Assembly (NCBI RefSeq): GCF_032163395.1
Contig: NZ_CP119968.1
Location: 5,110,001 to 5,174,000 of the forward strand
DNA: 64,000 nucleotides
Reading direction: 5' to 3'
Origin: Gloeocapsopsis dulcis
GTDB lineage: Bacteria; Cyanobacteriota; Cyanobacteriia; Cyanobacteriales; Chroococcidiopsidaceae
Below, in pieces: positions 1 through 64,000 of this stretch. Numbering within the stretch: position 1 is the stretch's first letter; every line of letters begins with the position of its first letter. Made by a program: the position numbers and the translations under genes. The notes below the pieces were generated by a model. That model did no database searches, had not been told where the DNA came from, and was given only the letters and a program-made list of their open reading frames with translations.

Positions 1-863
1 TTGATGATGAGTCAACAGATAATTCCCGTGAGCTTATAGAAGCTTACCAAGAGAACCTCACAGCTATCTTTCAAAAGAACGCTGGACAGGGAGAGGCATT
101 AAATACTGGAATTGCTCATGCACAAGGAGAAATAATTTGTTTTCTCGATGCTGATGACTACTTTCATCAAGACAAACTGATGAAGGTTGTTGCAGGCTTT
201 TGCGAACATCCAGAATGGGTTCAGATTTCTCACTGTTGGACGTCTGTAAATACTGACGGATTACCCATCGGTCAAGGTTCTACCATTCTCAACCAAGGAA
301 ATGTGCGCCCTTTGTTATTGCGATGGGGAAGATATGCAATGGGAATTACCTCTGGACTTGCATATCGCCGTGCTGCATTGCAAAAAGCACTACCAATTCC
401 TACTCGAAAAGCAGCAGCAGCAGATACATATTTAACAGTAGTTGTTCCTTTTTATGGTGAAGTGGGCTGTATTAATGAACCGTTGATGTTTTATCGAATA
501 CACGGTAACAACAAGCAAGCTCGCAATGACAATTTGTCATATTTGATTCAAGAAAGAGAAGATACAGCCAATTTTATTAATCAGGCATCTGCAAACGTAG
601 GGTTAGCTGACCGGTTGAATATGCGTCAGGATGTAGACTATCGCACGCTTACAGCACTACAGCAGGGAAATGTTCCTTGGACAGAAAAAATGGAGATTAT
701 TTGGCTTTCATTGCGAGAAAGCCGAGAGATTGGGCGGAGCGCTAAGGATACCCTAGAACGGTTGTTGCGGCGTAGCATTTGTACTCTATTTCCTTCTGAA
801 GGTAGAGCAGTTCTACGTTTAGGACTGCGTGGCTACCTGCGTTTCAAGTTATTCGGTCAATAG
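1..863 (+). CDS. Family 2 glycosyltransferase, 5' end outside window
   Basis: The reading frame is open from the first base (codons start at position 3) to a TAG at 861-863, so the true start lies upstream. The N-terminal visible part contains DDEST and, about 45 residues later, DADDYF, the two aspartate motifs of GT-A inverting glycosyltransferases of family GT2. The C-terminal 100 residues are basic and leucine-rich and lack a strong membrane segment. It lies 12 bp before the chain-length regulator gene, which suggests one operon. Its likely role is transfer of one sugar from a nucleotide donor onto the lipid-linked repeat unit at the cytoplasmic face; donor and acceptor cannot be told. Confidence 0.85.
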   Translation, partial: DDESTDNSRELIEAYQENLTAIFQKNAGQGEALNTGIAHAQGEIICFLDADDYFHQDKLMKVVAGFCEHPEWVQISHCWTSVNTDGLPIGQGSTILNQGNVRPLLLRWGRYAMGITSGLAYRRAALQKALPIPTRKAAAADTYLTVVVPFYGEVGCINEPLMFYRIHGNNKQARNDNLSYLIQEREDTANFINQASANVGLADRLNMRQDVDYRTLTALQQGNVPWTEKMEIIWLSLRESREIGRSAKDTLERLLRRSICTLFPSEGRAVLRLGLRGYLRFKLFGQ

Positions 864-875
864 CTGAGAAAGAAT

Positions 876-2942
876 ATGAACCACATAGTCAATATCATCC
901 GCAGACACTGGATGCCCTTGTTACTATTGAACGGTGTCATCCTTGCTGGCACACTTTATGCTGTCATCTATACAAAGACAAATGTTGCTCCTGTATGGAA
1001 GGCGAGCGCCAAGTTAAATCTTCCCCAATCAACAAGTCGGTTGGATACTAATTTAGGAACTTTAGGTCAACTGCAAAATTCGGCGTTAGGATTCACGAGA
1101 GAGCTTAATCCTTTACAGATTCAAATGACAATTTTAACCAGCGATACTGTAATGGAACGGGCGCTTGCTGTTGATCCAGAGAAAAGCTTGTATGCACGAC
1201 TCAGTGATTACAAGTTGGCATTTAGTGCAACACCGCAAGAGCAATCAACAATTATCAATTTACAAGTTAAAGCCTCTAGCCCAGAGATTGCTCAAAAGCG
1301 ATTAAGTAACCTGATCAATATTTATCAGCTTCGTCTTAACGAACTGCGCCATCAAGATACAAATGTGCGTAAGCAATTTTCCCAAACTGATTTAGACGAC
1401 GCTCAAGCGCAGTTAGCAAAAGCGCAGGCGCAGTTAGCCAATTTTCAACAATCGACTGGGCTAACTGAAGTTACAGAGCAAACAAGAGCGTTGATAGCTC
1501 AACAGCGTGAGTTAAGAACAACATATACCAATGTGTTATCACAAGCACAAGCAAATCAAGCTCAGGCACAAGCAGCTTCGCAACGTTTGGGAATCAACGC
1601 GCAACAGGCAATGAATTCACTCCGCCTAGGAGAAAACAGAGAATACCAAGCGATTCGCCAAAAACTTTCGGATGCTGAAACTGCTTTGGCAGAAGCACGG
1701 AGTCGGTACACAGATGAAAGTCCGCAAGTACAATCGTTGCTGTCTCAACGCGAAGAGTTGATGCAGATTATGAACCAACAGATTGCGATCGCAGCTCCAG
1801 GAGCAAGTGCCAATCAAATAGATCCGACGCTGGGTGGTAATGGAACTCGCGACAGCCGTATTGAAATGATTGCTGAACTAATTCGAGCGCAAAATAATGC
1901 TTCTGGATTACAGCAACAAGCTAGTCAAATTGCCAGTGGGATTAATCGCGTCAACGCGGAACTCAACCATATTACTCAAAATAGATCGCAACTGATAAAC
2001 TTGCAGCGGCAGTATGAGATTGCCGAGGGAGTGTACAAGAGTATTCTTGGTCAAGTTGAACAAACAAAAACAAATCCCTTCAGCGTGTATCCTAACGTTC
2101 AAACTTTGGATGCTCCTGCGATCGATCCTAAACCTGAAGAACCGAGCAAACGCGCAATCGCATTAGGTGGTATCTTAGCAGGATTATTTGGCAGTATCAG
2201 CTTAATTTTCTTCCTAGAAACACGCAATCCTATGCTGCGTCCTAAAGACCTGGAACAAGTGGAATTCCCTGTTTTGGGGCGGATTTCCCGTCTCAAACGC
2301 GCCGATATAGAACGAAATTTGTCGGGTGAGGTGGCAATCGAGCTACAACGGCTTGCTTCTGCTGTTTTGATGTTGGAGCATCAACGTTTGTTAATCACTA
2401 GTCCTACCTCGGGTGAAGGTAAGACTACAGTCACTTTGGGACTGGCTTTAGCCTTGGTTAACTTTGGTTTTCGCGTGTTGATTGTCGATGGCGATCTGCG
2501 ACAAGCTGAACTCAGTCGGCGCTTGGGACAATTGCAAAAGCAACCTAAGAATGGTCAACAAACACCAGTTTCGGTATGTTTAGGGTTGGACTTATTGCCA
2601 GCACCTAATTTATCAAAAGCCAAAATTCCCGAATACTTTGCGCGTGGTAAATTTCAGCAGAATTTAGACCAGGTTCAAGCAGAAGGTGCTTACGATTATG
2701 TCCTTGTTGATAGTCCACCAATTGGTTTAGCGAGTGAAACAAACTTGATGAGTTCAGTCGTGCGTAATGTCCTATTTGTGGTACGCGCAGGTCAGAGCGA
2801 TCGCTATGCAGTCATGGACGGCTTTGAACAACTCACACAGCATCATGCCCAAATTATGGGGCTAGTGGTTAACTATGTTGAACCCAAAGATGTTGGCTAT
2901 CGCTATGGACGTCAACGCGAATTAATGGAAACCGAGGCGTAG
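876..2942 (+). CDS. Wzz/Wzc-type polysaccharide co-polymerase with P-loop (BY-kinase-like) domain
   Basis: The 688-residue protein has the full layout of a polysaccharide co-polymerase fused to a kinase-like ATPase. A first membrane segment lies at about residues 14-34, followed by a long coiled-coil periplasmic region rich in Gln, Ala and Glu (about 150-400). A proline-rich stretch (DAPAIDPKPEEPSK) precedes the second membrane segment at about 425-447. The cytoplasmic domain has Walker A SGEGKTT near residue 513, Walker A' VDGDLRQ near 537 and DSPP near 611. Such proteins set chain length with Wzy. The C-terminus has only a YRYG pair instead of a dense tyrosine cluster, so autophosphorylation is uncertain. 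The gene is 14 bp before the Wzy-like gene. Confidence 0.93.
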   Translation: MNHIVNIIRRHWMPLLLLNGVILAGTLYAVIYTKTNVAPVWKASAKLNLPQSTSRLDTNLGTLGQLQNSALGFTRELNPLQIQMTILTSDTVMERALAVDPEKSLYARLSDYKLAFSATPQEQSTIINLQVKASSPEIAQKRLSNLINIYQLRLNELRHQDTNVRKQFSQTDLDDAQAQLAKAQAQLANFQQSTGLTEVTEQTRALIAQQRELRTTYTNVLSQAQANQAQAQAASQRLGINAQQAMNSLRLGENREYQAIRQKLSDAETALAEARSRYTDESPQVQSLLSQREELMQIMNQQIAIAAPGASANQIDPTLGGNGTRDSRIEMIAELIRAQNNASGLQQQASQIASGINRVNAELNHITQNRSQLINLQRQYEIAEGVYKSILGQVEQTKTNPFSVYPNVQTLDAPAIDPKPEEPSKRAIALGGILAGLFGSISLIFFLETRNPMLRPKDLEQVEFPVLGRISRLKRADIERNLSGEVAIELQRLASAVLMLEHQRLLITSPTSGEGKTTVTLGLALALVNFGFRVLIVDGDLRQAELSRRLGQLQKQPKNGQQTPVSVCLGLDLLPAPNLSKAKIPEYFARGKFQQNLDQVQAEGAYDYVLVDSPPIGLASETNLMSSVVRNVLFVVRAGQSDRYAVMDGFEQLTQHHAQIMGLVVNYVEPKDVGYRYGRQRELMETEA

Positions 2943-2956
2943 CTTTTCATAAACTG

Positions 2957-4342
2957 ATGACTCAGCTATATAAACCTAGATTTGCTGCCCCAACAGCGCA
3001 GCAAGACAAACTTGTTTCTGGTATCTGGATTCGCTGGCAAGCTTTAACGCTGGCAGAACGTGTTGTCTGTGCCAGCATTGTTTTGATTCCCTTGTGGTGG
3101 TTACTGGGAATTTACAGATACTTTGCTACCTTATTACTGCTGGGTGTTATTGCTTATGATTGGCAAAAATATGGCGAAATTCGCCTCAAAAGCCCATCTA
3201 TACCTGTCATTGCCTTAATGACCTTTGGTGCTTATCAGGTAGCCAAAATTATCACGGCATACTCAGTTTCAGGAAGAGATACGTTCACCACCGTATTTCT
3301 ACTCACTTTTTGTCCAGCAATCTGGTTATGGTATGTCCAAAGTAATCACATCAAAATTCGCTTAGCAGTAGTTACTTGGGCTTGCACAGTGAGCGCTGTT
3401 CAAATGGTGGCGTTCTGGGCTTTACTGCAATTTGTGATTCCAGAAACTGTCTTTATACCACCTCGCTTACAAAATGTTTATGCATTTCTCACTGACCAAG
3501 GAGAGATGGAGGGATTCATTAACAATCCCAATTTTTTACAACCTTATGCAAACTATGGCAACTCGATTGGTGAACGTCGTTATAACTTGTTTTTCATCTA
3601 TCCTGAATTTTTCGCAGTATTTGCTGGCTTCATTGGTCTAGTTGCTTTAGAAATCAAAAATCGGCTTTGGTCGTTACTGCTTCTTTTCGGAGGTGTCTTC
3701 TTAATCGTTATTAGTGGAACACGAGCTGTTTGGGTTTCTTTTCCCATCCTGGTTATTTCGTATTACGTACTCAAGAACTTGACTAAACTGTGGGGACCAC
3801 CAATCATTTGTGCTTTGATAGCTTTGATCAGCTTTACGACTCTCTCGCTTCCCCCAGTTACTAGCACGATCGCAAACACGTTTTCACAGACAACTCAGTC
3901 TGTCAGTGAAGCGCGGGAAAACTCTACAGATGTCCGTAACGCCATCTATCGTCAAACTTGGCAAGATCTTTTGGGTAACGAAGATGCACTTATTTGGGGA
4001 TTTCCTTCTAGTGGAAGTGCAATCGCAGTGACTGGCAGTAACAATAATGCGGTTGTTGGTTCGCACAGCTTTATCTTGGGCAATCTACTGTACCGCAATG
4101 GAATCATTGGCACGACAATTTTTGCCGTCTTTTGGGGATCGCTGTTTATGTGGTTTTACCAAACCCGTGCTGGTAGACCGCTATTCTGTTTTTGCGTACT
4201 CATTTTTTACACGCTGCTTGCGCCCACAACTCCCATTATTTATGAAATGCACGTATCAGGGCTATTAATTGTGCTATGTGCTGCTCTACGTAGTCCAAAA
4301 CCAAAGTTGCCAGGAGTACGTAAGTCATGCGTAAGCTTTTAG
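2957..4342 (+). CDS. O-antigen ligase/polymerase-like (Wzy) membrane protein
   Basis: The 461-residue protein is strongly hydrophobic with about ten predicted membrane segments and a large outer loop at about residues 160-210. The segment GTRAVWVSFPILVISYY is typical of the Wzy_C / O-antigen ligase family, where an arginine after GT is conserved. It should polymerise undecaprenyl-linked repeat units at the periplasmic face, together with the preceding co-polymerase. Its last 16 bases overlap the next glycosyltransferase gene, a sign of translational coupling. Whether it is a polymerase or a ligase cannot be settled from sequence; its place beside the co-polymerase favours polymerase. Confidence 0.82.
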   Translation: MTQLYKPRFAAPTAQQDKLVSGIWIRWQALTLAERVVCASIVLIPLWWLLGIYRYFATLLLLGVIAYDWQKYGEIRLKSPSIPVIALMTFGAYQVAKIITAYSVSGRDTFTTVFLLTFCPAIWLWYVQSNHIKIRLAVVTWACTVSAVQMVAFWALLQFVIPETVFIPPRLQNVYAFLTDQGEMEGFINNPNFLQPYANYGNSIGERRYNLFFIYPEFFAVFAGFIGLVALEIKNRLWSLLLLFGGVFLIVISGTRAVWVSFPILVISYYVLKNLTKLWGPPIICALIALISFTTLSLPPVTSTIANTFSQTTQSVSEARENSTDVRNAIYRQTWQDLLGNEDALIWGFPSSGSAIAVTGSNNNAVVGSHSFILGNLLYRNGIIGTTIFAVFWGSLFMWFYQTRAGRPLFCFCVLIFYTLLAPTTPIIYEMHVSGLLIVLCAALRSPKPKLPGVRKSCVSF

Positions 4343-5499
4343 TTGTGCCAGTGTTTCATCATGCTTTAGGAGGAGCAACAGTTTCTCTATCTTTGATGCT
4401 CAAAGGATTTCAGCAGTGCGGTGCGCTTGATCAATTGTGTGTTCTGTTGAGATCTAATTCCTTGATGGAGCAGTATTTGCGTCAAGCAGGTCATGAAGCC
4501 TGTCTGCATCCCATTCCTGAACAGGATTTGAGTCAGTTTATGAAACAAGCACTGCGCTGGGTGAACCAACAACCTCCTGATTGGCCTTTGCTGTTAGAAA
4601 ACTGTGTTGCTCGACAACTCTTGCCAGCGATGCTGCAAGCGTCACCTGCACTTCGATTGAGCCGTCGCCCTGTTTATCTTGTTTTTCGCGACCTTGCAGA
4701 TTCACCACATCGATTAGGTAGCTTAGTCAGGAAAGTAACGCTGGCTAGTCTTGCTCCTCACGCAATTTGTAACTCCCAGTTTACTGCTCAACACATTAGG
4801 AGATTGATTCCTAGCACTCGTGATGTTCTCTATCCTCCAGTTGATCCTGAAAAGTTTAATGCTCATCGCAGTGTTCCTCCAGAAGAACTACAACCAATTC
4901 TGAACTCAGGTGCGCGGATTATTCTGACAGCTTCGCGGATTAGCAAAGAAGATAATATAAATGATAAAAATCTGCGATCACTTCCTATCGTTCTAGCCCA
5001 GTTGAAAGCTGCTGGTCATCACTACCACGGAGTCATTATTGGACAAGATACATCTTCTGAGCAAATTCGCAGCCGTGCATTACTCGCACAAGCTGAAGAT
5101 TTAGGAGTTGCAGACCGCTTTACAATTCTACCGCCCGCGTTAGATATCGAGAACTACTATAGATATGCTGATGTTGTAGTTACTCTCGCTCCTAGAGAGC
5201 CTTTTGGACGAACTGTTGTTGAAGCGATCGCTTGTGGTGTCCCAGTTATTGGAAGCCGCAGTGGCGGTATTGGAGAGATTTTACATAATTTTGCTCCTCA
5301 CTGGACAGTAGACCCGTACACCCCAGTGGCTGCAGCACAAGCCATTATAAGTGTTGTTAATGCCCCTGATACTCCTACTGTCCTTGCTCAAGGTCAACAA
5401 TGGGTCGAAGCTAATTGTAGTCTTGTGCCCTATGCCCAGAAAATCATGGAAATTACAGGATTACAATCTACTCATTCTCAAGAAATACTTGCTTATTAA
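4327..5499 (+). CDS. Family 4 glycosyltransferase (GT-B)
   Basis: The 390-residue protein has a two-domain GT-B shape. The C-terminal half contains a Glu-rich nucleotide-sugar site of the EX7E type (EPFGRTVVEAIACGVPVIG) followed by SRSGGIGEI. The start codon ATG at 4327 overlaps the end of the Wzy-like gene by 16 bp, and a fitting later start is not seen. It is probably a retaining glycosyltransferase acting on the lipid-linked repeat unit. Donor sugar is unknown. The following 119 bp hold a small repeat and no gene. Confidence 0.85.
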   Translation: MRKLLVVPVFHHALGGATVSLSLMLKGFQQCGALDQLCVLLRSNSLMEQYLRQAGHEACLHPIPEQDLSQFMKQALRWVNQQPPDWPLLLENCVARQLLPAMLQASPALRLSRRPVYLVFRDLADSPHRLGSLVRKVTLASLAPHAICNSQFTAQHIRRLIPSTRDVLYPPVDPEKFNAHRSVPPEELQPILNSGARIILTASRISKEDNINDKNLRSLPIVLAQLKAAGHHYHGVIIGQDTSSEQIRSRALLAQAEDLGVADRFTILPPALDIENYYRYADVVVTLAPREPFGRTVVEAIACGVPVIGSRSGGIGEILHNFAPHWTVDPYTPVAAAQAIISVVNAPDTPTVLAQGQQWVEANCSLVPYAQKIMEITGLQSTHSQEILAY

Positions 5500-5529
5500 T
5501 TTAGTTTAAGGAGTCCTCAAAGTTTTGTT

Positions 5530-5566
5530 GTAGGCAGGTTTTATTGTGGGCAGGCAAGATGCCTAC
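5530..5566. repeat. Dispersed GTAGGCA palindromic repeat, copy 1
   Basis: GTAGGCA at 5530-5536 is repeated in inverted form (TGCCTAC) at 5560-5566, with GGGCAGGCAAGA between. Related stretches lie at 20394-20424 and 47299-47319, with weak copies near 33243 and 39922. All lie between genes. The element has no coding capacity. Confidence 0.6.
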
Positions 5567-5618
5567 ACCACTGTCTACTTAACAAATAAAAAATTAATCT
5601 TACTACTAATAATCTGCT

Positions 5619-6734
5619 ATGAAAAACATTGGCATCTACCGGAGAGTATTTCCTCTCAAATCAGAAGCCTTTATTAAAGAACAAACACGGAACCTACTAC
5701 GTTATCAACCTACTTTCATCACTAATACTCTCGTTAACGAAATCCCTTTTCAAAACATCTCTCTAAGTCAAAATGATTTTTTGGGAATTAAACAGAGTCT
5801 TTTTTTGTTAACGCGTTCTCCTCAATTGTTTCAAAAATCAAGTTTAAACAAAATTGATTTAATTCATGCTCATTTTGGCCCAGATGGTGTTTATGCAATG
5901 GCTGTAGCAGAGCAGCTCAAAATACCATTTCTAGTAACCTTTCATGGCTACGATATAACTATTTCCCGTAAAGCTCTATGGCGAAAAGGAAAATTTTTAT
6001 ATTACCAATTGATCTTTCATGAAGAAGAGCTAAAAAGAAAAGCAGCAGCGTTTATTGCCGTTTCTCAGTTTATTCAGGGTAAGCTCTTAGAAAAAAAATA
6101 TCCAGAAGAAAAAGTTATTCAACACTACATTGGTGTAGATACAACTAAGTTTTTTCCTGGTAAAAGAGCAGAGGAGCGCTACATTCTCTGTGTAGGTAGA
6201 CATACTGAGAAAAAAGGTATTGATACTTTATTACGTGCGTTTGCCCAAGTTGCCGATAAACACCCTGATGTTTCACTTATTCAAGTGGGGATGGGTACTC
6301 TGACTAGTGAATTACATGCACTAACAAAAACACTTGGGCTTGAAGATCGCGTACGTTTTCTGGGCGCTCAAAGTCACGAGACAGTTTTAGATTTAATGCG
6401 TGGTGCAGAAATTTTTGCCCTTGCTAGCCAAACAGCTAAGAACGGAGATTGCGAAGGTTTACCTATAGTAATTAATGAAGCTTCTGCCTGTAGTATACCA
6501 GTTGTTTCTACTAAACATAGTGGAATTCCTGAGGCAATTTTGGATGGTGAGACTGGCTTTTTAGTTTCAGAAAGAGATCATCTAGCATTAGCAGAAAAGC
6601 TTGACATCATTCTCTCAGATCCTGCTTTAGGAGAAAAAATGGGACGACAAGGTCGCGAGTTTGTTTGTAAAAAGTTTGATCTGTGCAAACAAACCCTCAA
6701 ATTAGAAGCTATTTATGATTCACTTGCTGGGTAA
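5619..6734 (+). CDS. Family 4 glycosyltransferase (WcaL/AmsK-like)
   Basis: The 371-residue protein has a GT-B fold pattern. HAHFGPDG near residue 85 and HGYD near 110 are typical of colanic acid WcaL-like enzymes. The second domain starts with ILCVGRHTEKKG, and the EX7E-like site is EGLPIVINEASACSIPVVS, followed by HSGIPE. It resembles the protein encoded at 45995-47275 and is probably a paralogue. It should add a sugar to the repeat unit in the cytoplasm. The region is AT-rich compared with the upstream genes. Confidence 0.86.
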   Translation: MKNIGIYRRVFPLKSEAFIKEQTRNLLRYQPTFITNTLVNEIPFQNISLSQNDFLGIKQSLFLLTRSPQLFQKSSLNKIDLIHAHFGPDGVYAMAVAEQLKIPFLVTFHGYDITISRKALWRKGKFLYYQLIFHEEELKRKAAAFIAVSQFIQGKLLEKKYPEEKVIQHYIGVDTTKFFPGKRAEERYILCVGRHTEKKGIDTLLRAFAQVADKHPDVSLIQVGMGTLTSELHALTKTLGLEDRVRFLGAQSHETVLDLMRGAEIFALASQTAKNGDCEGLPIVINEASACSIPVVSTKHSGIPEAILDGETGFLVSERDHLALAEKLDIILSDPALGEKMGRQGREFVCKKFDLCKQTLKLEAIYDSLAG

Positions 6735-6801
6735 CAATACCAGTAAGTAATTCAAATGAAAATGTCTAGCTTTTAGTGGCAAACTAGCTAGTACAAAAAA
6801 A

Positions 6802-7701
6802 ATGATTCACTCAATGAATAATATGGCAAGTAGTTTAGTAATCACACCTTCTTTTGATAAAGCTTTTAGAATATTAGATGCGATCACTGCTATTAGCAGT
6901 AATGTGTTTGATGGTTCGCTCGATGCAAAGATCTGTTTTGTACATCTTCATAAATGTGGAGGTACTTCTATTACCCAAGCGATTAAATCTTGCTATCAAA
7001 GTTTATCTAGCATCACTGATAATAATACATTTCATCTAAACGGTGCTGCAGCTTCTAAGGCAGCACATAAAAGCTTTGAAAACCATTTGGATTCAGAAGA
7101 TGAAGATTACTTAATCGGCAAGTTTCGAGAACATTTGCTGTTATATCATATGTACCAGTCGAAAATTAAATATGCTGCTGGTCACTTCAGCTTTAGCGAA
7201 ATAGCTTACCAGAATTTTTCTGGTAAATATGCGTTTGTTACTGTTCTACGAGATCCAGTTAAAAGATGGATTTCTGCTTATTTATACAGTCGGTATGGTC
7301 AATATGCCACACCTAATTTAGATGAAGATTTTTCTGATTTTTTAAATTCTGAAAGAGCTTTCAAGGGAGGGTGTTTGTACGTTAAGAGTATAGGAGGACT
7401 TGATAAAACTGGGAATTATACCTCAGAAGCAGCTATAGAACGAGCAAAAGAAAACTTACATAAATTTAGTGTTGTTGGTTTTCTAGAACATCAAGAAATA
7501 TTTGTAAAACAATTTGAACAGCAGTTTGGGCGAAAGCTAAGAATTAGAAAATACAATCGAACTAACAAATCAAAAACCTTTAAGAAATCTCTTATTTCTG
7601 AAGAAATAGAAGCAAAAATAAGAGAAATATGTAGACCTGATATTGAAGTTTATCAATATGCTATGAATAACTTTCTTCAGAACAAGTATTTAGTTAACTA
7701 G
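6802..7701 (+). CDS. PAPS-dependent sulfotransferase family protein
   Basis: The 299-residue protein contains a clear 5'-phosphosulfate loop, VHLHKCGGTSITQAI, at about residues 49-63. A 3'-phosphate site, VLRDPVKRWISAY, lies at about residues 149-161. These are hallmarks of the Sulfotransfer_2 family, which moves sulfate from PAPS to sugars or proteins. No signal peptide is visible, so it should act in the cytoplasm on the lipid-linked sugar or a precursor. Its place among glycosyltransferases suggests a sulfated polysaccharide, which is common in cyanobacteria. The length fits the family. A first ATG at 6802 is used; ATG 6814 is also possible. Confidence 0.82.
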   Translation: MIHSMNNMASSLVITPSFDKAFRILDAITAISSNVFDGSLDAKICFVHLHKCGGTSITQAIKSCYQSLSSITDNNTFHLNGAAASKAAHKSFENHLDSEDEDYLIGKFREHLLLYHMYQSKIKYAAGHFSFSEIAYQNFSGKYAFVTVLRDPVKRWISAYLYSRYGQYATPNLDEDFSDFLNSERAFKGGCLYVKSIGGLDKTGNYTSEAAIERAKENLHKFSVVGFLEHQEIFVKQFEQQFGRKLRIRKYNRTNKSKTFKKSLISEEIEAKIREICRPDIEVYQYAMNNFLQNKYLVN

Positions 7702-7779
7702 CGAAGCATAACTTCAATAACTCGTACTCATACACAAATGGCAAAACCTAGTTTGAAGTAAAACATGGAGTGAAGCAAG

Positions 7780-8229
7780 ATGAAATTACTACTAGTCTGT
7801 AACCCAGGCGGTCACTTCTCTACTATGTTAGGACTAAAAAGTTTTTGGTCTGCATATCAAAGAGAATGGGTTACTTATTCTCATTACGATACTCGAAAAC
7901 TCGGTGAAAAAGAAACAGTACATTGGGTAACAATGCAAGAAGCTCGCATGTTAGGTAGAGCTAGTATCAACTTTGTTAAAGCCTTAATGATTTTGTCTCA
8001 AAGCAAACCCGATCTATTAATTTCGACAGGAGCAAGTTTAGCTGTACCGTTCATTTTAGCTAGTAAGTTTTTTGGCATTAAAACAGTATTTATTGAGAGC
8101 ATATCGCGGACAAGTAGTTTGAGCATGACAGGAAGAATTGTTTATAATCTTGTTGATGAATTTTATGTTCAATGGCCTGAGTGTGTCGAGATTTATCCAA
8201 GAGCACAATACAAAGGAATAGTAACCTAA
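7780..8229 (+). CDS. PssD/EpsE (Alg14-like) glycosyltransferase subunit
   Basis: The 149-residue protein begins MKLLLVCNPGGHFSTM and contains DLLISTGASLAVPF, typical of the Alg14 / PssD family. These are membrane-anchoring, acceptor-binding halves of a split GT28-type transferase that works with an Alg13 / PssE partner. The partner is the gene at 8443-8937. In most genomes the two overlap or touch, but here they are 213 bp apart. The protein is of full length for the family. It probably adds the second sugar of the repeat unit to the lipid-linked first sugar. Confidence 0.88.
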   Translation: MKLLLVCNPGGHFSTMLGLKSFWSAYQREWVTYSHYDTRKLGEKETVHWVTMQEARMLGRASINFVKALMILSQSKPDLLISTGASLAVPFILASKFFGIKTVFIESISRTSSLSMTGRIVYNLVDEFYVQWPECVEIYPRAQYKGIVT

Positions 8230-8338
8230 CTGGTAGGTGATTTGCTACAAAACTTGTCTGCCTAAGTTCAGTTAATTAAAGGGAATTATCTAATTAATAC
8301 AAATACCCATTACATCTTACAAGTGTTAATGGAATAAG

Positions 8339-8402
8339 CTCGTATAGGCATATAATTTTTATCTAGGTTTTCTTGGCATTTACACAACAAAAACTATACG
8401 AG
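8339..8402. repeat. Inverted repeat between pssD-like and pssE-like genes
   Basis: CTCGTATAG at 8339-8347 is matched exactly by its reverse complement CTATACGAG at 8394-8402, leaving a 46-base AT-rich loop. The right arm ends 40 bases before the chosen pssE-like start. It could be a regulatory hairpin or the scar of a small mobile element that separated the two genes. No coding sequence is seen in 8230-8442. Confidence 0.4.
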
Positions 8403-8442
8403 TTTGTTAATAGCCTTGAAGCCTAAGTTGAGGTTTGTTTCA

Positions 8443-8937
8443 ATGATTGTTTACACACTTGGAACGATTTTCTTTCCCTTTGATAGAGCTGTTTTTTGGT
8501 TGCATGAATTACTAGAAAGAGAAATTATAGTTGAGCCAGTACTATTTCAACATGGGGCAACTAACGCAGATAAATTGAGTCATCCGTTGTTGACTAGCGT
8601 AGCTTCATTGACTATCAATGAAATGCATGATGCTGTGAAGCAATCGTCATTAGTTATTTCACATGCTGGTCAAGGTTCCACGCGAATGCTAGCGGAAATG
8701 GGAGCTTGTTTTGTACTGATACCTAGACTAAGGCGTTATGGAGAACATGTAGACGATCATCAGCTCCTTTTTGCACGTGCTGTAGAAAGATTTGGGGTAC
8801 CCTACTGTACTGAATTAGAGCAACTAGTTAAGTATATTGAGCAACCTCCAATTCCATTGCAACATAAGCTATTTAATGCTCCTTCACTTGCTGAGCATCT
8901 AACTGTTCGCTACAGGCTTGTAGAACTTCAAAAGTAA
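8443..8937 (+). CDS. PssE/EpsF (Alg13-like) glycosyltransferase subunit
   Basis: I place the start at ATG 8443, which has a GAGG ribosome site about ten bases upstream and gives MIVYTLGTIFFPFDRAV, the usual start of PssE / Alg13 proteins. The frame is open 39 bases further upstream from a TTG. The product is 164 residues, as expected. ISHAGQGSTRMLAEMGACFVL is the donor-binding segment of GT28-type C-terminal domains. It is the catalytic, nucleotide-sugar-binding partner of the PssD-like protein upstream. Confidence 0.86.
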   Translation: MIVYTLGTIFFPFDRAVFWLHELLEREIIVEPVLFQHGATNADKLSHPLLTSVASLTINEMHDAVKQSSLVISHAGQGSTRMLAEMGACFVLIPRLRRYGEHVDDHQLLFARAVERFGVPYCTELEQLVKYIEQPPIPLQHKLFNAPSLAEHLTVRYRLVELQK

Positions 8938-8989
8938 CTCTAAACAAATATGGTTACTCCCTCATTTTGTTAGTTAACACGAGAAGAAT

Positions 8990-9919
8990 ATGAAAAATCA
9001 GCCTAGAGTCAGTATTGGCATGCCTGTGTACAATGGTGAGGTTTATCTTGAAGCAGCATTACACTCATTCTTGAGTCAAACATTTCAAGACTTTGAAGTC
9101 GTTATTTCAGACAATGGTTCAACTGATAGAACAGAGGACATTTGTAAAGCATTCGCTGCTAAAGACCAACGTATTCGTTATTACCGAAACGAACAAAATC
9201 TAGGCGCTGGTTGGAATTTCAATCGCGTACTAGAGTTAGCTACTGGCGAGTACTTTAGATGGGCTTGTCACGATGATTTATGTGCTCCAGATCTCTTAGC
9301 ACAGTGCGTTGCAGTGCTTGATGCTCATCCTGAAGTGATTTTGTCTTACCCCAAGACTATTGTCATTAATGAACACGGGCAGGAGATACAGAAATACGTT
9401 GATGATTTTGATCTGCGATTGCCAAAACCACACGAAAGATTTGCACAATATCAGAAACTAGTCCGCCATGGTCATGGATGTCATCCTATCTTTGGTTTGA
9501 TCCGAACAGATGTTCTAAAATCGACTGCTTGGATGGGTAGTTATCCTTCCTCGGATTTAGTTCTGCTGGGCGAACTCACTCTCTACGGCGAATTTTATGA
9601 AATTCCTGAGTATCTCTTTTTTAAACGAGATCATCCTAATACATCAGTGAGAGCACACAAAGCATTCAGACAACGGATTGCGTGGTATGACCCGAATAAA
9701 AAAGGACAACTTTATTTAACGCGCTGGAAATGGTTTTCTGAATATTTGATAGCAATTAAACGTGCTCCAACTAGTTTGAGTGAGAAACTTTTGTGCTATT
9801 TACAATTGAGAAAATGGTTGATGTGGAATTGGGTATTTCTCTCAAAAGATTTACTCAAAGCTGTATCCTGGCCTGTCTTAAAACCTTTCTTATATTTAGA
9901 GCTAGGTAAAGGCATTTAG
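8990..9919 (+). CDS. Family 2 glycosyltransferase
   Basis: The 309-residue protein starts with VSIGMPVYNGE and has ISDNGSTD followed by RWACHDDLC, the two acidic motifs of GT2 enzymes. The N-terminal 130 residues are closely similar to the GT2 encoded at 57086-58033 (same order YYRNE, FNRV, ATGEYF), so the two are paralogues. The C-terminal third carries HPNTS and basic segments likely to lie on the membrane. It ends the first run of + strand genes, as a strong terminator-like hairpin follows at 9964. Donor sugar is unknown. Confidence 0.88.
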   Translation: MKNQPRVSIGMPVYNGEVYLEAALHSFLSQTFQDFEVVISDNGSTDRTEDICKAFAAKDQRIRYYRNEQNLGAGWNFNRVLELATGEYFRWACHDDLCAPDLLAQCVAVLDAHPEVILSYPKTIVINEHGQEIQKYVDDFDLRLPKPHERFAQYQKLVRHGHGCHPIFGLIRTDVLKSTAWMGSYPSSDLVLLGELTLYGEFYEIPEYLFFKRDHPNTSVRAHKAFRQRIAWYDPNKKGQLYLTRWKWFSEYLIAIKRAPTSLSEKLLCYLQLRKWLMWNWVFLSKDLLKAVSWPVLKPFLYLELGKGI

Positions 9920-9963
9920 CAAGGCTAGCAAAAGTAACTTACATCTTCTATATCGTTTAATAG

Positions 9964-10004
9964 ATCTTACATACTGTAATTTGTATGTAAGATTCTTTTC
10001 TTTT
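9964..10004 (+). terminator. Rho-independent terminator
   Basis: ATCTTACATAC at 9964-9974 pairs perfectly with GTATGTAAGAT at 9983-9993 (11-bp stem, 8-base loop) and is followed by TCTTTTCTTTTG. It sits 44 bases after the GT2 gene and probably ends the transcript from the upstream operon. Confidence 0.7.
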
Positions 10005-10017
10005 GTCTAAAAAATGA

Positions 10018-10068
10018 GCATCTTATATATAAGGTGCTATATAAAAATAAACTGTTTTATATAAACAG
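10018..10068. promoter_or_regulatory. Two AT-rich palindromes upstream of lyase gene
   Basis: A 20-base imperfect palindrome, GCATCTTATATATAAGGTGC, lies at 10018-10037. A second one, CTGTTT-TATAT-AAACAG, lies at 10052-10068. They are the only notable structures between the terminator and the lyase start at 10112. They could be operators or promoter elements; no known binding site is recognised. Confidence 0.3.
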
Positions 10069-10111
10069 AAAAAATTAAATAATTGCAGTCATAGCTAGAT
10101 AAATTAAAAAA

Positions 10112-10990
10112 ATGCCCCTAAAAATAACGCTAAAAGCAGCTAGTCATATTGTACTATTGACCGCTGTATGTTGGGCTAGCTTTCTCTGGATGAGAACAAT
10201 GACTGGTAATACAGGTAATGCAAGAAATGTCATTTTTAGCGAAACCTTTGAAAAAGAAAGCTTACGTAATTGGACAAACAACTTGGACTGGAAGCATAAA
10301 GGTAAAAATGTTACAAAGCCAGGAAAAGAAATCTGTTGCGATCACTCAGTTCAGTTAGATGATTCTGTTGCCAGAGAAGGTCGCTACGCTGCTCGGTTTA
10401 CTCTTCGTAAAGACGACCCTCTTGCTTCCAATAGCAAAAGAGCAGAGTTGAGATTAGGCGCTGTTCCGACTAAATCAGAATATTGGTATGGTTTTAGTAT
10501 TTATCTTCCTCCTGGATATGTAAAAGATCCTTCTTTTGACATCGTGACTCAATGGAATGCTAGACCAGACTTTAAGCTTGGTGAGAAATGGCGCAGTCCC
10601 CAACTTGCGTTAATGACCGCGAATGGTGAATGGCATGTACACCGACGTTGGGATCACCGCGAAGTGACTAAAAACAATAAACCTGCTGGTAGAGAAACAA
10701 TTAATCTAGGAACATATCAAACGGGGGGATGGACCGACTGGGTATTTCGTGTCAAGTGGTCATATGAGGCTGATGGCTTAGTTGAAGTATGGAAGAATGG
10801 CAAGCTTGTCGTTAGAAAAACTGGACCAAACACTTATAACGACGAGGTTGGTCCATTCCAAAAGTTTGGTGTTTACAAGACCCATTGGAAGAATCATCCT
10901 GAAAAATCTAAGGCTAATGTACGAGTTCTTTACTTTGACAGCATACGCATGGGTGATGCTAGTGCAAGTTATACAGATGTTGCACCTTAA
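10112..10990 (+). CDS. Secreted/membrane-anchored polysaccharide lyase-like protein
   Basis: The 292-residue protein has an N-terminal hydrophobic segment at about residues 10-28 (signal peptide or anchor). The remainder matches the heparin-lyase-like polysaccharide lyase fold (Pfam Polysacc_lyase type): SKRAELRLG, EYWYGFSIYLPPGY, DIVTQWNARP, then GGWTDWVFRVKWS and a C-terminal VLYFDSIRMGDA. Such proteins cleave uronic-acid-containing glycans by beta-elimination outside the cell. The protein encoded convergently at 11855-13273 shares the same motifs in the same order. It probably trims or releases the polysaccharide made by this locus. Confidence 0.78.
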   Translation: MPLKITLKAASHIVLLTAVCWASFLWMRTMTGNTGNARNVIFSETFEKESLRNWTNNLDWKHKGKNVTKPGKEICCDHSVQLDDSVAREGRYAARFTLRKDDPLASNSKRAELRLGAVPTKSEYWYGFSIYLPPGYVKDPSFDIVTQWNARPDFKLGEKWRSPQLALMTANGEWHVHRRWDHREVTKNNKPAGRETINLGTYQTGGWTDWVFRVKWSYEADGLVEVWKNGKLVVRKTGPNTYNDEVGPFQKFGVYKTHWKNHPEKSKANVRVLYFDSIRMGDASASYTDVAP

Positions 10991-11022
10991 CACAGTCTAA
11001 TAGCTTATTTAAAGAGGTTTTT

Positions 11023-11742
11023 ATGCTGTTTACTATTAGTGTAAATCCAGCAAAAGTTTTAACTAAAATTGCTGATGAGAGAGAAACTAATTCTTTGTCT
11101 AGTAAGTTAAGAAAGAAAAGATTTATTCAATTCAAAAATTTTGTAGAAAGCTATGTCAGTGATAAAGAAACTAACTTAAAAATAATTGATATTGGTGGAA
11201 CACCAACCATTTGGGAAAATAACTTACTTTGGCTAAAACAACTAAATTCAGTAAAAAATATTGAGATTACAGTTGCAAACATCAAAGAATATAAATCCAA
11301 ACACGAAGTCATTAAGTGTGTTATAGCTGATGCTACAAATATGCAGCAATTTAAAGATAAAGAATTTGATATTGTTTTTTCAAATTCTGTTATTGAACAT
11401 GTTGGTGATTACAAAGAGCAAACAGCAATGGCTAATGAGATACTCAGGATAGGTAAAAAATACTTTGTACAAACGCCAAACTATTATTTTCCTGTAGAAC
11501 CTCATTTTCTCTTTCCCTTCTTTCAATTCATGCCACTGAAACTTAAAGTATGGCTGATTACCAACTTTGATTTGGGGTGGAGGAAGAAAACATCTAACCG
11601 CGAAACTGCGCTTATGCTAGTAAACTCAGTAAAACTACTCACGAAAAAAGAATTAATGGCATTGTTTCCTGGAGCAAATGTTTTTGAAGAAAAAGTTTTT
11701 AGTTTAACTAAGTCTTTTATAATGCATGGCGAATCACCCTAG
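11023..11742 (+). CDS. SAM-dependent class I methyltransferase
   Basis: The 239-residue protein has a class I methyltransferase pattern. KIIDIGGTPTIWE near residues 50-62 is the SAM-binding motif I, and FDIVFSNSVIEHVGD near 121-135 is the motif IV region of Methyltransf_11 enzymes. The remainder, rich in aromatic and basic residues, may bind the membrane or acceptor. An AAAGAGG ribosome site precedes ATG 11023. It is 32 bp after the lyase gene, so likely co-transcribed. It may O-methylate a sugar, but the substrate is not visible. Confidence 0.82.
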   Translation: MLFTISVNPAKVLTKIADERETNSLSSKLRKKRFIQFKNFVESYVSDKETNLKIIDIGGTPTIWENNLLWLKQLNSVKNIEITVANIKEYKSKHEVIKCVIADATNMQQFKDKEFDIVFSNSVIEHVGDYKEQTAMANEILRIGKKYFVQTPNYYFPVEPHFLFPFFQFMPLKLKVWLITNFDLGWRKKTSNRETALMLVNSVKLLTKKELMALFPGANVFEEKVFSLTKSFIMHGESP

Positions 11743-11806
11743 GATCTTTAAACTAGTGCAAAGCAAGAACAAGTATAAAAAGCCGTGGGAGTTAATTGCT
11801 TAGCCT

Positions 11807-11841
11807 AGCCCGCGTTAAATCATTCTAGATTCAAGCGGGCT
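11807..11841. terminator. Bidirectional terminator between convergent genes
   Basis: AGCCCGC at 11807-11813 pairs with GCGGGCT at 11835-11841. After a mismatch, the stem continues with TT...AATC against GATT.AA around a 6-base loop. It lies between the end of the methyltransferase gene (+) and the end of the second lyase gene (-), so it likely serves both strands. Confidence 0.65.
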
Positions 11842-11854
11842 GCTGTTACATTGC

Positions 11855-13273
11855 TCATTCAACTTTCAAATTATCAAAAGTCGCTGAATTGTTGAAGCTG
11901 CCAAATCCTACTTTGCCGCTGTTAAAGGTGATATCTTGTACTGTGGCTTGTAGACTACCATTGCGATACAAACCAATCGTATTACCAGTTCGTTCTACTT
12001 TAATATTGTAGGTAGTTCCTCCAGTAATGAAAGAATCAAAGTTGGCAATTTGAGTTGCGACGCCTGCGACTACCTTGAAAATGCCATGGGTTTTATCGTC
12101 ATCGCTTTCGTTAAAGCTGGCGTAATAGTAGTTGTTGCGGTCTTGATAATTAAAAATGATTGAGAAATCATCCCACCGGCTTGAGGTTGCAGTTGCGCTA
12201 GCATCTGCGGTTAACGTGAAGTTACCAGATACGGACTTGTTGTGAATCGAGATATTACGATTAGCGACTTGAGGAACGCTGCGATCGCTATCTTGCAGTT
12301 CATATTTCCCATTAAGGACACTCCAAGCTCCACCTGACTCGACAGTAAAATTACTGCTAGAAGATGAAAAACTTTCAGAAATTAGTGGCTGTGAACCGTC
12401 TGGTTCTGGAGAAGAACCGCCTGGTGCAACTTCTTCAAAACTTGAGTTAGCATCACCTAGACGGTACTCATCAGTATACAAGACACGAGGTGCTGCCCCA
12501 TTAAAATTAGGATCGCCTTTGTATAATCCCATCTTGAAGTAAGGTCCTTCACCTTCATCGTTCCAGAAGGTGGGTCCTTTGTAGTCTACATTTTGAGTGT
12601 AAGAACTATTACCTATTTTCGTCCAAAGCTTTAAGAACCCATCGGTATTCCCTGTCCATTTAACCTGCATGACAAAATCAACCCATTTACCTCGAACTTC
12701 AGGGAGACTTGCTAGGTTGTAACTCGTACATTCAGAATCTGACTGGTCGCCTTTACGTTGAAATCTAAAGCTAATATTGTCACCACTTCTCATCATGTAT
12801 GAGCCATTAGAACCACAGGGAAACCTACCGTTTCTAGGAGAAGGATAGGTTGCCCATTGTGCGAGAATATCGTAGCTATCAGATGGATTTTGCCAAGTTG
12901 AGGGAATAAACATAGACCAACCGTACCAATAGGTATTACCAATTACGGTCTTTTTCATTGCCAATTCTGAACGTTCCCCACAACGGTTTACCCAATGCCA
13001 AAATGCCTGCTTCCCTGCTCTAATTGGATGGATAGTATTACCTTCCAAGCTGGTAACATTTTCTAATTGATTACAGGTACTTCCGCCTTTAGCATTGGCA
13101 TACTCTCTTGCCCTTGCAGTGTTAATGTCTTCAGTTACTGAATCAATGATAGCTGCATATGATTTGTTGGCACTTAAAGGAAACGCAAATGTTGTACTCA
13201 ATAACAGCCCTAAAGCTGAAGATAAACCTAACCTTTTAGTAAATATCGACTTACTACTATTCTTAATAACCAT
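11855..13273 (-). CDS. Secreted polysaccharide lyase with C-terminal jelly-roll domain
   Basis: The frame is open to 13411, but the ATG at 13273 is chosen because it begins a clean signal peptide (basic KNSSKSIFTKR, hydrophobic core, then SANKSYAA). The 472-residue product has a polysaccharide lyase domain like the one at 10112-10990: ELAMKKTVIGNTYWYGWSMF, DILAQWATYP, GKWVDFVMQVKW, RVLYTDEYRLGDA. A Ser/Pro/Gly linker (GGSSPEPDGSQP) joins it to a C-terminal domain of about 150 residues resembling LamG or DUF1080-type concanavalin folds. That domain probably binds sugar. This is the only - strand gene in the first 60 kb and is likely expressed separately from the assembly operon. Confidence 0.78.
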   Translation of the reverse strand: MVIKNSSKSIFTKRLGLSSALGLLLSTTFAFPLSANKSYAAIIDSVTEDINTARAREYANAKGGSTCNQLENVTSLEGNTIHPIRAGKQAFWHWVNRCGERSELAMKKTVIGNTYWYGWSMFIPSTWQNPSDSYDILAQWATYPSPRNGRFPCGSNGSYMMRSGDNISFRFQRKGDQSDSECTSYNLASLPEVRGKWVDFVMQVKWTGNTDGFLKLWTKIGNSSYTQNVDYKGPTFWNDEGEGPYFKMGLYKGDPNFNGAAPRVLYTDEYRLGDANSSFEEVAPGGSSPEPDGSQPLISESFSSSSSNFTVESGGAWSVLNGKYELQDSDRSVPQVANRNISIHNKSVSGNFTLTADASATATSSRWDDFSIIFNYQDRNNYYYASFNESDDDKTHGIFKVVAGVATQIANFDSFITGGTTYNIKVERTGNTIGLYRNGSLQATVQDITFNSGKVGFGSFNNSATFDNLKVE

Positions 13274-13527
13274 GATTTTCTGATTGTAAAAATAAAATGT
13301 TTGGCTGGCTTTACAGCAAAATTCCATGTCTTTATGGTGCTTAAGACAATTGCTTAAGCGAAAGCTCAATTCCTTATCAGGATTCCGCTTTATGCTTGCT
13401 TCATAAAACAAAGAACAAATTAAAGGTAATTCCTAATCAGCTAATACTCCTAGAGAAATTTCACTGATTTTTTCCTCTGAAAATTCACAGACAGATCAGT
13501 CGTCATTAGCGGTTACCGTAAAAATAT

Positions 13528-13543
13528 TCCGTAGTTATACGGA
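13528..13543. promoter_or_regulatory. Palindrome in long leader between lyase and rfbF
   Basis: TCCGTA-GTTA-TACGGA is a perfect 6-bp inverted repeat with a 4-base spacer. It sits in an 808-bp stretch (13274-14081) without a supported gene, between the divergently transcribed lyase (-) and cytidylyltransferase (+) genes. The stretch must hold both promoters. A + frame is open from 13851 into rfbF, but it lacks family similarity ahead of 14082. The palindrome is a candidate operator; I do not recognise a named regulator site. Confidence 0.4.
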
Positions 13544-14081
13544 GAAGGTACTAAGGACTTCAGTCATGAAGAATTAGTTTTGCACAAACTTATGAAAGCT
13601 TATATATTTGATGAACAGCACTCTCCTATAGCCCTCTTCAAAAGAAAGTTGGGATTTTAAAGTGTTTACCTTCTGACAAAATATAAGCTAGAAAATGAGG
13701 TTTCAAACTTAAGAGAACGAGAGGGATTTAGATGTTCTTCACTCCTGAATAATGAGATTTGCTTGAAAAATTAATACAGATAATGGCAAATATGTTCTTC
13801 TAAAAAATCAGCTTTAGCAATACAGGTAAATTCATCTCAGTACAGGTATTTTGTGTTCTTGCCGAGATGTAAAAAGAAGACTAGTTTTATCTAACTTGTG
13901 CGTACTTCTATCGATTTTCTTCTACTACTTAGTAGTAGTACTCATAGTAGATTCCGCTAGAGAACTTTTTGAAGAATTACGCTTGAAGATTTCAGCTAGA
14001 GATATCAGCTATGTAGCTGTGCTGCATGAACAATATTTCCAGAGAAAACCACCTAATCAAACAACTAGTGAGGTAAAAGCT

Positions 14082-14855
14082 ATGAAAGCGGTAATACTGG
14101 CAGGGGGCTTAGGAACAAGAATAGCGGAAGAGACAACAATCAAACCAAAGCCAATGGTAGAGATTGGGGGAAAGCCAATCTTGTGGCACATCATGAAAAC
14201 TTATGCCGCCCATGGCATCAACGATTTTGTGATTTGCTGCGGATACAAAGGATACGTAATTAAAGAATACTTCGCCAACTACTTTTTACACATGTCAGAC
14301 GTGACATTTGACATGAGATTCAACCAAATGAACGTGCACTGCGGTTATGCCGAACCATGGCGAGTGACACTAGTAGACACAGGCGAGTCCACAATGACAG
14401 GCGGACGCCTACGTCGAGTCAAAGAACACGTAGGCAACAGTACATTCTGCTTCACCTACGGCGACGGCGTCAGCAACGTCAACATCACAAAGTTAATCGA
14501 ATTTCACCAACAACAAAAACTGCAAGCCACCCTGACAGCAGTCCAACCACCAGGAAGATTCGGGGCAATCTGTTTAGCAGAAGAACAAACAAAAATTACC
14601 TCATTCAAAGAAAAACCAGGTGGAGACGGCGCGTGGATCAACGGCGGCTACTTCGTACTTGAACCAGAAGTAATCGACTACATCGCCGACGACAGCACAG
14701 TGTGGGAACAAGACCCCCTAGAAAAACTGGCACACCTAGAGCAGCTATCAGCTTACAAACACGACGGCTTCTGGCAGCCGATGGACACACTGCGCGACAA
14801 GAATTATCTCGAAGACCTGTGGAAAAAAGGCAAAGCCCCGTGGAAAGTGTGGTAA
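14082..14855 (+). CDS. rfbF: Glucose-1-phosphate cytidylyltransferase
   Basis: I start at ATG 14082, which has GAGG eight bases upstream and gives the family's usual beginning, [18 protein letters not shown]; the product is then 257 residues, the normal length. The signature GGLGTR...[17 protein letters not shown] is the nucleotidyltransferase CTP and metal site; TYGDGVSNV and GGYFVLEP follow as in RfbF. The enzyme joins CTP and glucose-1-phosphate to CDP-glucose, the entry point for CDP-deoxy or branched sugars. No CDP-glucose 4,6-dehydratase (RfbG) is seen in the window. The gene is richer in C-ending codons than its upstream neighbours. Confidence 0.93.
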
Positions 14856-14904
14856 TTCCCGCAACCAAAACACAGCAGACATCATCAACAATCATCAACA
14901 AAAC

Positions 14905-16122
14905 ATGTACGACTTTGCAATCATTGGTGGCGGGATAGTGGGATTAGCAACAGCGCTAGCCATCGGCAAACGCTACCCCAATGCCCGCATCACAGTTATT
15001 GAAAAAGAAACAACAATCGCTGCTCACCAAACAGGCAACAACAGTGGTGTAATTCACTCCGGCATATACTACAAGCCAGGCAGTTTCAAAGCAAAATTCT
15101 GCCGCGAGGGCAGTCGTTCAATGGTGGAATTTTGCTTAGAACACAACATTGCCCACGAAGTCTGCGGCAAAGTAATTGTCGCCACACATCCTGAGGAACT
15201 ACCCAGACTCGAAAACCTCTATCAACGCGGGCTAGAAAACGGCTTACACATAGAAAAACTCACCCGTGAACAAGTCCGCGAAATTGAACCACACGTCCAA
15301 TGCTTGGCAGGGATTCGCGTCTTCTCTACAGGCATTGTCAACTATCGCCAAGTGGCACAGAAATACGTTGAACTCGTGACAAATCAAGGTGGCGAATTGC
15401 AATTAGGTACAAAAGTCACCAAGATAGAAACGCAAAGTGACGTCACAGTCTTGACAACAAACAAAGGTACACTCGTAACACGCTATCTGATTAACTGTGC
15501 GGGACTATTTAGCGATCGCATAGCCCGTCTCGGCAAAACTGATCCGCAAGCGAAAATTGTGCCGTTTCGGGGTGAATACTACGAACTAGTGCCACAAAAG
15601 CGTTATTTGGTCAAGCACTTGATTTATCCGGTGCCGAATCCGAATTTTCCGTTTTTGGGAGTACATTTCACGCGGATGATTGATGGCAGTGTTCATGCCG
15701 GTCCGAATGCGGTGTTAAGTTTCAAGCGCGAGGGTTATCACAAAAGTGATGTTAATTTACGCGATTTAACCGAGGTGATGACTTATCCAGGATTTTGGAA
15801 GTTAGCAGCCAAACATGCTGATGAAGGCATCAAAGAGATGATTCGTTCGGTGTCCAAGGCAGCGTTTGTCCAAAGTTTGCAGCAGTTGATTCCCGAAGTC
15901 ACTGCCCAAGATGTGATTCCGACGCATGCGGGGGTGCGGGCACAAGCTTTGCAGGCGGATGGCAAGTTAGTTGATGACTTTTTGATTGTACCTGGGCAAA
16001 GAGCACTTCATGTGTGCAATGCTCCCTCTCCGGCGGCGACTTCTTCACTCGAAATTGGCAAGGCGATCTCACTGGCGATTCCGCAACAATCTCATCTCGA
16101 ATCCACCTTAATTCACGTTTAG
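14905..16122 (+). CDS. FAD-dependent oxidase, L-2-hydroxyglutarate oxidase (LhgO) family
   Basis: The 405-residue protein begins with a dinucleotide-binding fold, FAIIGGGIVGLATALAIGKRY, then VIEKE and HQTGNNSGVIHSGIYY, all typical of LhgO / DAO-type FAD oxidoreductases. C-terminal VPTHAGVRAQALQADGKLVDDF also matches LhgO. True LhgO oxidises L-2-hydroxyglutarate to 2-oxoglutarate. Between a cytidylyltransferase and a sugar epimerase, oxidation of a sugar-derived hydroxy acid or an unusual sugar is equally possible. No convincing Shine-Dalgarno sequence precedes ATG 14905. Family assignment is firm; the physiological substrate is not. Confidence 0.82.
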   Translation: MYDFAIIGGGIVGLATALAIGKRYPNARITVIEKETTIAAHQTGNNSGVIHSGIYYKPGSFKAKFCREGSRSMVEFCLEHNIAHEVCGKVIVATHPEELPRLENLYQRGLENGLHIEKLTREQVREIEPHVQCLAGIRVFSTGIVNYRQVAQKYVELVTNQGGELQLGTKVTKIETQSDVTVLTTNKGTLVTRYLINCAGLFSDRIARLGKTDPQAKIVPFRGEYYELVPQKRYLVKHLIYPVPNPNFPFLGVHFTRMIDGSVHAGPNAVLSFKREGYHKSDVNLRDLTEVMTYPGFWKLAAKHADEGIKEMIRSVSKAAFVQSLQQLIPEVTAQDVIPTHAGVRAQALQADGKLVDDFLIVPGQRALHVCNAPSPAATSSLEIGKAISLAIPQQSHLESTLIHV

Positions 16123-16133
16123 GATTTCTACAC

Positions 16134-17159
16134 ATGAAAATACTTGTTACTGGTACTGAGGGGTACATCGGCTCTTTATTTGCTCCGCTATTGTTGCAGC
16201 GCGGGCATGAAGTGTTAGCGATCGATACTGGTTTCTACAAAGCTGGTTGGTTGTACAACGGCACTACAGCGACAGCAAAAACCCTCAACAAAGACATTCG
16301 TCAAATTACAATTGAAGACCTGCAAGGAGTGGAAGCCATAGTTCATATGGCAGAGTTGTCGAATGATCCCACCGGACAACTTGCACCTAATATTACTTAT
16401 GAAATTAATCATAAAGGTTCCGTAGCACTTGCCAATTTAGCTAAAGCAGCAGGAGTAAGACGCTTTGTGTATATGTCGTCATGCAGTGTGTATGGCGTCG
16501 CCACTGGCAAAGATGTCACCGAAGAGTCACCAGTTAATCCGCAAACTGCTTATGCTGAGTGTAAAACTTTGGTAGAACGGGATGTCCAAGCACTCGCCGA
16601 TGATGGATTCTCGCCGACATTCATGCGTAATGCCACTGCGTTTGGTGCTTCACCGAGAATGCGGTTTGATATTGTGCTCAACAACCTTGCTGGGTTAGCG
16701 TGGACAACCAATGAGATTAAGATGACCAGTGATGGTACTCCTTGGCGTCCTCTGGTTCATGTTCTTGATATCTGTAAAGCAATTATTTGTGCCTTAGAAG
16801 CACCGCGCGACATTGTCCATAATCAAGTTTTTAATGTTGGGGATACAGCACATAACTATCGTGTCAAGGAAATTGCAGAGATTATTGCGAATGTGTTTCC
16901 AGGATGTCAATTAAGCTTTGGCGACAATGGTGCAGACAACCGCAGCTACCGTGTCTCGTTTGAGAAGATTAACACCCTCTTGCCAGGATTCAAATGCGAG
17001 TGGGATGCACGGCGTGGTGCACAACAGCTATATGACTTGTTTAACCTCACAGATATGTCAGAAGAAACTTTTTTATTCCGAGGTTTCACTCGCCTAAAGC
17101 AATTGGAATATCTGATTCGTACACATCAAATAGACCAAGATTTTTACTGGACATCGTGA
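16134..17159 (+). CDS. NAD-dependent sugar-nucleotide epimerase/dehydratase
   Basis: I start at ATG 16134 (AGGA a few bases upstream), giving 341 residues that begin MKILVTGTEGYIGSLFAP, the GXXGXXG NAD-binding motif of extended short-chain dehydrogenases. The frame is open 120 bases further upstream, inside the previous gene. A YAECK motif near residue 141 supplies the catalytic Tyr and Lys. It is 11 bp after the LhgO-like gene, so the two are co-transcribed. It may act on CDP-glucose or a product of it, since rfbF is in the same block; the reaction (epimerase, dehydratase or reductase) cannot be read from sequence. Confidence 0.86.
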   Translation: MKILVTGTEGYIGSLFAPLLLQRGHEVLAIDTGFYKAGWLYNGTTATAKTLNKDIRQITIEDLQGVEAIVHMAELSNDPTGQLAPNITYEINHKGSVALANLAKAAGVRRFVYMSSCSVYGVATGKDVTEESPVNPQTAYAECKTLVERDVQALADDGFSPTFMRNATAFGASPRMRFDIVLNNLAGLAWTTNEIKMTSDGTPWRPLVHVLDICKAIICALEAPRDIVHNQVFNVGDTAHNYRVKEIAEIIANVFPGCQLSFGDNGADNRSYRVSFEKINTLLPGFKCEWDARRGAQQLYDLFNLTDMSEETFLFRGFTRLKQLEYLIRTHQIDQDFYWTS

Positions 17160-17192
17160 AAAACAAGATCGAGATAAAACAAGGTTTCAGAA

Positions 17193-18911
17193 GTGTCGGA
17201 AATTAGAATTGAAGCTGAAAATATGACCCTGACAGGCTTTCGCCAAGAAACGAATAGTGCTGCTTCAGGTCAAAACATCATTAGTTTAGTTAATGGTGGT
17301 GTAGCAGAAATGGGTTTTGCCTCGTTCAATTTTATAGGTGCTCCCGGCTTATACCAAGTAGTCGTAGGTTACTTTGATGAAAATGATGGTGTTAGCCAAT
17401 TTGAGGTTCGTCAAAAGGGCGCGATCGTAGATGCTTGGAGTGCTAACCAAAATCTCGGAAGTGGTTTAGCTAATAGGCAAACTAGAACACTGCGTACGAT
17501 TGCTACACAGTTAGCCATTAGTCAAGGCGATACATTTCAACTCAAAGCTATAGAAGATGCAGGAGAACCTGCCAGGATAGACTTCATGGAGTTTGTTCCT
17601 GTTACACCACCTGCTACATCAACAGTCATTAATGGTACAAGCGGGAATGACCGACTAGTAGGTGACTGGAGAAATAATACGCTCAACGGTTTTGCTGGTA
17701 ATGATATTCTTGAAGGTCGAGGAGGTAATAATACACTTAACGGTGGTAGTGGGATAGATACTGCTGACTACACCTACGCACCTAACGGTATCATTGCTAA
17801 TCTCAGAACTAGAACTGTGCTCAAACCTGTGTTTGGCACAACAACACCAAGAATCATGCCTTTGGGTGACTCGATTACAGCAGGACTACACAATGTCGAG
17901 CCAACTCCAGGTACGTATCGAATTCAGCTATGGAAAAATCTGCTTGCTGATAACTTAAGTGTAGATTTTGTCGGTTCGCAGTTTAATGGACCACCTAGTT
18001 TAGCAGATAAAAACCACGAAGGACGTGGTGGCTGGACAATCGATCAAATCGCTGGCTTAGTTGATCGGGGAATCATCAAGACTTATCAGCCACAGATAAT
18101 TTTATTGATGATTGGGACTAATGATGTACTCCGTGGTAATTCGCTGAACACGATAACTAGCGATTTGAGCAATCTGATTGATCGCATCAGTACAGATTCG
18201 AGTAACACGCGTATTTTTGTTTCTTCGATTGCGCCAATTGATCCTGCTTATAGGGGAACAACGAGAGCTAATGTAGCAAAAAGTTTCAATGCGTTGCTTC
18301 CTGATTTTGTCAGAGACAAAGTTGCACAAGGTAAACAAGTTACTTATGTCAATGCTGGAGGTAGTCTTAACCTCAATGACTTAGTACCAGACGGTATTCA
18401 TCCCAATGTTGCCGGATACAACAAGATAGGAGATGCATGGCACGACACACTTGTCAAGCATGACACATTGACAGGTATCGAAAATGTTATTGGTTCTAAC
18501 TTTGCCGATAAGTTAGTGGGAGATGCTGGTCACAATACACTCAGGGGTGGTCTTGGTAGAGACACGCTAACTGGTGGCGGTGGTCCAGATAATTTCTTTT
18601 ATAAAGAACCAAGAGAAGGTGGTGATTTCATAACCGATTTTGGTGCTGACGATCGCTTAACATTTTCTGCCACAGGATTTGGTGGTGGTTTGGTTCGTAG
18701 TGTCAAACTCAGCACAACAGCAGTAGATACGGGAGTGTTTGTGAATGGGACTAATCCCACCGCTGTAGGTAGTAGTGCCAACTTCTTATACAACACCAAC
18801 ACAGGCGTACTGCAATTTGATGCTGATGGAGTTGGACCAGGTTCGGCAACAACAATTGCAACCTTAGCTGGTGCGCCATCGTTGAGTGCTACTCAATTCT
18901 ATATTTCTTGA
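17193..18911 (+). CDS. RTX-type secreted SGNH/GDSL esterase
   Basis: The 572-residue protein has no signal peptide but carries calcium-binding RTX-like repeats, as in type I secreted proteins. The order is an N-terminal carbohydrate-binding-like domain (about 1-140, RIEAENMTLTGF), RTX repeats (about 148-192, GNDRLVG, GNDILEG) and an SGNH hydrolase (about 218-425). A second RTX block (about 430-470, ADKLVGD, RDTLTGG) and a serralysin-like tail follow. The catalytic Ser is S227 in GDSITAG; GTND is at 308-311 and the D400/H403 pair is in DGIHPN. It probably removes acetyl or other acyl groups from exported polysaccharide. GTG 17193 is the start. The SGNH part resembles that at 56063. Confidence 0.85.
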   Translation: MSEIRIEAENMTLTGFRQETNSAASGQNIISLVNGGVAEMGFASFNFIGAPGLYQVVVGYFDENDGVSQFEVRQKGAIVDAWSANQNLGSGLANRQTRTLRTIATQLAISQGDTFQLKAIEDAGEPARIDFMEFVPVTPPATSTVINGTSGNDRLVGDWRNNTLNGFAGNDILEGRGGNNTLNGGSGIDTADYTYAPNGIIANLRTRTVLKPVFGTTTPRIMPLGDSITAGLHNVEPTPGTYRIQLWKNLLADNLSVDFVGSQFNGPPSLADKNHEGRGGWTIDQIAGLVDRGIIKTYQPQIILLMIGTNDVLRGNSLNTITSDLSNLIDRISTDSSNTRIFVSSIAPIDPAYRGTTRANVAKSFNALLPDFVRDKVAQGKQVTYVNAGGSLNLNDLVPDGIHPNVAGYNKIGDAWHDTLVKHDTLTGIENVIGSNFADKLVGDAGHNTLRGGLGRDTLTGGGGPDNFFYKEPREGGDFITDFGADDRLTFSATGFGGGLVRSVKLSTTAVDTGVFVNGTNPTAVGSSANFLYNTNTGVLQFDADGVGPGSATTIATLAGAPSLSATQFYIS

Positions 18912-18933
18912 TAATTTTTGAAGGAGCTTAAGA

Positions 18934-20244
18934 GTGATCATAGTAGACAACGCACTACAAGCAAGAGCCGAAGCAGGAAACCCAATAAGAGTAGGGATGA
19001 TTGGTTCCGGATTCATGGGACGCGGGATTGCCAATCAAATCATCAACTCCGTGCCAGGGATGGAACTCGTGGCAATCGCCAATCGCAACGTCACTAAAGC
19101 ACAACTTGCCTACAACGAAGCCGGAATTGAAAACGTCCAAACCGTCCACAGCACAACACAACTTGAAGAGGCAATTTGCCACAATAACTACGCCATCACC
19201 GACGACGCCTTGTTGTTATGTCAAGCCGAAGGCATCGATGCACTGATTGAAGTTACTGGTGCGATTGAATTTGGTGCGCGCGTCGTCATGGAAGCGATCG
19301 CGCACCATAAACACGTGATTTTGATGAACGCCGAACTCGATGGCACAATTGGACCAATCCTCAAGGTCTATGCAGACCACGCCGGAGTGATCTTAAGTGC
19401 GTGCGATGGCGACCAACCAGGTGTCGAGATGAACTTGTATCGCTTCGTCCAAAGCATCGGGTTAAAACCACTGTTGTGTGGCAACATCAAAGGATTGCAA
19501 GACCCCTACCGCAACCCGACAACGCAAGCTGGTTTTGCCAAACGCTGGGGACAAAACCCGACGATGGTGACAAGTTTTGCGGATGGTACGAAAATCTCGT
19601 TTGAACAAGCAATTGTTGCGAATGCAACAGGGATGAAGGTGGCACAGCGGGGAATGCTGGGCTATGACTTCACGGGTCATGTCGATGAGATGACTTCGAT
19701 ATATGATGTGGACCAACTCAAAGAATTAGGTGGGATTGTTGATTATGTTGTTGGTGCTAAACCTGGTCCTGGGGTGTTTGTGTTTGCGACGCATGATGAC
19801 CCCAAACAACGCCATTATCTCAACTTGTACAAACTAGGCGAGGGTCCACTCTATAGCTTCTATACGCCGTATCATTTGTGTCATTTTGAAGTGCCACTGT
19901 CGGTGGCGCGGGCGGTGTTGTTTGGCGATCGCGTTTTGTCTCCGATTGCGGGTCCTGTCGTTGAGGTGGTGACTACTGCTAAGATTGACCTCAAAGCGGG
20001 TGAGACGCTGGATGGGATTGGCGAGTATATGACGTATGGTCAGTGTGAGAATGCGCCGATTGTCCAGGCACAACGACTGTTGCCTATGGGCTTGGCGGAA
20101 GGTTGTCGCTTGAAGCGTGATTTACCGAAAGATGCTGTGCTCACTTATGATGATGTTGAATTGCCTCAGAATCGTCTTTGCGATCAATTACGACGCGAAC
20201 AAGATGCACACTTTGCTTCTCGTGTTCCTCTTGCTGTTGGTTAG
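18934..20244 (+). CDS. DRL-like NAD(P)-dependent oxidoreductase with SAF domain
   Basis: The 436-residue protein has an N-terminal Rossmann fold (VGMIGSGFMGRGIANQI), a central catalytic region and a C-terminal SAF-type region (about 330-400, VVTTAKIDLKAGETLDGIGEYMTYG). This layout is that of DRL-type enzymes, related to homoserine dehydrogenase. In Brucella, DRL makes 2-C-methylerythritol 4-phosphate, but many members have unknown roles. GTG 18934 has AAGGAG about nine bases upstream. It follows the RTX esterase by 22 bp. In this setting a role in making an unusual sugar is likely, but the substrate is not known. Confidence 0.78.
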   Translation: MIIVDNALQARAEAGNPIRVGMIGSGFMGRGIANQIINSVPGMELVAIANRNVTKAQLAYNEAGIENVQTVHSTTQLEEAICHNNYAITDDALLLCQAEGIDALIEVTGAIEFGARVVMEAIAHHKHVILMNAELDGTIGPILKVYADHAGVILSACDGDQPGVEMNLYRFVQSIGLKPLLCGNIKGLQDPYRNPTTQAGFAKRWGQNPTMVTSFADGTKISFEQAIVANATGMKVAQRGMLGYDFTGHVDEMTSIYDVDQLKELGGIVDYVVGAKPGPGVFVFATHDDPKQRHYLNLYKLGEGPLYSFYTPYHLCHFEVPLSVARAVLFGDRVLSPIAGPVVEVVTTAKIDLKAGETLDGIGEYMTYGQCENAPIVQAQRLLPMGLAEGCRLKRDLPKDAVLTYDDVELPQNRLCDQLRREQDAHFASRVPLAVG

Positions 20245-20286
20245 TTAATTACTGAGAACAAATTTCTACACCCTATCCAGTCGAGC

Positions 20287-20318
20287 TTAAGAACATTGCA
20301 CCCTAACAATGTTCTTAA
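20287..20318 (+). terminator. Hairpin after DRL-like gene
   Basis: TTAAGAACATTG at 20287-20298 pairs perfectly with CAATGTTCTTAA at 20307-20318 (12-bp stem, 8-base loop). No long T tract follows. It lies 42 bases after the stop codon and may end the sugar-nucleotide transcript. The rest of the 344-bp gap (20245-20588) holds a GTAGGCA-type repeat at 20394-20424 and no gene. Confidence 0.5.
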
Positions 20319-20393
20319 CTCTGACATTCCATGTTGGAAGGTTTGAATAATCTTCTAGTAAAAGTAGATTTTGAGCAAGTGTAAGAACGGATG

Positions 20394-20424
20394 TAGGTAC
20401 GGGCAGGCAAAATGCCTACTTCAT
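20394..20424. repeat. Dispersed GTAGGCA-type repeat, copy 2
   Basis: TGTAGGTACGGGCAGGCAAA followed by ATGCCTACTT repeats the core found at 5530-5566 (GGGCAGGCAA.ATGCCTAC). Confidence 0.5.
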
Positions 20425-20588
20425 ACCTCATACTTTGTTTGGTTAACTTACCTTTCTACATTTAGTTTTGAAGGCAAACCACATTAAAGGACTTGTACAA
20501 AATGTTTAATCTCTACAAAACTAGAAGATTTTTTGCCTTCTTAGTTACCCTTTTTCGCAACTTACCCTTACTTTTGTAGAGCCAGACA

Positions 20589-21437
20589 ATGAGAACCCTG
20601 TTATCCAAAGTGCAAGCTAGCAACGTTATTGCTGAACCATTTCCTCACATTGTTATTAAAGATGCTCTAGATGAAGAGCTATGCGCCAAGCTAATGGCAG
20701 AATATCCATCAATTGATACCTTAAAACAGAGTAGAGATAATCAACTAACAACAACTTCTAGTAATGTCAGGTTTCATTATATAGCAGAAGATATTTTCAA
20801 CGATGATCAAATAAGTTCTACGTGGAAAGAGTTTATTCAACTTCACTCATCAAATCTATTTTTTCAGCAGTTTATTGAGCTGTTTAAAGATCATATTCTC
20901 CAGTTGTATCCTAATTTTGAGCAAGACTACGGTTCTCTTGAATCGCTTACTTCTGGAGTTAGAAAAATTGATACGTTTGAAAACTCAGACGTGCTATTGG
21001 ATGCACTTATTTGTGTAAATACCCCTGTAACTACTCGTCCAACTTCAGTAAGAGCTGCGCATATTGATTTCTCCGATAAGCTATTTGCCGGTTTATTTTA
21101 TCTACGCGATCCAAAAGATAATTCTACAGGAGGAGACTTAGAACTTTATAAATTCAAAAATGGTAAACCTCAGGGATTTAGAAGCAATGCTCTACCAGAT
21201 TATGCTGTTGAATTTTGCAAAAAAATTAAGTACGAGCGTAATGTATTTGTGCTGTTCTTAAACTCAGTTTATGCAGTCCATGGGGTTACAACACGTTCAA
21301 TAACAGATTATCCAAGATATTTTGTGAACTTGGTTGGAGAAGTGAAAAAACCTTTGTTTGATAACTCAAAATACCAAGAGGCTAATCACATTAAGTACTG
21401 GAGAAAAGTTAAACAGCTTATTAGTACAGCTAAGTAA
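20589..21437 (+). CDS. 2-oxoglutarate/Fe(II) oxygenase-like protein
   Basis: The 282-residue protein resembles 2OG-Fe(II) dioxygenases of the prolyl-hydroxylase-like type. AAHIDFSDKLFAGLFYLR supplies the HXD iron ligands (near residues 158-160), and GGDLELYKF follows. AVHGVTTR near residue 235 supplies the distal His, and YPRYFVNL the Arg-containing strand that holds 2-oxoglutarate. These enzymes hydroxylate or oxidise substrates in the cytoplasm. Within a polysaccharide locus the substrate could be a sugar or an amino acid side group. The gene is AT-rich, unlike the preceding block. Confidence 0.72.
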   Translation: MRTLLSKVQASNVIAEPFPHIVIKDALDEELCAKLMAEYPSIDTLKQSRDNQLTTTSSNVRFHYIAEDIFNDDQISSTWKEFIQLHSSNLFFQQFIELFKDHILQLYPNFEQDYGSLESLTSGVRKIDTFENSDVLLDALICVNTPVTTRPTSVRAAHIDFSDKLFAGLFYLRDPKDNSTGGDLELYKFKNGKPQGFRSNALPDYAVEFCKKIKYERNVFVLFLNSVYAVHGVTTRSITDYPRYFVNLVGEVKKPLFDNSKYQEANHIKYWRKVKQLISTAK

Positions 21438-21500
21438 TTTAGTCCACAGCAAATTTTGTCATTAAAAATAACAGTTAGCTTGCGAGCAGGGAGCAACAAT

Positions 21501-22493
21501 ATGCAATGTATTGACAATAAAACTTATGTTTTACAAGTTGTAGAACTGCTCAAATTAGAAGCAGAGGCAATTACTAAAGCAGCAAATCGCTTGCAATCGG
21601 AGCAAGTTGAGAAAGCGGTTGAGATATTAGCAAATTGTCGGGGCAAAGTTGTATTAGCTGGTGTTGGTAAGTCAGGAATTGTTGCACGTAAAATTGCTGC
21701 GACTTTGACAAGTACTGGAACGCTGGCTGTCTATTTACATCCCGCTGATGCGCTACATGGCGATCTGGGAATTGTCACATCAGATGATGTTGCCATGGTT
21801 TTAAGTAACAGCGGCGAAACTGATGAACTTGTCGTCATGTTACCGCACCTCAAAGCTCGACAAGTGCCAATTATTGCTTTAGTAGGCAATCTGCGCTCTA
21901 CCTTAGCTCGTAATGCTGACGTTGTGATGGATGCTGCGGTGGACAAAGAAGCTTGTCCCTTTAACCTTGCACCAACGACAAGTACAACTGTTGCCTTGTC
22001 TATCGGAGATGCGCTGGCAATGACTCTGATGCAAGTCAAAGGGTTAACGCCCGAAGGCTTTGCAATCAATCACCCAGCAGGACGCTTGGGTAAGCGCCTG
22101 ACATTGCGAGTGCGAGACTTAATGCACAGTGGGGTAGAAAATCCCACTGTGTCGCCTCAAGCTTCTTGGATTGAGGTTTTAACGACAATTAGTAAAGGTG
22201 GTTTGGGTGCAGTTAATGTCGTTGACGATCTAGGTCACTTACTAGGGATTATTACAGATGGAGACTTGCGGCGCTTGCTGCAAAAAGCCCAACACCAAGA
22301 GTTAGAGTCCTTTAATGCGATCGCCATCATGACTGCGAATCCGGTTGTAGTTTCTCCAGAATTACTTGCCTTTCATGCTCTGGAATTGATGGAAAATCGA
22401 CCATCACAAATTTCTATCCTACCTGTTGTAGATGGGCAACAGCATTGTATCGGTCTAATTCGACTGCACGATATTGTGCGGTGCGGAATTTAG
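21501..22493 (+). CDS. kdsD: Arabinose-5-phosphate isomerase (Kdo pathway)
   Basis: I start at ATG 21501, preceded by GGGAG, giving 330 residues; a TTG 45 bases upstream in frame is less likely. An SIS sugar isomerase domain (GVGKSGIVARKIAATLTSTG, HPADALHGDLG, SNSGETDE) is followed by two CBS domains, as in KdsD/GutQ. The enzyme converts ribulose-5-phosphate to arabinose-5-phosphate, the first step towards Kdo. The other three CMP-Kdo genes are in the same window at 23870, 33307 and 34149. Confidence 0.93.
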   Translation: MQCIDNKTYVLQVVELLKLEAEAITKAANRLQSEQVEKAVEILANCRGKVVLAGVGKSGIVARKIAATLTSTGTLAVYLHPADALHGDLGIVTSDDVAMVLSNSGETDELVVMLPHLKARQVPIIALVGNLRSTLARNADVVMDAAVDKEACPFNLAPTTSTTVALSIGDALAMTLMQVKGLTPEGFAINHPAGRLGKRLTLRVRDLMHSGVENPTVSPQASWIEVLTTISKGGLGAVNVVDDLGHLLGIITDGDLRRLLQKAQHQELESFNAIAIMTANPVVVSPELLAFHALELMENRPSQISILPVVDGQQHCIGLIRLHDIVRCGI

Positions 22494-22502
22494 TAGACGT
22501 CT

Positions 22503-22651
22503 TGCATGAATCACTGTGCCGTGGCGAATGAATTCGCGGCTACACAGACAAAGTGTACCTTCGTACACTATAAGGCTAATTGTTTGGGTGAGTCCACGCA
22601 GGTGTACTTCGTTTGTATAGTCGCGGTTTCTAACCGCCAGACATTCATGCA
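22503..22651. repeat. MITE-like palindromic repeat, copy 1
   Basis: This 149-bp element is bounded by TGCATGAAT (22503-22511) and its inverse ATTCATGCA (22643-22651). Inside, a left arm with the palindrome GCGAATGAATTCGC and GTGTAC-CTTC-GTACAC is answered by a right arm of roughly inverse sequence. Copies or half copies lie at 23722, 30428, 31686, 47318 and 60866. The following gene's AGGAGG ribosome site abuts the right end. Confidence 0.6.
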
Positions 22652-22662
22652 GGAGGTCTAGT

Positions 22663-23724
22663 GTGTATCACAAATCACAATCACAAAAAGCACAAAAAAC
22701 TATGCGACGTCCTCTAATAAGCACTTTGCTGGTAGTGGGCAGTAGTCTGCTGTTCGTGCTACCACCATCTGTCACCTACGCACAATCTCCAAGGGTTTCT
22801 CCAGAAGCCGCAACGAATCTCAAAGCATCAAGAGAAACTCGTGTTGGAATTGCTGGCGATAAGTTTACTATTAACGGTCAGCCAACTTTTCTCCTAGGCG
22901 TGAGTTACTTTGATGCGGTTCACTGGCGTGAATCCGATTTAGATCGATTAGCAGAATATAACTTCAACCTCATCCGCGTTTTCTTAGATTGGCAAAATCG
23001 CGGCTTTTTTGATGAAGAAGGCAATTTGACAAAATCAGAAGAACTCTTAGCGCTGGTTCGTGCTGCTAACGATAGAGGTATTGTTGTTGATGTCACAATT
23101 ACAGGGTATAGCGAAATTCCACGCGATAAGGCAGTTCAAGCTGCTGTGAGAACATTGCGCAATGAACCAAATGTAATTTTCGACTTGCAAAATGAACACA
23201 ATCTTGGCGGAGAAGCTGCACTTTCGCATTCGGATATTCGCCAACTTTACTTCATTGCTAAAGCCGAGAACGCACGCGCTATCATTTTTACTTCTAACTA
23301 TGCTGCGTGGATGCGAGGGAATACGCTTAATCCTGAAAGATTGACGCAAGAGGTCAAAACTGGTATTGATGTAGTCGCGCCGCACTTTACGCGCAATTCG
23401 AGATGGTATAGCGACACCGGTACTCGTGTTGCCCAAACCAAGGAATACCTACGTAGCATCAATCGCAATCGTCCTGTCTATGTACAAGAGGATCATCGTA
23501 ACGGTTGGCGAGGTGGCGAATTTACCAAAGAGCAGTTTCTCCAAGCTGCACAGGAAGCAAAAACTAATGGTGCTGCTGGCTGGGTATTTCATACCGCTGC
23601 AGGATTTTCTTTAATTGATCGGGAATTTTTTGCCGAGTTAGATGCAACCGAACGCCAGGTTATCAAGGAACTAGGTTCTGCAATTTTCTCTAACTCAACT
23701 GCGTATAAGACGCCTGGCGACTGA
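22663..23724 (+). CDS. Secreted GH5-like glycoside hydrolase
   Basis: GTG 22663 is chosen because AGGAGG lies 6-11 bases upstream; an in-frame ATG at 22702 lacks such a site. A signal peptide (basic MRRP, then ISTLLVVGSSLLFVLPPSV, ending TYAQS) follows. The mature part has a clan A TIM-barrel pattern: NFNLIRVFLDWQN, an acid/base Glu E178 in DLQNEHN and a likely nucleophile E276 in VYVQEDHRNG. The spacing of about 98 residues fits GH5-type retaining enzymes. It probably cleaves beta-linked chains outside the cytoplasm, trimming or releasing the polymer. It sits between kdsD and kdsB. Confidence 0.76.
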   Translation: MYHKSQSQKAQKTMRRPLISTLLVVGSSLLFVLPPSVTYAQSPRVSPEAATNLKASRETRVGIAGDKFTINGQPTFLLGVSYFDAVHWRESDLDRLAEYNFNLIRVFLDWQNRGFFDEEGNLTKSEELLALVRAANDRGIVVDVTITGYSEIPRDKAVQAAVRTLRNEPNVIFDLQNEHNLGGEAALSHSDIRQLYFIAKAENARAIIFTSNYAAWMRGNTLNPERLTQEVKTGIDVVAPHFTRNSRWYSDTGTRVAQTKEYLRSINRNRPVYVQEDHRNGWRGGEFTKEQFLQAAQEAKTNGAAGWVFHTAAGFSLIDREFFAELDATERQVIKELGSAIFSNSTAYKTPGD

Positions 23725-23766
23725 AGTCGCGGCTGGACAAACAAAGTCTACCTTTGTGGACTAACA
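23722..23766. repeat. Half copy of the MITE-like repeat
   Basis: GACTGAAGTCGCGGCTGGAC, then AAACAAAGTCTACCTTTGTG and GACT, match the left arm of the element at 22503-22651. The match begins at the stop codon of the GH5-like gene. Confidence 0.5.
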
Positions 23767-23784
23767 AAAAAACCAGCATTGTTA

Positions 23785-23806
23785 AAAACCTGTGAAGACA
23801 GGTTTT
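23785..23806 (+). terminator. Hairpin before kdsB
   Basis: AAAACCTGT (23785-23793) pairs with ACAGGTTTT (23798-23806) around a GAAG loop. The T content after it is modest, so termination may be partial. Confidence 0.5.
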
Positions 23807-23869
23807 ATCTGTTTAGCTACGGTTTCAACCGTTAAGCTTCCTACAACACCTACTATTTTCGGAGTCATT

Positions 23870-24601
23870 ATGGAAATCTTGGCTGTCATTCCTGCACGTT
23901 ACGACTCACAACGCTTTCCTGGTAAACCGCTAGTGATGATTGAAGATCGTCCGATGGTGCAATGGGTTTATGAAGCAGCTAAGAGTTGTCCGGCTTTTAG
24001 TAAAGTTGTCGTTGCGACAGACAGCAAACTGGTAGCAGATTGCGTGCGAGAATTTGGCGGTGCAGTAGAAATGACAAGCAGCGCTCATCAAACAGGTACA
24101 GATCGCGTTGCTGAAGTTGCTCAAAGATATCCGCAGATGCAAGCGATCGCCAATGTTCAAGGGGATCAACCTTTTGTAACGGCCCAAATGCTGACGCAGT
24201 TAGTTTCTCCTTATTTAGAAGGCACACCAGATATGACGACGTTAGCTTGCCCGTTAAATCAAGAAACAGACTACTTGAACCCGAATGCGGTAAAAGTGCT
24301 ATGCGATCGCCACAATCGCGCACTTTATTTTTCGCGTTCTCCAATTCCCTACTTCCGCAATCAAGGTTCGGCTCCGGTGTTTCACCATCTGGGACTGTAT
24401 GCTTTTCGGCGTGACTTTCTGGCTGATTATGCTCAGCTTACCCCGACACCATTAGAACAGTGTGAAGGTTTAGAACAATTGCGCGTTCTCGAACACGGAT
24501 ACTCAATTATTGTTTGCCAAACTCAAAAAGCTGTATTGGAGATCAATACTCCTGGAGATTTGCTGCAAGCGAAATCCCTGGTTACCAAAAGTACAGTTTA
24601 A
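23870..24601 (+). CDS. kdsB: 3-deoxy-manno-octulosonate (Kdo) cytidylyltransferase
   Basis: I start at ATG 23870, with GGAG seven bases upstream; this gives 243 residues, the usual KdsB length, and the family's N-terminus AVIPARYDSQRFPGKPL. The frame is open 78 bases upstream without similarity. NVQGDQPFV is the metal-binding site and GLYAFRRDFL is also typical. The enzyme makes CMP-Kdo from Kdo and CTP in the cytoplasm. CMP-Kdo is the donor for Kdo transferases. Confidence 0.94.
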   Translation: MEILAVIPARYDSQRFPGKPLVMIEDRPMVQWVYEAAKSCPAFSKVVVATDSKLVADCVREFGGAVEMTSSAHQTGTDRVAEVAQRYPQMQAIANVQGDQPFVTAQMLTQLVSPYLEGTPDMTTLACPLNQETDYLNPNAVKVLCDRHNRALYFSRSPIPYFRNQGSAPVFHHLGLYAFRRDFLADYAQLTPTPLEQCEGLEQLRVLEHGYSIIVCQTQKAVLEINTPGDLLQAKSLVTKSTV

Positions 24602-24622
24602 TCATTACTTCTTACGTTTATC

Positions 24623-25369
24623 ATGGCTTCCTCAACTCAGCATGTTTGGACTCGTTTTTCCAACTCACACACAACTGACATCCAGACTATCGGCTCAAGC
24701 CTCTGGTCGCGCTTTTGGATGAAGTTTGCTTGGTTAGGCTATTTTGGGCGTTTTGCTACTCGCCTCGCGGCTTGGACTGCGCCACCATACAGACAACGCC
24801 GTCGTTTGGCTCGTTACCATCCCAAGGGCTACATCTCGCATAGTGCCAGTATTTATCATAATAATGTGCAACTGGGTACTAATATTTTCATTGGTGATCG
24901 CGTCACAATCTATCAGGACGATGGCACTGGTTCTGTAGAGGTAGGGAATCGCGTCCGCATCCATCAAGATGTTTGTATTGAGACTGGTGCTGGCGGTAGC
25001 ATCAAGATTGGAACAGATACAGGTATTCAACCTCGCTGTCAGTTCTCCGCCTATAAAGCACCAATTCGCATTGGTCACGGTGTGATGATTGCACCAAACT
25101 GTGCCTTTTATCCCTACGATCATGGCATTGCACCTAACGAACCGATCAAAAATCAGCCGTTACAAACAAAAGGGGGCATCACGATTGATGATGATGCTTG
25201 GCTAGGCTACGGAGTCATTGTTTTAGATGGGGTTCATATTGGTAAAGGAGCCGTGATTGGTGCGGGTGCTGTTGTGACTAAAGATGTTCCAGATGGTGCG
25301 ATCGCCGTTGGATCGCCTGCGCGTGTTATTAATATGCGCGGCAATCTCGTTAAAAACAATGTTGAATAA
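24623..25369 (+). CDS. Left-handed beta-helix (hexapeptide) acyltransferase
   Basis: The 248-residue protein has repeated hexapeptides (IFIGDRVTI, VEVGNRVRI, IKIGTDTGI, IGKGAVIGAGAVVTKDV) that form the beta-helix of Maa/CysE-type O-acetyltransferases. NCAFYPYDHGI carries the likely catalytic His. It is very similar over its whole length to the protein encoded at 40800-41546 (WTRFSN start, RRRLAR, GYI), so the two are paralogues. It probably acetylates a sugar in the repeat unit. It follows kdsB by 21 bp. Confidence 0.84.
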   Translation: MASSTQHVWTRFSNSHTTDIQTIGSSLWSRFWMKFAWLGYFGRFATRLAAWTAPPYRQRRRLARYHPKGYISHSASIYHNNVQLGTNIFIGDRVTIYQDDGTGSVEVGNRVRIHQDVCIETGAGGSIKIGTDTGIQPRCQFSAYKAPIRIGHGVMIAPNCAFYPYDHGIAPNEPIKNQPLQTKGGITIDDDAWLGYGVIVLDGVHIGKGAVIGAGAVVTKDVPDGAIAVGSPARVINMRGNLVKNNVE

Positions 25370-25434
25370 ACTTTAGATTACTCATCAGTAAGTGAGTGCA
25401 GCTCTGTACCATTGAACGGGCAAAACGTAAAGAG

Positions 25435-25897
25435 ATGAACAGTTTACTCACAATTGCTATCCCAACATTCAATCGCACACACTTATTAGATAAGCAGTTA
25501 GCCTGGCTAGCTAACTCTATTAGAGGCTTTGAATCTGACTGTGAAGTTATCATTTCAGATAACTGTTCGACCGATGAAACTAAAGAAGTTATTCAAAAGT
25601 GGCAACATGCTTTTGCTGCTACTCAACTTCGCATCAACCGCAATCGTGAAAATATTGGGGCAATAAAAAATATTGCTTACTGTATCAATAATGCGACTAG
25701 CAAATATGTTTGGACAATTAGCGATGACGATACAATTTATGCCAAAACTTTGGCTGACGTGCTACAAGTTTTGAGAGATAATGCAGACCTTTCTCTACTC
25801 ATATTGAATTTCTCTAACTTTAATATCAAAACAAATCAACAGCGATTTACACGTTGTTTTGATATCGAAAATGATGATGTCAATCCTAACGGAAAAG
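25435..25897 (+). pseudogene. GT2 glycosyltransferase, 5' part, interrupted by IS
   Basis: ATG 25435 (AAAGAG upstream) opens a normal GT2: LTIAIPTFNRTHLL, then ISDNCSTDET and WTISDDDT. After about 154 residues the frame runs into the left end of an IS1-type element at 25898 and stops within it. A sequence resembling the end of such an enzyme (YLDIPAVFWKLSRIGYSKKF) appears right after the second IS copy, at 30161. Joining the two gives only about 200 residues and is out of frame, so some 80-100 residues seem lost. The enzyme is very probably inactive. Confidence 0.82.
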
Positions 25898-25927
25898 GGT
25901 AGTCCTGAATCAGTAAGGATAGTAGAG

Positions 25928-26260
25928 ATGAATCACTCTACTTCAATCATGTTAGACACTGCTCTCACTTGCCCTCGCTGTGACTCTAATCAAGTTGTCA
26001 AAAATGGCAAAATTCATAACGGTAACCAGAACTTCAAATGTAAAAGCTGTGGCAGACAGTTTGTTCTAGACCCGAGAAACAAGATAATTGGGCAGGAGAC
26101 TAGAGACTTGATAGACAAACTACTGCTGGAGAAACTACCTCTGGCTGGAATTGCTAGAGTTACTGGTGTATCAGAAAGATGGTTACAGACGTATGTCAAC
26201 ACGTTATATACATCTGTCCTAAAAGACATAGAAGTTTGGCCTAAAAAAAGGGGCGACTAA
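25928..26260 (+). CDS. insA: IS1 InsA-like protein
   Basis: The 110-residue product has a CXXC...CXXC zinc finger (CPRCDSNQVVKNG, CKSCGRQFV) followed by a helix-turn-helix segment (LAGIARVTGVSERWLQ). These are standard InsA features, used to bind the terminal repeats and repress transposition. An A7 run near the end (26243-26249) is the place where a -1 shift would enter insB. As the downstream insB is cut off, this copy cannot make transposase. Confidence 0.9.
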   Translation: MNHSTSIMLDTALTCPRCDSNQVVKNGKIHNGNQNFKCKSCGRQFVLDPRNKIIGQETRDLIDKLLLEKLPLAGIARVTGVSERWLQTYVNTLYTSVLKDIEVWPKKRGD

Positions 26261-26277
26261 CTATCCAGTGTGATGAA

Positions 26278-26344
26278 ATGTGGTCATTTGTTGGCAGCAA
26301 GAAAAACAAGCAATGGATTTGGTTAGCGCTGGATACGAAAACAA
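26278..26344 (+). pseudogene. insB: insB 5' remnant
   Basis: MWSFVGSKKNKQWIWLALDT matches the start of InsB in the other copy. The reading then runs into unrelated sequence after 26344 and stops at 26409-26411, next to the start of the GMC gene. The catalytic Asp and Glu residues further on are lost. Confidence 0.8.
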
Positions 26345-26401
26345 TGTTGTTGCGGCAATTACCAATGCCGACGCCAACTGAGTTAAGAGGGGACTCGTTA
26401 C

Positions 26402-28060
26402 ATGTTAATTGATGCACGCACAATACCCACAGACGAGATTATTAAAACTGAAGTTTGCATTATCGGTGCTGGACCAGCAGGAATTACACTAGCACGTGAA
26501 TTTATAGGACAGAACTTTCGAGTTTGTCTGCTGGAGAGTGGACGAACCGAGCCGCCCGATGAAGACCTTCAGTCCCTATGCAAGGGCGAAATTATTGATG
26601 AGCTCTATCAAGATCTGAGCCTGTCGCTCTGTCGCCAGTTTGGTGGCGCCGCCAACTTCTGGCACAATAGCGTTAGGCTTTTGCCGCTGGACAAAATAGA
26701 TTTCGAAAAACGAGATGGGCTGCCATATAGTGGTTGGCCCTTTAGCAAGTCTCACCTCGATCCGTTTTACGAACGCGCCCAACATCTTTGTAGATTGAGA
26801 CCCTTTGCTTATGATGCTGAAGATTGGGAAGATGAGCAAACTCCTCGACTGCCCTTCGCTGGAAGCCGAATAGCCACTACCACGTATCAGTTCGCACCCC
26901 GTAAGATTTTCACCCACGAACTCCGTAGTGAAATCAGGCGGTCTGAAAATATTACCACCTACCTCAATGCCAACGTGGTGGAGATTGAAACTGATGATAT
27001 AGCTAAAACTGTAACTCGCGTCCGAGTAGCTTGTTTTCAGGGGAATGGATTTTGGGTTAAGGCAAAAGTATTTATTTTGGCTACGGGTGGTATTGAAAAT
27101 GCCCGGTTATTGCTGCTATCTAACAAGACTCAAAATGTTGGTCTAGGCAATCAACACGATTTGGTTGGCAGGTTTTTTATGGAACATCCAGTTGTTCGTC
27201 TGGGGATGTTTATTCCTTCAGAGCGACAGATTTTTAATTCAGCAGGTTTATACGATATCCGCTGGACGAACAACATACCGGTAATGGGAAAACTGTCTCT
27301 GACTAAAGAAGTAATGCGCCGTCAGCAGTTACTGAATAGTTATTTGCTCCTTGTTCCCAAATCTATCTACGAGTCACCAGCCATTAAGTCGCTTAAAGTC
27401 TTGCTGTCGTCAATCCGCCATGCAGAGGTACCAAAGGATTTGCTCAAACATTTGAACAGTGCAATTGGCGGCATTGACGAGATCGTGACACGCATCTACA
27501 GACGCGTTTCTAACGTGAAAGAATTTCCTTACGATCTCAGTCACGGTGGTTGGTCGCACTGCCAAGGTAATGAAAAGAGATTTAGAGCATTCCAGGTATG
27601 GTCTGCTACAGAGCAGCCACCTAATCCAGACATTCGAGTCATGCTTAGCGATGAACGCGATCGCCTTGGTTTAAGGAAAATCCAGCCGCTCCGCTGGCAT
27701 TGGAGCGACCTAGAAATCCATAGCCTCCAGCAGGTACAGGAAATTCTGAGAGAAGAGATTGAGCACGCTGGGCTAGGTCAGTTTCAATCATTGGTTGCGC
27801 TGGATCGACGTAAACCAAAGTGTGTCGGTGGAAGACATCATATGGGAACAACACGCATGCATATCGATCCGAAGCAGGGCGTTGTCGATGAAAACTGCCG
27901 AGTTCATGGAGTCTCCAATTTGTTCATTGCAGGTAGTTCTGTTTTTCCGACGGGAGGTGCCGCTAATCCCACTCTTACCATCATTGCGCTGGCAATTCGA
28001 CTGGCGGATCGCGTGAAAACAGTTATGATGGCATCAGATGCAGTAGCAATGTATAGATAG
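26402..28060 (+). CDS. GMC-family FAD oxidoreductase
   Basis: The 552-residue protein starts with an FAD-binding fold (EVCIIGAGPAGITLAREF). It ends with the GMC C-terminal signature GRHHMGTTRMHIDPKQGVVD, then NLFIAGSSVFPTGGAANPTL, which provides the His-Asn type active site. The gene at 36016-37674 encodes a paralogue of exactly the same length and order of motifs. AGAGGGG lies about eleven bases before ATG 26402, so the gene brought its own ribosome site. GMC enzymes oxidise alcohols such as sugars; here a sugar or a polyketide-like alcohol is possible. It is the only intact cargo gene of the IS-bounded segment. Confidence 0.86.
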   Translation: MLIDARTIPTDEIIKTEVCIIGAGPAGITLAREFIGQNFRVCLLESGRTEPPDEDLQSLCKGEIIDELYQDLSLSLCRQFGGAANFWHNSVRLLPLDKIDFEKRDGLPYSGWPFSKSHLDPFYERAQHLCRLRPFAYDAEDWEDEQTPRLPFAGSRIATTTYQFAPRKIFTHELRSEIRRSENITTYLNANVVEIETDDIAKTVTRVRVACFQGNGFWVKAKVFILATGGIENARLLLLSNKTQNVGLGNQHDLVGRFFMEHPVVRLGMFIPSERQIFNSAGLYDIRWTNNIPVMGKLSLTKEVMRRQQLLNSYLLLVPKSIYESPAIKSLKVLLSSIRHAEVPKDLLKHLNSAIGGIDEIVTRIYRRVSNVKEFPYDLSHGGWSHCQGNEKRFRAFQVWSATEQPPNPDIRVMLSDERDRLGLRKIQPLRWHWSDLEIHSLQQVQEILREEIEHAGLGQFQSLVALDRRKPKCVGGRHHMGTTRMHIDPKQGVVDENCRVHGVSNLFIAGSSVFPTGGAANPTLTIIALAIRLADRVKTVMMASDAVAMYR

Positions 28061-28093
28061 TAAGCCGTTGTACGTCTAACAAGGACTAAGCAT

Positions 28094-29326
28094 ATGAGAA
28101 TAGAAAACCTCAGGTCAGACAAAAACGGAAATTTGGCACGAGTTACAGCGACGGTAATTTGGGAAGATTGCGATCGCCCAACGCAAGAAATCTACTTTGA
28201 GACTACTGAAGCATTTGCCCAAGGCTTATCCTGCAACCCCCATACGTTTGTTTCTGCTTGCATAATGCCAGCCATGCACCATGGCGAATCAAGGATCTCT
28301 ATAAGATGTGCAGAAATCTGCCCGGAGTTGCGCAATGGGCTAATAACTGCAATGAGTTGGATTCGTCAGTGGTACGGGTCGGAGCGCAAGCTTGTACAAA
28401 TATGAGGCAAAAATACAGTCTCGTCCACCAATGCCGCCCGCACCGGAGAGGGCAGGTTCGTTTTTCTCAGGAGGCATAGATTCTCTTGCAGCTTTGCGTG
28501 CTAACCGCTTTGACTTTCCATTGGAACACCCTAGGTCAACTAAGGATGGCTTGCTCATATACGGGCTTGAAATGCAAGATCCGGAATTCTATTAAGCAGC
28601 TAGTGAATTCGCTGTCACACATAGCCCTAGACGCTGGTATAAATCTAATTCCTGTTTACACAAATATCAGAGATTTTTTAGGTCGGGATTGGTCTTTCTG
28701 GGGAACAGAGATTCAGGGAGCAGTTCTTGCTGGCGTTGCCCACGCGTTCTCGCGGAGGCTTACTACAGTTACCATACCCTCAAGCTTTGATATCGCTCAT
28801 TTATATCCGTTTGGTTCGCACTCTTTACTAGACCCAAACTACAGCAGTATTGCAAATTCAGCACGGCAGCATTTTGTTAACAAGGTTAGACAAAACCAAG
28901 TTAGTAGCTGATTGGGATGTGGCTCTGCAAAATCTTAAGGTGTGCAATAGAATCAGCCTTATAAAGTCTGATGCGCTTAACTGTGGTGAATGTGAGAAAT
29001 GTGTTCGAACGATGACCGCACTTTTAGCATTAGGGGTCTTGGATAAGACACGTGCTTTTCCCAAAGCTGATGTTTCAGAAGAGCTGCTACTGGAAAAAGC
29101 GTACATTAAAGATCCTCCCTATGCGGAGTCCTGTTATTGGGAATTGATGGCTCCTTTAGCAGCAAAAGGTCGTTATGACTTGGTACGCGGTATTGAGCGC
29201 CTGATAGAGCGGTATCATAAGGGAGGAAAGCTGAGGCAGAGGAAGGAAAAACTTAAGCAAGTTGAGCGCAAATTTTTCAAAGGTAACCTGTTTAAACTTT
29301 ATCAAGCAGTAGCTCGAAAAGGGTAA
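28094..29326 (+). pseudogene. PP-loop ATP pyrophosphatase (QueC/ExsB-like), three frameshifts
   Basis: Similarity to one protein of about 410 residues is spread over three frames. Residues 1-100 are in frame from 28094. A PP-loop, SGGIDSLAAL, is in the next frame (28392-28595). A middle part (RDFLGRDWSFWGTEIQGAVL) is in the third frame (to about 28895). The end, with a likely zinc site CGECEKCVRTM, is back in the first frame (to 29326). Each shift is in the same direction, near 28391, 28592 and 28893. PP-loop enzymes activate a carboxyl or amide group with ATP. The gene is decayed unless sequence errors explain the shifts. It follows the GMC gene by 33 bp. Confidence 0.75.
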
Positions 29327-29376
29327 GAACTTAGTTATAGTGTTTCGGTAGTCCTGAATCAGTAAGGATAGTAGAG

Positions 29377-29709
29377 ATGAATCACTCTACTTCAATCATG
29401 TTAGACACTGCTCTCACTTGCCCTCGCTGTGACTCTAATCAAGTTGTCAAAAATGGCAAAATTCATAACGGTAACCAGAACTTCAAATGTAAAAGCTGTG
29501 GCAGACAGTTTGTTCTAGACCCGAGAAACAAGATAATTGGGCAGGAGACTAGAGACTTGATAGACAAACTACTGCTGGAGAAACTACCTCTGGCTGGAAT
29601 TGCTAGAGTTACTGGTGTATCAGAAAGATGGTTACAGACGTATGTCAACACGTTATATACATCTGTCCTAAAAGACATAGAAGTTTGGCCTAAAAAAAGG
29701 GGCAACTAA
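29377..29709 (+). CDS. insA: IS1 InsA-like protein
   Basis: This is the same 110-residue zinc-finger and helix-turn-helix protein as in the truncated copy, differing in the last residue (Asn for Asp). Near its end an A7 run (29692-29698) followed by GG is a good -1 slippery site. Slipping there reads on as KGQLTIQCDEMW into insB, giving the InsAB' transposase. Confidence 0.92.
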   Translation: MNHSTSIMLDTALTCPRCDSNQVVKNGKIHNGNQNFKCKSCGRQFVLDPRNKIIGQETRDLIDKLLLEKLPLAGIARVTGVSERWLQTYVNTLYTSVLKDIEVWPKKRGN

Positions 29710-30120
29710 CTATCCAGTGTGATGAAATGTGGTCATTTGTTGGCAGCAAGAAAAACAAGCAATGGATTTGGTTAGCGCTGGATACGAAAACAAAAGAAAT
29801 CGTCGGTGTTTATGTTGGTGCGCGTAGCCGACAGGGAACCGAAGGATTATGGCAGTCTTTACCCTCAATTTACCGACAATGTGCAGTATGCTATACCGAC
29901 TTTTGGTCTGCTTATGAGGAGATTTTTTCCAAATCTAGGCATCAAGTTGTTAGGAAAAAAAGTGGTAAAACTAATCTGATTGAGCGATTTAACTGCACCT
30001 TACGTCAAAGAATTTCACGTAAGCGTCAGAAAAACCTTATCTTTCTCAAAAAAGTTAGATAACCACATTGGAGCTATCTGGTATTTCGTCCATCACTACA
30101 ATGAACTCTTGCGTATTTAG
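29700..30120 (+). pseudogene. insB: InsB transposase part, frameshifted near the C-terminus
   Basis: Read from the -1 shift, the frame gives QCDEMWSFVGSK (first catalytic Asp), CYTDFWSAY (second Asp) and NLIERFNCTLRQRISRKRQK (catalytic Glu). An extra A in the run at 30030-30034 then moves the frame, and it stops at 30062. In the other frame the normal end follows (LSFSKKLDNHIGAIWYFVHH...NELLRI, stop at 30118-30120). The DDE residues are kept but the C-terminus is lost, so activity is doubtful. Confidence 0.8.
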
Positions 30121-30160
30121 AGCTATCATTTACCTCTATCCTTACTTATTCAGGACTACC

Positions 30161-30418
30161 GATAACTAAAGAGACTTATTTGCAATGTAATACTGGTACT
30201 AACTTTTGGAAAGAAAATTCTAAGTTAGCTTTTCAGTTACGTTACCTAGATATACCTGCAGTTTTCTGGAAATTGTCGCGTATAGGATACTCTAAAAAAT
30301 TTGTCTAAGTATGATTTATTCTCAATACGAAAGAATGATTCTTGAGCATTTTCACATGAGATCTTTCTTGAGAGGATTAAAAAGAGGAATTAGAAGTCGT
30401 TTATTGAAAATTCAGTAG
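30161..30418 (+). pseudogene. GT2 glycosyltransferase, 3' part, after IS
   Basis: From 30162 a frame reads ITKETYLQCNTGTNFWKEN and on to YLDIPAVFWKLSRIGYSKKF, a typical tail of GT2 enzymes, then stops at TAA. A further 35 codons in another frame from 30311 (MIYSQYERMILEHF... ending RSRLLKIQ) look like the remaining C-terminus after a frameshift. It is taken as the remainder of the gene begun at 25435. The match is judged by eye only. Confidence 0.55.
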
Positions 30419-30427
30419 TTAACATCA

Positions 30428-30565
30428 ACAAGAATGTTGGGCGAATAAATTCGCGCCTAAATAGAAAAAGTCCACCTTTGTGGACTGAATCATCAAAATC
30501 TTAATCAGAGTGTGCGCTCGTCACACTTTGTTTGGGTAGCCCCGACTTCAGTCGTAGGACATTTT
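30428..30565. repeat. MITE-like palindromic repeat, copy 2
   Basis: The left arm has GCGAATAAATTCGCGCC and AGTCCACCTTTGTGGACT. The right arm has CACACTTTGTTTGGGTAG and CCCCGACTTCAGTCG. Arms are inverted relative to each other as in the copy at 22503-22651. The right arm ends about 40 bases before the next gene. Confidence 0.6.
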
Positions 30566-30598
30566 TCCATAATTCACGATCACAAGTGTAGTTTAACA

Positions 30599-31690
30599 AT
30601 GCTGCTAACTCAAAATGTCATTGATAACTCTGGTACTGAAGCATTACCACCAATTTATTTTTATATTGCCCAAGAGCATTGGCCGGAAAACTTTTTGCCT
30701 GACAATATTGATCTACAGTGGATTGATCAGAACTGGCAACTTTTTAATCCAGGGATATTTGCTTGTGCGTTGCAAACTTATCTACGCTTAAAAGCAGATG
30801 GATTTCCTTGTCAACTCACTGGCAGGATGCCAACTGAAGGCATTGTTATTGCATATCACAAATCTGTTTTTTGGCAGAAGTGGAAACCTGATTCTAAAGT
30901 TATGTTGGTGTGTATTGTTGCTGATCGATCGCGGCGACACCACTGGGCACATTTTCATGTTGTCCTCAATCCTCAAGAATTACTTTCTCAGGACGGTTAC
31001 TCAATCAACAACAGCTACTACATCCCTCATTGGGCACCCCAACCAGGTTTAATTCCTCGCGATCCCGCCCGTGGCGATCGCTTTGAAAATATTACTTTCT
31101 TTGGTCGCGAACAAAATTTAGCACCTGAACTAAAACACCCGTCTTGGTGTGAACAATTGCAGACTTTGGGTTTACGTTGGCAAATCGCAGGAGAGGAATC
31201 TTGGAACGACTATAGCGCTGTTGATGCCGTTATTGCTGTACGCAGCTTTGATAACAAAGACCATGCGGTAAGACCTGCCTTAAAGCTATACAATGCTTGG
31301 CATGCTGGTGTACCAGCAATTCTCGGTCGTGAGTCTGCTTTTCAAGCAGAGCGGAGAAACGAGTTAGACTACTTAGAGGCAACTTCACCAAATCAGGTCC
31401 TAGCTATGCTGCAGCGACTCCGAGATGACGTAGAATTTCGTCGTGCTATGGTCAATAATGGTCGCTTACGGGCTAGAGAAACGCAACATTATATCCTTTT
31501 GAATAGCTGGCGTTGCTTTCTAATGGGTACAGTGGTTCCAGCTTATAAACATTGGTGTGATGCTCCATCTTTAGTACAACAAGCATTTCAGGTTAAAGGT
31601 AGGCTTGCTGATTCTTTAGAGCGCGTTACACGCCGCATGCCAAAACTAAAATTCACACAGTCTTCAACTAAAATTTTGACAAAAGTATGA
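30599..31690 (+). CDS. Probable GT-B glycosyltransferase
   Basis: I start at ATG 30599 (MLLTQNVIDN), since the upstream open frame is inside the repeat. The 363-residue protein has IYFYIAQEHWPENFL near the start. Its C-terminal half (VDAVIAVRSFDNKDHAVRPALKLYNAWHAGVPAILG, then a Glu-rich stretch and RLRDDVEFRRAMVNNG) resembles the donor-binding half of GT-B glycosyltransferases. No exact family can be named. It is placed directly after the IS-bounded segment and before a GT4 gene, and probably belongs to the same assembly pathway. Confidence 0.68.
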   Translation: MLLTQNVIDNSGTEALPPIYFYIAQEHWPENFLPDNIDLQWIDQNWQLFNPGIFACALQTYLRLKADGFPCQLTGRMPTEGIVIAYHKSVFWQKWKPDSKVMLVCIVADRSRRHHWAHFHVVLNPQELLSQDGYSINNSYYIPHWAPQPGLIPRDPARGDRFENITFFGREQNLAPELKHPSWCEQLQTLGLRWQIAGEESWNDYSAVDAVIAVRSFDNKDHAVRPALKLYNAWHAGVPAILGRESAFQAERRNELDYLEATSPNQVLAMLQRLRDDVEFRRAMVNNGRLRARETQHYILLNSWRCFLMGTVVPAYKHWCDAPSLVQQAFQVKGRLADSLERVTRRMPKLKFTQSSTKILTKV

Positions 31691-31815
31691 ATTCGCGGCT
31701 ATCCAAACTAAACCTTGCATCCGTGAACTTACTGTTCAAACTCACACCAAGGGTATACTTTCGTTAAACTTCATTTAGCTAGCCTTGACTTCAGCCGGAG
31801 AGCATCTGCAATTTA
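31686..31815. repeat. MITE-like palindromic repeat, copy 3
   Basis: GAATTCGCGGCTATCCAAAC begins the left arm at the stop codon of the preceding gene. The right arm ends with CTTGACTTCAGCCGGAGAGC. The copy is more diverged than the others. The remaining part of the 288-bp gap (31691-31978) shows no supported gene; a 65-codon frame here is not convincing. Confidence 0.5.
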
Positions 31816-31978
31816 TGTATGAGGTTTTAAAACCAAAAGCGATTGCGCAGAGCGCAGTACCAACGGTGATCGCATCGCAGATTCATATTACGTCTTACTC
31901 AATACCCATAACTAAATCTTTGTATTTAAATACTATGGGTATCAATGTTGAGTATTTACATCAGGGGAAGCTAAAGAT

Positions 31979-33235
31979 ATGAAAACGATCCTACTCGCTA
32001 CAGATCGCAAATTTTGGCGTCAAGAGCAAGGCTCAGCAAAAAGAATTTCTGACTTGTATAAATATTTAGTCCGAAAAAAGTTTGATGTTTTTATTTTTTT
32101 TATTGGCAAGCTGACAAACACAGAAATTGATTTGATTAAACTTGCCTACGACAATGAGTTCAAGGTATTTAATAAAGGATGTGGCTTTTTAAGTATTGAT
32201 TGCAACACTACTGCTCAATCTGATATCTTGATAAAAGGAAAACTTTTGCTTAAGAAAAAAACAAGATTACTGAGGAACTTATTTTTTAATAAATCTTTAA
32301 CAGCTCACAATAAGCAGAGTGAAAAACTAGAAATTATTAATTTTTTTAGTCAAGAGCATCAAAACTATTTTCGTACTGTATATCAAGAGTTAAATCCACA
32401 GGCAATTATTGTTGAATATATTAGACTTGCCTATTTAGTCCAAGACTTTGATAAAGTGGGGACACAATCATTAACTTTGATCGATACACATGATGTCGCG
32501 TATGAAAGATATCAAAGATTTCGAGCAAATGGCGAATCAGAAATAAGAATTACAGCAGAAGAGGAAAAACAGCTATTAAGTCGCTTTGATGTTATACTAG
32601 CAATTCAAAATAAAGATAAGGAAACTTTTAAGGAGATGCTCCCTGAGTATCATGTCATTCAGGTAGGACATCCAAGTAAACCTAAAAAACATGAATTTTT
32701 AAATAAATTACCTATTAATATTACGTATGTTGCCGGACCTAATGCTTCTAATAAAAGAGCGATCACGCATTTTCTCGAAAAGGTGTGGGGTAAGCTCATA
32801 GCAAAATTCAAGCACAATATTAAGTTACACATAGTAGGAAGAATTTGCGAGGAATTAACTGATGTTGAACTTCCTGCTAATGTTCAGCTAACTGGATGGA
32901 TTGATGACTTAGAAAGTGTATACGAAGAAGCAGATATTGTTATTAACCCAGTGTATTTTGGATCAGGGCTTAAAATAAAAAACGTTGAAGCTTTATGTCA
33001 TAGCAAGCCTTTAGTTACTACTACAGTTGGTGCTGAAGGATTAGAACACGGAATCAATGATGCATTTTTAGTGAGCGATCATCCGAAAGAAGCGTTTGAG
33101 CAGATATCTACACTCATTGAAAGTGAAGAAATAAGAAAGAAATTTTCAGACAAAGCTTATGCTTTCGCTTGTCAAAACTTAGCTGAAGATAAGGTGTATC
33201 GAGAGCTTTATCAAGTTTTAAATAATTCAACTTAA
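31979..33235 (+). CDS. Family 4-like glycosyltransferase
   Basis: The 418-residue protein starts LLATDRKFWRQEQGSAKRIS. It has DTHDVAYERYQRF near residues 163-175, and the C-terminal donor site YFGSGLKIKNVEALCHSKPLV followed by TTVGAEGL, as in GT4 enzymes. AGGGGAAG precedes ATG 31979. The gene is strongly AT-rich and uses more A/T-ending codons than the flanking kds genes, which suggests a separate origin. It lies 71 bp before kdsA. Donor sugar is not known. Confidence 0.82.
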   Translation: MKTILLATDRKFWRQEQGSAKRISDLYKYLVRKKFDVFIFFIGKLTNTEIDLIKLAYDNEFKVFNKGCGFLSIDCNTTAQSDILIKGKLLLKKKTRLLRNLFFNKSLTAHNKQSEKLEIINFFSQEHQNYFRTVYQELNPQAIIVEYIRLAYLVQDFDKVGTQSLTLIDTHDVAYERYQRFRANGESEIRITAEEEKQLLSRFDVILAIQNKDKETFKEMLPEYHVIQVGHPSKPKKHEFLNKLPINITYVAGPNASNKRAITHFLEKVWGKLIAKFKHNIKLHIVGRICEELTDVELPANVQLTGWIDDLESVYEEADIVINPVYFGSGLKIKNVEALCHSKPLVTTTVGAEGLEHGINDAFLVSDHPKEAFEQISTLIESEEIRKKFSDKAYAFACQNLAEDKVYRELYQVLNNST

Positions 33236-33303
33236 CCAATAGAAAGCAAGATGCCTATCTGACATTTAATTTGGTTAACATACTCAGTAACTTAGTGACT
33301 TAA

Positions 33304-34143
<840 letters not shown>

Positions 34144-34148
34144 TTGCC

Positions 34149-34655
34149 ATGACAGTTATTTCTGCATCAGAATTGCGATCGCGTTTATCACAAGTTAAGC
34201 TTCTAGCCTTAGACGTCGATGGCGTACTCACCGATGGCGGACTTTACTACACAGAAATGGGTCAAGTTCTGCGCAAATTCAATATTAAAGATGGTCAAGG
34301 AATTAAGCTGTTAAAGCAAGCTGGTGTAGAAGTTGCCATTATTACTGCTAAATCTGCATTATCAACACTCAATCGCGCTCAAGATTTAGGCATTACTCAC
34401 ACTTTCTTAGGAGTAAAAGATAAACTTGCTCAGTTGAAAACTCTTTGTCAAAAACTAAATATCTCACTTTCTCAAGTAGCCTATGTTGGCGATGATGTTA
34501 ACGATATTGAGGTCTTGCAAGCTGTCGGTTGTCCGATGACAGTTGCTGATGCAATGGCTATAAATCAAAGTATTGCAGTTTATATCACTAAACTACCTGG
34601 AGGACAAGGGGCGGTTAGAGAAATTTGCGAGATGCTAGTTGCTAGTTGTCGATAG
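34149..34655 (+). CDS. kdsC: Kdo-8-phosphate phosphatase
   Basis: The 168-residue HAD-family protein has LALDVDGVLTDGGLYY (catalytic Asp pair), FNIKDGQGIKLL, IITAKS and the Mg-binding VGDDVNDIEVL. These are standard for KdsC, which releases Kdo from Kdo-8-phosphate as a small tetramer without a cap domain. Its stop is 18 bp before the polysialyltransferase-like gene. Confidence 0.95.
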   Translation: MTVISASELRSRLSQVKLLALDVDGVLTDGGLYYTEMGQVLRKFNIKDGQGIKLLKQAGVEVAIITAKSALSTLNRAQDLGITHTFLGVKDKLAQLKTLCQKLNISLSQVAYVGDDVNDIEVLQAVGCPMTVADAMAINQSIAVYITKLPGGQGAVREICEMLVASCR

Positions 34656-34673
34656 ATTTGTAATTCAATCAAT

Positions 34674-35900
34674 ATGTCACAAACAAAAACAATCAAGCGT
34701 TTGGTAGCTTGCTTTGGTAGTATTCAATTAGTTACAGCTTTATCAGTTCTAAGCTATAGAGTTAAAGAACAGCAAGAATTAAACTATAGCTATGAAGATT
34801 ACCTTGTCATTACTCCTTTATTTGCCCCTCAAGGACAAAATGAGGAGTTTTCTGCTTTTATAGAAAAGATGGCTAACTCCATCTACTCCTGGAAAAAAAT
34901 TGTTTATCTCTCATTGGAACAAACAAAGTTCTTGACAGATCAAACTAATTCTTCTAGCCTAGCTGAAGTCGCTAAATTAGTTCACGACCTGGTAGGAGTT
35001 GAGAGTCCTGATGAAATCTATCTTGCCAGAACATGGAATCCAGAAAACCAACTCTTGATGAATGTTTATGAATCTGCTGAAAAAATTTGCTACGGAGACG
35101 GTATTGGAATTTACTTCTCCCATGTAGCTTTTTTACCACAAAATGCATCACAGGAAGCTGTTTCCTTAAGTAGTTTGTATCAGAATTTCAAAAAACAAAT
35201 CAAAGGAGTTTTGCCCAAAAAGAAAAAATTTTGCAAACAAGAGTTTGATATTGGTTATTTCTCATTACCATATGCTTTTGGCGAAGTTCCACCGATGGAA
35301 ACCGTAGTTTTGGATAGGTCAGTTTATTTAAGAACTTTTCAAACTCTTAGAAAAGGATTAAATGACTTAATTGATGCTGATTACATTAAAAACCTAAAAG
35401 CAAATCTGCAAAATCATTCTGTATCCATTCTCCTGTCTTCCAACTTTTCTGAGGCGCATAGAATGCCTATAGAAAAAGAAGTTAAGGCATATAGAGAATT
35501 TTTGTTAAAAAAAGGCATACCACCTAACTCAATTCTTTTAATCAAACCGCATCCGCGAGACTCAAAACAAAAGATTCTACAACTGCAATCAGAATTAAAT
35601 GATCTTTATGCAAAAGTTATTTTGCTGAACGAGGATTTTTTATTCTATCTTCCTTTTGAAGTTTTATTCATGGAGTTGTTTCTCAAATTTGATCTTACTC
35701 AGTCGCAAACTCCCAGAATATTTACTTTTAGTTCAGCCTGCTTGACACTTGAGTTTTTGTTTGATGCTGAGTGTGTTGTAGGTTTTGGGAGAGATATTGT
35801 AGAAAAATATTTCTACACAGAGCATATCGAAGGAAGAATTAAACATGAAGTAGATTTGCAATCAACAATTAGTGAAGTTAGAGACTTGATTGCTGTCTAA
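34674..35900 (+). CDS. Polysialyltransferase-like glycosyltransferase
   Basis: The 408-residue protein has an N-terminal half with VACFGSIQLVTALSVL, and a C-terminal half with PNSILLIKPHPRD near residues 282-294, then IFTFSSACLTLEFLFDAE. These fit the alpha-2,8-polysialyltransferase-like family (POLYST), whose members use CMP-linked sugars. In this genome the available CMP-sugar would be CMP-Kdo, made by the adjacent kdsA, kdsC and by kdsB and kdsD. A role as Kdo transferase is thus a reasonable inference. The gene is AT-rich and lies 18 bp after kdsC. Confidence 0.68.
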   Translation: MSQTKTIKRLVACFGSIQLVTALSVLSYRVKEQQELNYSYEDYLVITPLFAPQGQNEEFSAFIEKMANSIYSWKKIVYLSLEQTKFLTDQTNSSSLAEVAKLVHDLVGVESPDEIYLARTWNPENQLLMNVYESAEKICYGDGIGIYFSHVAFLPQNASQEAVSLSSLYQNFKKQIKGVLPKKKKFCKQEFDIGYFSLPYAFGEVPPMETVVLDRSVYLRTFQTLRKGLNDLIDADYIKNLKANLQNHSVSILLSSNFSEAHRMPIEKEVKAYREFLLKKGIPPNSILLIKPHPRDSKQKILQLQSELNDLYAKVILLNEDFLFYLPFEVLFMELFLKFDLTQSQTPRIFTFSSACLTLEFLFDAECVVGFGRDIVEKYFYTEHIEGRIKHEVDLQSTISEVRDLIAV

Positions 35901-36015
35901 GAAGATTTTGTATTGAGTAGTTAATTGAGATTGAAATGCGAATTAATCGCATCAAATAAAAAGTGTTGCGGTAGTTTCAATCAAACTTGGCAATTATTAT
36001 TAAGCAAGAATTATC

Positions 36016-37674
36016 ATGATCATTGATGCATTATCAATACCAGAAAATACAATCATCGAAAAAGACATTTGTATAGTTGGTGGAGGGGCTGCAGGAATTA
36101 CAATTGCACGAGAACTACGTAACCAACCTTATGAAGTCTGCATTTTAGAAAGTGGTGGATTCGATTTCGAGCAAGCTACACAGTCGCTATATGATGGTGC
36201 GAACGCTGGTATTTCATATTTTCCTCTAGGTGAGGCACGGGCGCGATATCTTGGTGGTTCGACTAACTTGTGGGGTGGGTGGAGTCGTCCATTTGATGAG
36301 GTTGATTTTGAAAAACGTTCGTGGGTGCCTTATAGTGGCTGGCCTGTGACTAGATCTGAGCTATTGCCATACTACCACCGCGCCCAGCAAGCTTGTCATC
36401 TGGGACCTTATGCTTACGATGTATCATCCTGGGAAGAAACTTTAAAACAACTGCAATGCGATCGCCTACCTTTGAACGAAGCCCAAGTCGAAACTTGTAT
36501 TTGGCAAGTGATCCCACCGACGCACCTGCGCTTTGGCGAAGCATACCGAACCGAACTCGAACAAGCAAAAAATGTTTCTACTTATCTCCACGCCAATGTC
36601 CTAGAAATCGAAACGAATGATACTGCACAAGCTGTAACTCGACTCCAAGTTGCAAGTCTTGATGGTAAAAAGTTCTGGGTGAAAGCTAAAGTCTTTATTC
36701 TAGCTGTTGGTGGAATTGAAAATCCCCGCTTGCTGTTACTAGCAAACAAAGTTCAAAGGTGTGGATTAGGCAATCAACATGACCTAGTTGGTAGATTCTT
36801 CATGGAACACCCTTTACTTAAATCAGGTAAAGTGCAGTTTTCTCAGCCAGCTGGTTTATATACTCAGAAAGTTATTCAAGCTGGCGAGTTATATATGGGT
36901 GCAGGGTTTAACCTTCCCCAAGCAGTTCAAGAACGCGAACAATTACTCAACTTCAGTACAAGGCTGTTACCTGTAAGGGATGAGGGGCTAGAAGCTTTTC
37001 AACGACTGAGACATCGAATTCCGCAAACGAAAACACCCGAAGCTTTCCCTAAAATTGTGCAAGGTCATCGCTATCGCAATAACACTTCGATTGTGAATGA
37101 CCTAGGTAAAGTCGTGACACATCTTGATAGTGTTGTTGCAAAAATTTATACCAAATTACTTAAATCCAATGCTGTGCAGCAACCTCAAGGTTACAACACG
37201 CTGATGATTGGCGAACAAGCCCCTAACCCAGATAGCCGAGTGACATTAAGTCCAGAACGTGACAAATTAGGACTCAATCGTGTCAAACTCGACTGGCGCT
37301 TAAATTCACTTGATAAGTATACAATGTTGCGATCGCAGCAACTTGTTGCACAAGAACTAGAGCGTTCTGGAGTTGGTCAACTGCAAATTGAGCTTACTAA
37401 TGACGACGCCTCATGGCAATCACTCACTAGTTCATATCACCATATGGGGACAACTCGGATGAGTAGCAGTCCCAAACAAGGTGTCGTTGACGAAAACTGT
37501 CGTATTCATGGAATGGGCAATTTGTACGTAGCTGGTAGTTCTGTTTTCCCGACAGGGGGACACTCAAACCCAACACTGACAATTGTCGCTTTATCAATTC
37601 GCTTGGCTGATCGTGTGAAAGCACAGATGAGTTCTGCTAATGCAATCGGTGCAATGGTTGGTAGCGGTCTGTAA
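36016..37674 (+). CDS. GMC-family FAD oxidoreductase
   Basis: The 552-residue protein has an N-terminal FAD motif (DICIVGGGAAGITIAREL), GGSTNLWGGWSRPFDEVDFE, and the C-terminal YHHMGTTRMSSSPKQGVVDE then NLYVAGSSVFPTGGHSNPTL. It is the full-length paralogue of the enzyme at 26402-28060. The C-terminal GGHSNP (GGAANP in the other) places His and Asn as in the GMC active site. It probably oxidises a sugar hydroxyl. A 115-bp gap before it holds no gene. Confidence 0.87.
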   Translation: MIIDALSIPENTIIEKDICIVGGGAAGITIARELRNQPYEVCILESGGFDFEQATQSLYDGANAGISYFPLGEARARYLGGSTNLWGGWSRPFDEVDFEKRSWVPYSGWPVTRSELLPYYHRAQQACHLGPYAYDVSSWEETLKQLQCDRLPLNEAQVETCIWQVIPPTHLRFGEAYRTELEQAKNVSTYLHANVLEIETNDTAQAVTRLQVASLDGKKFWVKAKVFILAVGGIENPRLLLLANKVQRCGLGNQHDLVGRFFMEHPLLKSGKVQFSQPAGLYTQKVIQAGELYMGAGFNLPQAVQEREQLLNFSTRLLPVRDEGLEAFQRLRHRIPQTKTPEAFPKIVQGHRYRNNTSIVNDLGKVVTHLDSVVAKIYTKLLKSNAVQQPQGYNTLMIGEQAPNPDSRVTLSPERDKLGLNRVKLDWRLNSLDKYTMLRSQQLVAQELERSGVGQLQIELTNDDASWQSLTSSYHHMGTTRMSSSPKQGVVDENCRIHGMGNLYVAGSSVFPTGGHSNPTLTIVALSIRLADRVKAQMSSANAIGAMVGSGL

Positions 37675-37712
37675 AGCGCTTAAAGCGCAGTAGATTGAGA
37701 GGATATAGAACA

Positions 37713-38981
37713 GTGAAAGTTCTTCACTTGTGGACAAGTGATTCGGGTAAGCTGGGTGGAGGTGGTGCTGTTTCAATGCATCGCCTTCATTTAGGACTCA
37801 GAGGCGCTGGCGTTAATTCTCAGATTTTGTGTGAAAACAAAACAACAGAGTCTCGTGAGGTGCAAGTCCTTGAACGTTGGTCGAGATGGGAAACAGCCGG
37901 AACATACCTCAAAAAATTCACATCAAGACTTGGATTAAACGATATCCACCGAATTAGTTCCTTCAAAATCAAACAACATCCGGCTTACATCGACACTGAA
38001 ATCCTCCACTTTCACGGCACTCACAGCGGTTTTATTAATTATTTAGCACTGCCTTCGTTAACAGCAAACAAGCCTGCAGTATTTACGCTTTGTGATATGT
38101 GGGCTTTTACAGGACACTGCGCTTTTAGTTACGACTGCGATCGCTGGAAAATTGGCTGCGGGAAATGTCCTTATCCTGACTCGAATCCGTATATCCGCCG
38201 CGACGGTACGCGCATTGAGTGGAAGCTCAAAGAATGGATCTACAATCACTCCAACATTACATTTGTCACCAAGAGTAAGTGGTTAACCCAAGTCGCACGA
38301 CAAAGTATCCTGAACCGCCATCCAATCTATGAAATTCCTAACGGGATCGATACTGAAATCTATCAGCCACTGAATCGCGAAGAATGTCGCGCCCAACTAG
38401 GAATTCCCCAAAATAAAAACGTCCTTATGTTCGCAGCGGTGCGTTTAGATCACTTCCAAAAAGGGGGCGATTTACTGCTTAAAGCTTTACAAAGCCTCCC
38501 AGCATCGCTTAAAGCTGAAACAGTATTAGTGATTATCGGTCATGGCGGTGAAGCGATCGCCCAAGCTGTAGGAATGCCCACACTCAATCTCGGTTATGTG
38601 AGTGACGATCGCCACAAAGCGGCTTGTTATTCGGCTGCTGATTTGTTTTTGTTTCCCACTCGTGCTGAAACTTTTGGTAACGTCGCTTTAGAAAGTATGG
38701 CGTGTGGTACGCCTGTTGTCTCGTTTAAAGTTGGTGGCGTTCCTGATTTAGTGCGACATGGTATCACAGGATACCTCGCTACACCCGAAGATGCTCAAGA
38801 CTTTAGTAATGGTATTGCACAACTACTCACACAATCTTCTAGTGACATGAGTCAACAGTGTCGGGCGATCGCATCTCAAGAATACTCCGTTGAATTATGC
38901 GCGCAACGACATCTCAAGTTGTATAACCACATTCTCGAAAATTCGTCAGTATCTTCTCAGCAACGAGTTGCTTTTAGTTAA
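37713..38981 (+). CDS. Family 4 glycosyltransferase
   Basis: I start at GTG 37713, which has GAGAGGA about ten bases upstream and gives the natural beginning VKVLHLWTSDSGKLGGGGAV; a TTG 18 bases earlier is in frame. The 422-residue protein is a GT4 of the WcaA/WcaC-like type that carries a cysteine-rich insertion (GHCAFSYDCDRWKIGCGKCP, about residues 132-151), often seen in this group. The donor site is ETFGNVALESMACGTPVVSF. It is 12 bp before the GT14-like gene. Confidence 0.86.
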   Translation: MKVLHLWTSDSGKLGGGGAVSMHRLHLGLRGAGVNSQILCENKTTESREVQVLERWSRWETAGTYLKKFTSRLGLNDIHRISSFKIKQHPAYIDTEILHFHGTHSGFINYLALPSLTANKPAVFTLCDMWAFTGHCAFSYDCDRWKIGCGKCPYPDSNPYIRRDGTRIEWKLKEWIYNHSNITFVTKSKWLTQVARQSILNRHPIYEIPNGIDTEIYQPLNREECRAQLGIPQNKNVLMFAAVRLDHFQKGGDLLLKALQSLPASLKAETVLVIIGHGGEAIAQAVGMPTLNLGYVSDDRHKAACYSAADLFLFPTRAETFGNVALESMACGTPVVSFKVGGVPDLVRHGITGYLATPEDAQDFSNGIAQLLTQSSSDMSQQCRAIASQEYSVELCAQRHLKLYNHILENSSVSSQQRVAFS

Positions 38982-38993
38982 TAATATACGCAC

Positions 38994-39920
38994 ATGATTT
39001 GCTACTTTATTCAAAGCCACAAAAACCCCGAACAAATTCTGCGACTAGTGCGAGTGATTAAACAATCAAGTCCTTATTCTCAGGTCTTGATCAATCATGA
39101 CTTTAGTACTTCCTACCTCGATTTATCTAGTCTCAGTCATTACTCGGGAATTGACTTAATCCAACGCAAAAAACCTGCCAAACGTGGTGATTCATCTTTA
39201 CTCGCGATGTATCTTGATGCTATCGATTGGCTATTTACTCATAATTTAGATTTTGATTGGCTTGTCTGTCTTTCTGGTCAAGATTATCCCACGCAACCAA
39301 TATCGACCATTGAGAATTTTTTGACTCAAACTGAACACGATGGTTTTATTCGTTATTGGGATGTGCTTTCACCAAAAAGTCTTTGGGGTAAAGCAGGAGA
39401 AAAACGCTTTTTTGGGCAGTATATCAGCTTGCCGGAGTGGACGAGTTGGTTTCTTAGAAAACTAGGAAGAATTGAACCTTTTACGCCACTTTTAGTGCAG
39501 TGGCGATTTTCACTTTTGGGGCTAAAAGCTAAATCTCATCCTTTTAATGAGCAATTTAAATGTTATGGCGGGTGGTATTGGAACACGCTATCGAGAAAAT
39601 GTGTTAAATATTTTAGAGAATATTTGCATGAGCATCCTGAAGTTTTAAAATACTATCAAAAAACTCTGGCTCCAGAAGAATCAATTATGCAAACTGTTTT
39701 GGTAAACAGTCAACAATTTAATTTGTGCAATGATGATAAACGTTTTGTAGAGTTTCCTGCTGATATTCGCAGTGGAAATGCTCGGTTATTAACAACTGAA
39801 GATTATCCTAAAATCACTCATGGCGATTTTCATTTTGCGCGAAAGATTGATAGTCAGCACGATAGTCAACTATTAGATATGCTTGACGAAAGAGTATTTT
39901 ATTGTATGATAACTAGCTAG
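38994..39920 (+). CDS. Core-2/I-branching-type glycosyltransferase (GT14-like)
   Basis: The 308-residue protein begins MICYFIQSHKNPEQILRLV and has DWLVCLSGQDYPTQPI at about 89-104, then APEESIMQTVLVNS near 220. These are typical of GT14 (Branch) enzymes, which add beta-1,6-GlcNAc or xylose branches without an obvious DXD motif. In bacteria they occur in polysaccharide loci. No signal peptide is seen. It may add a branch to the repeat unit. Confidence 0.8.
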   Translation: MICYFIQSHKNPEQILRLVRVIKQSSPYSQVLINHDFSTSYLDLSSLSHYSGIDLIQRKKPAKRGDSSLLAMYLDAIDWLFTHNLDFDWLVCLSGQDYPTQPISTIENFLTQTEHDGFIRYWDVLSPKSLWGKAGEKRFFGQYISLPEWTSWFLRKLGRIEPFTPLLVQWRFSLLGLKAKSHPFNEQFKCYGGWYWNTLSRKCVKYFREYLHEHPEVLKYYQKTLAPEESIMQTVLVNSQQFNLCNDDKRFVEFPADIRSGNARLLTTEDYPKITHGDFHFARKIDSQHDSQLLDMLDERVFYCMITS

Positions 39921-40008
39921 GTTGTAGGGGGCGGGCAGGGATTTTGTCTACCCCACATTTTAAAATTTATTTTTTTGTAATAAAATTATATTTGTGTTAA
40001 TTTAAGTA

Positions 40009-40797
40009 ATGAAAAATCAAAATTCTGCATCTGCATTGTATAGAAAAGAATCATTAATTACTGCTTTAATTGAATGGATTCCTAGAGGACCAGGAATCGT
40101 TTTAAGAAACTCAATTTATCGCTCTATCTTTGCTCAAATAGGTCATTCAGTGCGGATTCAAGCTGGGGTTGAATTTATCCAACCACGTCATATAGAAATT
40201 GGTAATAATGTCAATATTAACCGTGGTGCTTTTTTAAGTAGTGCTGTTCTCACAAATAAAACTCAGCCAAGTAATAATAAAATTTGCATTGGCGATCGCG
40301 TCCACATTGAATCTGGTGTGCGGATTAATACCGCCGGAGAAAATTGCAGCATTCATCTTCACGAACAAGTCAATCTAGACTGTGGAGTTGATATCAAAGC
40401 ACACGATTGCGGGTTAATCGAGATCGGTGCAGCAACCTACATTGGTCCTTACACTTGTATCGCGGGTCCTGGTTCGGTCAAAATTGGTAAAAACTGCTTG
40501 ATAGCATCACATTCAGGAATTTACGCTAATAATCATAAATTTGCCGATCCCAGCTGTAATATTCGAGAACAAGGATTGACTTGTAAAGGAGTTGTCATCG
40601 AAGATGACTGTTGGTTAGGTACTGGAGTCAAAGTCTTAGATGGCGTCACGATTGGCAAAGGTAGCGTTATCGGTGCGGGCGCAGTAGTCACCAAAGATAT
40701 TCCTCCCTATACGGTTGCTGTTGGTGTTCCAGCTAAAGTTATTTCACAACGGCAGTTACATCAAGAATTGTTGTACCAAACACATCAGGTCAGATAA
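40009..40797 (+). CDS. Hexapeptide-repeat (LbH) acyltransferase, WcaF/WcaB-like
   Basis: The 262-residue protein has a long left-handed beta-helix: IEIGNNVNI, ICIGDRVHI, IEIGAATYIG, VKIGKNCLIASHSGIYANNHKF (with likely catalytic His), VLDGVTIGKGSVIGAGAVVTK. Enzymes of this type move an acetyl group to a sugar hydroxyl or amino group. It is followed after 2 bp by a second acyltransferase. The two are from the same superfamily but are not near-identical copies. Confidence 0.84.
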   Translation: MKNQNSASALYRKESLITALIEWIPRGPGIVLRNSIYRSIFAQIGHSVRIQAGVEFIQPRHIEIGNNVNINRGAFLSSAVLTNKTQPSNNKICIGDRVHIESGVRINTAGENCSIHLHEQVNLDCGVDIKAHDCGLIEIGAATYIGPYTCIAGPGSVKIGKNCLIASHSGIYANNHKFADPSCNIREQGLTCKGVVIEDDCWLGTGVKVLDGVTIGKGSVIGAGAVVTKDIPPYTVAVGVPAKVISQRQLHQELLYQTHQVR

Positions 40798-40799
40798 TT

Positions 40800-41546
40800 A
40801 TGGTATCTACTTCATCTCAAATCTGGACTCGGTTTTCTAACACCTGGCAATCTCGCGGAGTAAGCGGCGTTGCGACAACAACTTGGGCAGCATTTTGGAT
40901 GCAATTTGCAGCATTAGGAGGCATTGGACGCATCACAACTTGGATTGCAACCTGGTTTGCTCCCCCCTATTATGCGCGTCGTCGTTTGGCAAGATTTAAC
41001 TCTAAAGGCTATATCGCCCCCAGTGCAACGATTTATCACTCACAGATAAAACTCGGTAAACACATTTTTATTGGTGATCGCGTCACGATCTTTGAAGATA
41101 AAAAGCAGCCAAATATTAATAGTGGTTCTGTCGAACTTGCCGATCGAGTTCATCTTTATGGGGATACTATCATTCAGACAGGTGAATGTGGCACTCTCAA
41201 GATCGGTTCTGATACACACATTCAGCCCCGCTGTCAGTTTTCTGCCTACAGAGCAGCGATTCAAATTGGTCGTGGCGTTCAAATTGCTCCTAACTGTGCT
41301 TTTTACCCGTACGATCACGGTATTGACCCAGGAGAACTTATTAGCAAGCAACCGCTGCAAACTAAAGGGGGTATTGTTGTCGAAGATGATGCCTGGTTAG
41401 GTTTCGGTGTCATTGTTTTAGATGGCGTCCGTATTGGTAAAGGTGCTGTCGTTGGTGCAGGTGCGGTTGTGAATCGAGATATTCCCGATGGCGCGATCGC
41501 TGTAGGTGTACCTGCTCGTGTTGTTGGTATGCGCAGCAACGGTTAG
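40800..41546 (+). CDS. Left-handed beta-helix acyltransferase, paralogue of 24623 gene
   Basis: The 248-residue protein has the same length as the product of 24623-25369 and the same order of motifs: IWTRFSN, ARRRLARF, FIGDRVTIFEDK, IQPRCQFSAYRA, NCAFYPYDHGI, DDAWLGFGVIVLDGV, IGKGAVVGAGAVV. It is a hexapeptide O-acetyltransferase by family. ATG 40800 lies 2 bp after the preceding stop, so translation is probably coupled. Confidence 0.84.
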   Translation: MVSTSSQIWTRFSNTWQSRGVSGVATTTWAAFWMQFAALGGIGRITTWIATWFAPPYYARRRLARFNSKGYIAPSATIYHSQIKLGKHIFIGDRVTIFEDKKQPNINSGSVELADRVHLYGDTIIQTGECGTLKIGSDTHIQPRCQFSAYRAAIQIGRGVQIAPNCAFYPYDHGIDPGELISKQPLQTKGGIVVEDDAWLGFGVIVLDGVRIGKGAVVGAGAVVNRDIPDGAIAVGVPARVVGMRSNG

Positions 41547-41579
41547 TCGCTACAGATAATCTAAGATCTAAAATCAATT

Positions 41580-43445
41580 TTGCCAAAATTATTTATGCCT
41601 GTTAAAATTCCTGCACCAATTCACCGCATTCTTCAAACTACGAGCTTTTGGCGAGACAACTCTTTTCTCATCAGAGAATTTAAGTATTTTGGTAGAGCGG
41701 CAACCTTTGCATTTATATTTACCATCCTAGCGGCAGCTTTTGAAGGTTTTGGAATTGGTTTTATCCTAACTTTTTTGCAAAGCTTGACACATCCCGACTC
41801 CGCACAATTTCAGACAGGAATAGAGTGGATTGATAGTGCTGTGTTAGGAGTTAATGCTCCTGTCAACGAACGACTCTTTCGGATATCTGGTCTAATTCTC
41901 TTAACAACCTTCTTACGTCTAGGTTTCAGCTACTTAGGAAAGCTTTATACAAGAATTTCAGCTTCTAGTTTGGCATATCGCTTACGACGACTTCTCTTTG
42001 AACAGTTAATTTCGCTGCGAATTAGTTACTTTGCCAAAAAACGTTCAGGAGAAATCATCAACAGCCTCACCGCAGAAGTTATTCAATTGCAACATGCTTT
42101 TGATGTCAGTTCTACACTGCTTACTAAAGTCATTACGCTCTGGGTATACATCATTTCAATGTTTTTGCTGTCTTGGCAGCTAACTTTAGTGTCAGGTATG
42201 CTGTTTAGCTTACTATCGGTAGGTATATCGACACTATTAGGACGAATTCGGGAAGCCAGTTTTGAAAAGTCAAAAGCAAGTGGTAGATACACCTCGGTTG
42301 CCCTCGAATTAGTTAATGGAATTCGCACTGTTCATGCTTTTGCTGCGCAGGATTTTGAACGCAAACGCTTCTATGGTGCTAATCAAAATTTATTAAATGC
42401 AACGCTGCAATCTATCTCGGCGCAAGCACTTGTAGAACCACTTAGAGAAGGAATTGCAACAACAATTCTCATTGGGATGTTAGTGGTAGCAGTGACTACT
42501 TTAATTCCCCAAGGGTTCTTAGAGCTAGCTTCTTTGTTAACCTTTTTGTTTGTGCTATTCCGTATGATGCCAACTTTGCGTCAAATTGACTCGGCTAGAG
42601 TACAAATGAGTGGTCTGCATGGTTCGCTCCGAGACATCAAAGAGTTGCTGCGTAAAGATGACAAAGCATACACGCGCAATGGTAAACTTCAGTTTACAAA
42701 ATTAAAGCACGCGATTGAGTATGTCGCCGTCGATTTTGGTTATGACTCAGATGAGCCTGTTTTACACAATATTTCACTTTCAATTAAAAAAGGTGAAATG
42801 ACAGCCTTGGTAGGTTCTTCCGGTGCAGGTAAATCAACATTAGCCGACTTAATTCCGCGATTTTACGACCCAACCGCTGGACAAATTCTTGTTGATGGAG
42901 TCGATTTACGCGAATTTGAGATCAATTCACTGCGGCGTAAGTTGGCAGTTGTCAGTCAAGATACGTTTATTTTCAATACTTCAGTACGTGACAATATTGC
43001 CTATGCACTGGAAGGTGCTGATGAAGCAGCTATTTGGGAAGCTGCACGCTTAGCAAATGCTTTAGACTTTATTCAAGAGCTACCTCAAGGTTTTGACACA
43101 CAGTTAGGCGATCGCGGCGTCCGGTTATCTGGTGGACAAAGACAACGAATTGCGATCGCCCGTGCGTTGTTACGTAATCCAGATATTCTAATTCTCGATG
43201 AAGCGACAAGTGCCTTGGATTCTGTTTCAGAACGATTGATTCAAGAATCTTTAGAAAAACTTGCTGTCGGTCGTACCGTAATTGCGATCGCGCACCGACT
43301 GTCAACAATTGTCCGTGCGGATAAAGTCGTTGTCCTTGAAGGAGGACGGATTATTGAACAAGGTGGTTATCAGGAACTACTCAGTCAGCGAGGAAAACTG
43401 TGGAAGTATCATCAGCTACAGCACGAGATGAGTCATGTATCCTAA
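41580..43445 (+). CDS. HepA-like ABC exporter (membrane and ATPase domains fused)
   Basis: The 621-residue protein has six membrane segments over about residues 1-340 and an ATPase domain after 370. Walker A is GSSGAGKSTLADL, the signature is LSGGQRQRIAIARALL, Walker B is ILILDEATSALD, and AHRLSTI holds the H-loop. The layout fits MsbA/HepA-type half exporters. In Anabaena, HepA is needed for the heterocyst envelope polysaccharide. It may move a lipid-linked sugar or polymer across the inner membrane and could stand in for a flippase. TTG 41580 or ATG 41595 may be the start. Confidence 0.87.
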   Translation: MPKLFMPVKIPAPIHRILQTTSFWRDNSFLIREFKYFGRAATFAFIFTILAAAFEGFGIGFILTFLQSLTHPDSAQFQTGIEWIDSAVLGVNAPVNERLFRISGLILLTTFLRLGFSYLGKLYTRISASSLAYRLRRLLFEQLISLRISYFAKKRSGEIINSLTAEVIQLQHAFDVSSTLLTKVITLWVYIISMFLLSWQLTLVSGMLFSLLSVGISTLLGRIREASFEKSKASGRYTSVALELVNGIRTVHAFAAQDFERKRFYGANQNLLNATLQSISAQALVEPLREGIATTILIGMLVVAVTTLIPQGFLELASLLTFLFVLFRMMPTLRQIDSARVQMSGLHGSLRDIKELLRKDDKAYTRNGKLQFTKLKHAIEYVAVDFGYDSDEPVLHNISLSIKKGEMTALVGSSGAGKSTLADLIPRFYDPTAGQILVDGVDLREFEINSLRRKLAVVSQDTFIFNTSVRDNIAYALEGADEAAIWEAARLANALDFIQELPQGFDTQLGDRGVRLSGGQRQRIAIARALLRNPDILILDEATSALDSVSERLIQESLEKLAVGRTVIAIAHRLSTIVRADKVVVLEGGRIIEQGGYQELLSQRGKLWKYHQLQHEMSHVS

Positions 43446-43524
43446 TATTGCTAATAAGGTAGTCTAGTTATCGTCTACCACTTTCCTAATTTTCAATAGT
43501 CTGTTATTCTATATCGCAGGAGTC

Positions 43525-43546
43525 TAGCGCTGGCACCACAGCGCTA
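43525..43546 (+). terminator. Hairpin after ABC exporter gene
   Basis: TAGCGCTG (43525-43532) pairs with CAGCGCTA (43539-43546), with a 6-base loop and no T tract. A second small hairpin (TCCTG-GAAGA-CAGGA) lies near 43590. The 272-bp gap (43446-43717) otherwise shows no gene. Confidence 0.35.
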
Positions 43547-43717
43547 TGGACAGTTGGAGAAGGTACCACGAGTTAACTTTAACTGTCCTGGAAGACAGGA
43601 TAAGTGTGCCTATACCTCAAGATTTTCAGTAAGAGTTTTCAAATCAGCAAATAAATTCGTGATTTCGCGTGTTTGTATCATCGAGTACGCGAAATTGTCA
43701 TATCATCAAACTTTTTT

Positions 43718-44941
43718 ATGAAAATTTTAATTCTCCTCAATATAGTCTCTTCAGATAGTGGTGGAGCAGAGTGGAGTCTTCTTGACGTCTGTCGAGGTTT
43801 AGCTGAAAAAGGACACGAGTTACACTGTCTTTATTGTAAAGAAGGAGATTTACTACCACACTATCAGCAGTTTTGTAAAACAGTAGTCAAAGCCTCTACT
43901 TATCGAATCAAAGGCCATACACCATCATCAAGTATCAGTTTTATTACTTCGCTTTTAAAAGCACTTCATACCCAATTTGATCTCATCTACGCTAACTATT
44001 ACAGTCAAACATTTTTTGGTGGAATTTTAGCGCGAGTCAAAGGTATACCTTTAGTTTGTCATCTCCGTTCGTACCCACCGCAAAGACGTCATTTTCCTGC
44101 CCAAATTCAGATGGGATTAAATTCTTGTACCAGCTTAATCGCTGTCTCCCAAGCAGCACGTAGCTCATATTTAAAAGCAGGGTTTAATCCTCACCTCATC
44201 AAAGTTGTGTACAACGGTATCGATTTAGAGCGCTTTGTGATGCGTGGCGATCGCGATATCACTCGTCGTGCATTGGGTATACCTGCTGACGCATTTGTAG
44301 TGCTTTATGCAGGTCGAATTACGCGACCAAAGAACCTCGAAATGTTGATTGCAGCTTTTGCTCGTTTAGGTTTAGAACCCGATCAAGCACGGCTCCTAAT
44401 TACAGGAGCAACCTATTCTTCTAGTTATAGCCACGTTGCAGGAGATATGTATCAGCAGGAACTCATAGATTTATGCCAGACATTAGGAATAAGCGATCGC
44501 GTTCACTGGTTAGGAAAGCGTAGTGACGTACCAGAAATTTTTCGTGCTGCGGATGTTTCTGTACTTCCGAGTATACTACCAGAAACCTTTGGGCGAGTCA
44601 TAGCAGAATCAATGGCTTGTGGTACTCCGGCAATTGGCTTGCGCTACGGTGGTATTCCTGAGGTACTCAGTGGTGAGTTTCAACACTTTCAAGTCGAGAC
44701 AGGTGATGTTACAGGTTTAGCCCAGCAGCTACTAGCGCTTAAAGATTGGCAAAAGCAAGATCCAACTCTAGGACAGCGGTGTCGTACTTATGTCGAACAG
44801 CACTTTTCTAAGGAAAGAATGGTTGAAGAAGTTGAACAAGCTATGCAAGAGGCGATCGCTACAGGAGTCAAGCGATTTCGTTCCCCAAGTGCCGCAGCAG
44901 TCAGTTTCCATCCTTGGTATCCAGACAGCTTAGGTATTTAG
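43718..44941 (+). CDS. Family 4 glycosyltransferase
   Basis: I start at ATG 43718 (MKILILLNIVSSDSGGAE); the frame extends 45 bases upstream without similarity. The 407-residue GT-B enzyme has SGGAEWSLLDVCRGLAEKGH, AVSQAARSSYLKAGF, VLYAGRITRPKNLEMLI and the donor site PETFGRVIAESMACGTPAIG. It is a standard GT4 retaining glycosyltransferase. Donor sugar is unknown. Confidence 0.88.
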   Translation: MKILILLNIVSSDSGGAEWSLLDVCRGLAEKGHELHCLYCKEGDLLPHYQQFCKTVVKASTYRIKGHTPSSSISFITSLLKALHTQFDLIYANYYSQTFFGGILARVKGIPLVCHLRSYPPQRRHFPAQIQMGLNSCTSLIAVSQAARSSYLKAGFNPHLIKVVYNGIDLERFVMRGDRDITRRALGIPADAFVVLYAGRITRPKNLEMLIAAFARLGLEPDQARLLITGATYSSSYSHVAGDMYQQELIDLCQTLGISDRVHWLGKRSDVPEIFRAADVSVLPSILPETFGRVIAESMACGTPAIGLRYGGIPEVLSGEFQHFQVETGDVTGLAQQLLALKDWQKQDPTLGQRCRTYVEQHFSKERMVEEVEQAMQEAIATGVKRFRSPSAAAVSFHPWYPDSLGI

Positions 44942-44970
44942 CAAGTATAGTAAGTTAACCAAAAATTTTG

Positions 44971-45828
44971 ATGTTCTTGAATTTCTGGCACGCTAAACCA
45001 CAGCTAACAATTCCAACTAGTATTGTTCATCTACAGGACATTGAATTTACTCACAGTCAAGAACGTGCTTTGAAAATGGATATTTTGCACCCCAAAATAT
45101 CAACTCAATTAATGCCTGTGCTAGTTTGGATTCATGGCGGTGCTTGGCGTTCAGGTGACAAAAAAGAGGGACTCAAGCATTTAGTTTCCTTTGCCCGTCA
45201 GGGCTTTTTTTGTGCCAGTATTGAATATCGTTTGAGCCACGAAGCCATCTTCCCTGCTCAAATTCAAGATTGTAAGTGTGCTATTCGCTTCCTTCGCGCT
45301 CATGCTCGTGAATTTCATATTGATCCGCACCATATTGGTGTTTGGGGTGTCTCTGCTGGCGGACATCTTGCTGCGCTTTTGGGAACTACGCATCACATTC
45401 AAGAGTTTGAAGGAAGTGGAGGTTGGGAAAATTATTCTAGTTGCGTACAGGCTGTTTGTGATTGGTTTGGACCGACTGATTTTTTGAGGATTAATGATTC
45501 TCCTCGTAAAATCGATTTTACTCCTGCAGGCTCTCCGGAGGCGGCACTTATTGGTGGGCTTATCGAAGAAAATCAGGAAAAAGCAGCAAAAGTTAACCCA
45601 ATTACTTTTGTAAGTAAAGAAGCTTCTCCTTTTTTAATTGTGCATGGAGATAATGATTCGTTAGTGCCACTTAATCAAAGTCAATTACTCTTTGACGCTT
45701 TGCAAAAAGCAGACGTAGAGGTGACGCTTGAGGTCATCAAAGGTGGTAAACACGGAAATGAAAAGAAATTTGGTTCGCGCGCTCTTTCTCAAAAAATGGA
45801 GAAATTTTTTAAAAAGCACCTAACTTAG
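44971..45828 (+). CDS. Alpha/beta hydrolase, esterase type
   Basis: The 285-residue protein has an oxyanion motif VWIHGGAWRSGDKK and a nucleophile elbow GVSAGG with Ser128. VHGDNDSLVP (Asp) and KGGKHGNE (His) follow, completing a triad of the carboxylesterase / acetyl-xylan-esterase type. No signal peptide is visible. ATG 44971 is chosen over the in-frame TTG 44968. It may remove acetyl or hydroxycinnamoyl groups from sugars, which is of interest with the ammonia-lyase cluster 4 kb downstream, but the substrate is not shown by sequence. The next 166 bp hold no gene. Confidence 0.8.
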   Translation: MFLNFWHAKPQLTIPTSIVHLQDIEFTHSQERALKMDILHPKISTQLMPVLVWIHGGAWRSGDKKEGLKHLVSFARQGFFCASIEYRLSHEAIFPAQIQDCKCAIRFLRAHAREFHIDPHHIGVWGVSAGGHLAALLGTTHHIQEFEGSGGWENYSSCVQAVCDWFGPTDFLRINDSPRKIDFTPAGSPEAALIGGLIEENQEKAAKVNPITFVSKEASPFLIVHGDNDSLVPLNQSQLLFDALQKADVEVTLEVIKGGKHGNEKKFGSRALSQKMEKFFKKHLT

Positions 45829-45994
45829 TAAATTCATGGTTCATGTCGCTCTTAAAAACAACTATTTGGCTAAAATTTATAAACTTTGATTAAGCAATAT
45901 AATTGTAGATTTTTCATTTCAATTTCCTGAACTTTCCCTCTTTACTTTATTTTTAATCCAGCTTTTTATAAAAGTTAAAAGTTTTAATAACACC

Positions 45995-47275
45995 ATGCGA
46001 GTACTATTCATTGTTGGATCGTTTCCGGCGATATCAGAAACTTTCGTTCTAAACCAAATTACAGGGTTAATAGATCGGGGACATGAAGTTGATATTTATG
46101 CACTCAACAGACCAGAAAATACTGCTAAAGTCCACCCTGACGTGGAAAACTATCACCTCTTGGAACGAACTTATTATGCTCCCGAAAGAGCTGAAAGTTC
46201 TTTGATAAGGATGTTCCAAGCTTGTGGATTACTATTAGCTAGCGGCTGCAAACATCCTATAGGGTTACTGAGAGCGCTCAGTTTGTTTAAGAACAAAAAG
46301 CAGCTAAAGCCTATAGAATGGTTTCACTTAATGGTACCGTTTTTGGGTAAGCAACCCTACGATATTATCCACTGTCAGTTTGGTATATACGCCCTTAAAG
46401 GTATGTTGTTACGGGATATTGGTGCTATTAAAGGTAGGTTAGTGACATCATTTCGCGGCTTCGATATCAGCTGGTATGTTCAAGAATACGGAGAGGATGT
46501 TTATAACGAACTTTTCAAAAAAGGAGATTTTTTCCTATCAAACTGTGAATATTTTAGGCAACGAGTTATCAACTTTGGTTGTAACGCCAAGAAAATTGTC
46601 GTACTTGGTTCAGGAATTAACTGCGAACGGTTTTTCTTTAAACCACGTTTTCTTGATAATGGTAAAATCCGCATTACCACTACTGGTCGTCTTGTAGAAA
46701 AAAAAGGAATGGCTTACAGCATTCGTGCTGTAGCTAAGCTAGCTGAAACTTACCCCAATATTGAGTACAAAATTATTGGTGATGGAGTTTTAAAAACAGA
46801 TTTACAGAATCTCATCGAAGAACTAAATGTTAGTTACATAGTTAAGTTGCTAGGTTGGAAAAATCAGCAAGAAATTATTGAAATTCTCGATAATTCGCAT
46901 ATTTTTGTTGCTACTAGCGTTACAGCAAAAGATGGCAATCAGGACGCTCCAGTTAACACCTTAAAAGAAGCAATGGCTATGGGTTTACCTGTCATAGGTA
47001 CTAACCACGGTGGTATTCCTGAATTAGTCGAAGATGGCATTTCTGGTTTTTTAGTGCCAGAACGCGATGTAGAGACTTTAGCTGAAAAGATTGCTTATCT
47101 TTGCGATCGTCCAGAAATTTGGCAACAGATGGGTCAAGCTGGTCGAGCATACGTAGAACAGCACTACGACACGAATAAGCTTAACGATCAACTCGTCCAA
47201 ATTTACGAGCAAGTCCTAAGTAATGAGGATACAAATAGTGCAAAGAGTCCAAGTTTTAAAGAGGCGATCGCATAA
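45995..47275 (+). CDS. Family 4 glycosyltransferase (WcaL/AmsK-like)
   Basis: The 426-residue protein begins MRVLFIVGSFPAISETFVLNQ, with HCQFG near residue 126, ITTTGRLVEKKGMAY and the donor site DAPVNTLKEAMAMGLPVIG followed by HGGIPE. It is the same type as the protein at 5619-6734. These enzymes add galactose or similar sugars in colanic-acid-like pathways. The C-terminal tail is polar and probably disordered. Confidence 0.88.
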   Translation: MRVLFIVGSFPAISETFVLNQITGLIDRGHEVDIYALNRPENTAKVHPDVENYHLLERTYYAPERAESSLIRMFQACGLLLASGCKHPIGLLRALSLFKNKKQLKPIEWFHLMVPFLGKQPYDIIHCQFGIYALKGMLLRDIGAIKGRLVTSFRGFDISWYVQEYGEDVYNELFKKGDFFLSNCEYFRQRVINFGCNAKKIVVLGSGINCERFFFKPRFLDNGKIRITTTGRLVEKKGMAYSIRAVAKLAETYPNIEYKIIGDGVLKTDLQNLIEELNVSYIVKLLGWKNQQEIIEILDNSHIFVATSVTAKDGNQDAPVNTLKEAMAMGLPVIGTNHGGIPELVEDGISGFLVPERDVETLAEKIAYLCDRPEIWQQMGQAGRAYVEQHYDTNKLNDQLVQIYEQVLSNEDTNSAKSPSFKEAIA

Positions 47276-47298
47276 ATAAATGGTTGGTCTATTTATGC

Positions 47299-47378
47299 AG
47301 TAGGCATCTTGCCTGCCCATGCCCTGCGACTGAAGTCGGGGTCTACATAAACTAAGTGTGCCTCCGCACACTATAAAT
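47299..47378. repeat. GTAGGCA-type repeat joined to half of a MITE-like repeat
   Basis: GTAGGCATCTTGCCTGCC at the left resembles the repeat at 5530-5566. It is followed by GCGACTGAAGTCGGGGTCTAC and AAGTGTGCCTCCGCACACT, the left-arm type of the element at 22503-22651. The 169-bp gap (47276-47444) has no gene. Confidence 0.5.
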
Positions 47379-47444
47379 AAGAATTTTATTACTGAAGCTG
47401 CGAATTTATTTGCTCAAATCATGTTTAACTAGGAATTCTTATCT

Positions 47445-48503
47445 ATGGTAGAACCACAAGTTACGATTGTTGTTGCACCGCGAGAGCGTTTTAGCTATAC
47501 TCGCGAGTCACTTGACAGCATCTACGAGCATACACATACTCCATTTAAGTTAGTCTACGTTGATGGTGGTTCGCCAGCACAAATTAAGAGCTATTTAGAA
47601 GCACAAGCGCGAGAGAAAAATTTTCAACTCATTCGGACTGAACACTATCTTTCGCCAAACCATGCGAGAAACATAGGACTCGCTCAAGTGAACACCAAAT
47701 ATGTTGTCTTCATTGACAATGATGTGGTAGTCACACCAGGCTGGCTGCAAAAACTCGTTGAATGTGCAGAGACAACTAACGCTACTATAGTAAGTCCTCT
47801 GATCTGCCAACATCTACCGTTACACGAAGTCGTACATTGCGCTGGGGGAGAATCTGGTGTACGTGTCGAAACGAAAGACGGAGATGTCCGACGGCGGATG
47901 ATTGAGAAAATCTATTTGCAAGGACGCAAAGTCGCAGATGTCCGCCCGAAACTACAACGAAGTGAAACAGGTCTGGCTGAATTTCATTGCATGATGGTGC
48001 GTACCAACATCTTTACTCAAGTCGGAATGCTCGATGAAAAGCTACTCAACACGAAAGAACACGTAGATTTTTGTATTTTAGTCAACGAAGCTGGTGGTAG
48101 CGTTTACTTGGAGCCAGATTCTCTTGTCACCTATGTACCAAGCTCTACACTGACATGGTCTGATATGACCTTTTATATGTTGCGTTGGAGTGATGCTTGG
48201 GAATTGGCTAGTTTATACCGCTTGCGCGATAAATGGAATTTAACCGAGGATGACTATTTTAAGAACAAATATAAAAAGTTAGGATGGCGGCGATATATGT
48301 CAATTATTCAACCCTTGAGCGTGGAACTGAGCTTTAGGCAACGTGGACGTATTCGTCGCATGATAACAGATACTTTAATTTCTATAGATAAGCAACTCAA
48401 CAAACATATTACGACTCGCTATGCTCAAAAACACCTGTCACTGAAGCAACAGCCTGTCTTGCAGGTGCAACAAAAACCGATGGCAGTAGTATCACGTAAT
48501 TGA
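47445..48503 (+). CDS. Family 2 glycosyltransferase
   Basis: The 352-residue protein has a GT2 N-terminus (TIVVAPRERFSYTRESLDSIY), VDGGSP in the first Asp motif position and VVFIDNDVVVTPGW in the second. The C-terminal part (LAEFHCMMVRTNIF, MLDEKLLNTKEHVDF) fits the acceptor domain with its catalytic acidic residue. It is followed by a strong terminator at 48577, so it ends a transcription unit. Sugar specificity is unknown. Confidence 0.85.
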   Translation: MVEPQVTIVVAPRERFSYTRESLDSIYEHTHTPFKLVYVDGGSPAQIKSYLEAQAREKNFQLIRTEHYLSPNHARNIGLAQVNTKYVVFIDNDVVVTPGWLQKLVECAETTNATIVSPLICQHLPLHEVVHCAGGESGVRVETKDGDVRRRMIEKIYLQGRKVADVRPKLQRSETGLAEFHCMMVRTNIFTQVGMLDEKLLNTKEHVDFCILVNEAGGSVYLEPDSLVTYVPSSTLTWSDMTFYMLRWSDAWELASLYRLRDKWNLTEDDYFKNKYKKLGWRRYMSIIQPLSVELSFRQRGRIRRMITDTLISIDKQLNKHITTRYAQKHLSLKQQPVLQVQQKPMAVVSRN

Positions 48504-48576
48504 ATGTTACGCTACACAGACAAAACTTGTAAAAGCGACTTTAGCTATTAGCTAATTGCAATTTGCTTAAAAATTG

Positions 48577-48615
48577 TGGACTTGCTGTCTAAGGCAGTAA
48601 AGTCCATTTTTTGTT
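48577..48615 (+). terminator. Rho-independent terminator
   Basis: TGGACTT (48577-48583) pairs with AAGTCCA (48600-48606), with a possible inner CTG/CAG pairing, followed by TTTTTTGTT. It separates the GT2 gene from the ammonia-lyase unit, which should therefore have its own promoter in 48616-48895. Confidence 0.75.
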
Positions 48616-48737
48616 GGCAATTTTTAAGGCTCAAGAGAACCCTTTTGCGGAGAAATTCAATAAGAAGAAATAGAGCGAATTTGTCAAGAAATTCATAATC
48701 AGAATGTCATTACAGAGGAGATACAGCAGCTCTCAAT

Positions 48738-48863
48738 ATGGTAAATCCCAGTTATGGTACTGGCAAAGCTGAATATGTACCACCGATGTGTTTAGCAGCG
48801 ATCGCCTGCACAACTGGCAAATGTGCCTGCCCTGGTAAGTGTTTAAGCAAGTTTATTTCCTGA
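48738..48863 (+). CDS. Possible small cysteine-rich peptide
   Basis: ATG 48738 opens 41 codons, ending TGA 48861-48863, 32 bases before the ammonia-lyase start. The product has five cysteines in its C-terminal half (CLAAIACTTGKCACPGKC, residues 18-35) and a hydrophilic N-terminus. AGAGGAG lies at 48714-48720, too far (17 bases) for normal initiation, so the start is doubtful. No family is recognised. It could be a metal-binding peptide, a leader peptide, or chance. Confidence 0.3.
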   Translation: MVNPSYGTGKAEYVPPMCLAAIACTTGKCACPGKCLSKFIS

Positions 48864-48895
48864 CGTTATACACCTTTTAAGGAATTTCCAACCAA

Positions 48896-50578
48896 ATGAA
48901 TACAGCAGCTTTACAACAGACACAAACTTCTGCAAAAACTGTGTCGATAGGTAATCGCAACATCACCATTGATGAAGTCGTTAGTGTGGCACGTCATGGT
49001 GCCGAGGTACAGATCAGCAAAGCAGATGACGTTGCGCAGCGCGTTCAAGCATCTTGTGACTATATCGCTGATGCAGTCGCAACGGGTAGACCAATCTACG
49101 GTGTCACGAGTGGTTTTGGTGGAATGGCAAATGTTGTCATTTCGCGCGAGTATGCAGACTTATTACAGCATAATCTTGTTTGGTATCACAAAGTCGGTGC
49201 TGGACGCAAGTTACCGCTCACTGATGTCCGCGCTGCAATGCTGTTGCGTGTTAATTCACATTTACATGGTGCTTCAGGAATCCGCCGTGAGATCGTCCAG
49301 CGGATGGAAACGTTTCTAAATGCTAAAGTGACACCGCACGTTCCTGAATACGGGTCGATTGGTGCAAGTGGCGATTTGACACCATTGTCCTACATTACAG
49401 GTGCTTTGATTGGGTTAGACGAGCGCTATACTGTTGACTTTGATGGCGAAGAAATCGATGCGATTACTGCCCTAAATCGGTTGGGATTACCACAGTTGCA
49501 ACTCCAAGCGAAAGAGGGGCTAGCCATGATGAATGGCACCTCAGTCATGACAGGAATTGCAGGTAACTGCGTGTACGATACAAGGCTGCTGATGGCGTTG
49601 ACAATGGGAGCACACGCGCTGATTCTGCAAGGTTTAAACGGAACAAATCAATCATTTCACCCCTTTATTCACGAACTGAAACCACATCCAGGGCAAAAAT
49701 GGGCAGCATACACCATGCTCGATCTCTTGGCAGGTTCGCGCTTGATTCGTGAAGAGTTAGACGGTACGCACGAGTATCGCGGTCAAGCCCCAATCCAGGA
49801 TCGTTACTCTTTACGGTGTTTGGCGCAATATATGGGACCAATTGTTGATGGTGTGTCTCAAGTTGCCCAACAAATCGAGGTTGAGATGAACTCGGCGACA
49901 GACAACCCGCTGATTGATGCCGAGAACCAAGCGAGTTATCACGGCGGTAATTTCTTAGGACAGTATGTAGGTATGGGAATGGATCACCTGCGATACTACA
50001 TCGGGATGATGGCAAAACACCTTGATGTGCAAATTGCTTATCTCGTTGCCCCTGAATTTAATAACGGCTTACCTGCTTCTTTGGTTGGTAACAAAGAACG
50101 CATTGTCAATATGGGACTCAAAGGGTTGCAAATTACTGGTAACTCGATTATGCCGTTGTTGAGTTTCTACGGAAATTCAATTGCCGATCGCTATCCTACC
50201 CATGCCGAACAATACAACCAAAACATCAATAGCCAAGGGTTTGCCGCCGCGAACTTAACGCGCAACGCCGTTGAGATCTTCCAGCAGTATATGGCAATCG
50301 CCCTTATGTTTGGCGTTCAAGCGGTTGATTTAAGAACGTATGCTTATGCAGGACATTACGATGCTAGTGAGAGTCTATCTCCAGTCACGCGACGTCTGTA
50401 TCAAGCCGTGCGCGAAGTTGTGGGACAGCCACCATCAGCAACTCGCCCTTACATCTGGGACGATCGCGAACAACCTTTAGACGAACACATTGCCAAAGTT
50501 GCGGCTGATATTGCGGCTGAAGGTGCGATTGTTACAGCGGTAAAAGATCTTTTGACTAGCTTGAACAAGGACTCGTAG
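48896..50578 (+). CDS. Aromatic amino acid ammonia-lyase (PAL/TAL type)
   Basis: The 560-residue protein is closely similar in order and wording to the cyanobacterial phenylalanine ammonia-lyase of Anabaena. IYGVTSGFGGMANV holds catalytic Tyr68, and GSIGASGDLTPLSY holds the Ala157-Ser158-Gly159 triad that forms the MIO cofactor. LNGTNQSFHPFIH, TDNPLI and FLGQYVGMGMDHLRYY follow. It removes ammonia from Phe or Tyr to give cinnamate or coumarate. The selectivity pair is Y97-H98, where Anabaena PAL has Phe-Leu, so tyrosine use is favoured; a His here is known from tyrosine lyases. HAL activity is unlikely given the close match. It overlaps the next gene's start region. Confidence 0.9.
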   Translation: MNTAALQQTQTSAKTVSIGNRNITIDEVVSVARHGAEVQISKADDVAQRVQASCDYIADAVATGRPIYGVTSGFGGMANVVISREYADLLQHNLVWYHKVGAGRKLPLTDVRAAMLLRVNSHLHGASGIRREIVQRMETFLNAKVTPHVPEYGSIGASGDLTPLSYITGALIGLDERYTVDFDGEEIDAITALNRLGLPQLQLQAKEGLAMMNGTSVMTGIAGNCVYDTRLLMALTMGAHALILQGLNGTNQSFHPFIHELKPHPGQKWAAYTMLDLLAGSRLIREELDGTHEYRGQAPIQDRYSLRCLAQYMGPIVDGVSQVAQQIEVEMNSATDNPLIDAENQASYHGGNFLGQYVGMGMDHLRYYIGMMAKHLDVQIAYLVAPEFNNGLPASLVGNKERIVNMGLKGLQITGNSIMPLLSFYGNSIADRYPTHAEQYNQNINSQGFAAANLTRNAVEIFQQYMAIALMFGVQAVDLRTYAYAGHYDASESLSPVTRRLYQAVREVVGQPPSATRPYIWDDREQPLDEHIAKVAADIAAEGAIVTAVKDLLTSLNKDS

Positions 50579-50580
50579 TG

Positions 50581-52224
50581 ATGAACATTGCCCAACATAT
50601 AGAACGCGGTCATCATTTATTTCCTGATAAGACTGCCCTCATTTTTGAAGAAAGATCTTACACGTACAAAGATCTCGACTTGCTGGCAAATCGCGTCGCC
50701 AATGGGTTACGCGATCGCAATATTCATCGCGGCGATCGCATTGCCTTATTCTTGCCGAATATTCCCGAATTCATCATTGCTTATCTCGGCATAGTTAAAA
50801 TCGGTGCGGTGGCTGTATCGCTTAATGCCATGCTCAAAAGCACCGAAGTCAGCTTTATTCTCAATGATTCAGGTGCGAAGGCAATTGTCACCACCGCAGA
50901 ACTTGTAGAGAATGTCCCTGAAGCAGACTTACCTGAGTTAAAACACATCTTGATTGCTGAAGGCGAAAGCAGCAAAGGATTGGGCTTAGCTGAGATGATG
51001 GCAAGTGCCTCATCAGAAGCCAAGGCGATTGAAATGGATCGTCATGCCCCCGCTGCGATTGTCTACACTTCAGGTACTACAGGCTTTCCTAAAGGCGCTA
51101 CCTTATCTCACGGTAATGTCATTTCTAACAGCTACTCGCAAAACCGTTGTTGTGGGATGAGTGCCGAAGAACGCATCTTACTGTACCTACCACTATTCCA
51201 CTGCTTCGGTCAAAACGCCGTTCTTAATGCTGGGCTAAATGCCTGTGCGACGATTGTTCTCCACCGTAATTTCGATTTAGAGAAGATTCTTAACTCGGTC
51301 GCTACTGAGCAGATCACGATGTTCTTTAGTGTGCCGACACTCTACATCCTACTTCTAAATATGGGGACGTTGGGCTATGACTTGAGTTCGATTCGCTACT
51401 ACTTCTCAGCTGCTGCACCACTTCCTGTAGAGGTTGCTCAAAAGTGGTTTGACAAGTATGGCTTAGAAATTCATCAAGGCTACGGTCTGACGGAAACATC
51501 TCCTTGCGCTAGCTACAACAATGACTTTAAATACAAAGTCGGGTCAATAGGTACGCCGATTGAAAATGTCGAGATGAAAATCGTCCATGCGGATGGCAAA
51601 GATGCCTTACCAGGAGATCTCGGCGAAATTATTATTCGGGGTCCTAATGTGATGTTGGGCTATTGGAATCGCCCCTTTGAAACCGCAGAAGTGATCAAAA
51701 ACGGGTGGTTTTATACTGGTGATATTGGTCAAATTGATGAAGACGGCTACTTCTACATTGTGGATCGCTCCAAAGACATGATTAATGTTGCTGGATTCAA
51801 GGTCTACCCAACTGAAGTAGAAAACGTCATCTATCAACACCCCACAGTGGCCGAAGTTGCCGTTTACGGCGTTCCCAACTTGGAAACAACTGAAATCGTC
51901 AAAGCCAATATTGTTCTTAAACCAGAGCAAACTGTAACAGAAAAACAAATGATTGCTTTCTGTTCTGAACGCATGGCTGCGTATAAAGTACCCAAAGCAA
52001 TTAAGTTTGTTGATTCTATTCCCAAAAATCCTACGGGAAAAGTCTTAAAACGCGTTCTGCGTGACGAGGCTGCCAATGAAGCCCTAGTAGTAAAACCAAG
52101 AAGCTTTGTTGCAAAACCTGCTGTCACAAAAACTCCAGCGCCAGTCGTTACACCAGCCACTACTAATAATTCAAATAAAGGTGTCTTCAAGGCTTTAGGT
52201 AACTTGTTTAAACACCGAAATTAG
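50581..52224 (+). CDS. AMP-forming acyl/aryl ligase (4-coumarate-CoA ligase-like)
   Basis: ATG 50581 is 2 bases after the lyase stop; a GTG at 50578 overlaps it. The protein has the ANL motifs YTSGTTGFPKGATLSHGN (ATP loop), GYGLTETSP, FYTGDIG and NPTGKVLKR with the catalytic Lys. It should activate a carboxylic acid as acyl-AMP and pass it to CoA or a carrier. Next to an ammonia-lyase, coumarate or cinnamate is the likely substrate, but fatty acid is possible. After the usual end (about residue 498) there is a 49-residue tail rich in Pro, Ala, Thr and Lys ending LGNLFKHRN, which is unusual for the family. Confidence 0.86.
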   Translation: MNIAQHIERGHHLFPDKTALIFEERSYTYKDLDLLANRVANGLRDRNIHRGDRIALFLPNIPEFIIAYLGIVKIGAVAVSLNAMLKSTEVSFILNDSGAKAIVTTAELVENVPEADLPELKHILIAEGESSKGLGLAEMMASASSEAKAIEMDRHAPAAIVYTSGTTGFPKGATLSHGNVISNSYSQNRCCGMSAEERILLYLPLFHCFGQNAVLNAGLNACATIVLHRNFDLEKILNSVATEQITMFFSVPTLYILLLNMGTLGYDLSSIRYYFSAAAPLPVEVAQKWFDKYGLEIHQGYGLTETSPCASYNNDFKYKVGSIGTPIENVEMKIVHADGKDALPGDLGEIIIRGPNVMLGYWNRPFETAEVIKNGWFYTGDIGQIDEDGYFYIVDRSKDMINVAGFKVYPTEVENVIYQHPTVAEVAVYGVPNLETTEIVKANIVLKPEQTVTEKQMIAFCSERMAAYKVPKAIKFVDSIPKNPTGKVLKRVLRDEAANEALVVKPRSFVAKPAVTKTPAPVVTPATTNNSNKGVFKALGNLFKHRN

Positions 52225-52257
52225 CTCAATCAAAACCAACGTAGTGCAGCAAAAAAA

Positions 52258-52280
52258 GCGATTAGCAATTAGCAATCAGC
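52258..52280. repeat. Heptanucleotide tandem repeat remnant
   Basis: GCGATTAGCAATTAGCAATC contains repeated ATTAGCA units. Similar TTAGC-rich stretches lie at 53821-53845 and 53880-53896. This is the short tandem repeat type common in filamentous cyanobacteria. Confidence 0.45.
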
Positions 52281-52301
52281 CAAAACCTGACGACTGAAAA
52301 A

Positions 52302-52343
52302 TCAGGACATAATAATTGAAAAGTGTCCTGATAAAGTTTTTAT
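52302..52343 (+). terminator. Rho-independent terminator after acyl ligase gene
   Basis: TCAGGACA (52302-52309) pairs with TGTCCTGA (52324-52331) and is followed by TAAAGTTTTTAT. It implies that the lyase and ligase form a two-gene unit. The rest of the 316-bp gap (52225-52540) shows only TTAGCAA repeats. Confidence 0.7.
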
Positions 52344-52540
52344 ACTCTGCTAGCTTCCTAGGTCACTTTAAATAAGGAAAAATTTTTCTAAAGATTGAGA
52401 GATCTTGATATACCTGCCTTTCAGTCTTGCCCTAACATATTTTCTACTGGCGATACTTTTGCCAAGATCTGCATCCAAAGCTGAGCGCATAGTTAAATTT
52501 ACAGCCAACAAACAAATTTAGTTGTTTAAAGAGGTACATA

Positions 52541-53827
52541 ATGAATTCACTACTTCTAGTGAAGCCGCTCACAAAGTTTCTACAAGGCAGAAGGAGAGGA
52601 TTCTTATTTAGGAGAATTAAAGAGCCACTTCGCAAGTGGATTAATTCTTCTATGTCAGAAAAGCTGGGTTTACAACCAAATATAGTAACAAGAAAAGAAC
52701 TGTTTGAGAATAGCCAGAAATACCACATTCTCGAATTTGGCTCTGAGGAAAAAATTATAGTTAATCAGCCTTATAACAGTTTGGTAGCCGAAAAGCTTCC
52801 TTGGTCCCCTACAGATACATTTGGCACATTCACTTTAGAAAAACCTTTTGTATTTGAAGCAATAAATGCGGAGCTTGTGGGTTCGCAGGCTATTGGATTT
52901 GATCAGGATAAAAACCTAATTCAAGAAACAGTTATTGGTAAAAATAGTAAATCACTAAATACGCTGATAAGTCGGTTATCTACGCGAACCTTGCTTTCAC
53001 AAAAAATACCTAGCTTTGGTTCTCAACAAGACACGGTATATTCATTAGTTAATCATTTTAGCGGTGGCTATTATCACTGGATAACTGATAGTTTATGTCG
53101 GCTTGAAGGAGTCGAGTATTATCAACAACAAACTGGGAGAAAACCACTTTTACTGATTGGGACAGATCCTCCCAAATGGAAAATAGAATCTCTCAAACTT
53201 TTAGGATATGAGCCAGAGGATTGCATACTCTGGGATAAATCAAGGATGAGAGTTAAACGATTAATAGTCCCATCTTTTCGGCGCGAGGGAAACCTGTTAT
53301 CACCTTTAGCTTGTCAGTGGTTGCGTCAGCAGATGATGAGCAATCTTCCTGATGTTGATAGCACAAACATCTCTTTTTCATCTAGAATATATATTAAAAG
53401 AACCCAAAAGATGGGACGTAACGTAATTAATGAAGATGAGTTAATGGCAGCTTTGGCTCCATTTGGATTTGTTAGTTACACATTGGAAGATATGAGTTTT
53501 TCGGATAAGGTAAGACTATTTTCGCAAGCAGAAATAGTTGTTGCTCCTCATGGTGCTGGTCTAGTAAATACAATTTTTTCACCACAGAACTTAATTGTTA
53601 TTGATATTTTTGGTTTATATGGCACTCCATGTTTTCTTGTTTTAGCGAAAGCTTTAGGTTTTCATTATGGATGCCTTGGATCAGCAGGTCGAAATGAGCG
53701 AAATTACAGACATGAAACTTACAATAGCTTTAAAGTGGATGTTTCTAGATTGCGGGATCTTGTTGCCCAAATGTTACAAGAATTTGGATTGCCACTGGCA
53801 TATTCTCACGGAGTTAGAAGCAATTAG
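52541..53827 (+). CDS. Family 61-type glycosyltransferase (DUF563)
   Basis: The 428-residue protein contains GGYYHWITDSLCRL near residue 177, SRIYIKRTQKMGRNVINEDEL and VVAPHGAGLVNTIFSPQ, the motifs of GT61/DUF563 proteins. In plants, GT61 enzymes add xylose or arabinose to xylan, including arabinose that carries hydroxycinnamoyl esters. In bacteria they appear in polysaccharide loci. Here it sits between the ammonia-lyase/ligase pair and a carrier-thioesterase gene. It may add the sugar that receives the acyl group, which is inference. Confidence 0.82.
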   Translation: MNSLLLVKPLTKFLQGRRRGFLFRRIKEPLRKWINSSMSEKLGLQPNIVTRKELFENSQKYHILEFGSEEKIIVNQPYNSLVAEKLPWSPTDTFGTFTLEKPFVFEAINAELVGSQAIGFDQDKNLIQETVIGKNSKSLNTLISRLSTRTLLSQKIPSFGSQQDTVYSLVNHFSGGYYHWITDSLCRLEGVEYYQQQTGRKPLLLIGTDPPKWKIESLKLLGYEPEDCILWDKSRMRVKRLIVPSFRREGNLLSPLACQWLRQQMMSNLPDVDSTNISFSSRIYIKRTQKMGRNVINEDELMAALAPFGFVSYTLEDMSFSDKVRLFSQAEIVVAPHGAGLVNTIFSPQNLIVIDIFGLYGTPCFLVLAKALGFHYGCLGSAGRNERNYRHETYNSFKVDVSRLRDLVAQMLQEFGLPLAYSHGVRSN

Positions 53828-53925
53828 CGGTTAGCTATTAGCAAAATTTTACAGATGAACTTAAGGTGTGAACGAGCTTTTGGCTCTTAGCAATCAGTTG
53901 TCTTTACGTAAATTGAAGAGAAATC

Positions 53926-55107
53926 ATGAAATCAGTAGAAGAAATGAGTGTCTCCCAAACAGAAATAAACTCAAAGCTAGAGCCAAACTCAGAAGGAGAA
54001 GTTTATATTGCGCCACGCAATTCTATTGAACTCCAACTTGCCCAGATGTGGGAGCAAGTGTTGGAAATTCAGCCGATTAGCATCATAGACAATTATTTTG
54101 ATCTTGGAGGGGACTCGCTACGGGCGCTACGACTATTTGATCAAATTGAGCAAACATTTGGCAAAAAGTTGTCTCTAGCAACTTTAATTCAAGCACCAAC
54201 TCTCGAACAACTGGCTGAAGTAATTGGTCAAGAATCTGAATCGGTACCTTTTAGATCGCTGGTTCCCATCCAACCGAGTGGTTCTAAACCACCTTTATTT
54301 TGTATGCATGGAAATGGTGCCCATGTTCTCGCTTTTCAGGATCTCGCCCAATACTTAGGTGCAGATCAACCATTCTATGGACTGCAAGCACGCGGAGTAG
54401 ATGGAGTCACAACACCTTTGAATCGAATTGAAGATATGGCAGCTGCTTATATCGAAGAAATTCGCGCAGTTCAGCCAGAAGGACCTTATTACTTAGCAGG
54501 TTTCTCTTCTGGAGGTGTAGTCGCGTTTGAAATGGCACGGCAGTTACACGCCAAGGGTGAGAAAGTCGCATTTGTGGGCTTACTCGATACTTTTGTTCCA
54601 GGTTGTTTCAAACAAGTTACTGTACTAGAGTGGTTCTCGCGACAGTGGCGTAACTTTTTCCGCTTCGGGCTGAAACACCCAGCAAAAATTGCCTACCGCA
54701 GCCTAGAAAGAAAATGGTACGTTGTCTACTGGAGTGCTTATCTACAACTAGCAGGAACTCTGCCTTATTTTTGGCACAGAAAGTATGTAGGATATAGCAT
54801 TAGAAAAGCAATGCGCACCTATACATTTCAACCTTATGCAGGTAAGTTAACGCTGTTTCGTGCCATCGAAGTGCCAGGAAAAGGATGGTATTACTATCCT
54901 TCAGGAATGCCTACTCCTGATGATTGGCACACAAAAGATCCTCAATACGGCTGGGGCGATCTTGCCGAAGGAGGATTAGAAGCCCACGATCTTCCTGGCA
55001 ATCACTCGACAATTCTTAAAGAACCCCATATCAAGGTTCTGAGTAAAAACTTGGAGGCTTGCTTGGAAAAAGCGCGTTCTGAAGTTACTGTCGATGAGTT
55101 GAGTTAA
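53926..55107 (+). CDS. Stand-alone carrier protein-thioesterase didomain
   Basis: The 393-residue protein has the two last domains of a non-ribosomal peptide synthetase without any others. A carrier domain at about 25-100 contains DNYFDLGGDSLRALRLF, with Ser64 as the phosphopantetheine site. A type I thioesterase follows (about 118-385), with GFSSG (Ser194), LLDTF (Asp) and GNHST (His360). PLFCMHGNGAHVLAF supplies the oxyanion region. No adenylation or condensation domain is nearby. It could receive an acyl group from the ligase at 50581 and pass it to a sugar or to water. It needs a phosphopantetheinyl transferase encoded elsewhere. Confidence 0.9.
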   Translation: MKSVEEMSVSQTEINSKLEPNSEGEVYIAPRNSIELQLAQMWEQVLEIQPISIIDNYFDLGGDSLRALRLFDQIEQTFGKKLSLATLIQAPTLEQLAEVIGQESESVPFRSLVPIQPSGSKPPLFCMHGNGAHVLAFQDLAQYLGADQPFYGLQARGVDGVTTPLNRIEDMAAAYIEEIRAVQPEGPYYLAGFSSGGVVAFEMARQLHAKGEKVAFVGLLDTFVPGCFKQVTVLEWFSRQWRNFFRFGLKHPAKIAYRSLERKWYVVYWSAYLQLAGTLPYFWHRKYVGYSIRKAMRTYTFQPYAGKLTLFRAIEVPGKGWYYYPSGMPTPDDWHTKDPQYGWGDLAEGGLEAHDLPGNHSTILKEPHIKVLSKNLEACLEKARSEVTVDELS

Positions 55108-55217
55108 GCATCGGTATGCCTGTTGGGGAGTTTCAAAGGGCTTTGATGTGACAAAGAATTAACATAGAAAGCGATCGCCTAATATGTCACTAGATTCTTT
55201 TTGCCTTCTTAAAAATT

Positions 55218-55955
55218 ATGAACTTGCACAAAAACATTGCAAACAATAATAGCCATCTCCCCACTTCTTTAAGCACAGCACTAACTGAACTAGAGGAAAC
55301 TGCAACTCAAATTCAAGCGGAGGTAGCAGAAATAGCTGACTGGCTTCCGCTACCCTTAGATGAAAAATCTGTACCAGTTCGTTCTTTAGTGCAAAATCTA
55401 CTTTATCCCCTGCTTGATTGTATTCGTCAAGTCCTCAAGGTAGATACAGCAGCAGTATTACTCTGCTCAGAAGACAAACAAGATTTGATCGTACAAGCAG
55501 CTTGTGGTTTGGAAGAAGAAGTCGCCGCAGGTATTCAAATTCCGATCGGCTATGGCTTTGCAGGTAAGATTGCTGCTAAACGTGAGTTGACAATTGTTGA
55601 GGATTTATCCCAAGTAGACGTTTTCAGTCCGATTCTACGTCACAAAGGACTTCAGTCTATGTTAGGTCTACCGTTGGTAGTCAACAACCAAGTAGTAGGG
55701 GTTTTTCATGTCGGTACGTTTCACTCGCGCCAATTCAGTATAGACGAAGTGCAGTTACTCAAAACTGTTGCTGCTCGTATTGGGATGGTGAGCGATCGCA
55801 TATTGACACTATATGAATCAACCCAAGAAAACTCAAGTGTAAGAACACTACACCAACCAAGTCATCAACTTGTTAGCTTTCAACTATGCTTGGAAGTAGC
55901 GGAATTTCTTTTATCTCTTATTGGGGTGCCTAACTTAGAATACTCTATTGTGTGA
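55218..55955 (+). CDS. GAF-domain protein
   Basis: The 245-residue protein has an N-terminal helix and one GAF domain at about residues 60-200 (VDTAAVLLCSEDKQ, GYGFAGKIAAKRELTIVEDL, SMLGLPLVVNNQVVGVFHVG). No kinase, cyclase or DNA-binding output is seen. The usual chromophore Cys of phytochrome-type GAF domains is not obvious. It could be a sensor or adaptor. A terminator-like hairpin follows at 56000, so it ends a unit. Confidence 0.8.
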   Translation: MNLHKNIANNNSHLPTSLSTALTELEETATQIQAEVAEIADWLPLPLDEKSVPVRSLVQNLLYPLLDCIRQVLKVDTAAVLLCSEDKQDLIVQAACGLEEEVAAGIQIPIGYGFAGKIAAKRELTIVEDLSQVDVFSPILRHKGLQSMLGLPLVVNNQVVGVFHVGTFHSRQFSIDEVQLLKTVAARIGMVSDRILTLYESTQENSSVRTLHQPSHQLVSFQLCLEVAEFLLSLIGVPNLEYSIV

Positions 55956-55999
55956 AGTTTCGAGTATAAACACGGTTTTTATGTTGTTATGCATGGCAA

Positions 56000-56035
56000 G
56001 AGAGTAGTGCTAAAATTACTGCTCTCTACTTAGTT
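56000..56035 (+). terminator. Terminator-like hairpin after GAF gene
   Basis: GAGAGTAGT (56000-56008) pairs with ACTGCTCTC (56018-56026), with one G-U pair and a 9-base loop, followed by TACTTAGTTTTG. Confidence 0.55.
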
Positions 56036-56062
56036 TTGAGTATTTAATACTAGTCACCACAT

Positions 56063-57028
56063 ATGAGCAGAAAAATCTTGCATCGCTTGATTCAACACAC
56101 TGTTTTTACAAAAATTATATTTCTGTTGTATTACAGTCATGTTATTAAAGTTACGATTATTACTCTCTCAATTAAGAATAAGCTGACAAAAACTCAGTAT
56201 AACTTTAGTCATTTTTCTTTAACCCCAGTAAAGGTTAGCATTTCTGCTAATTATATTGAGACTAATCCTAGTGGTGATGTCCTAGCAAATAGTGATGCGA
56301 TCGCTGATTTAGAAGAAAAATGTACATTTATTCCTGAATACAACTCACCACTAAAAATTATGCTTCTCGGTGACTCTATTACCTACGGAGTAAAAGGAAT
56401 AAGTGATAGAGATAGTGGTGGCTACCGCCCAGAACTATGGCAAAAGTTTGTTGCTGATGCATTACCAGTTAAGTTTGTTGGTTCAAGATCCGAGGGACCA
56501 GACACACTTGGAGATAAAACCCATGAAAGTCATCCTGGGTGGACAATAAAGCAGATTGCTGCCTCAATTGATGACTGGCTTAATATAGCTCAACCAAACT
56601 TAATTTTATTAATGATTGGTACCAATGATACGAGCAGAAGTTCACTCAGAACAATGATTGAAGATTTTAGTAATTTGATCGATAAAATTACTGCGTGTTG
56701 TCCTCACGTCCAACTACTTGTTGCTTCCATTCCACCTATTCATCCTGCAGCTAAACCAGCAATTCGTAGTTTACGCGCAATGTATTTTAATGCGGCAATT
56801 CCTAGTATTGTGTCCTCTAAAATAGCCCAAGGCAAAAAAATACATTTTGTAGATATGAGAAGTTTAAGTATTCAAGATTTAACATCATCCCTCTCCCTCG
56901 ACTTGGACAGAGGGGTACATCCTAATAGTCAGGGTTATCATAAAATTGCCAACTTTTGGCACGATGCTGTGTTGAAAGTGATTAGCGATCGCCAAACTCA
57001 CTTAGCTTTTTCACGTTCTCAACAGTGA
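56063..57028 (+). CDS. SGNH/GDSL hydrolase with N-terminal anchor
   Basis: The 321-residue protein has a hydrophobic N-terminal segment at about 15-36 that may act as a signal anchor. An SGNH domain follows: IMLLGDSITYG (Ser105), HPGWTIKQIA, LLMIGTNDTS, and a C-terminal DRGVHPNSQGYHKI supplying the Asp-His pair. It closely resembles the SGNH part of the RTX protein at 17193-18911 but has no RTX repeats. It probably removes acyl groups from sugars at the cell surface. Loss of RTX repeats and gain of an anchor imply a different location for the same activity. Confidence 0.82.
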   Translation: MSRKILHRLIQHTVFTKIIFLLYYSHVIKVTIITLSIKNKLTKTQYNFSHFSLTPVKVSISANYIETNPSGDVLANSDAIADLEEKCTFIPEYNSPLKIMLLGDSITYGVKGISDRDSGGYRPELWQKFVADALPVKFVGSRSEGPDTLGDKTHESHPGWTIKQIAASIDDWLNIAQPNLILLMIGTNDTSRSSLRTMIEDFSNLIDKITACCPHVQLLVASIPPIHPAAKPAIRSLRAMYFNAAIPSIVSSKIAQGKKIHFVDMRSLSIQDLTSSLSLDLDRGVHPNSQGYHKIANFWHDAVLKVISDRQTHLAFSRSQQ

Positions 57029-57085
57029 TTTGTTAATGTTAACTCTAGAATTTATGCAATTAAATATTTTCATAAAACCTCAGTG

Positions 57086-58033
57086 ATGAAAGATAGAAGT
57101 AATCGCCCACTCGTTAGCGTTGGTTTACCCGTTTATAACGGGGAAGATTTACTAGAAAAAGCTTTAAGTTCAATTTTGGCACAAACTTATTCAAATTTTG
57201 AACTAATTATTTCAGACAACGCATCAACTGATAAAACTAGAGCAATCTGTGAAGCTTATGCAGCTAATGATTCTCGAATTAAATACTATCGAAATGAAAA
57301 AAATATTGGAGGACATAATAACTTCAACCGCGTATTTAAATTAGCAACAGGTGAATATTTTAAATGGGCTGCGCATGATGATTTGTGCACACCTGATTTT
57401 ATAGAAAAATGCGTCAATATACTAGAAATAGATCCATTAGTTGTGTTATGTTATCCTAAGACTAAACTTATCAACGAACGTGAGGAAGTTTTACCAAATA
57501 ATTGCGATGAGAATCCGTTACTAACCCACTCATCAAAACCTCATGTGCGGTTTCGCAATCTGATTATTGACTCTTTTGCTAAACCGCATCGTTGTTTGCA
57601 ACTATTCGGGGTAATGCGCCGAGATATTTTGGCAAAAACTCCTTTATTAGGTAATTATCCAGGAGCAGATAAGGTTTTACTGGTCAAAATGGCGCTTCTT
57701 GGTCAATATCATGAAGTTCCTGAGTACTTATTTTTTAATCGCAACCATGCTCAACGTGCGAGTAAAGCCTTGTCAAATCCCTATTTACGTGCTACCTGGC
57801 TTGACCCAACTCTTAAGGATGGAAAACTCGTATTTCCTCAAGGACGAGTCTTTTTAGGATATATCAATTCTATCAATACAACTTCCTTAGGCTTATACCA
57901 GAAAATCTGTTGCTACTTCCATCTATATATTTGGTTTTTGAGATACAAAAACGCCCTGATTAAGGAACTAATTAAAGCAGCAATATGGCCTATTTACTTC
58001 TCGATACAACGTAGAAGAATTGTGACATCTTAA
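57086..58033 (+). CDS. Family 2 glycosyltransferase
   Basis: ATG 57086 starts 315 residues; a GTG immediately before it is in frame. VSVGLPVYNGEDLLEKAL, ISDNASTDKT and KWAAHDDLCTPDF are the GT2 motifs. The protein parallels the GT2 at 8990-9919 along most of its length (YYRNEKNIGG, NNFNRV, ATGEYF, EVPEYLFF). The two probably arose by duplication and may add similar sugars at different positions. Confidence 0.88.
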   Translation: MKDRSNRPLVSVGLPVYNGEDLLEKALSSILAQTYSNFELIISDNASTDKTRAICEAYAANDSRIKYYRNEKNIGGHNNFNRVFKLATGEYFKWAAHDDLCTPDFIEKCVNILEIDPLVVLCYPKTKLINEREEVLPNNCDENPLLTHSSKPHVRFRNLIIDSFAKPHRCLQLFGVMRRDILAKTPLLGNYPGADKVLLVKMALLGQYHEVPEYLFFNRNHAQRASKALSNPYLRATWLDPTLKDGKLVFPQGRVFLGYINSINTTSLGLYQKICCYFHLYIWFLRYKNALIKELIKAAIWPIYFSIQRRRIVTS

Positions 58034-58062
58034 CTTCGTAACTGGTCATTGGCAAGAATCTA

Positions 58063-58092
58063 CATTACCCATTACCCATTACCTATTACCTA
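58063..58092. repeat. Heptanucleotide tandem repeat
   Basis: ATTACCC ATTACCC ATTACCT ATTACCT follow each other without gaps, ending 16 bases before the 3,5-epimerase gene. Such 7-bp short tandem repeats are typical of cyanobacteria and differ in number between strains. Confidence 0.8.
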
Positions 58093-58108
58093 ACCTAGGG
58101 AGAAAATA

Positions 58109-58660
58109 ATGCGATTTAGCGAAACCTCACTCAAAGGTGCGTACATTATCGATATCGAAGAAAAGCCCGATCATCGTGGTTTTTTTGCCCGCACCTATTG
58201 TGCAGAAGAATTTGCGGCACACGGGTTAAAAGCAACAGTGGCACAATGCAACTTATCATTCAATCATCATAAAGGAACGCTGCGCGGGATGCACTATCAA
58301 GTCGCCCCCGCGTGTGAAACCAAGCTGGTACGCTGTATCCAAGGTGCGATTTATGACGTGATTATCGATATGCGCCCAGAATCACCAACCTACTTGCAAC
58401 ATATTGGTGTGGAGTTGTCTGCCCAAAATCGCCGTGCATTGTATGTACCAGAGATGTTTGCCCACGGCTATCAAGCACTGACGGATGGTGCAGAAGTCGT
58501 CTATCAAGTGGGTGAGTTTTACACTCCAGGGTATGAACGGGGCTTGCGTTATGATGACCCTGTTTTAGGTATTGATTGGCCTTTACCAGTGAGTGACATT
58601 TCTGTTAAAGATGCTGCTTGGGCTTTGTTGGACTCTTTGCTTGTGGGCAGCTACGCTTAA
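58109..58660 (+). CDS. rfbC: dTDP-4-dehydrorhamnose 3,5-epimerase family protein
   Basis: The 183-residue cupin has DHRGFFARTYCAEEF, CNLSFNHHKGTLRGMHYQ with the catalytic His, LVRCIQGAIYDVIIDMR, and EMFAHGYQALTDGAEVVYQV. The length matches RmlC/RfbC. The usual dTDP-sugar partners (RmlA, RmlB, RmlD) are not in the window. Its codon choice resembles the rfbF-lhgO-DRL block at 14-20 kb, so it may act on a CDP-linked sugar. In the Anabaena heterocyst polysaccharide island a similar gene accompanies a glucose-1-phosphate cytidylyltransferase gene. AGGGAG lies ten bases before ATG 58109. Confidence 0.85.
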   Translation: MRFSETSLKGAYIIDIEEKPDHRGFFARTYCAEEFAAHGLKATVAQCNLSFNHHKGTLRGMHYQVAPACETKLVRCIQGAIYDVIIDMRPESPTYLQHIGVELSAQNRRALYVPEMFAHGYQALTDGAEVVYQVGEFYTPGYERGLRYDDPVLGIDWPLPVSDISVKDAAWALLDSLLVGSYA

Positions 58661-58998
58661 CGTTCAGGCTTGGTTCCTGCAAAGATCCTTACTTGGTGCG
58701 CGCCTAAAGTAGCTGGATGTTTCTGCATTGTTATTCCATTAAACGAGTAACCTCTCAAAAGATACTGCTCCTATCTCCTCTCTCACAAGAGGCACATTGA
58801 ATTTAGCTAAATAAACAAAAGCCACTAGAAATTAGTGACTCAAATTCACCGTTTAAGGTCTGAGTTTTTTGTAGATGCTAATTAAATTTGCTGCTGACTA
58901 GTCGCTCTACCTAGGCTAGCTGGCAACAGGCAATATTGGGCATCAAGAATACCTGTGTGCATTTTAACACATTGACCGTGCATTTTTTGGAGATAGGT
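58661..58998. other. Gene-free stretch
   Basis: Between the 3,5-epimerase and the sugar-phosphate transferase there are 338 bases without a supported gene. A short hairpin, CACTA-GAAAT-TAGTG, lies at 58823-58837. GGAGATAGGT just before ATG 58999 is the ribosome site of the next gene, whose promoter should be in this region. Confidence 0.5.
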
Positions 58999-59712
58999 AT
59001 GTCCTCCCCAAATTTTATTCCTAGTCCAACTTCTGAAGTCAGTGTAAGCTCTTTGTATCAAGAGCCAATTCTGCGAGTGCGATCGTGGCAATATATACTG
59101 CAATATCTCAGTAAAAAACTTCTTGACTTTCTTGGTGCAGGATTAGGAGTACTTCTTTTAAGTCCACTTTTACTTGCGATCGCCTTATTTATTCGCTTAG
59201 ATTCAAAAGGACCAATTTTCTTTCGTCAGCATCGGATAGGGCGAAATGGTAAAGCTTTTGTCATTTGGAAGTTTCGCACAATGGAGGTAAATGCAGAAGA
59301 ACGACTCAAAGATCTCGAACAGCTTAACGAATCTGAAGGTGGTGTTTTATTTAAAATGAAGGAAGATCCACGCGTAACTCGTGTAGGGAAATTCCTGCGC
59401 CGGACAAGTTTAGATGAGCTACCACAACTATTTAATGTATTGCAAGGTAGCATGAGCCTAGTAGGTCCTCGTCCTTTACAGTTGAGAGACTATTACCTAG
59501 CAGTCAAAGACTACAAAGATGATATGTTGCAGCGAGCAACAATGTTACCTGGCGTAACAGGATTGTGGCAGGTAAGTGGACGTAGCGAAGTCACTTTTAA
59601 CGATATGCTGCAAATGGATCTGTTCTATCAAGAAAACTGGTCTTTCTGGTTAGACTTACGCATCCTTTGGCAAACAGTTTTGGTTGTTTTATTACGCAAG
59701 GGAGCCTATTAA
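58999..59712 (+). CDS. Initiating sugar-phosphate transferase (WbaP/WcaJ C-terminal type)
   Basis: I start at ATG 58999 (GGAG upstream, MSSPNF), giving 237 residues; the frame is open 63 bases upstream. The protein is a polyprenyl-phosphate hexose-1-phosphate transferase: one membrane helix (about 54-76), FFRQHRIGRNGKAFVIWKFRTM, RTSLDELPQLFNVL, MSLVGPRP and TGLWQVSGR. It transfers a sugar-1-phosphate from its UDP form to undecaprenyl phosphate and so starts each repeat unit. Galactose or glucose are the common substrates. It is the short, catalytic-core form of the family. Confidence 0.92.
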   Translation: MSSPNFIPSPTSEVSVSSLYQEPILRVRSWQYILQYLSKKLLDFLGAGLGVLLLSPLLLAIALFIRLDSKGPIFFRQHRIGRNGKAFVIWKFRTMEVNAEERLKDLEQLNESEGGVLFKMKEDPRVTRVGKFLRRTSLDELPQLFNVLQGSMSLVGPRPLQLRDYYLAVKDYKDDMLQRATMLPGVTGLWQVSGRSEVTFNDMLQMDLFYQENWSFWLDLRILWQTVLVVLLRKGAY

Positions 59713-59806
59713 CTCAGTTGAATTGGTATTAAATTTACTCAAGGAGAATTAAAACATCTCAAATCTATCTAACTTTACAGTTAGTAGCAGTAACTATCTT
59801 CATAGT

Positions 59807-59854
59807 CAAAACACTATAGCACTAAGTTACAAGATTTATGTTATTAGTGTTTTG
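59807..59854 (+). terminator. Inverted repeat, possible terminator
   Basis: CAAAACACTA (59807-59816) pairs perfectly with TAGTGTTTTG (59845-59854), enclosing a 28-base AT-rich loop. It lies in the 297-bp gap between the sugar-phosphate transferase and GT8-like genes; the gap otherwise shows no gene. Confidence 0.45.
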
Positions 59855-60009
59855 CTTGTATTATCACACAGCAACTAAGCTATACAAGTGTTTTATGTTC
59901 TAGACTTTTCTAAAATAAAAATATTTTTAAACCTATTTTAGAGCTAAAAACACTTTGATGTCAAGGGTAAAAATAATTTTAATTAGCATCCAAAAAAGGA
60001 AGGAATCTC

Positions 60010-60858
60010 ATGGAAAAACAAGAGCGAGTTAGAGTTTTCATTGGTTCGGGGGAAGCGAGCCTTTTAGAAAGAAAGACTTTGATTCACTCTCTGCGCAAGC
60101 ACTCTCAAAGAGAGCTTGATATATATGTATTAAATGGTACACATAACTCCATTATCCTAAATGATGGTGAACCATTTCTAGCTCCAATGTCGTTAAAGAT
60201 CAAGTATCGTAATGCTACTGAATTTAGCCTTTATAGATTTATAATTCCTGAAGTTTGCAACTATCAAGGAAAAGCGATTTATGTAGACTCTGACATAGTT
60301 TGCCTTACTGATATAGGTAAACTATTCGATACACCAATGAATGGCTATGATTTCTTAGCAAAACAAGGAGCGCAAAAAGGATATCGCGGTAGTGGCAGTT
60401 ATTGGGGTCTTAGCGTCATGTTAATTGATTGCGAGAAATCTCAATTTAATTTAGAAACAATTTTTGATGAAATTGATCGAAACTTTTATACTCAAACTGA
60501 TTTCATGGTGATGAACCAGACTTTTCTGGCACACCATCCTTATACTATTGGAAAGCTAGATCCTGGTTGGAATATGCTTGATATTTGCGATAAGAATACT
60601 AAGCTGATTCACTATACGGGACTTTTTAGTCAACCGTGGAAATATCGCAATCATCCTCATGGGGAACTGTGGTTTAACTACTTTAAAGAGGCAGTTGCAT
60701 CTGGCTATATCACTAAAGAAGACATTTCTCTGAGCTTACATAGAGCTTATGTTAGAAAAGACTTATTAAAGGGAAATTATTCTTTTTTGGGGCGCGAGCA
60801 AAATTATATCAAACAATTTGTGCGATCGCTCAAGCCATTAAAAGCGAAGAAAGTCTAG
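60010..60858 (+). CDS. Family 8-like glycosyltransferase
   Basis: The 282-residue protein begins RVRVFIGSGEASLLERKTLIHS and has KAIYVDSDIVCLTDI, the DXD metal site of GT8 enzymes, near residue 92-105. IHYTGLFSQPWKY near the end fits the C-terminal HXXGXXKPW-like segment, here altered to HYTGLFSQPW. AAGGAAGGAA precedes ATG 60010. It is the last polysaccharide gene of the run and is followed by a repeat and a bidirectional terminator. Donor may be UDP-glucose or UDP-galactose as is usual for the family. Confidence 0.8.
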   Translation: MEKQERVRVFIGSGEASLLERKTLIHSLRKHSQRELDIYVLNGTHNSIILNDGEPFLAPMSLKIKYRNATEFSLYRFIIPEVCNYQGKAIYVDSDIVCLTDIGKLFDTPMNGYDFLAKQGAQKGYRGSGSYWGLSVMLIDCEKSQFNLETIFDEIDRNFYTQTDFMVMNQTFLAHHPYTIGKLDPGWNMLDICDKNTKLIHYTGLFSQPWKYRNHPHGELWFNYFKEAVASGYITKEDISLSLHRAYVRKDLLKGNYSFLGREQNYIKQFVRSLKPLKAKKV

Positions 60859-60865
60859 TTCACTA

Positions 60866-61013
60866 GCATTCATGCTAGTGCGAATCAATTCACTGCCAAG
60901 TACACAAAATCCACCTCCGCGAACTTACAGAGAAAAATCTTGTTTGAGTGTACGAAGGTACACTTTGCTTGAGTAGTCCTGAATTTAGTCGGAGGGCATC
61001 TGCAATCCATGTA
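60866..61013. repeat. MITE-like palindromic repeat, copy 4
   Basis: GCATTCATGCTAGTGCGAATC begins the left arm. The right arm has GAGTGTACGAAGGTACACTTTG, nearly the exact inverse of the left-arm core of the copy at 22503-22651, and ends with TTTAGTCGGAGGGCATCTGC. It fills most of the 285-bp gap 60859-61143. Confidence 0.6.
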
Positions 61014-61046
61014 GGATGTCTATTCAATCAAATATAATACAAAAAT

Positions 61047-61098
61047 GCGTTGTAGTTATAGTAAAAAATACTTAATAAACTGCTACAACGCAATTTTT
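61047..61098. terminator. Bidirectional terminator between convergent genes
   Basis: GCGTTGTAG (61047-61055) pairs with CTACAACGC (61083-61091), flanked by AAAAAT on the left and AATTTTTT on the right. It lies between the ends of the GT8-like gene (+) and the NTF2-like gene (-), and marks the end of the polysaccharide locus. Confidence 0.75.
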
Positions 61099-61143
61099 TA
61101 CTTCACTAGTTGAGACACTCATTGTTGCTTCAAACAGAGTGCT

Positions 61144-62016
61144 TTACTTGGGTTGTTGAGTCGTCGCGACTGGCTGAGTAGTACTTGTAGCATTTGCGCC
61201 AATAACTTGGAGTCGCTGAGTCACCATAGTCATACCATCTCCCCGAACTACGATTGCAGAAATCCAACGATGATTTCCAGATGCTGGAGCACGACCTTGT
61301 TTAAAAATACCACCAGCGGAAAGTAATTCCAACTCAAGTGGTACAGGATTTAAGTAACTTCCTGGTTTTATAGGTTCCTCAATGACTGCGCCTAAGAGAT
61401 AATCATCTCCAAGAGGTTCTTGCACGATCGCATCAAAATTAAATTGTTGTCCAGCTTTGACTTGTTGGGGCAATCTTACCTCAATTGTTGGTGGTTTAGC
61501 TCCGGCTCTTAATTGACTGCGTTCCCATAAAATATCTTGGCGGACAATTCTTTCATTCTCAATTCGCTGTCGCGATCTAATCGTCGCATTAAACATTAAA
61601 TTTCGATTGTCTTGTACCTGACTACCGCTAATATTTGTAATTGTTTCGGCAACAATCGCCCGTCCCTCTGGCTTCCACGATTCAACGCGTGTTGTATATC
61701 TTAGTTGTGGGTAACGTTGCCAGAGTTGAGTTAAAGACTGTTCCATACTTTGTTGCGTCAAGCCGTCAGAATGGGTGAAGTTTGTTCCATAGTATTGCGT
61801 AACAGCTTTAGCATTGTGTGCATTAGCAGCTGCGTCAACGCGTGCTAATAGATTTTTCAACGCGGGAGGCGCATCTGGTGTTGCTTGGGCTTGAACGCGG
61901 TGCGCTTGCAGCACTAAGCCTAAAGTGATAAAGAATGCTACCCAACTGCTAGCTGACAACTTATTGTGTTGAAAAAACATGCGAGAACGAGCTAAAAAAG
62001 ACATAAAGTTACGCAT
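61144..62016 (-). CDS. Secreted NTF2-like protein of unknown function
   Basis: The 290-residue protein has a signal peptide (hydrophobic AFFITLGLVLQ, ending VQAQA). A domain at about 55-165 looks like the NTF2/SnoaL fold (LLARVDAAANAHNAKAVTQYYG, VRQDILWERSQL). A beta-rich C-terminal half at about 175-275 (IEVRLPQQVKAGQQFNFDAIV) follows. Internal ATG codons at residues 5 and 13 are other possible starts. It is divergent from murG with 82 bp between. The function is not known. Confidence 0.72.
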   Translation of the reverse strand: MRNFMSFLARSRMFFQHNKLSASSWVAFFITLGLVLQAHRVQAQATPDAPPALKNLLARVDAAANAHNAKAVTQYYGTNFTHSDGLTQQSMEQSLTQLWQRYPQLRYTTRVESWKPEGRAIVAETITNISGSQVQDNRNLMFNATIRSRQRIENERIVRQDILWERSQLRAGAKPPTIEVRLPQQVKAGQQFNFDAIVQEPLGDDYLLGAVIEEPIKPGSYLNPVPLELELLSAGGIFKQGRAPASGNHRWISAIVVRGDGMTMVTQRLQVIGANATSTTQPVATTQQPK

Positions 62017-62098
62017 CGGTGATAGCTTGATATTTGATTACTATAAAACAGTTAATTGTTTAATCTTAAGCTAACCTGGGCGTTGACTTTGTAACTCA

Positions 62099-63166
62099 AT
62101 GGCAATACCGACAAAATTATTAATTGCGGCGAGTGGTACTGGCGGACATCTGTTTCCGGCGATCGCACTAGCTGAACAGTTACCAGATTATGAGATTGAG
62201 TGGTTGGGTGTTCCCGATCGCTTAGAAACGCAGTTAGTTCCCGCACAATATCCACTCCACAACATTTCGGTTGCGGGATTTCAAGAACGCTTAGGAATTG
62301 GTACGCTACGCAATCTAAGTAAAATTGCCAGTTCGGTTTTTCAAGTCCGCCAGCTACTGCAACAAAAGTCATTTCAAGGCGTTTTCACTACAGGGGGTTA
62401 CATCGCCGCCCCTGCTGTCATGGCTGCGCGATCGCTGGGAATTCCGATAATTCTGCACGAATCTAACGCGATACCTGGAAAAGTCACGCGTTTTTTTAGC
62501 TCATTGTGTACTGCCGTTGCGCTGGGGTTTGAACCCGCAGCCCAGTACTTACCGCGTATTCAAACAATTTATACTGGCACACCAGTGCGATCGCAGTTTT
62601 TAAGTGCAAAAGAACAATTACCTCTCCTCGATCTGCCAATTCCTGACAAGGCATTCCTCATCGTTATTGTCGGTGGTAGCCAGGGTGCAGTTGCAGTTAA
62701 TCAACTGATCCGTCAGTGTGCGCCAGCATGGTTTGACGCTGGTGTGTGGATTGTACATTTGACAGGAAATAACGATCCTGATGTCGCAAGTCTCCAACAT
62801 CCACAGTATTTTCCCCTGCCTTTTTATGACAATATGGCAAGTTTGCTGCAAAGAGCAAATCTAGCGATCGGGCGTTCTGGGGCTGGTACTGTCACCGAGT
62901 TAGCTATTACTCGCAAACCTGCAATTTTTATTCCGTTACCAACTGCTGCGGAAGATCATCAATTCTACAATGCTCAAGTCTTAGCCGCATCAGGTGCAGC
63001 CATAGTGTTTCGCCAAAAAGAATTAACTCCCGAAGTGTTGCAAACTCAGGTATTGGAGTTATTACACTCACCCGCATTGCAAAAAATGGCGGATGCTGCC
63101 GGAAAAATTGCAGTTTTTGATAGTGCTGAAAGATTGGCGAAGTTGGTGCGCGAGCTAGTACATTAG
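62099..63166 (+). CDS. murG: UDP-GlcNAc:MurNAc-pentapeptide-undecaprenol GlcNAc transferase
   Basis: The 355-residue protein has ASGTGGHLFPAIALAEQL (first glycine loop), TTGGYIAAPAVMAARSLGIPIILHESNAIPGK, VIVGGSQGAVAVNQLI and IGRSGAGTVTELAITRKPAIFIPLPTAAEDHQ, all standard for MurG. It adds GlcNAc to lipid I to form lipid II on the inner face of the membrane. It is a housekeeping peptidoglycan gene and shows that the polysaccharide locus has ended. Confidence 0.97.
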   Translation: MAIPTKLLIAASGTGGHLFPAIALAEQLPDYEIEWLGVPDRLETQLVPAQYPLHNISVAGFQERLGIGTLRNLSKIASSVFQVRQLLQQKSFQGVFTTGGYIAAPAVMAARSLGIPIILHESNAIPGKVTRFFSSLCTAVALGFEPAAQYLPRIQTIYTGTPVRSQFLSAKEQLPLLDLPIPDKAFLIVIVGGSQGAVAVNQLIRQCAPAWFDAGVWIVHLTGNNDPDVASLQHPQYFPLPFYDNMASLLQRANLAIGRSGAGTVTELAITRKPAIFIPLPTAAEDHQFYNAQVLAASGAAIVFRQKELTPEVLQTQVLELLHSPALQKMADAAGKIAVFDSAERLAKLVRELVH

Positions 63167-63239
63167 TATTATTCTCGGCAAAACGTTAAAATGTGGGATA
63201 ACGATTCAACGTAACACTGACAAGCTTTGCTTGAGAATT

Positions 63240-63857
63240 ATGCAAACACAACAGCGATACTACACTCCAGAAGAATACTTGAAGTTAGAGGAGGCTGCTG
63301 AATACAAAAGTGAATATATTGATGGGCCAATAGTTCCAATGGCAGGCGGTTCAACAAATCATAATCAAATAGCACTTAACTTTAGCACCGAGTTAAATTT
63401 TGCCTTTAAAAGACAAAACTATCGGGTATATATGGGAGATGTTCGGTTGTGGATACCCGAAAGGCGGTTTTACACCTATCCAGATGTCATGGTGATAGTT
63501 GGAGAACCAGAGTATTACAATAACCGCACAGATACAATCACGAATCCCCAAGTTATTGTCGAGGTTTTATCAGAATCGACTCAAGGTTACGATCGCGAAG
63601 AAAAATTCCGTGCTTACCGGACAATCGCTTCTTTCCAGGAATACTTACTAATTGATCAAAACTCAATTCACATCGATCAGTTGTCGCAAACAGGGAAAAA
63701 ACGTTGGGAACTACGCGAGTACGATCAAGAAGACAAAGCCCTAACTTTAACGACAGTCCCTTTTGAGATTTCCCTAGTCGATTTATATAATAAAGTCAAG
63801 TTTGAACCTAGTGCTGCGCAATACAACAATGCAGGTTCTGATATTATCTCCGATTGA
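63240..63857 (+). CDS. Uma2 family (DUF820) protein
   Basis: ATG 63240 is chosen over an in-frame TTG at 63231. The 205-residue product has YYTPEEYLKLEEAAEYKSEYIDGPIV, YPDVMVIVGEPE, PQVIVEVLSESTQGYDREEKFRAY and EYLLIDQ, typical of the Uma2 group. These have a restriction-endonuclease-like PD-(D/E)XK fold and are present in dozens of copies in cyanobacteria; their role is not settled. The Asp/Glu active-site pattern (PDV...VEVLS) is intact. Confidence 0.9.
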   Translation: MQTQQRYYTPEEYLKLEEAAEYKSEYIDGPIVPMAGGSTNHNQIALNFSTELNFAFKRQNYRVYMGDVRLWIPERRFYTYPDVMVIVGEPEYYNNRTDTITNPQVIVEVLSESTQGYDREEKFRAYRTIASFQEYLLIDQNSIHIDQLSQTGKKRWELREYDQEDKALTLTTVPFEISLVDLYNKVKFEPSAAQYNNAGSDIISD

Positions 63858-63891
63858 GTAACTCTAGTAGTAATTCGCTACTAGAGTTACT
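63857..63891. terminator. Bidirectional hairpin terminator
   Basis: AGTAACTCTAGTAG (63857-63870) pairs perfectly with CTACTAGAGTTACT (63878-63891) around a 7-base loop (14-bp stem). It overlaps the last base of the Uma2 stop codon and lies between two convergent genes. No long T tract follows on the + strand. Confidence 0.6.
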
Positions 63892-63921
63892 TGCTAGTCA
63901 CTAGTCACCTTTACTCTTTGC

Positions 63922-64000
63922 TCACTCACGCCTAACATTGAATTTTTCACAGTATTTCGCAAATTGAGCATTTACCTTTTCAGGATCTAGTCCAAACTGC
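63922..64000 (-). CDS. C-terminal end of an unidentified gene
   Basis: On the - strand, 25 codons read QFGLDPEKVNAQFAKYCEKF and NVRRE before a TGA at 63922-63924. The composition looks like a genuine protein end (helical, charged). The rest is outside the window. I do not recognise the family, and 25 residues are too few to decide. Confidence 0.5.
   Translation of the reverse strand, partial: QFGLDPEKVNAQFAKYCEKFNVRRE

Follow-up and report, generated by a model that had tools for sequence, protein, structure and literature searches.

IS1-bounded cargo in a split glycosyltransferase gene of a Gloeocapsopsis dulcis polysaccharide cluster

Layout of the locus and its cargo genes

We analysed a stretch of 64,000 nucleotides from Gloeocapsopsis dulcis, hereafter the window (G000:C1:5110001-5174000; positions below are those within the window), which lies on a 5.3-Mb contig of a 5.6-Mb genome assembled in 3 contigs. 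The surroundings of the locus form a Kdo-type polysaccharide cluster with KpsF/KdsD at 21.5 kb, KdsB at 23.9 kb, KdsA at 33.3 kb and KdsC at 34.1 kb, in addition to glycosyltransferases and a hexapeptide-repeat protein. The features of the locus itself all lie on the + strand. The 5' part of a GT2 glycosyltransferase gene (25435-25897; PF00535, E=6e-19) is followed at 25898-30160 by a segment of the order IS1(1-447)/cargo/IS1(1-814), with the IS copies in direct orientation, and then by the 3' remnant of the GT2 gene. This remnant, itself frameshifted, begins at 30161 and runs to approximately 30421 in the alignment to an intact gene of a relative (locus L059). Two short dispersed repeats lie nearby. 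One of about 120 bp, directly after the GT2 remnant (30441-30562), occurs in many copies, mostly 73-84% identical, in the same genome and its relatives. The other comprises the first 40 bases before kdsB (23792-23831) and recurs at several places in another genome (G001) with 82-95% identity.

The cargo starts with a leader (26345-26401) abutting the truncated left IS copy, followed by an intact gene for a GMC-family FAD oxidoreductase of 552 residues (26402-28060). The protein matches PF05199 (E=9e-21) and has Rossmann-fold FAD matches over residues 15-50. Sequence comparison with solved structures places it closest to glucose and fructose dehydrogenases and pyranose oxidases, and the product is likely to be sugar-oxidase-like. 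The GC content of the gene is 46.7%, compared with 41.3% for the window. The second cargo gene (28094-29326), predicted originally to be a decayed PP-loop gene, does contain several frameshifts. A tblastn search with an intact 409-residue protein from another genome of the family (G010) scatters over four segments in different frames, from 28094 to about 29320. PP-loop ATP pyrophosphatases carry the motif SGGxDS. SGG.D is present and invariant among five aligned homologues, but the intact G010 protein matches nothing by sequence in Pfam, NCBIfam or the PDB; the PP-loop label is therefore motif-based only.

The GMC and PP-loop genes also occur as a pair in G010 with 71% DNA identity. There the intact pair occupies another position in a cluster of this type, with homologues of window positions 18907 and 18935 on either side, and is not IS-bounded within the stretch examined. 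Other relatives of the GMC gene are found near cluster genes in two further genomes (G003 and G008), and the closest named protein relative among 16 loci, 75% identical, is encoded on a Xenococcaceae MAG contig. The cargo is thus of a sort common in cyanobacterial polysaccharide clusters and nothing exotic. The leader is matched over its whole length only in the congeneric genome G002 among the 19 family genomes searched; the match in G008 starts at 26388. We also considered plasmids as carriers, and no source was found: the best 8 listed of 416 plasmid GMC relatives are 37-39% identical, and two of the 416 records reach 60-80% identity at their best place.

Defective IS1 copies and a trimmed target gene

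Copy 2 (29347-30160) is a full-length element of 814 bp with terminal inverted repeats of 27 nt (96% identity). It can be assigned to the IS1 family by the InsA zinc ribbon and DDE_Tnp_IS1 domains (PF03811 and PF03400), and the InsB part exceeds the cut-off of the NCBIfam model transpos_IS1 (NF033558), whereas the InsA part alone stays below it. In the IS1 family, a -1 frameshift at an A-rich run fuses insA to insB. Copy 2 contains an A7G run, from which the -1 frame would lead straight into InsB, and insB carries a disrupting frameshift close to its 3' end. Copy 1 (25898-26344) comprises only IS positions 1-447, of which 446 are identical to copy 2. Since one copy is truncated and the other frameshifted, neither encodes an intact transposase. 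The two near-identical direct copies, and the break in one of them after 26344, were thus correctly recognised in the original prediction. The IS ends are exact at the left outer, the right outer and the inner end of copy 2, and the inner end of copy 1 is the cut at IS position 447 (26344/26345).

Searching the whole genome for the IS, as had been proposed, returned no other near-identical copy: the two copies are the sole such pair, and apart from matches of at most 35 bases the next best is at most 84% identical. A half IS1 at G000:C1:5066815-5067182 (L005) covers IS positions 447-814 and starts at 447/448, where copy 1 stops. It is not the missing half of copy 1, being 84% identical to copy 2 and a near match to another subgroup (L003), and the shared breakpoint is either a coincidence or a breakage-prone spot. 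Plasmid relatives of the IS are 60-80% identical in all 16 records, one of them on NC_019746.1 from Gloeocapsa sp. PCC 7428 (Chroococcidiopsidaceae according to NCBI). An IS match in the family genome G014 agrees with this plasmid record in coordinates and identity, so that G014 may correspond to that strain. In G010, exactly 55 bases of an IS1 end occur with 91-95% identity on nine contigs (C2, C4, C12, C19, C23, C29, C30, C33 and C34), several of them at contig base 1, which suggests a multi-copy relative of the window IS that collapsed in the assembly.

The outer flanks, as predicted, are parts of one GT2 gene. The comparison with relatives that had been suggested revealed both the intact gene and an empty site in a genome of another genus of the family (G004), where a GT2 of 298 residues lies at the syntenic position (L059:5072-5965) with 82% amino acid identity to the 5' part in the window. 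Window position 25897 pairs with L059 position 5534 and 30163 with 5712. GT2 has therefore lost about 175 bp, and its two parts cannot be joined into one reading frame, confirming the deletion that had been postulated from the frames. The end of the G004 gene matches the right flank. That flank had been assigned to GT2 with an end at 30308; the assignment holds, but the end does not, 30308 being only a premature stop after a one-base loss in the remnant that continues to about 30421.

Loss of GT2 is not peculiar to the window genome. When the GT2 start was compared with 40 relatives, 37 gave some GT2-like match, and G004 alone has an intact orthologue at the syntenic place. A deletion in G014 joins window positions 25637 and 30620, one in G001 joins about 24685 to 31460, and G002 retains just the GT2 start and the last bases; as these deletions differ, GT2 was lost repeatedly. 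The GT2 relatives in G008 (50-53% identity) reside at other places. We found no second GT2 in the window genome to cover for the loss, the best other match (E=5.6e-9, 34% identity) being a generic GT2. The loss may have altered the sugar structure, a change that the original prediction had called probable.

The absence of a target duplication, also noted originally, is evident from the 8-bp flanks, which read CGGAAAAG to the left of copy 1, GATAACTA to the right of copy 2 and AGTGTTTC to the left of copy 2. A duplication of 8-9 bp is a mark of insertion and is not required for membership in the IS1 family. We surveyed 10 loci, including copy 2 of the window; two gave no ends, and of the seven sister copies with both ends found, five have duplications of 8-9 bp. 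The missing GT2 DNA is flush with the IS end, and an IS-adjacent deletion would account for the lack of a duplication. The element therefore resembles the IS1 family in its insA/insB organisation, the A7G run before the -1 frame, the InsA zinc ribbon, DDE_Tnp_IS1, the terminal inverted repeats and, in the sister copies, the 8-9 bp duplications; it differs in that both window copies are defective, by truncation or frameshift, and lack target duplications.

An eroded sister allele and the age of the cargo

At the same place in the congeneric genome G002, the GT2 start is followed by IS positions 377-447, the leader, the GMC gene and the start of the PP-loop gene, then by a 32-base scrap from the middle of the PP-loop gene and the last GT2 bases; the second IS is absent. 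The scrap indicates that the PP-loop gene was formerly present in G002 and disappeared along with anything at the site of copy 2. In both genomes, IS position 447 joins the leader in the same way, the first leader base being different. Hence, the cargo of this relative is not free of IS sequence: 71 bp of IS are retained at the identical junction. Six of these 71 bases differ from the window, a proportion above the cargo divergence; four of the six fall within five bases, and the sister copies suggest that the changes lie on the G002 side. At the GT2/IS junction of G002 (L060), a 10-base GT2 stretch (CAGATAACTG in the window) is present as its reverse complement. That the segment is an assembly artefact, or that the IS copies are neighbours by chance, has a practically negligible probability, as the window lies inside the 5.3-Mb contig of a 3-contig assembly and the same left junction recurs in the independent assembly of G002; we found nothing in favour of either.

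The original prediction that the cargo was brought in agrees with its absence at the syntenic position in G004 and G014 and with its divergence from G002, which is far below that of the surroundings. Between the window and G002, the cargo (26402-28184) is 1.74% divergent, compared with at least 7.7% for equally long flank stretches and a mean of 11.9% in 200-bp flank windows, with pieces below 80% identity or shorter than 60 bases excluded. The GMC gene has a dS of 0.043 (16/384 sites) and a dN of 0.012, whereas the dS of 29 background ORFs, all from this one cluster region, ranges from 0.222 to 1.854. These are the 31 window ORFs of at least 150 residues that passed with at least 60% identity and at least 100 aligned residues, minus the GMC gene and an antisense ORF within it (dS 0.017). 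The common ancestor of the two cargo copies would accordingly be about one-tenth as old as that of their neighbours, and the lower divergence implies that the allele was exchanged between the lineages, or acquired by them, after their split. Codon constraint does not account for the low divergence, as differences are similarly few in the leader (3 of 57 bases) and at the dead start of the PP-loop gene (1 of 91). The synonymous rate of the GMC gene exceeds the non-synonymous rate (Fisher test, p=0.0005, with a non-synonymous count of 15/1272 back-derived from the dN of 0.012). It is the sole cargo gene that is intact and constrained, in both the window and G002.

An ancient insertion shared since before the split, combined with slow evolution of the cargo, would conform to the identical site and junction in both species. 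We regard it as very unlikely, given that the dS of the cargo is about one-tenth of that of its neighbours and that its non-coding and pseudogene parts have diverged just as little. The aligned 200 bp beside the insert are 5.0% divergent on the left (2.7th percentile) and 6.0% on the right (7.5th percentile), a faint sign that homologous recombination carried some flanking DNA along with the insert.

The similarity of the two IS copies invites a different date. Polarising the cargo differences (n=31) placed the ancestral base in the window for 15 and in G002 for 13, with 3 ambiguous. If the IS copies were older than the split, about 19 differences over 447 positions would be expected by arithmetic from the dS of 0.043, and one is observed. 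To explain this, either the direct repeats, which lie 3.4 kb apart, must have undergone gene conversion or copy 2 must be younger, and homogenisation by conversion may have kept the copies alike. A recent IS duplication is ruled out as the date of the event: the IS/cargo junction is common to G002 and hence older, so the near-identity of the copies carries no date. More generally, flanking IS copies that are nearly identical can be a misleading clock when the junction is older than the similarity of the copies suggests.

Possible routes of assembly and exchange

The history that we favour, with a probability of roughly 70%, is that an IS1-bounded cargo came to lie in GT2 with an adjacent deletion, later passed between lineages and decayed differently in each. 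The GMC and PP-loop-like genes, both of the cyanobacterial polysaccharide-cluster type, would have been joined to an IS1 element, and the segment would have settled inside the GT2 gene of the Kdo-type cluster, presumably by IS1 transposase activity. An IS-adjacent deletion would have taken about 175 bp of GT2 and the target duplication. The arrangement may then have moved between the sister lineages after their divergence, in either direction and most simply through recombination between homologous flanking sequences. Decay would have followed, breaking the PP-loop gene and the IS transposase in the window and deleting most of the PP-loop gene, nearly all of GT2 and anything at the site of copy 2 in G002. 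Several points count against this history: homologous recombination has left a weak signature in the flanks, the IS scrap of G002 (6/71) is more diverged than the cargo, a former copy 2 in G002 is hypothetical, and a search of 19 family genomes yielded no donor locus in which the cargo adjoins an intact IS.

Two routes could have produced the joined structure. A molecule with IS(1-447) and the cargo may have entered by a single crossover into an intact IS1 already residing in GT2. Such a crossover yields IS(1-447)/cargo/IS(1-814) directly, with only the left copy truncated, as observed, and with the cargo ending on the right exactly where the inverted repeat of copy 2 begins. Translocatable units and pseudo-compound transposons have been described for IS6/IS26 elements (PMC7986276), and the window resembles them in carrying cargo between direct IS copies, much like the product of a single crossover between an IS-bearing unit and a resident IS. 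It is unlike them in its IS1 elements, its truncated left copy and its cargo of polysaccharide instead of resistance genes; the term and the evidence, as given in that source, pertain to the IS6 family and not to IS1. Searches of the genome and its relatives found no circle, donor or IS-only intermediate, and insertion of a composite with an internal deletion in copy 1 would give the same structure. We rate this crossover a little below an even chance. The other route, tentative to the same degree, is that IS1-cargo-IS1 transposed into GT2 as a unit and that an outer adjacent and an inner deletion trimmed GT2 and copy 1. Two direct IS copies do bound the cargo with precise outer ends, the left one truncated, sister copies have 8-9 bp duplications, and for other IS families it is documented (PMC11708052) that duplications can be lost when adjacent DNA is deleted. 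This transposition needs two extra deletions, and the duplication expected at the outer ends of a composite is missing, CGGAAAAG facing GATAACTA across the lost 175 bp or so of target. No second composite was found in the own genome with the IS as query or in 19 family genomes with the cargo as query, and no further near-identical IS in the own genome marks a second site for movement as a unit. It is conceivable, though improbable, that IS1 in GT2 served as a re-usable homology port: polysaccharide cargo tagged with an IS would have recombined with the resident copy and so reached one position in two or more species after these had separated, an IS1 counterpart, in cyanobacterial surface-sugar clusters, of IS26-like targeted integration.

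The locus is of a kind already known, an IS-bounded and mosaic polysaccharide cluster, and represents no new type of element. Gene clusters for polysaccharides of the O-antigen type are mosaic and remodelled by IS elements. The present locus is like them in the inactivation of a glycosyltransferase, the exchange of cargo between species and the recurrent deletions at one spot, and unlike them in that the cluster is cyanobacterial and of the Kdo type. New here are the eroded version of the segment in a congeneric genome, the empty site and the age test. We recognised no published IS1-bounded cargo in a cyanobacterial polysaccharide cluster, which is no proof of its absence from print. An otherwise ordinary instance of surface-sugar cluster reshuffling thereby becomes a well-resolved example of IS elements and inter-species recombination jointly re-editing such a cluster in cyanobacteria. 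A second GMC gene in the cluster (36004-37650) gives the opposite mosaic signal, the G002 allele being far more diverged: its dS of 1.85 to G002, compared with 0.62 to G004, indicates a replaced allele in one of the sister species.

Follow-up and report, generated by a model that had tools for sequence, protein, structure and literature searches.

Results

Organization of the locus

The window analysed here is a stretch of 64,000 nucleotides, corresponding to positions 5110001-5174000 of a 5.6-Mb cyanobacterial genome. The four open reading frames proposed in an earlier note as one cassette (48896, 50581, 52541 and 53926) were all found at these positions on the same strand, and Pfam domains agree with the families given for them: ammonia-lyase, ligase, GT61 glycosyltransferase and carrier-thioesterase (carrier-TE). 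The ligase follows the lyase directly, its ATG lying two bases past the lyase stop (junction TCGTAGTGATGAAC), and the sugar-polymer setting is borne out by Kdo genes, many glycosyltransferases (GTs), a WcaJ-type transferase and a HepA-family exporter. The features considered below are as follows.

33307-43445, + strand: polysaccharide locus backbone, largely common to the lyase-negative genome G162
44968-45828, + strand: BD-FAE / carbohydrate-esterase-like alpha/beta hydrolase (PF20434), module partner
48682-48848, + strand: DAHP synthase remnants (pseudogene; tblastn pieces, PF00793)
48896-50578, + strand: aromatic amino acid ammonia-lyase (MIO enzyme; Lyase_aromatic)
50581-52224, + strand: predicted AMP-forming hydroxycinnamate ligase (CybC/4CL-like; AMP-binding and AMP-binding_C)
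52253-53851, no strand assigned: 1.6-kb insertion bearing GT61, outside the module (alignment with relatives, GC)
52541-53827, + strand: GT61 gene (Glyco_transf_61, 1e-26)
53926-55107, + strand: standalone peptidyl/acyl-carrier domain with type I thioesterase (Pfam PP-binding and Thioesterase)
56063-57028, + strand: GDSL/SGNH hydrolase, found in the loci of near relatives and in lyase-negative G162

Two of these features, the co-inherited BD-FAE gene (44968) and the decayed DAHP synthase (48682-48848), were absent from the earlier note.

The polysaccharide locus encodes a Kdo8P synthase, a KdsC-like phosphatase, a CMP-Kdo-synthetase-like protein and a polysialyltransferase-like GT, along with GMC oxidoreductases, many further GTs, a WcaJ-type initiating transferase and a sulfotransferase. 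Its backbone (33307-43445) holds the Kdo8P synthase, KdsC-like, polysialyltransferase-like and GMC oxidoreductase genes together with a GT4, a Core-2/I-branching GT, two hexapeptide acyltransferase-like genes and the HepA-type ABC exporter. The exporter scores 1017.7 bits against NF045513 (cut-off 725), which marks the locus as HepA-type, and it occurs in 18 of the 19 family genomes.

Conservation of the aromatic module

The lyase is present in 52 of 391 genomes of the order, and we read about 20 kb around it at 50 places and on 28 named contigs. In most of 64 loci the ligase comes next to the lyase, either directly or past one short gene or a P450, and this adjacency extends to Verrucomicrobia and Planctomycetes. 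What lies downstream of the pair varies: most Nostocales-type loci encode a ThDP enzyme together with a KASIII-like protein (the CybB-CybC-CybE-CybF set), other loci encode a PKS and have a ligase to which a carrier domain is fused, and all nine lyase-positive family genomes carry the standalone carrier-TE, which in the window lies past the GT61 insert. In these nine genomes lyase, ligase and carrier-TE sit inside a polysaccharide locus. The carrier-TE-linked lyases form a single tree group (91/80), nested beside the lyases of CybE/CybF-type loci, and the ligases of the same loci also form a single group (100/100). Of the linkage proposed earlier, the part that joins lyase, ligase and carrier-TE stands, being kept in 9/9 lyase-bearing family genomes from three genera, and the GT61 part does not.

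The BD-FAE gene follows the lyase within the family, occurring in 9/9 genomes that have the lyase and in 0/10 that lack it. Such a split would arise once in 92,378 arrangements were the genomes independent, which they are not, and since the co-occurrence stems from three genera it reflects few independent events. Among 390 genomes sampled across the class, matches came from the window genome and one congener only. The protein belongs to PF20434 (6.5e-70; 235 bits against a cut-off of 26.8) and has no obvious signal peptide, and its nearest solved relatives are mostly carbohydrate esterases (lip_vut4, a GH43-CE fusion, an acetyl xylan esterase and a carbohydrate esterase). By family it is thus predicted to be carbohydrate-esterase-like, the name of this broad family not in itself showing feruloyl-esterase activity. 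In four relatives (L060, L061, L063 and L064) the lyase is immediately preceded by an intact DAHP synthase gene, and the pieces in the window are 62-92% identical to these intact relatives (tblastn; PF00793). The module therefore consists of the BD-FAE-like gene, lyase, ligase and carrier-TE, plus a decayed DAHP synthase. Because the DAHP synthase has been lost and an insertion splits ligase from carrier-TE, the module may be decaying in the window; the four module proteins are intact there despite both events.

The lyase-negative genome G162, from a sister genus, has an orthologous Kdo/HepA-type locus that holds about 30 of the window genes and lacks all four genes of the module, and so provides a natural control. 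The genes it has in common with the window include HepA, Kdo8P synthase, the polysialyltransferase-like, GMC, branching GT, GAF, GDSL and WcaJ genes, and others. In G162 a gap of 0.7 kb separates the polysialyltransferase-like gene from the GMC gene, and in lyase-positive G149, from another genus, the module and a polysaccharide lyase gene lie exactly between these two. In the window the gap between the same two genes measures 0.1 kb, and the module lies about 8-17 kb beyond, among other GT genes. The module thus stays together and stays in the same polysaccharide locus, although its position has shifted, and we infer from this constancy a functional linkage to the polysaccharide, co-location being no proof of a shared product. 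The GDSL/SGNH hydrolase is probably not module-specific, since the G162 locus has a GDSL gene too.

The GT61 gene lies on an insertion

The window can be aligned with its nearest relatives up to position ~52253 and again from ~53852, and the two ends are adjacent in L060. Relative to L060-L063 the insertion is clean, and its GC content is 36.6% compared with 44-48% in its neighbours. GT61 is missing from this site in L060-L064 and L068-L070, so its linkage is not conserved; homologues (45-57% identity) occur here and there in the family, among them tandem GT61 genes about 20 kb from the module in the g4 genomes and a GT61 inside the orthologous locus of lyase-negative G162. On these grounds (a low-GC insertion, linkage that is not conserved, presence in a lyase-negative locus) we rejected GT61 as a partner of the module, and the four genes once read as a unit include a genome-specific insertion. 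The GT61 gene is outside the aromatic module and, given its scattered homologues and its presence in G162, may have a role in the polymer. A terminator had also been placed between ligase and GT61, and our scan found none on the + strand at 52224-52541; terminator-like matches in the region are in any case little above chance (10 observed against 6.2, sd 2.9, in shuffled sequence).

Lyase, ligase and their co-variation

The lyase is the sole PF00221 gene of the genome, with the Lyase_aromatic domain spanning residues 23-507 (E 8e-151) and the Ala-Ser-Gly MIO motif intact (GSIGASGDLTPL, GSIGASGD), which places it among the MIO aromatic ammonia-lyases. It is 98% identical to the lyase of Gloeocapsopsis crepidinum LEGE 06123, and its nearest solved structures are the PALs of Nostoc punctiforme and Anabaena, of which it is an ortholog. 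Histidine ammonia-lyase is disfavoured, as the Gln of PAL/TAL (‘GVQAVDLR’) stands where HAL has Glu, a rule that separates the two groups (PMC3992019). The selectivity pair of the window lyase is Tyr-His (residues 97-98), and the Phe-Leu pair of Phe-specific PAL (AvPAL/NpPAL type), seen in 2nyf and 2nyn, is absent from it. The mark of TAL is His at the first selectivity position (the Watts switch; PMC3992019). In the window lyase Tyr comes first and His second, and because this pair differs from the canonical mark, tyrosine as the substrate is uncertain. The lyase also scores below the cut-off of the NCBIfam FlxA model.

The ligase (AMP-binding, 4e-97, and AMP-binding_C) has as its best solved relatives 8weu/8wev, FadD13, Nt4CL2 and 4CL, and by this fold assignment it is 4CL/feruloyl-CoA-synthetase-like. 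It also falls barely over the cut-off of a broad NCBIfam subfamily of long-chain fatty acid ligases; despite this match, its linkage and co-variation with the lyase disfavour a fatty-acid ligase. A 40-residue linker and helix tail with the end GV(F/L)K(A/S)LGN(L/I)FK, which reads GVFKALGNLFK in the window, is confined to carrier-TE-linked ligases, and in L022, L071 and L080 related ligases are fused to a carrier domain.

We compared lyase classes at two alignment positions, those of the known selectivity switch, in 64 lyases, where Tyr-His (35) and Phe-Leu (23) are the two main pairs. Across 53 loci these pairs track ligase residue 309, which is Cys in the window (numbering from the GTG at 50578): Tyr-His lyases accompany Cys in 26 loci and Phe in 3, and lyases with other pairs accompany Cys in none and Phe or Leu in 24 (Fisher p 4e-12, kinship ignored). 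The classes are interspersed in the ligase tree, with at least three forced changes (repeated switches), and the co-variation therefore exceeds one inherited split. Position 309 aligns with a Val that is absent from the tobacco 4CL2 variant structure 5bsw as compared with 5u95, and which we take to be a pocket residue that tunes the acceptance of ring substituents by 4CL. Because AvPAL and NpPAL carry Phe-Leu, the loci with Phe-Leu and Phe309 are probably a Phe/cinnamate class and those with Tyr-His and Cys309 a Tyr/coumarate class; the combination of Tyr-His and Cys309 suggests that the latter is a separate Tyr class. Since the selectivity pair and the pocket residue co-vary across the 53 loci, L-Tyr is favoured over L-Phe as the likelier substrate of the window lyase.

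Comparison with the furanolide pathway

The earlier note knew of no described cyanobacterial system of this kind. This needs correction for the lyase-ligase pair, which corresponds to CybB/CybC of the furanolide pathway and is thus an already known start, and it holds in that we found no paper tying the pair to polysaccharide. In furanolide (cyanobacterin) clusters, CybB converts tyrosine to 4-coumarate and CybC forms coumaroyl-CoA (PMC13288894, PMC12395478). Judged by the pairs of CybE/CybF-like loci, to which they are 59-76% identical, the window lyase and ligase are CybB-like and CybC-like, and they share with the cyb cluster the gene order of a homologous ammonia-lyase followed by an AMP-forming ligase. 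Unlike the cyanobacterin cluster, the window has no CybE/CybF, has carrier-TE next, lies in a polysaccharide locus and encodes a family-specific ligase tail. The best matches to CybE and CybF in the window genome reach only 28% and 25% identity, as would be expected for acetolactate synthase and FabH, and with these homologues missing we rejected a furanolide cluster for this genome, unless enzymes of unrelated origin stand in for them. FlxA/FlxY of the flexirubin pathway of Chitinophaga pinensis are likewise a bacterial TAL and 4-coumarate ligase pair, biochemically characterised (PMC3992019); unlike the window context, their product is an aryl polyene unconnected to polysaccharide.

The carrier-thioesterase protein

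The alignment shows no variation at carrier Ser64 or at the triad Ser194/Asp221/His360, so that the residues that acyl transfer of the Pks13 type would need are intact. The structure model (mean pLDDT 81.7) matches EntF and AB3403, which are NRPS carrier-TE pairs, and then the Pks13 TE (Foldseek, ~1e-16). Outside the family, the protein is closest to condensation-carrier-TE (C-T-TE) proteins that are encoded next to an AMP ligase and, in the clusters examined, a DAHP synthase or chorismate pyruvate-lyase; one such cluster (L140) sits in the window genome itself. Given these neighbours, the carrier-TE probably derives from an aryl-acid setting. The C-T-TE clusters (L140-L150) share with the module an aryl-acid maker, a separate AMP ligase and a carrier-TE 44-51% identical, and differ from it in their 4-hydroxybenzoate-type acid, extra condensation domain and halogenase/hydroxylase partners; a literature search on ambigol-type 4-hydroxybenzoate clusters returned nothing relevant. 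In mycobacteria FadD32 loads Pks13 by way of an acyl-AMP, and the Pks13 TE then releases the acyl chain onto polyols, with trehalose preferred (PMC9210659). The likeness to the scheme proposed below is that an acyl-AMP ligase loads a carrier and a C-terminal TE, whose fold the window TE matches, passes the chain to a sugar. The FadD32-Pks13 system differs in its fatty substrate and in being a large PKS with KS/AT, of which only the terminal carrier-TE resembles the window protein (~24% identity).

Discussion

We propose that the four genes form an accessory module through which hydroxycinnamate is added, or supplied for addition, to an envelope polysaccharide of the Kdo type that is exported by HepA. 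The lyase, supplied in relatives by the dedicated DAHP synthase, would deaminate an aromatic amino acid, L-tyrosine being likelier than L-phenylalanine, and so yield 4-coumarate (or cinnamate), and the ligase would adenylate the acid and load it, directly or via CoA, onto the phosphopantetheine of the standalone carrier-TE, with possible docking by the helix of the ligase tail. These two steps draw on homology, on co-varying residues and on linkage that is conserved, and activation of a hydroxycinnamate by the lyase-ligase pair is well supported. The TE would then transfer the aroyl group, by analogy to Pks13 and trehalose, to an acceptor hydroxyl on a sugar, a lipid-linked repeat or a polysaccharide, and the carbohydrate-esterase-like protein might act as an editor that trims or proofreads aroyl esters; the sheath would likely gain UV absorption and oxidative cross-links. 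We infer the substrate, direct loading, sugar transfer, esterase editing and biological role from these comparisons, and we give close to an even chance to the central claim that the carrier receives coumarate (or cinnamate), which is then esterified to the polysaccharide or a precursor of it.

The product could instead be a free small molecule, a secreted coumarate- or cinnamate-derived ester, amide or phenolic sunscreen, with the position in the locus incidental. Characterised lyase-ligase homologues that we found make small molecules (cyanobacterin, PMC12395478), and the nearest carrier-TE relatives lie in aryl-acid, halogenase/hydroxylase clusters of small-molecule look. The module itself brings no co-inherited tailoring, synthase or dedicated export gene that we could find, its co-inherited gene is carbohydrate-esterase-like, and it sits at two positions in different genera, yet in the same polysaccharide locus; we regard a free product as somewhat unlikely, though TE domains usually release small products. 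TE domains also often perform only hydrolysis or cyclisation, and a T-TE didomain lacking any other catalytic domain can load and hydrolyse, so the carrier-TE, with its common type I fold and triad, might only free 4-coumarate or cinnamate, perhaps to scavenge radicals or to act as a signal. This would leave ligase and T-TE pointless, because ATP activation followed by hydrolysis of the lyase's own product is futile, and we consider it improbable.

The reading of the earlier note would have GT61 attach sugar side chains that bear hydroxycinnamoyl groups, on the model of grass xylan. Feruloylated grass xylan (GT61/BAHD) is a likeness in idea, that of hydroxycinnamate esters on a wall polysaccharide; the grass system is eukaryotic, and in the window we saw no homologous acyltransferase and GT61 is unlinked to the module. 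That GT61 adjoins the module here, and lies in tandem ~20 kb from it in g4, gives such a role very little probability when no relative has GT61 at the low-GC insertion site and the orthologous locus of lyase-negative G162 carries one. Least probable of all is a furanolide (cyanobacterin-type) pathway split over the genome, to which the CybB/CybC-like pair, the nesting of the lyase beside those of CybE/CybF-type loci and a CybF-like synthase elsewhere in some family genomes would point, since the window genome offers only the 28% and 25% matches and CybE/CybF-like genes are not in every module-bearing genome.

Returning to decoration of the polysaccharide, we found no description in the literature of such a module, with its standalone carrier-TE and co-inherited esterase-like gene, in a polysaccharide locus, and searches for coumaroylated cyanobacterial exopolysaccharide or a Chroococcidiopsis lyase gave nothing relevant. 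We tentatively suggest, as a possibility below even odds, a hydroxycinnamoylated sheath polysaccharide made by cyanobacteria of this family through a carrier-bound route that evolved independently of plant walls, serving as UV screen and cross-link and perhaps even the source of gloeocapsin. Gloeocapsin is described as an unexplained sheath phenolic, proposed to be of coumarin or flavonoid type (Lara 2022, as relayed in PMC10359912), and it is found in Chroococcidiopsidales among others (PMC10359912); its link to the module is only a lead. If the proposal is true, the module would be the first genetic entry point known to us into the decoration of a bacterial envelope polysaccharide with phenolics, none having been found in the literature searched, would give a role to the PAL/TAL retained by these cyanobacteria, and would form a bacterial parallel to phenolic-decorated grass walls. 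The lyase-ligase co-variation offers a simple sequence rule for sorting cyanobacterial coumarate from cinnamate pathways.

Other genes of the polysaccharide locus

The polysaccharide locus of the window includes these genes:

33307-35900 and 23792-24601: Kdo8P synthase, KdsC-like phosphatase, polysialyltransferase-like and CMP-Kdo-synthetase-like genes
6802-7701 and 10112-10990: sulfotransferase and PF14099 polysaccharide lyase

From the first four proteins, the capsule of this cyanobacterium may well contain a sugar resembling Kdo or sialic acid, and the set is kept both in a lyase-positive genome of the same family (G149) and in a lyase-negative genome whose orthologous locus lacks the module (G162). 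In the g4 genomes, a homologue of the PF14099 polysaccharide lyase directly adjoins the module.

Aryl-acid clusters and other lyase contexts

The window genome carries a second aryl-acid cluster:

L140:4647-10052 (G000:C1 about 3892646-3898051): chorismate pyruvate-lyase (Rv2949c-like), AMP ligase and condensation-carrier-thioesterase, accompanied by a C39-type ABC exporter

In its relatives (L142-L150), the cluster is extended by genes for DAHP synthase, a halogenase-like protein and an FAD hydroxylase.

Among loci around ammonia-lyase homologues, three from Shewanella (L019, L020, L021) hold a non-cyanobacterial furanolide-like cluster, in which consecutive ThDP enzyme, lyase, ligase and KASIII-like genes are followed directly by the carrier protein as a separate gene. 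In Verrucomicrobia and Planctomycetes (L022, L023, L024, L026), a Phe-Leu-type lyase precedes a ligase-carrier fusion, with a large PKS next in L022 and L024. A putative UbiD-like decarboxylase, assigned by sequence similarity, lies upstream of the lyase in four lyase-ligase-KAS loci (L101, L103, L104, L108). The context differs from that of lyase-ligase loci in L093 and L097, where the lyase occurs without a ligase and is followed downstream by genes resembling aminodeoxychorismate/anthranilate-type synthase, methyltransferase, DAHP synthase and chorismate mutase.
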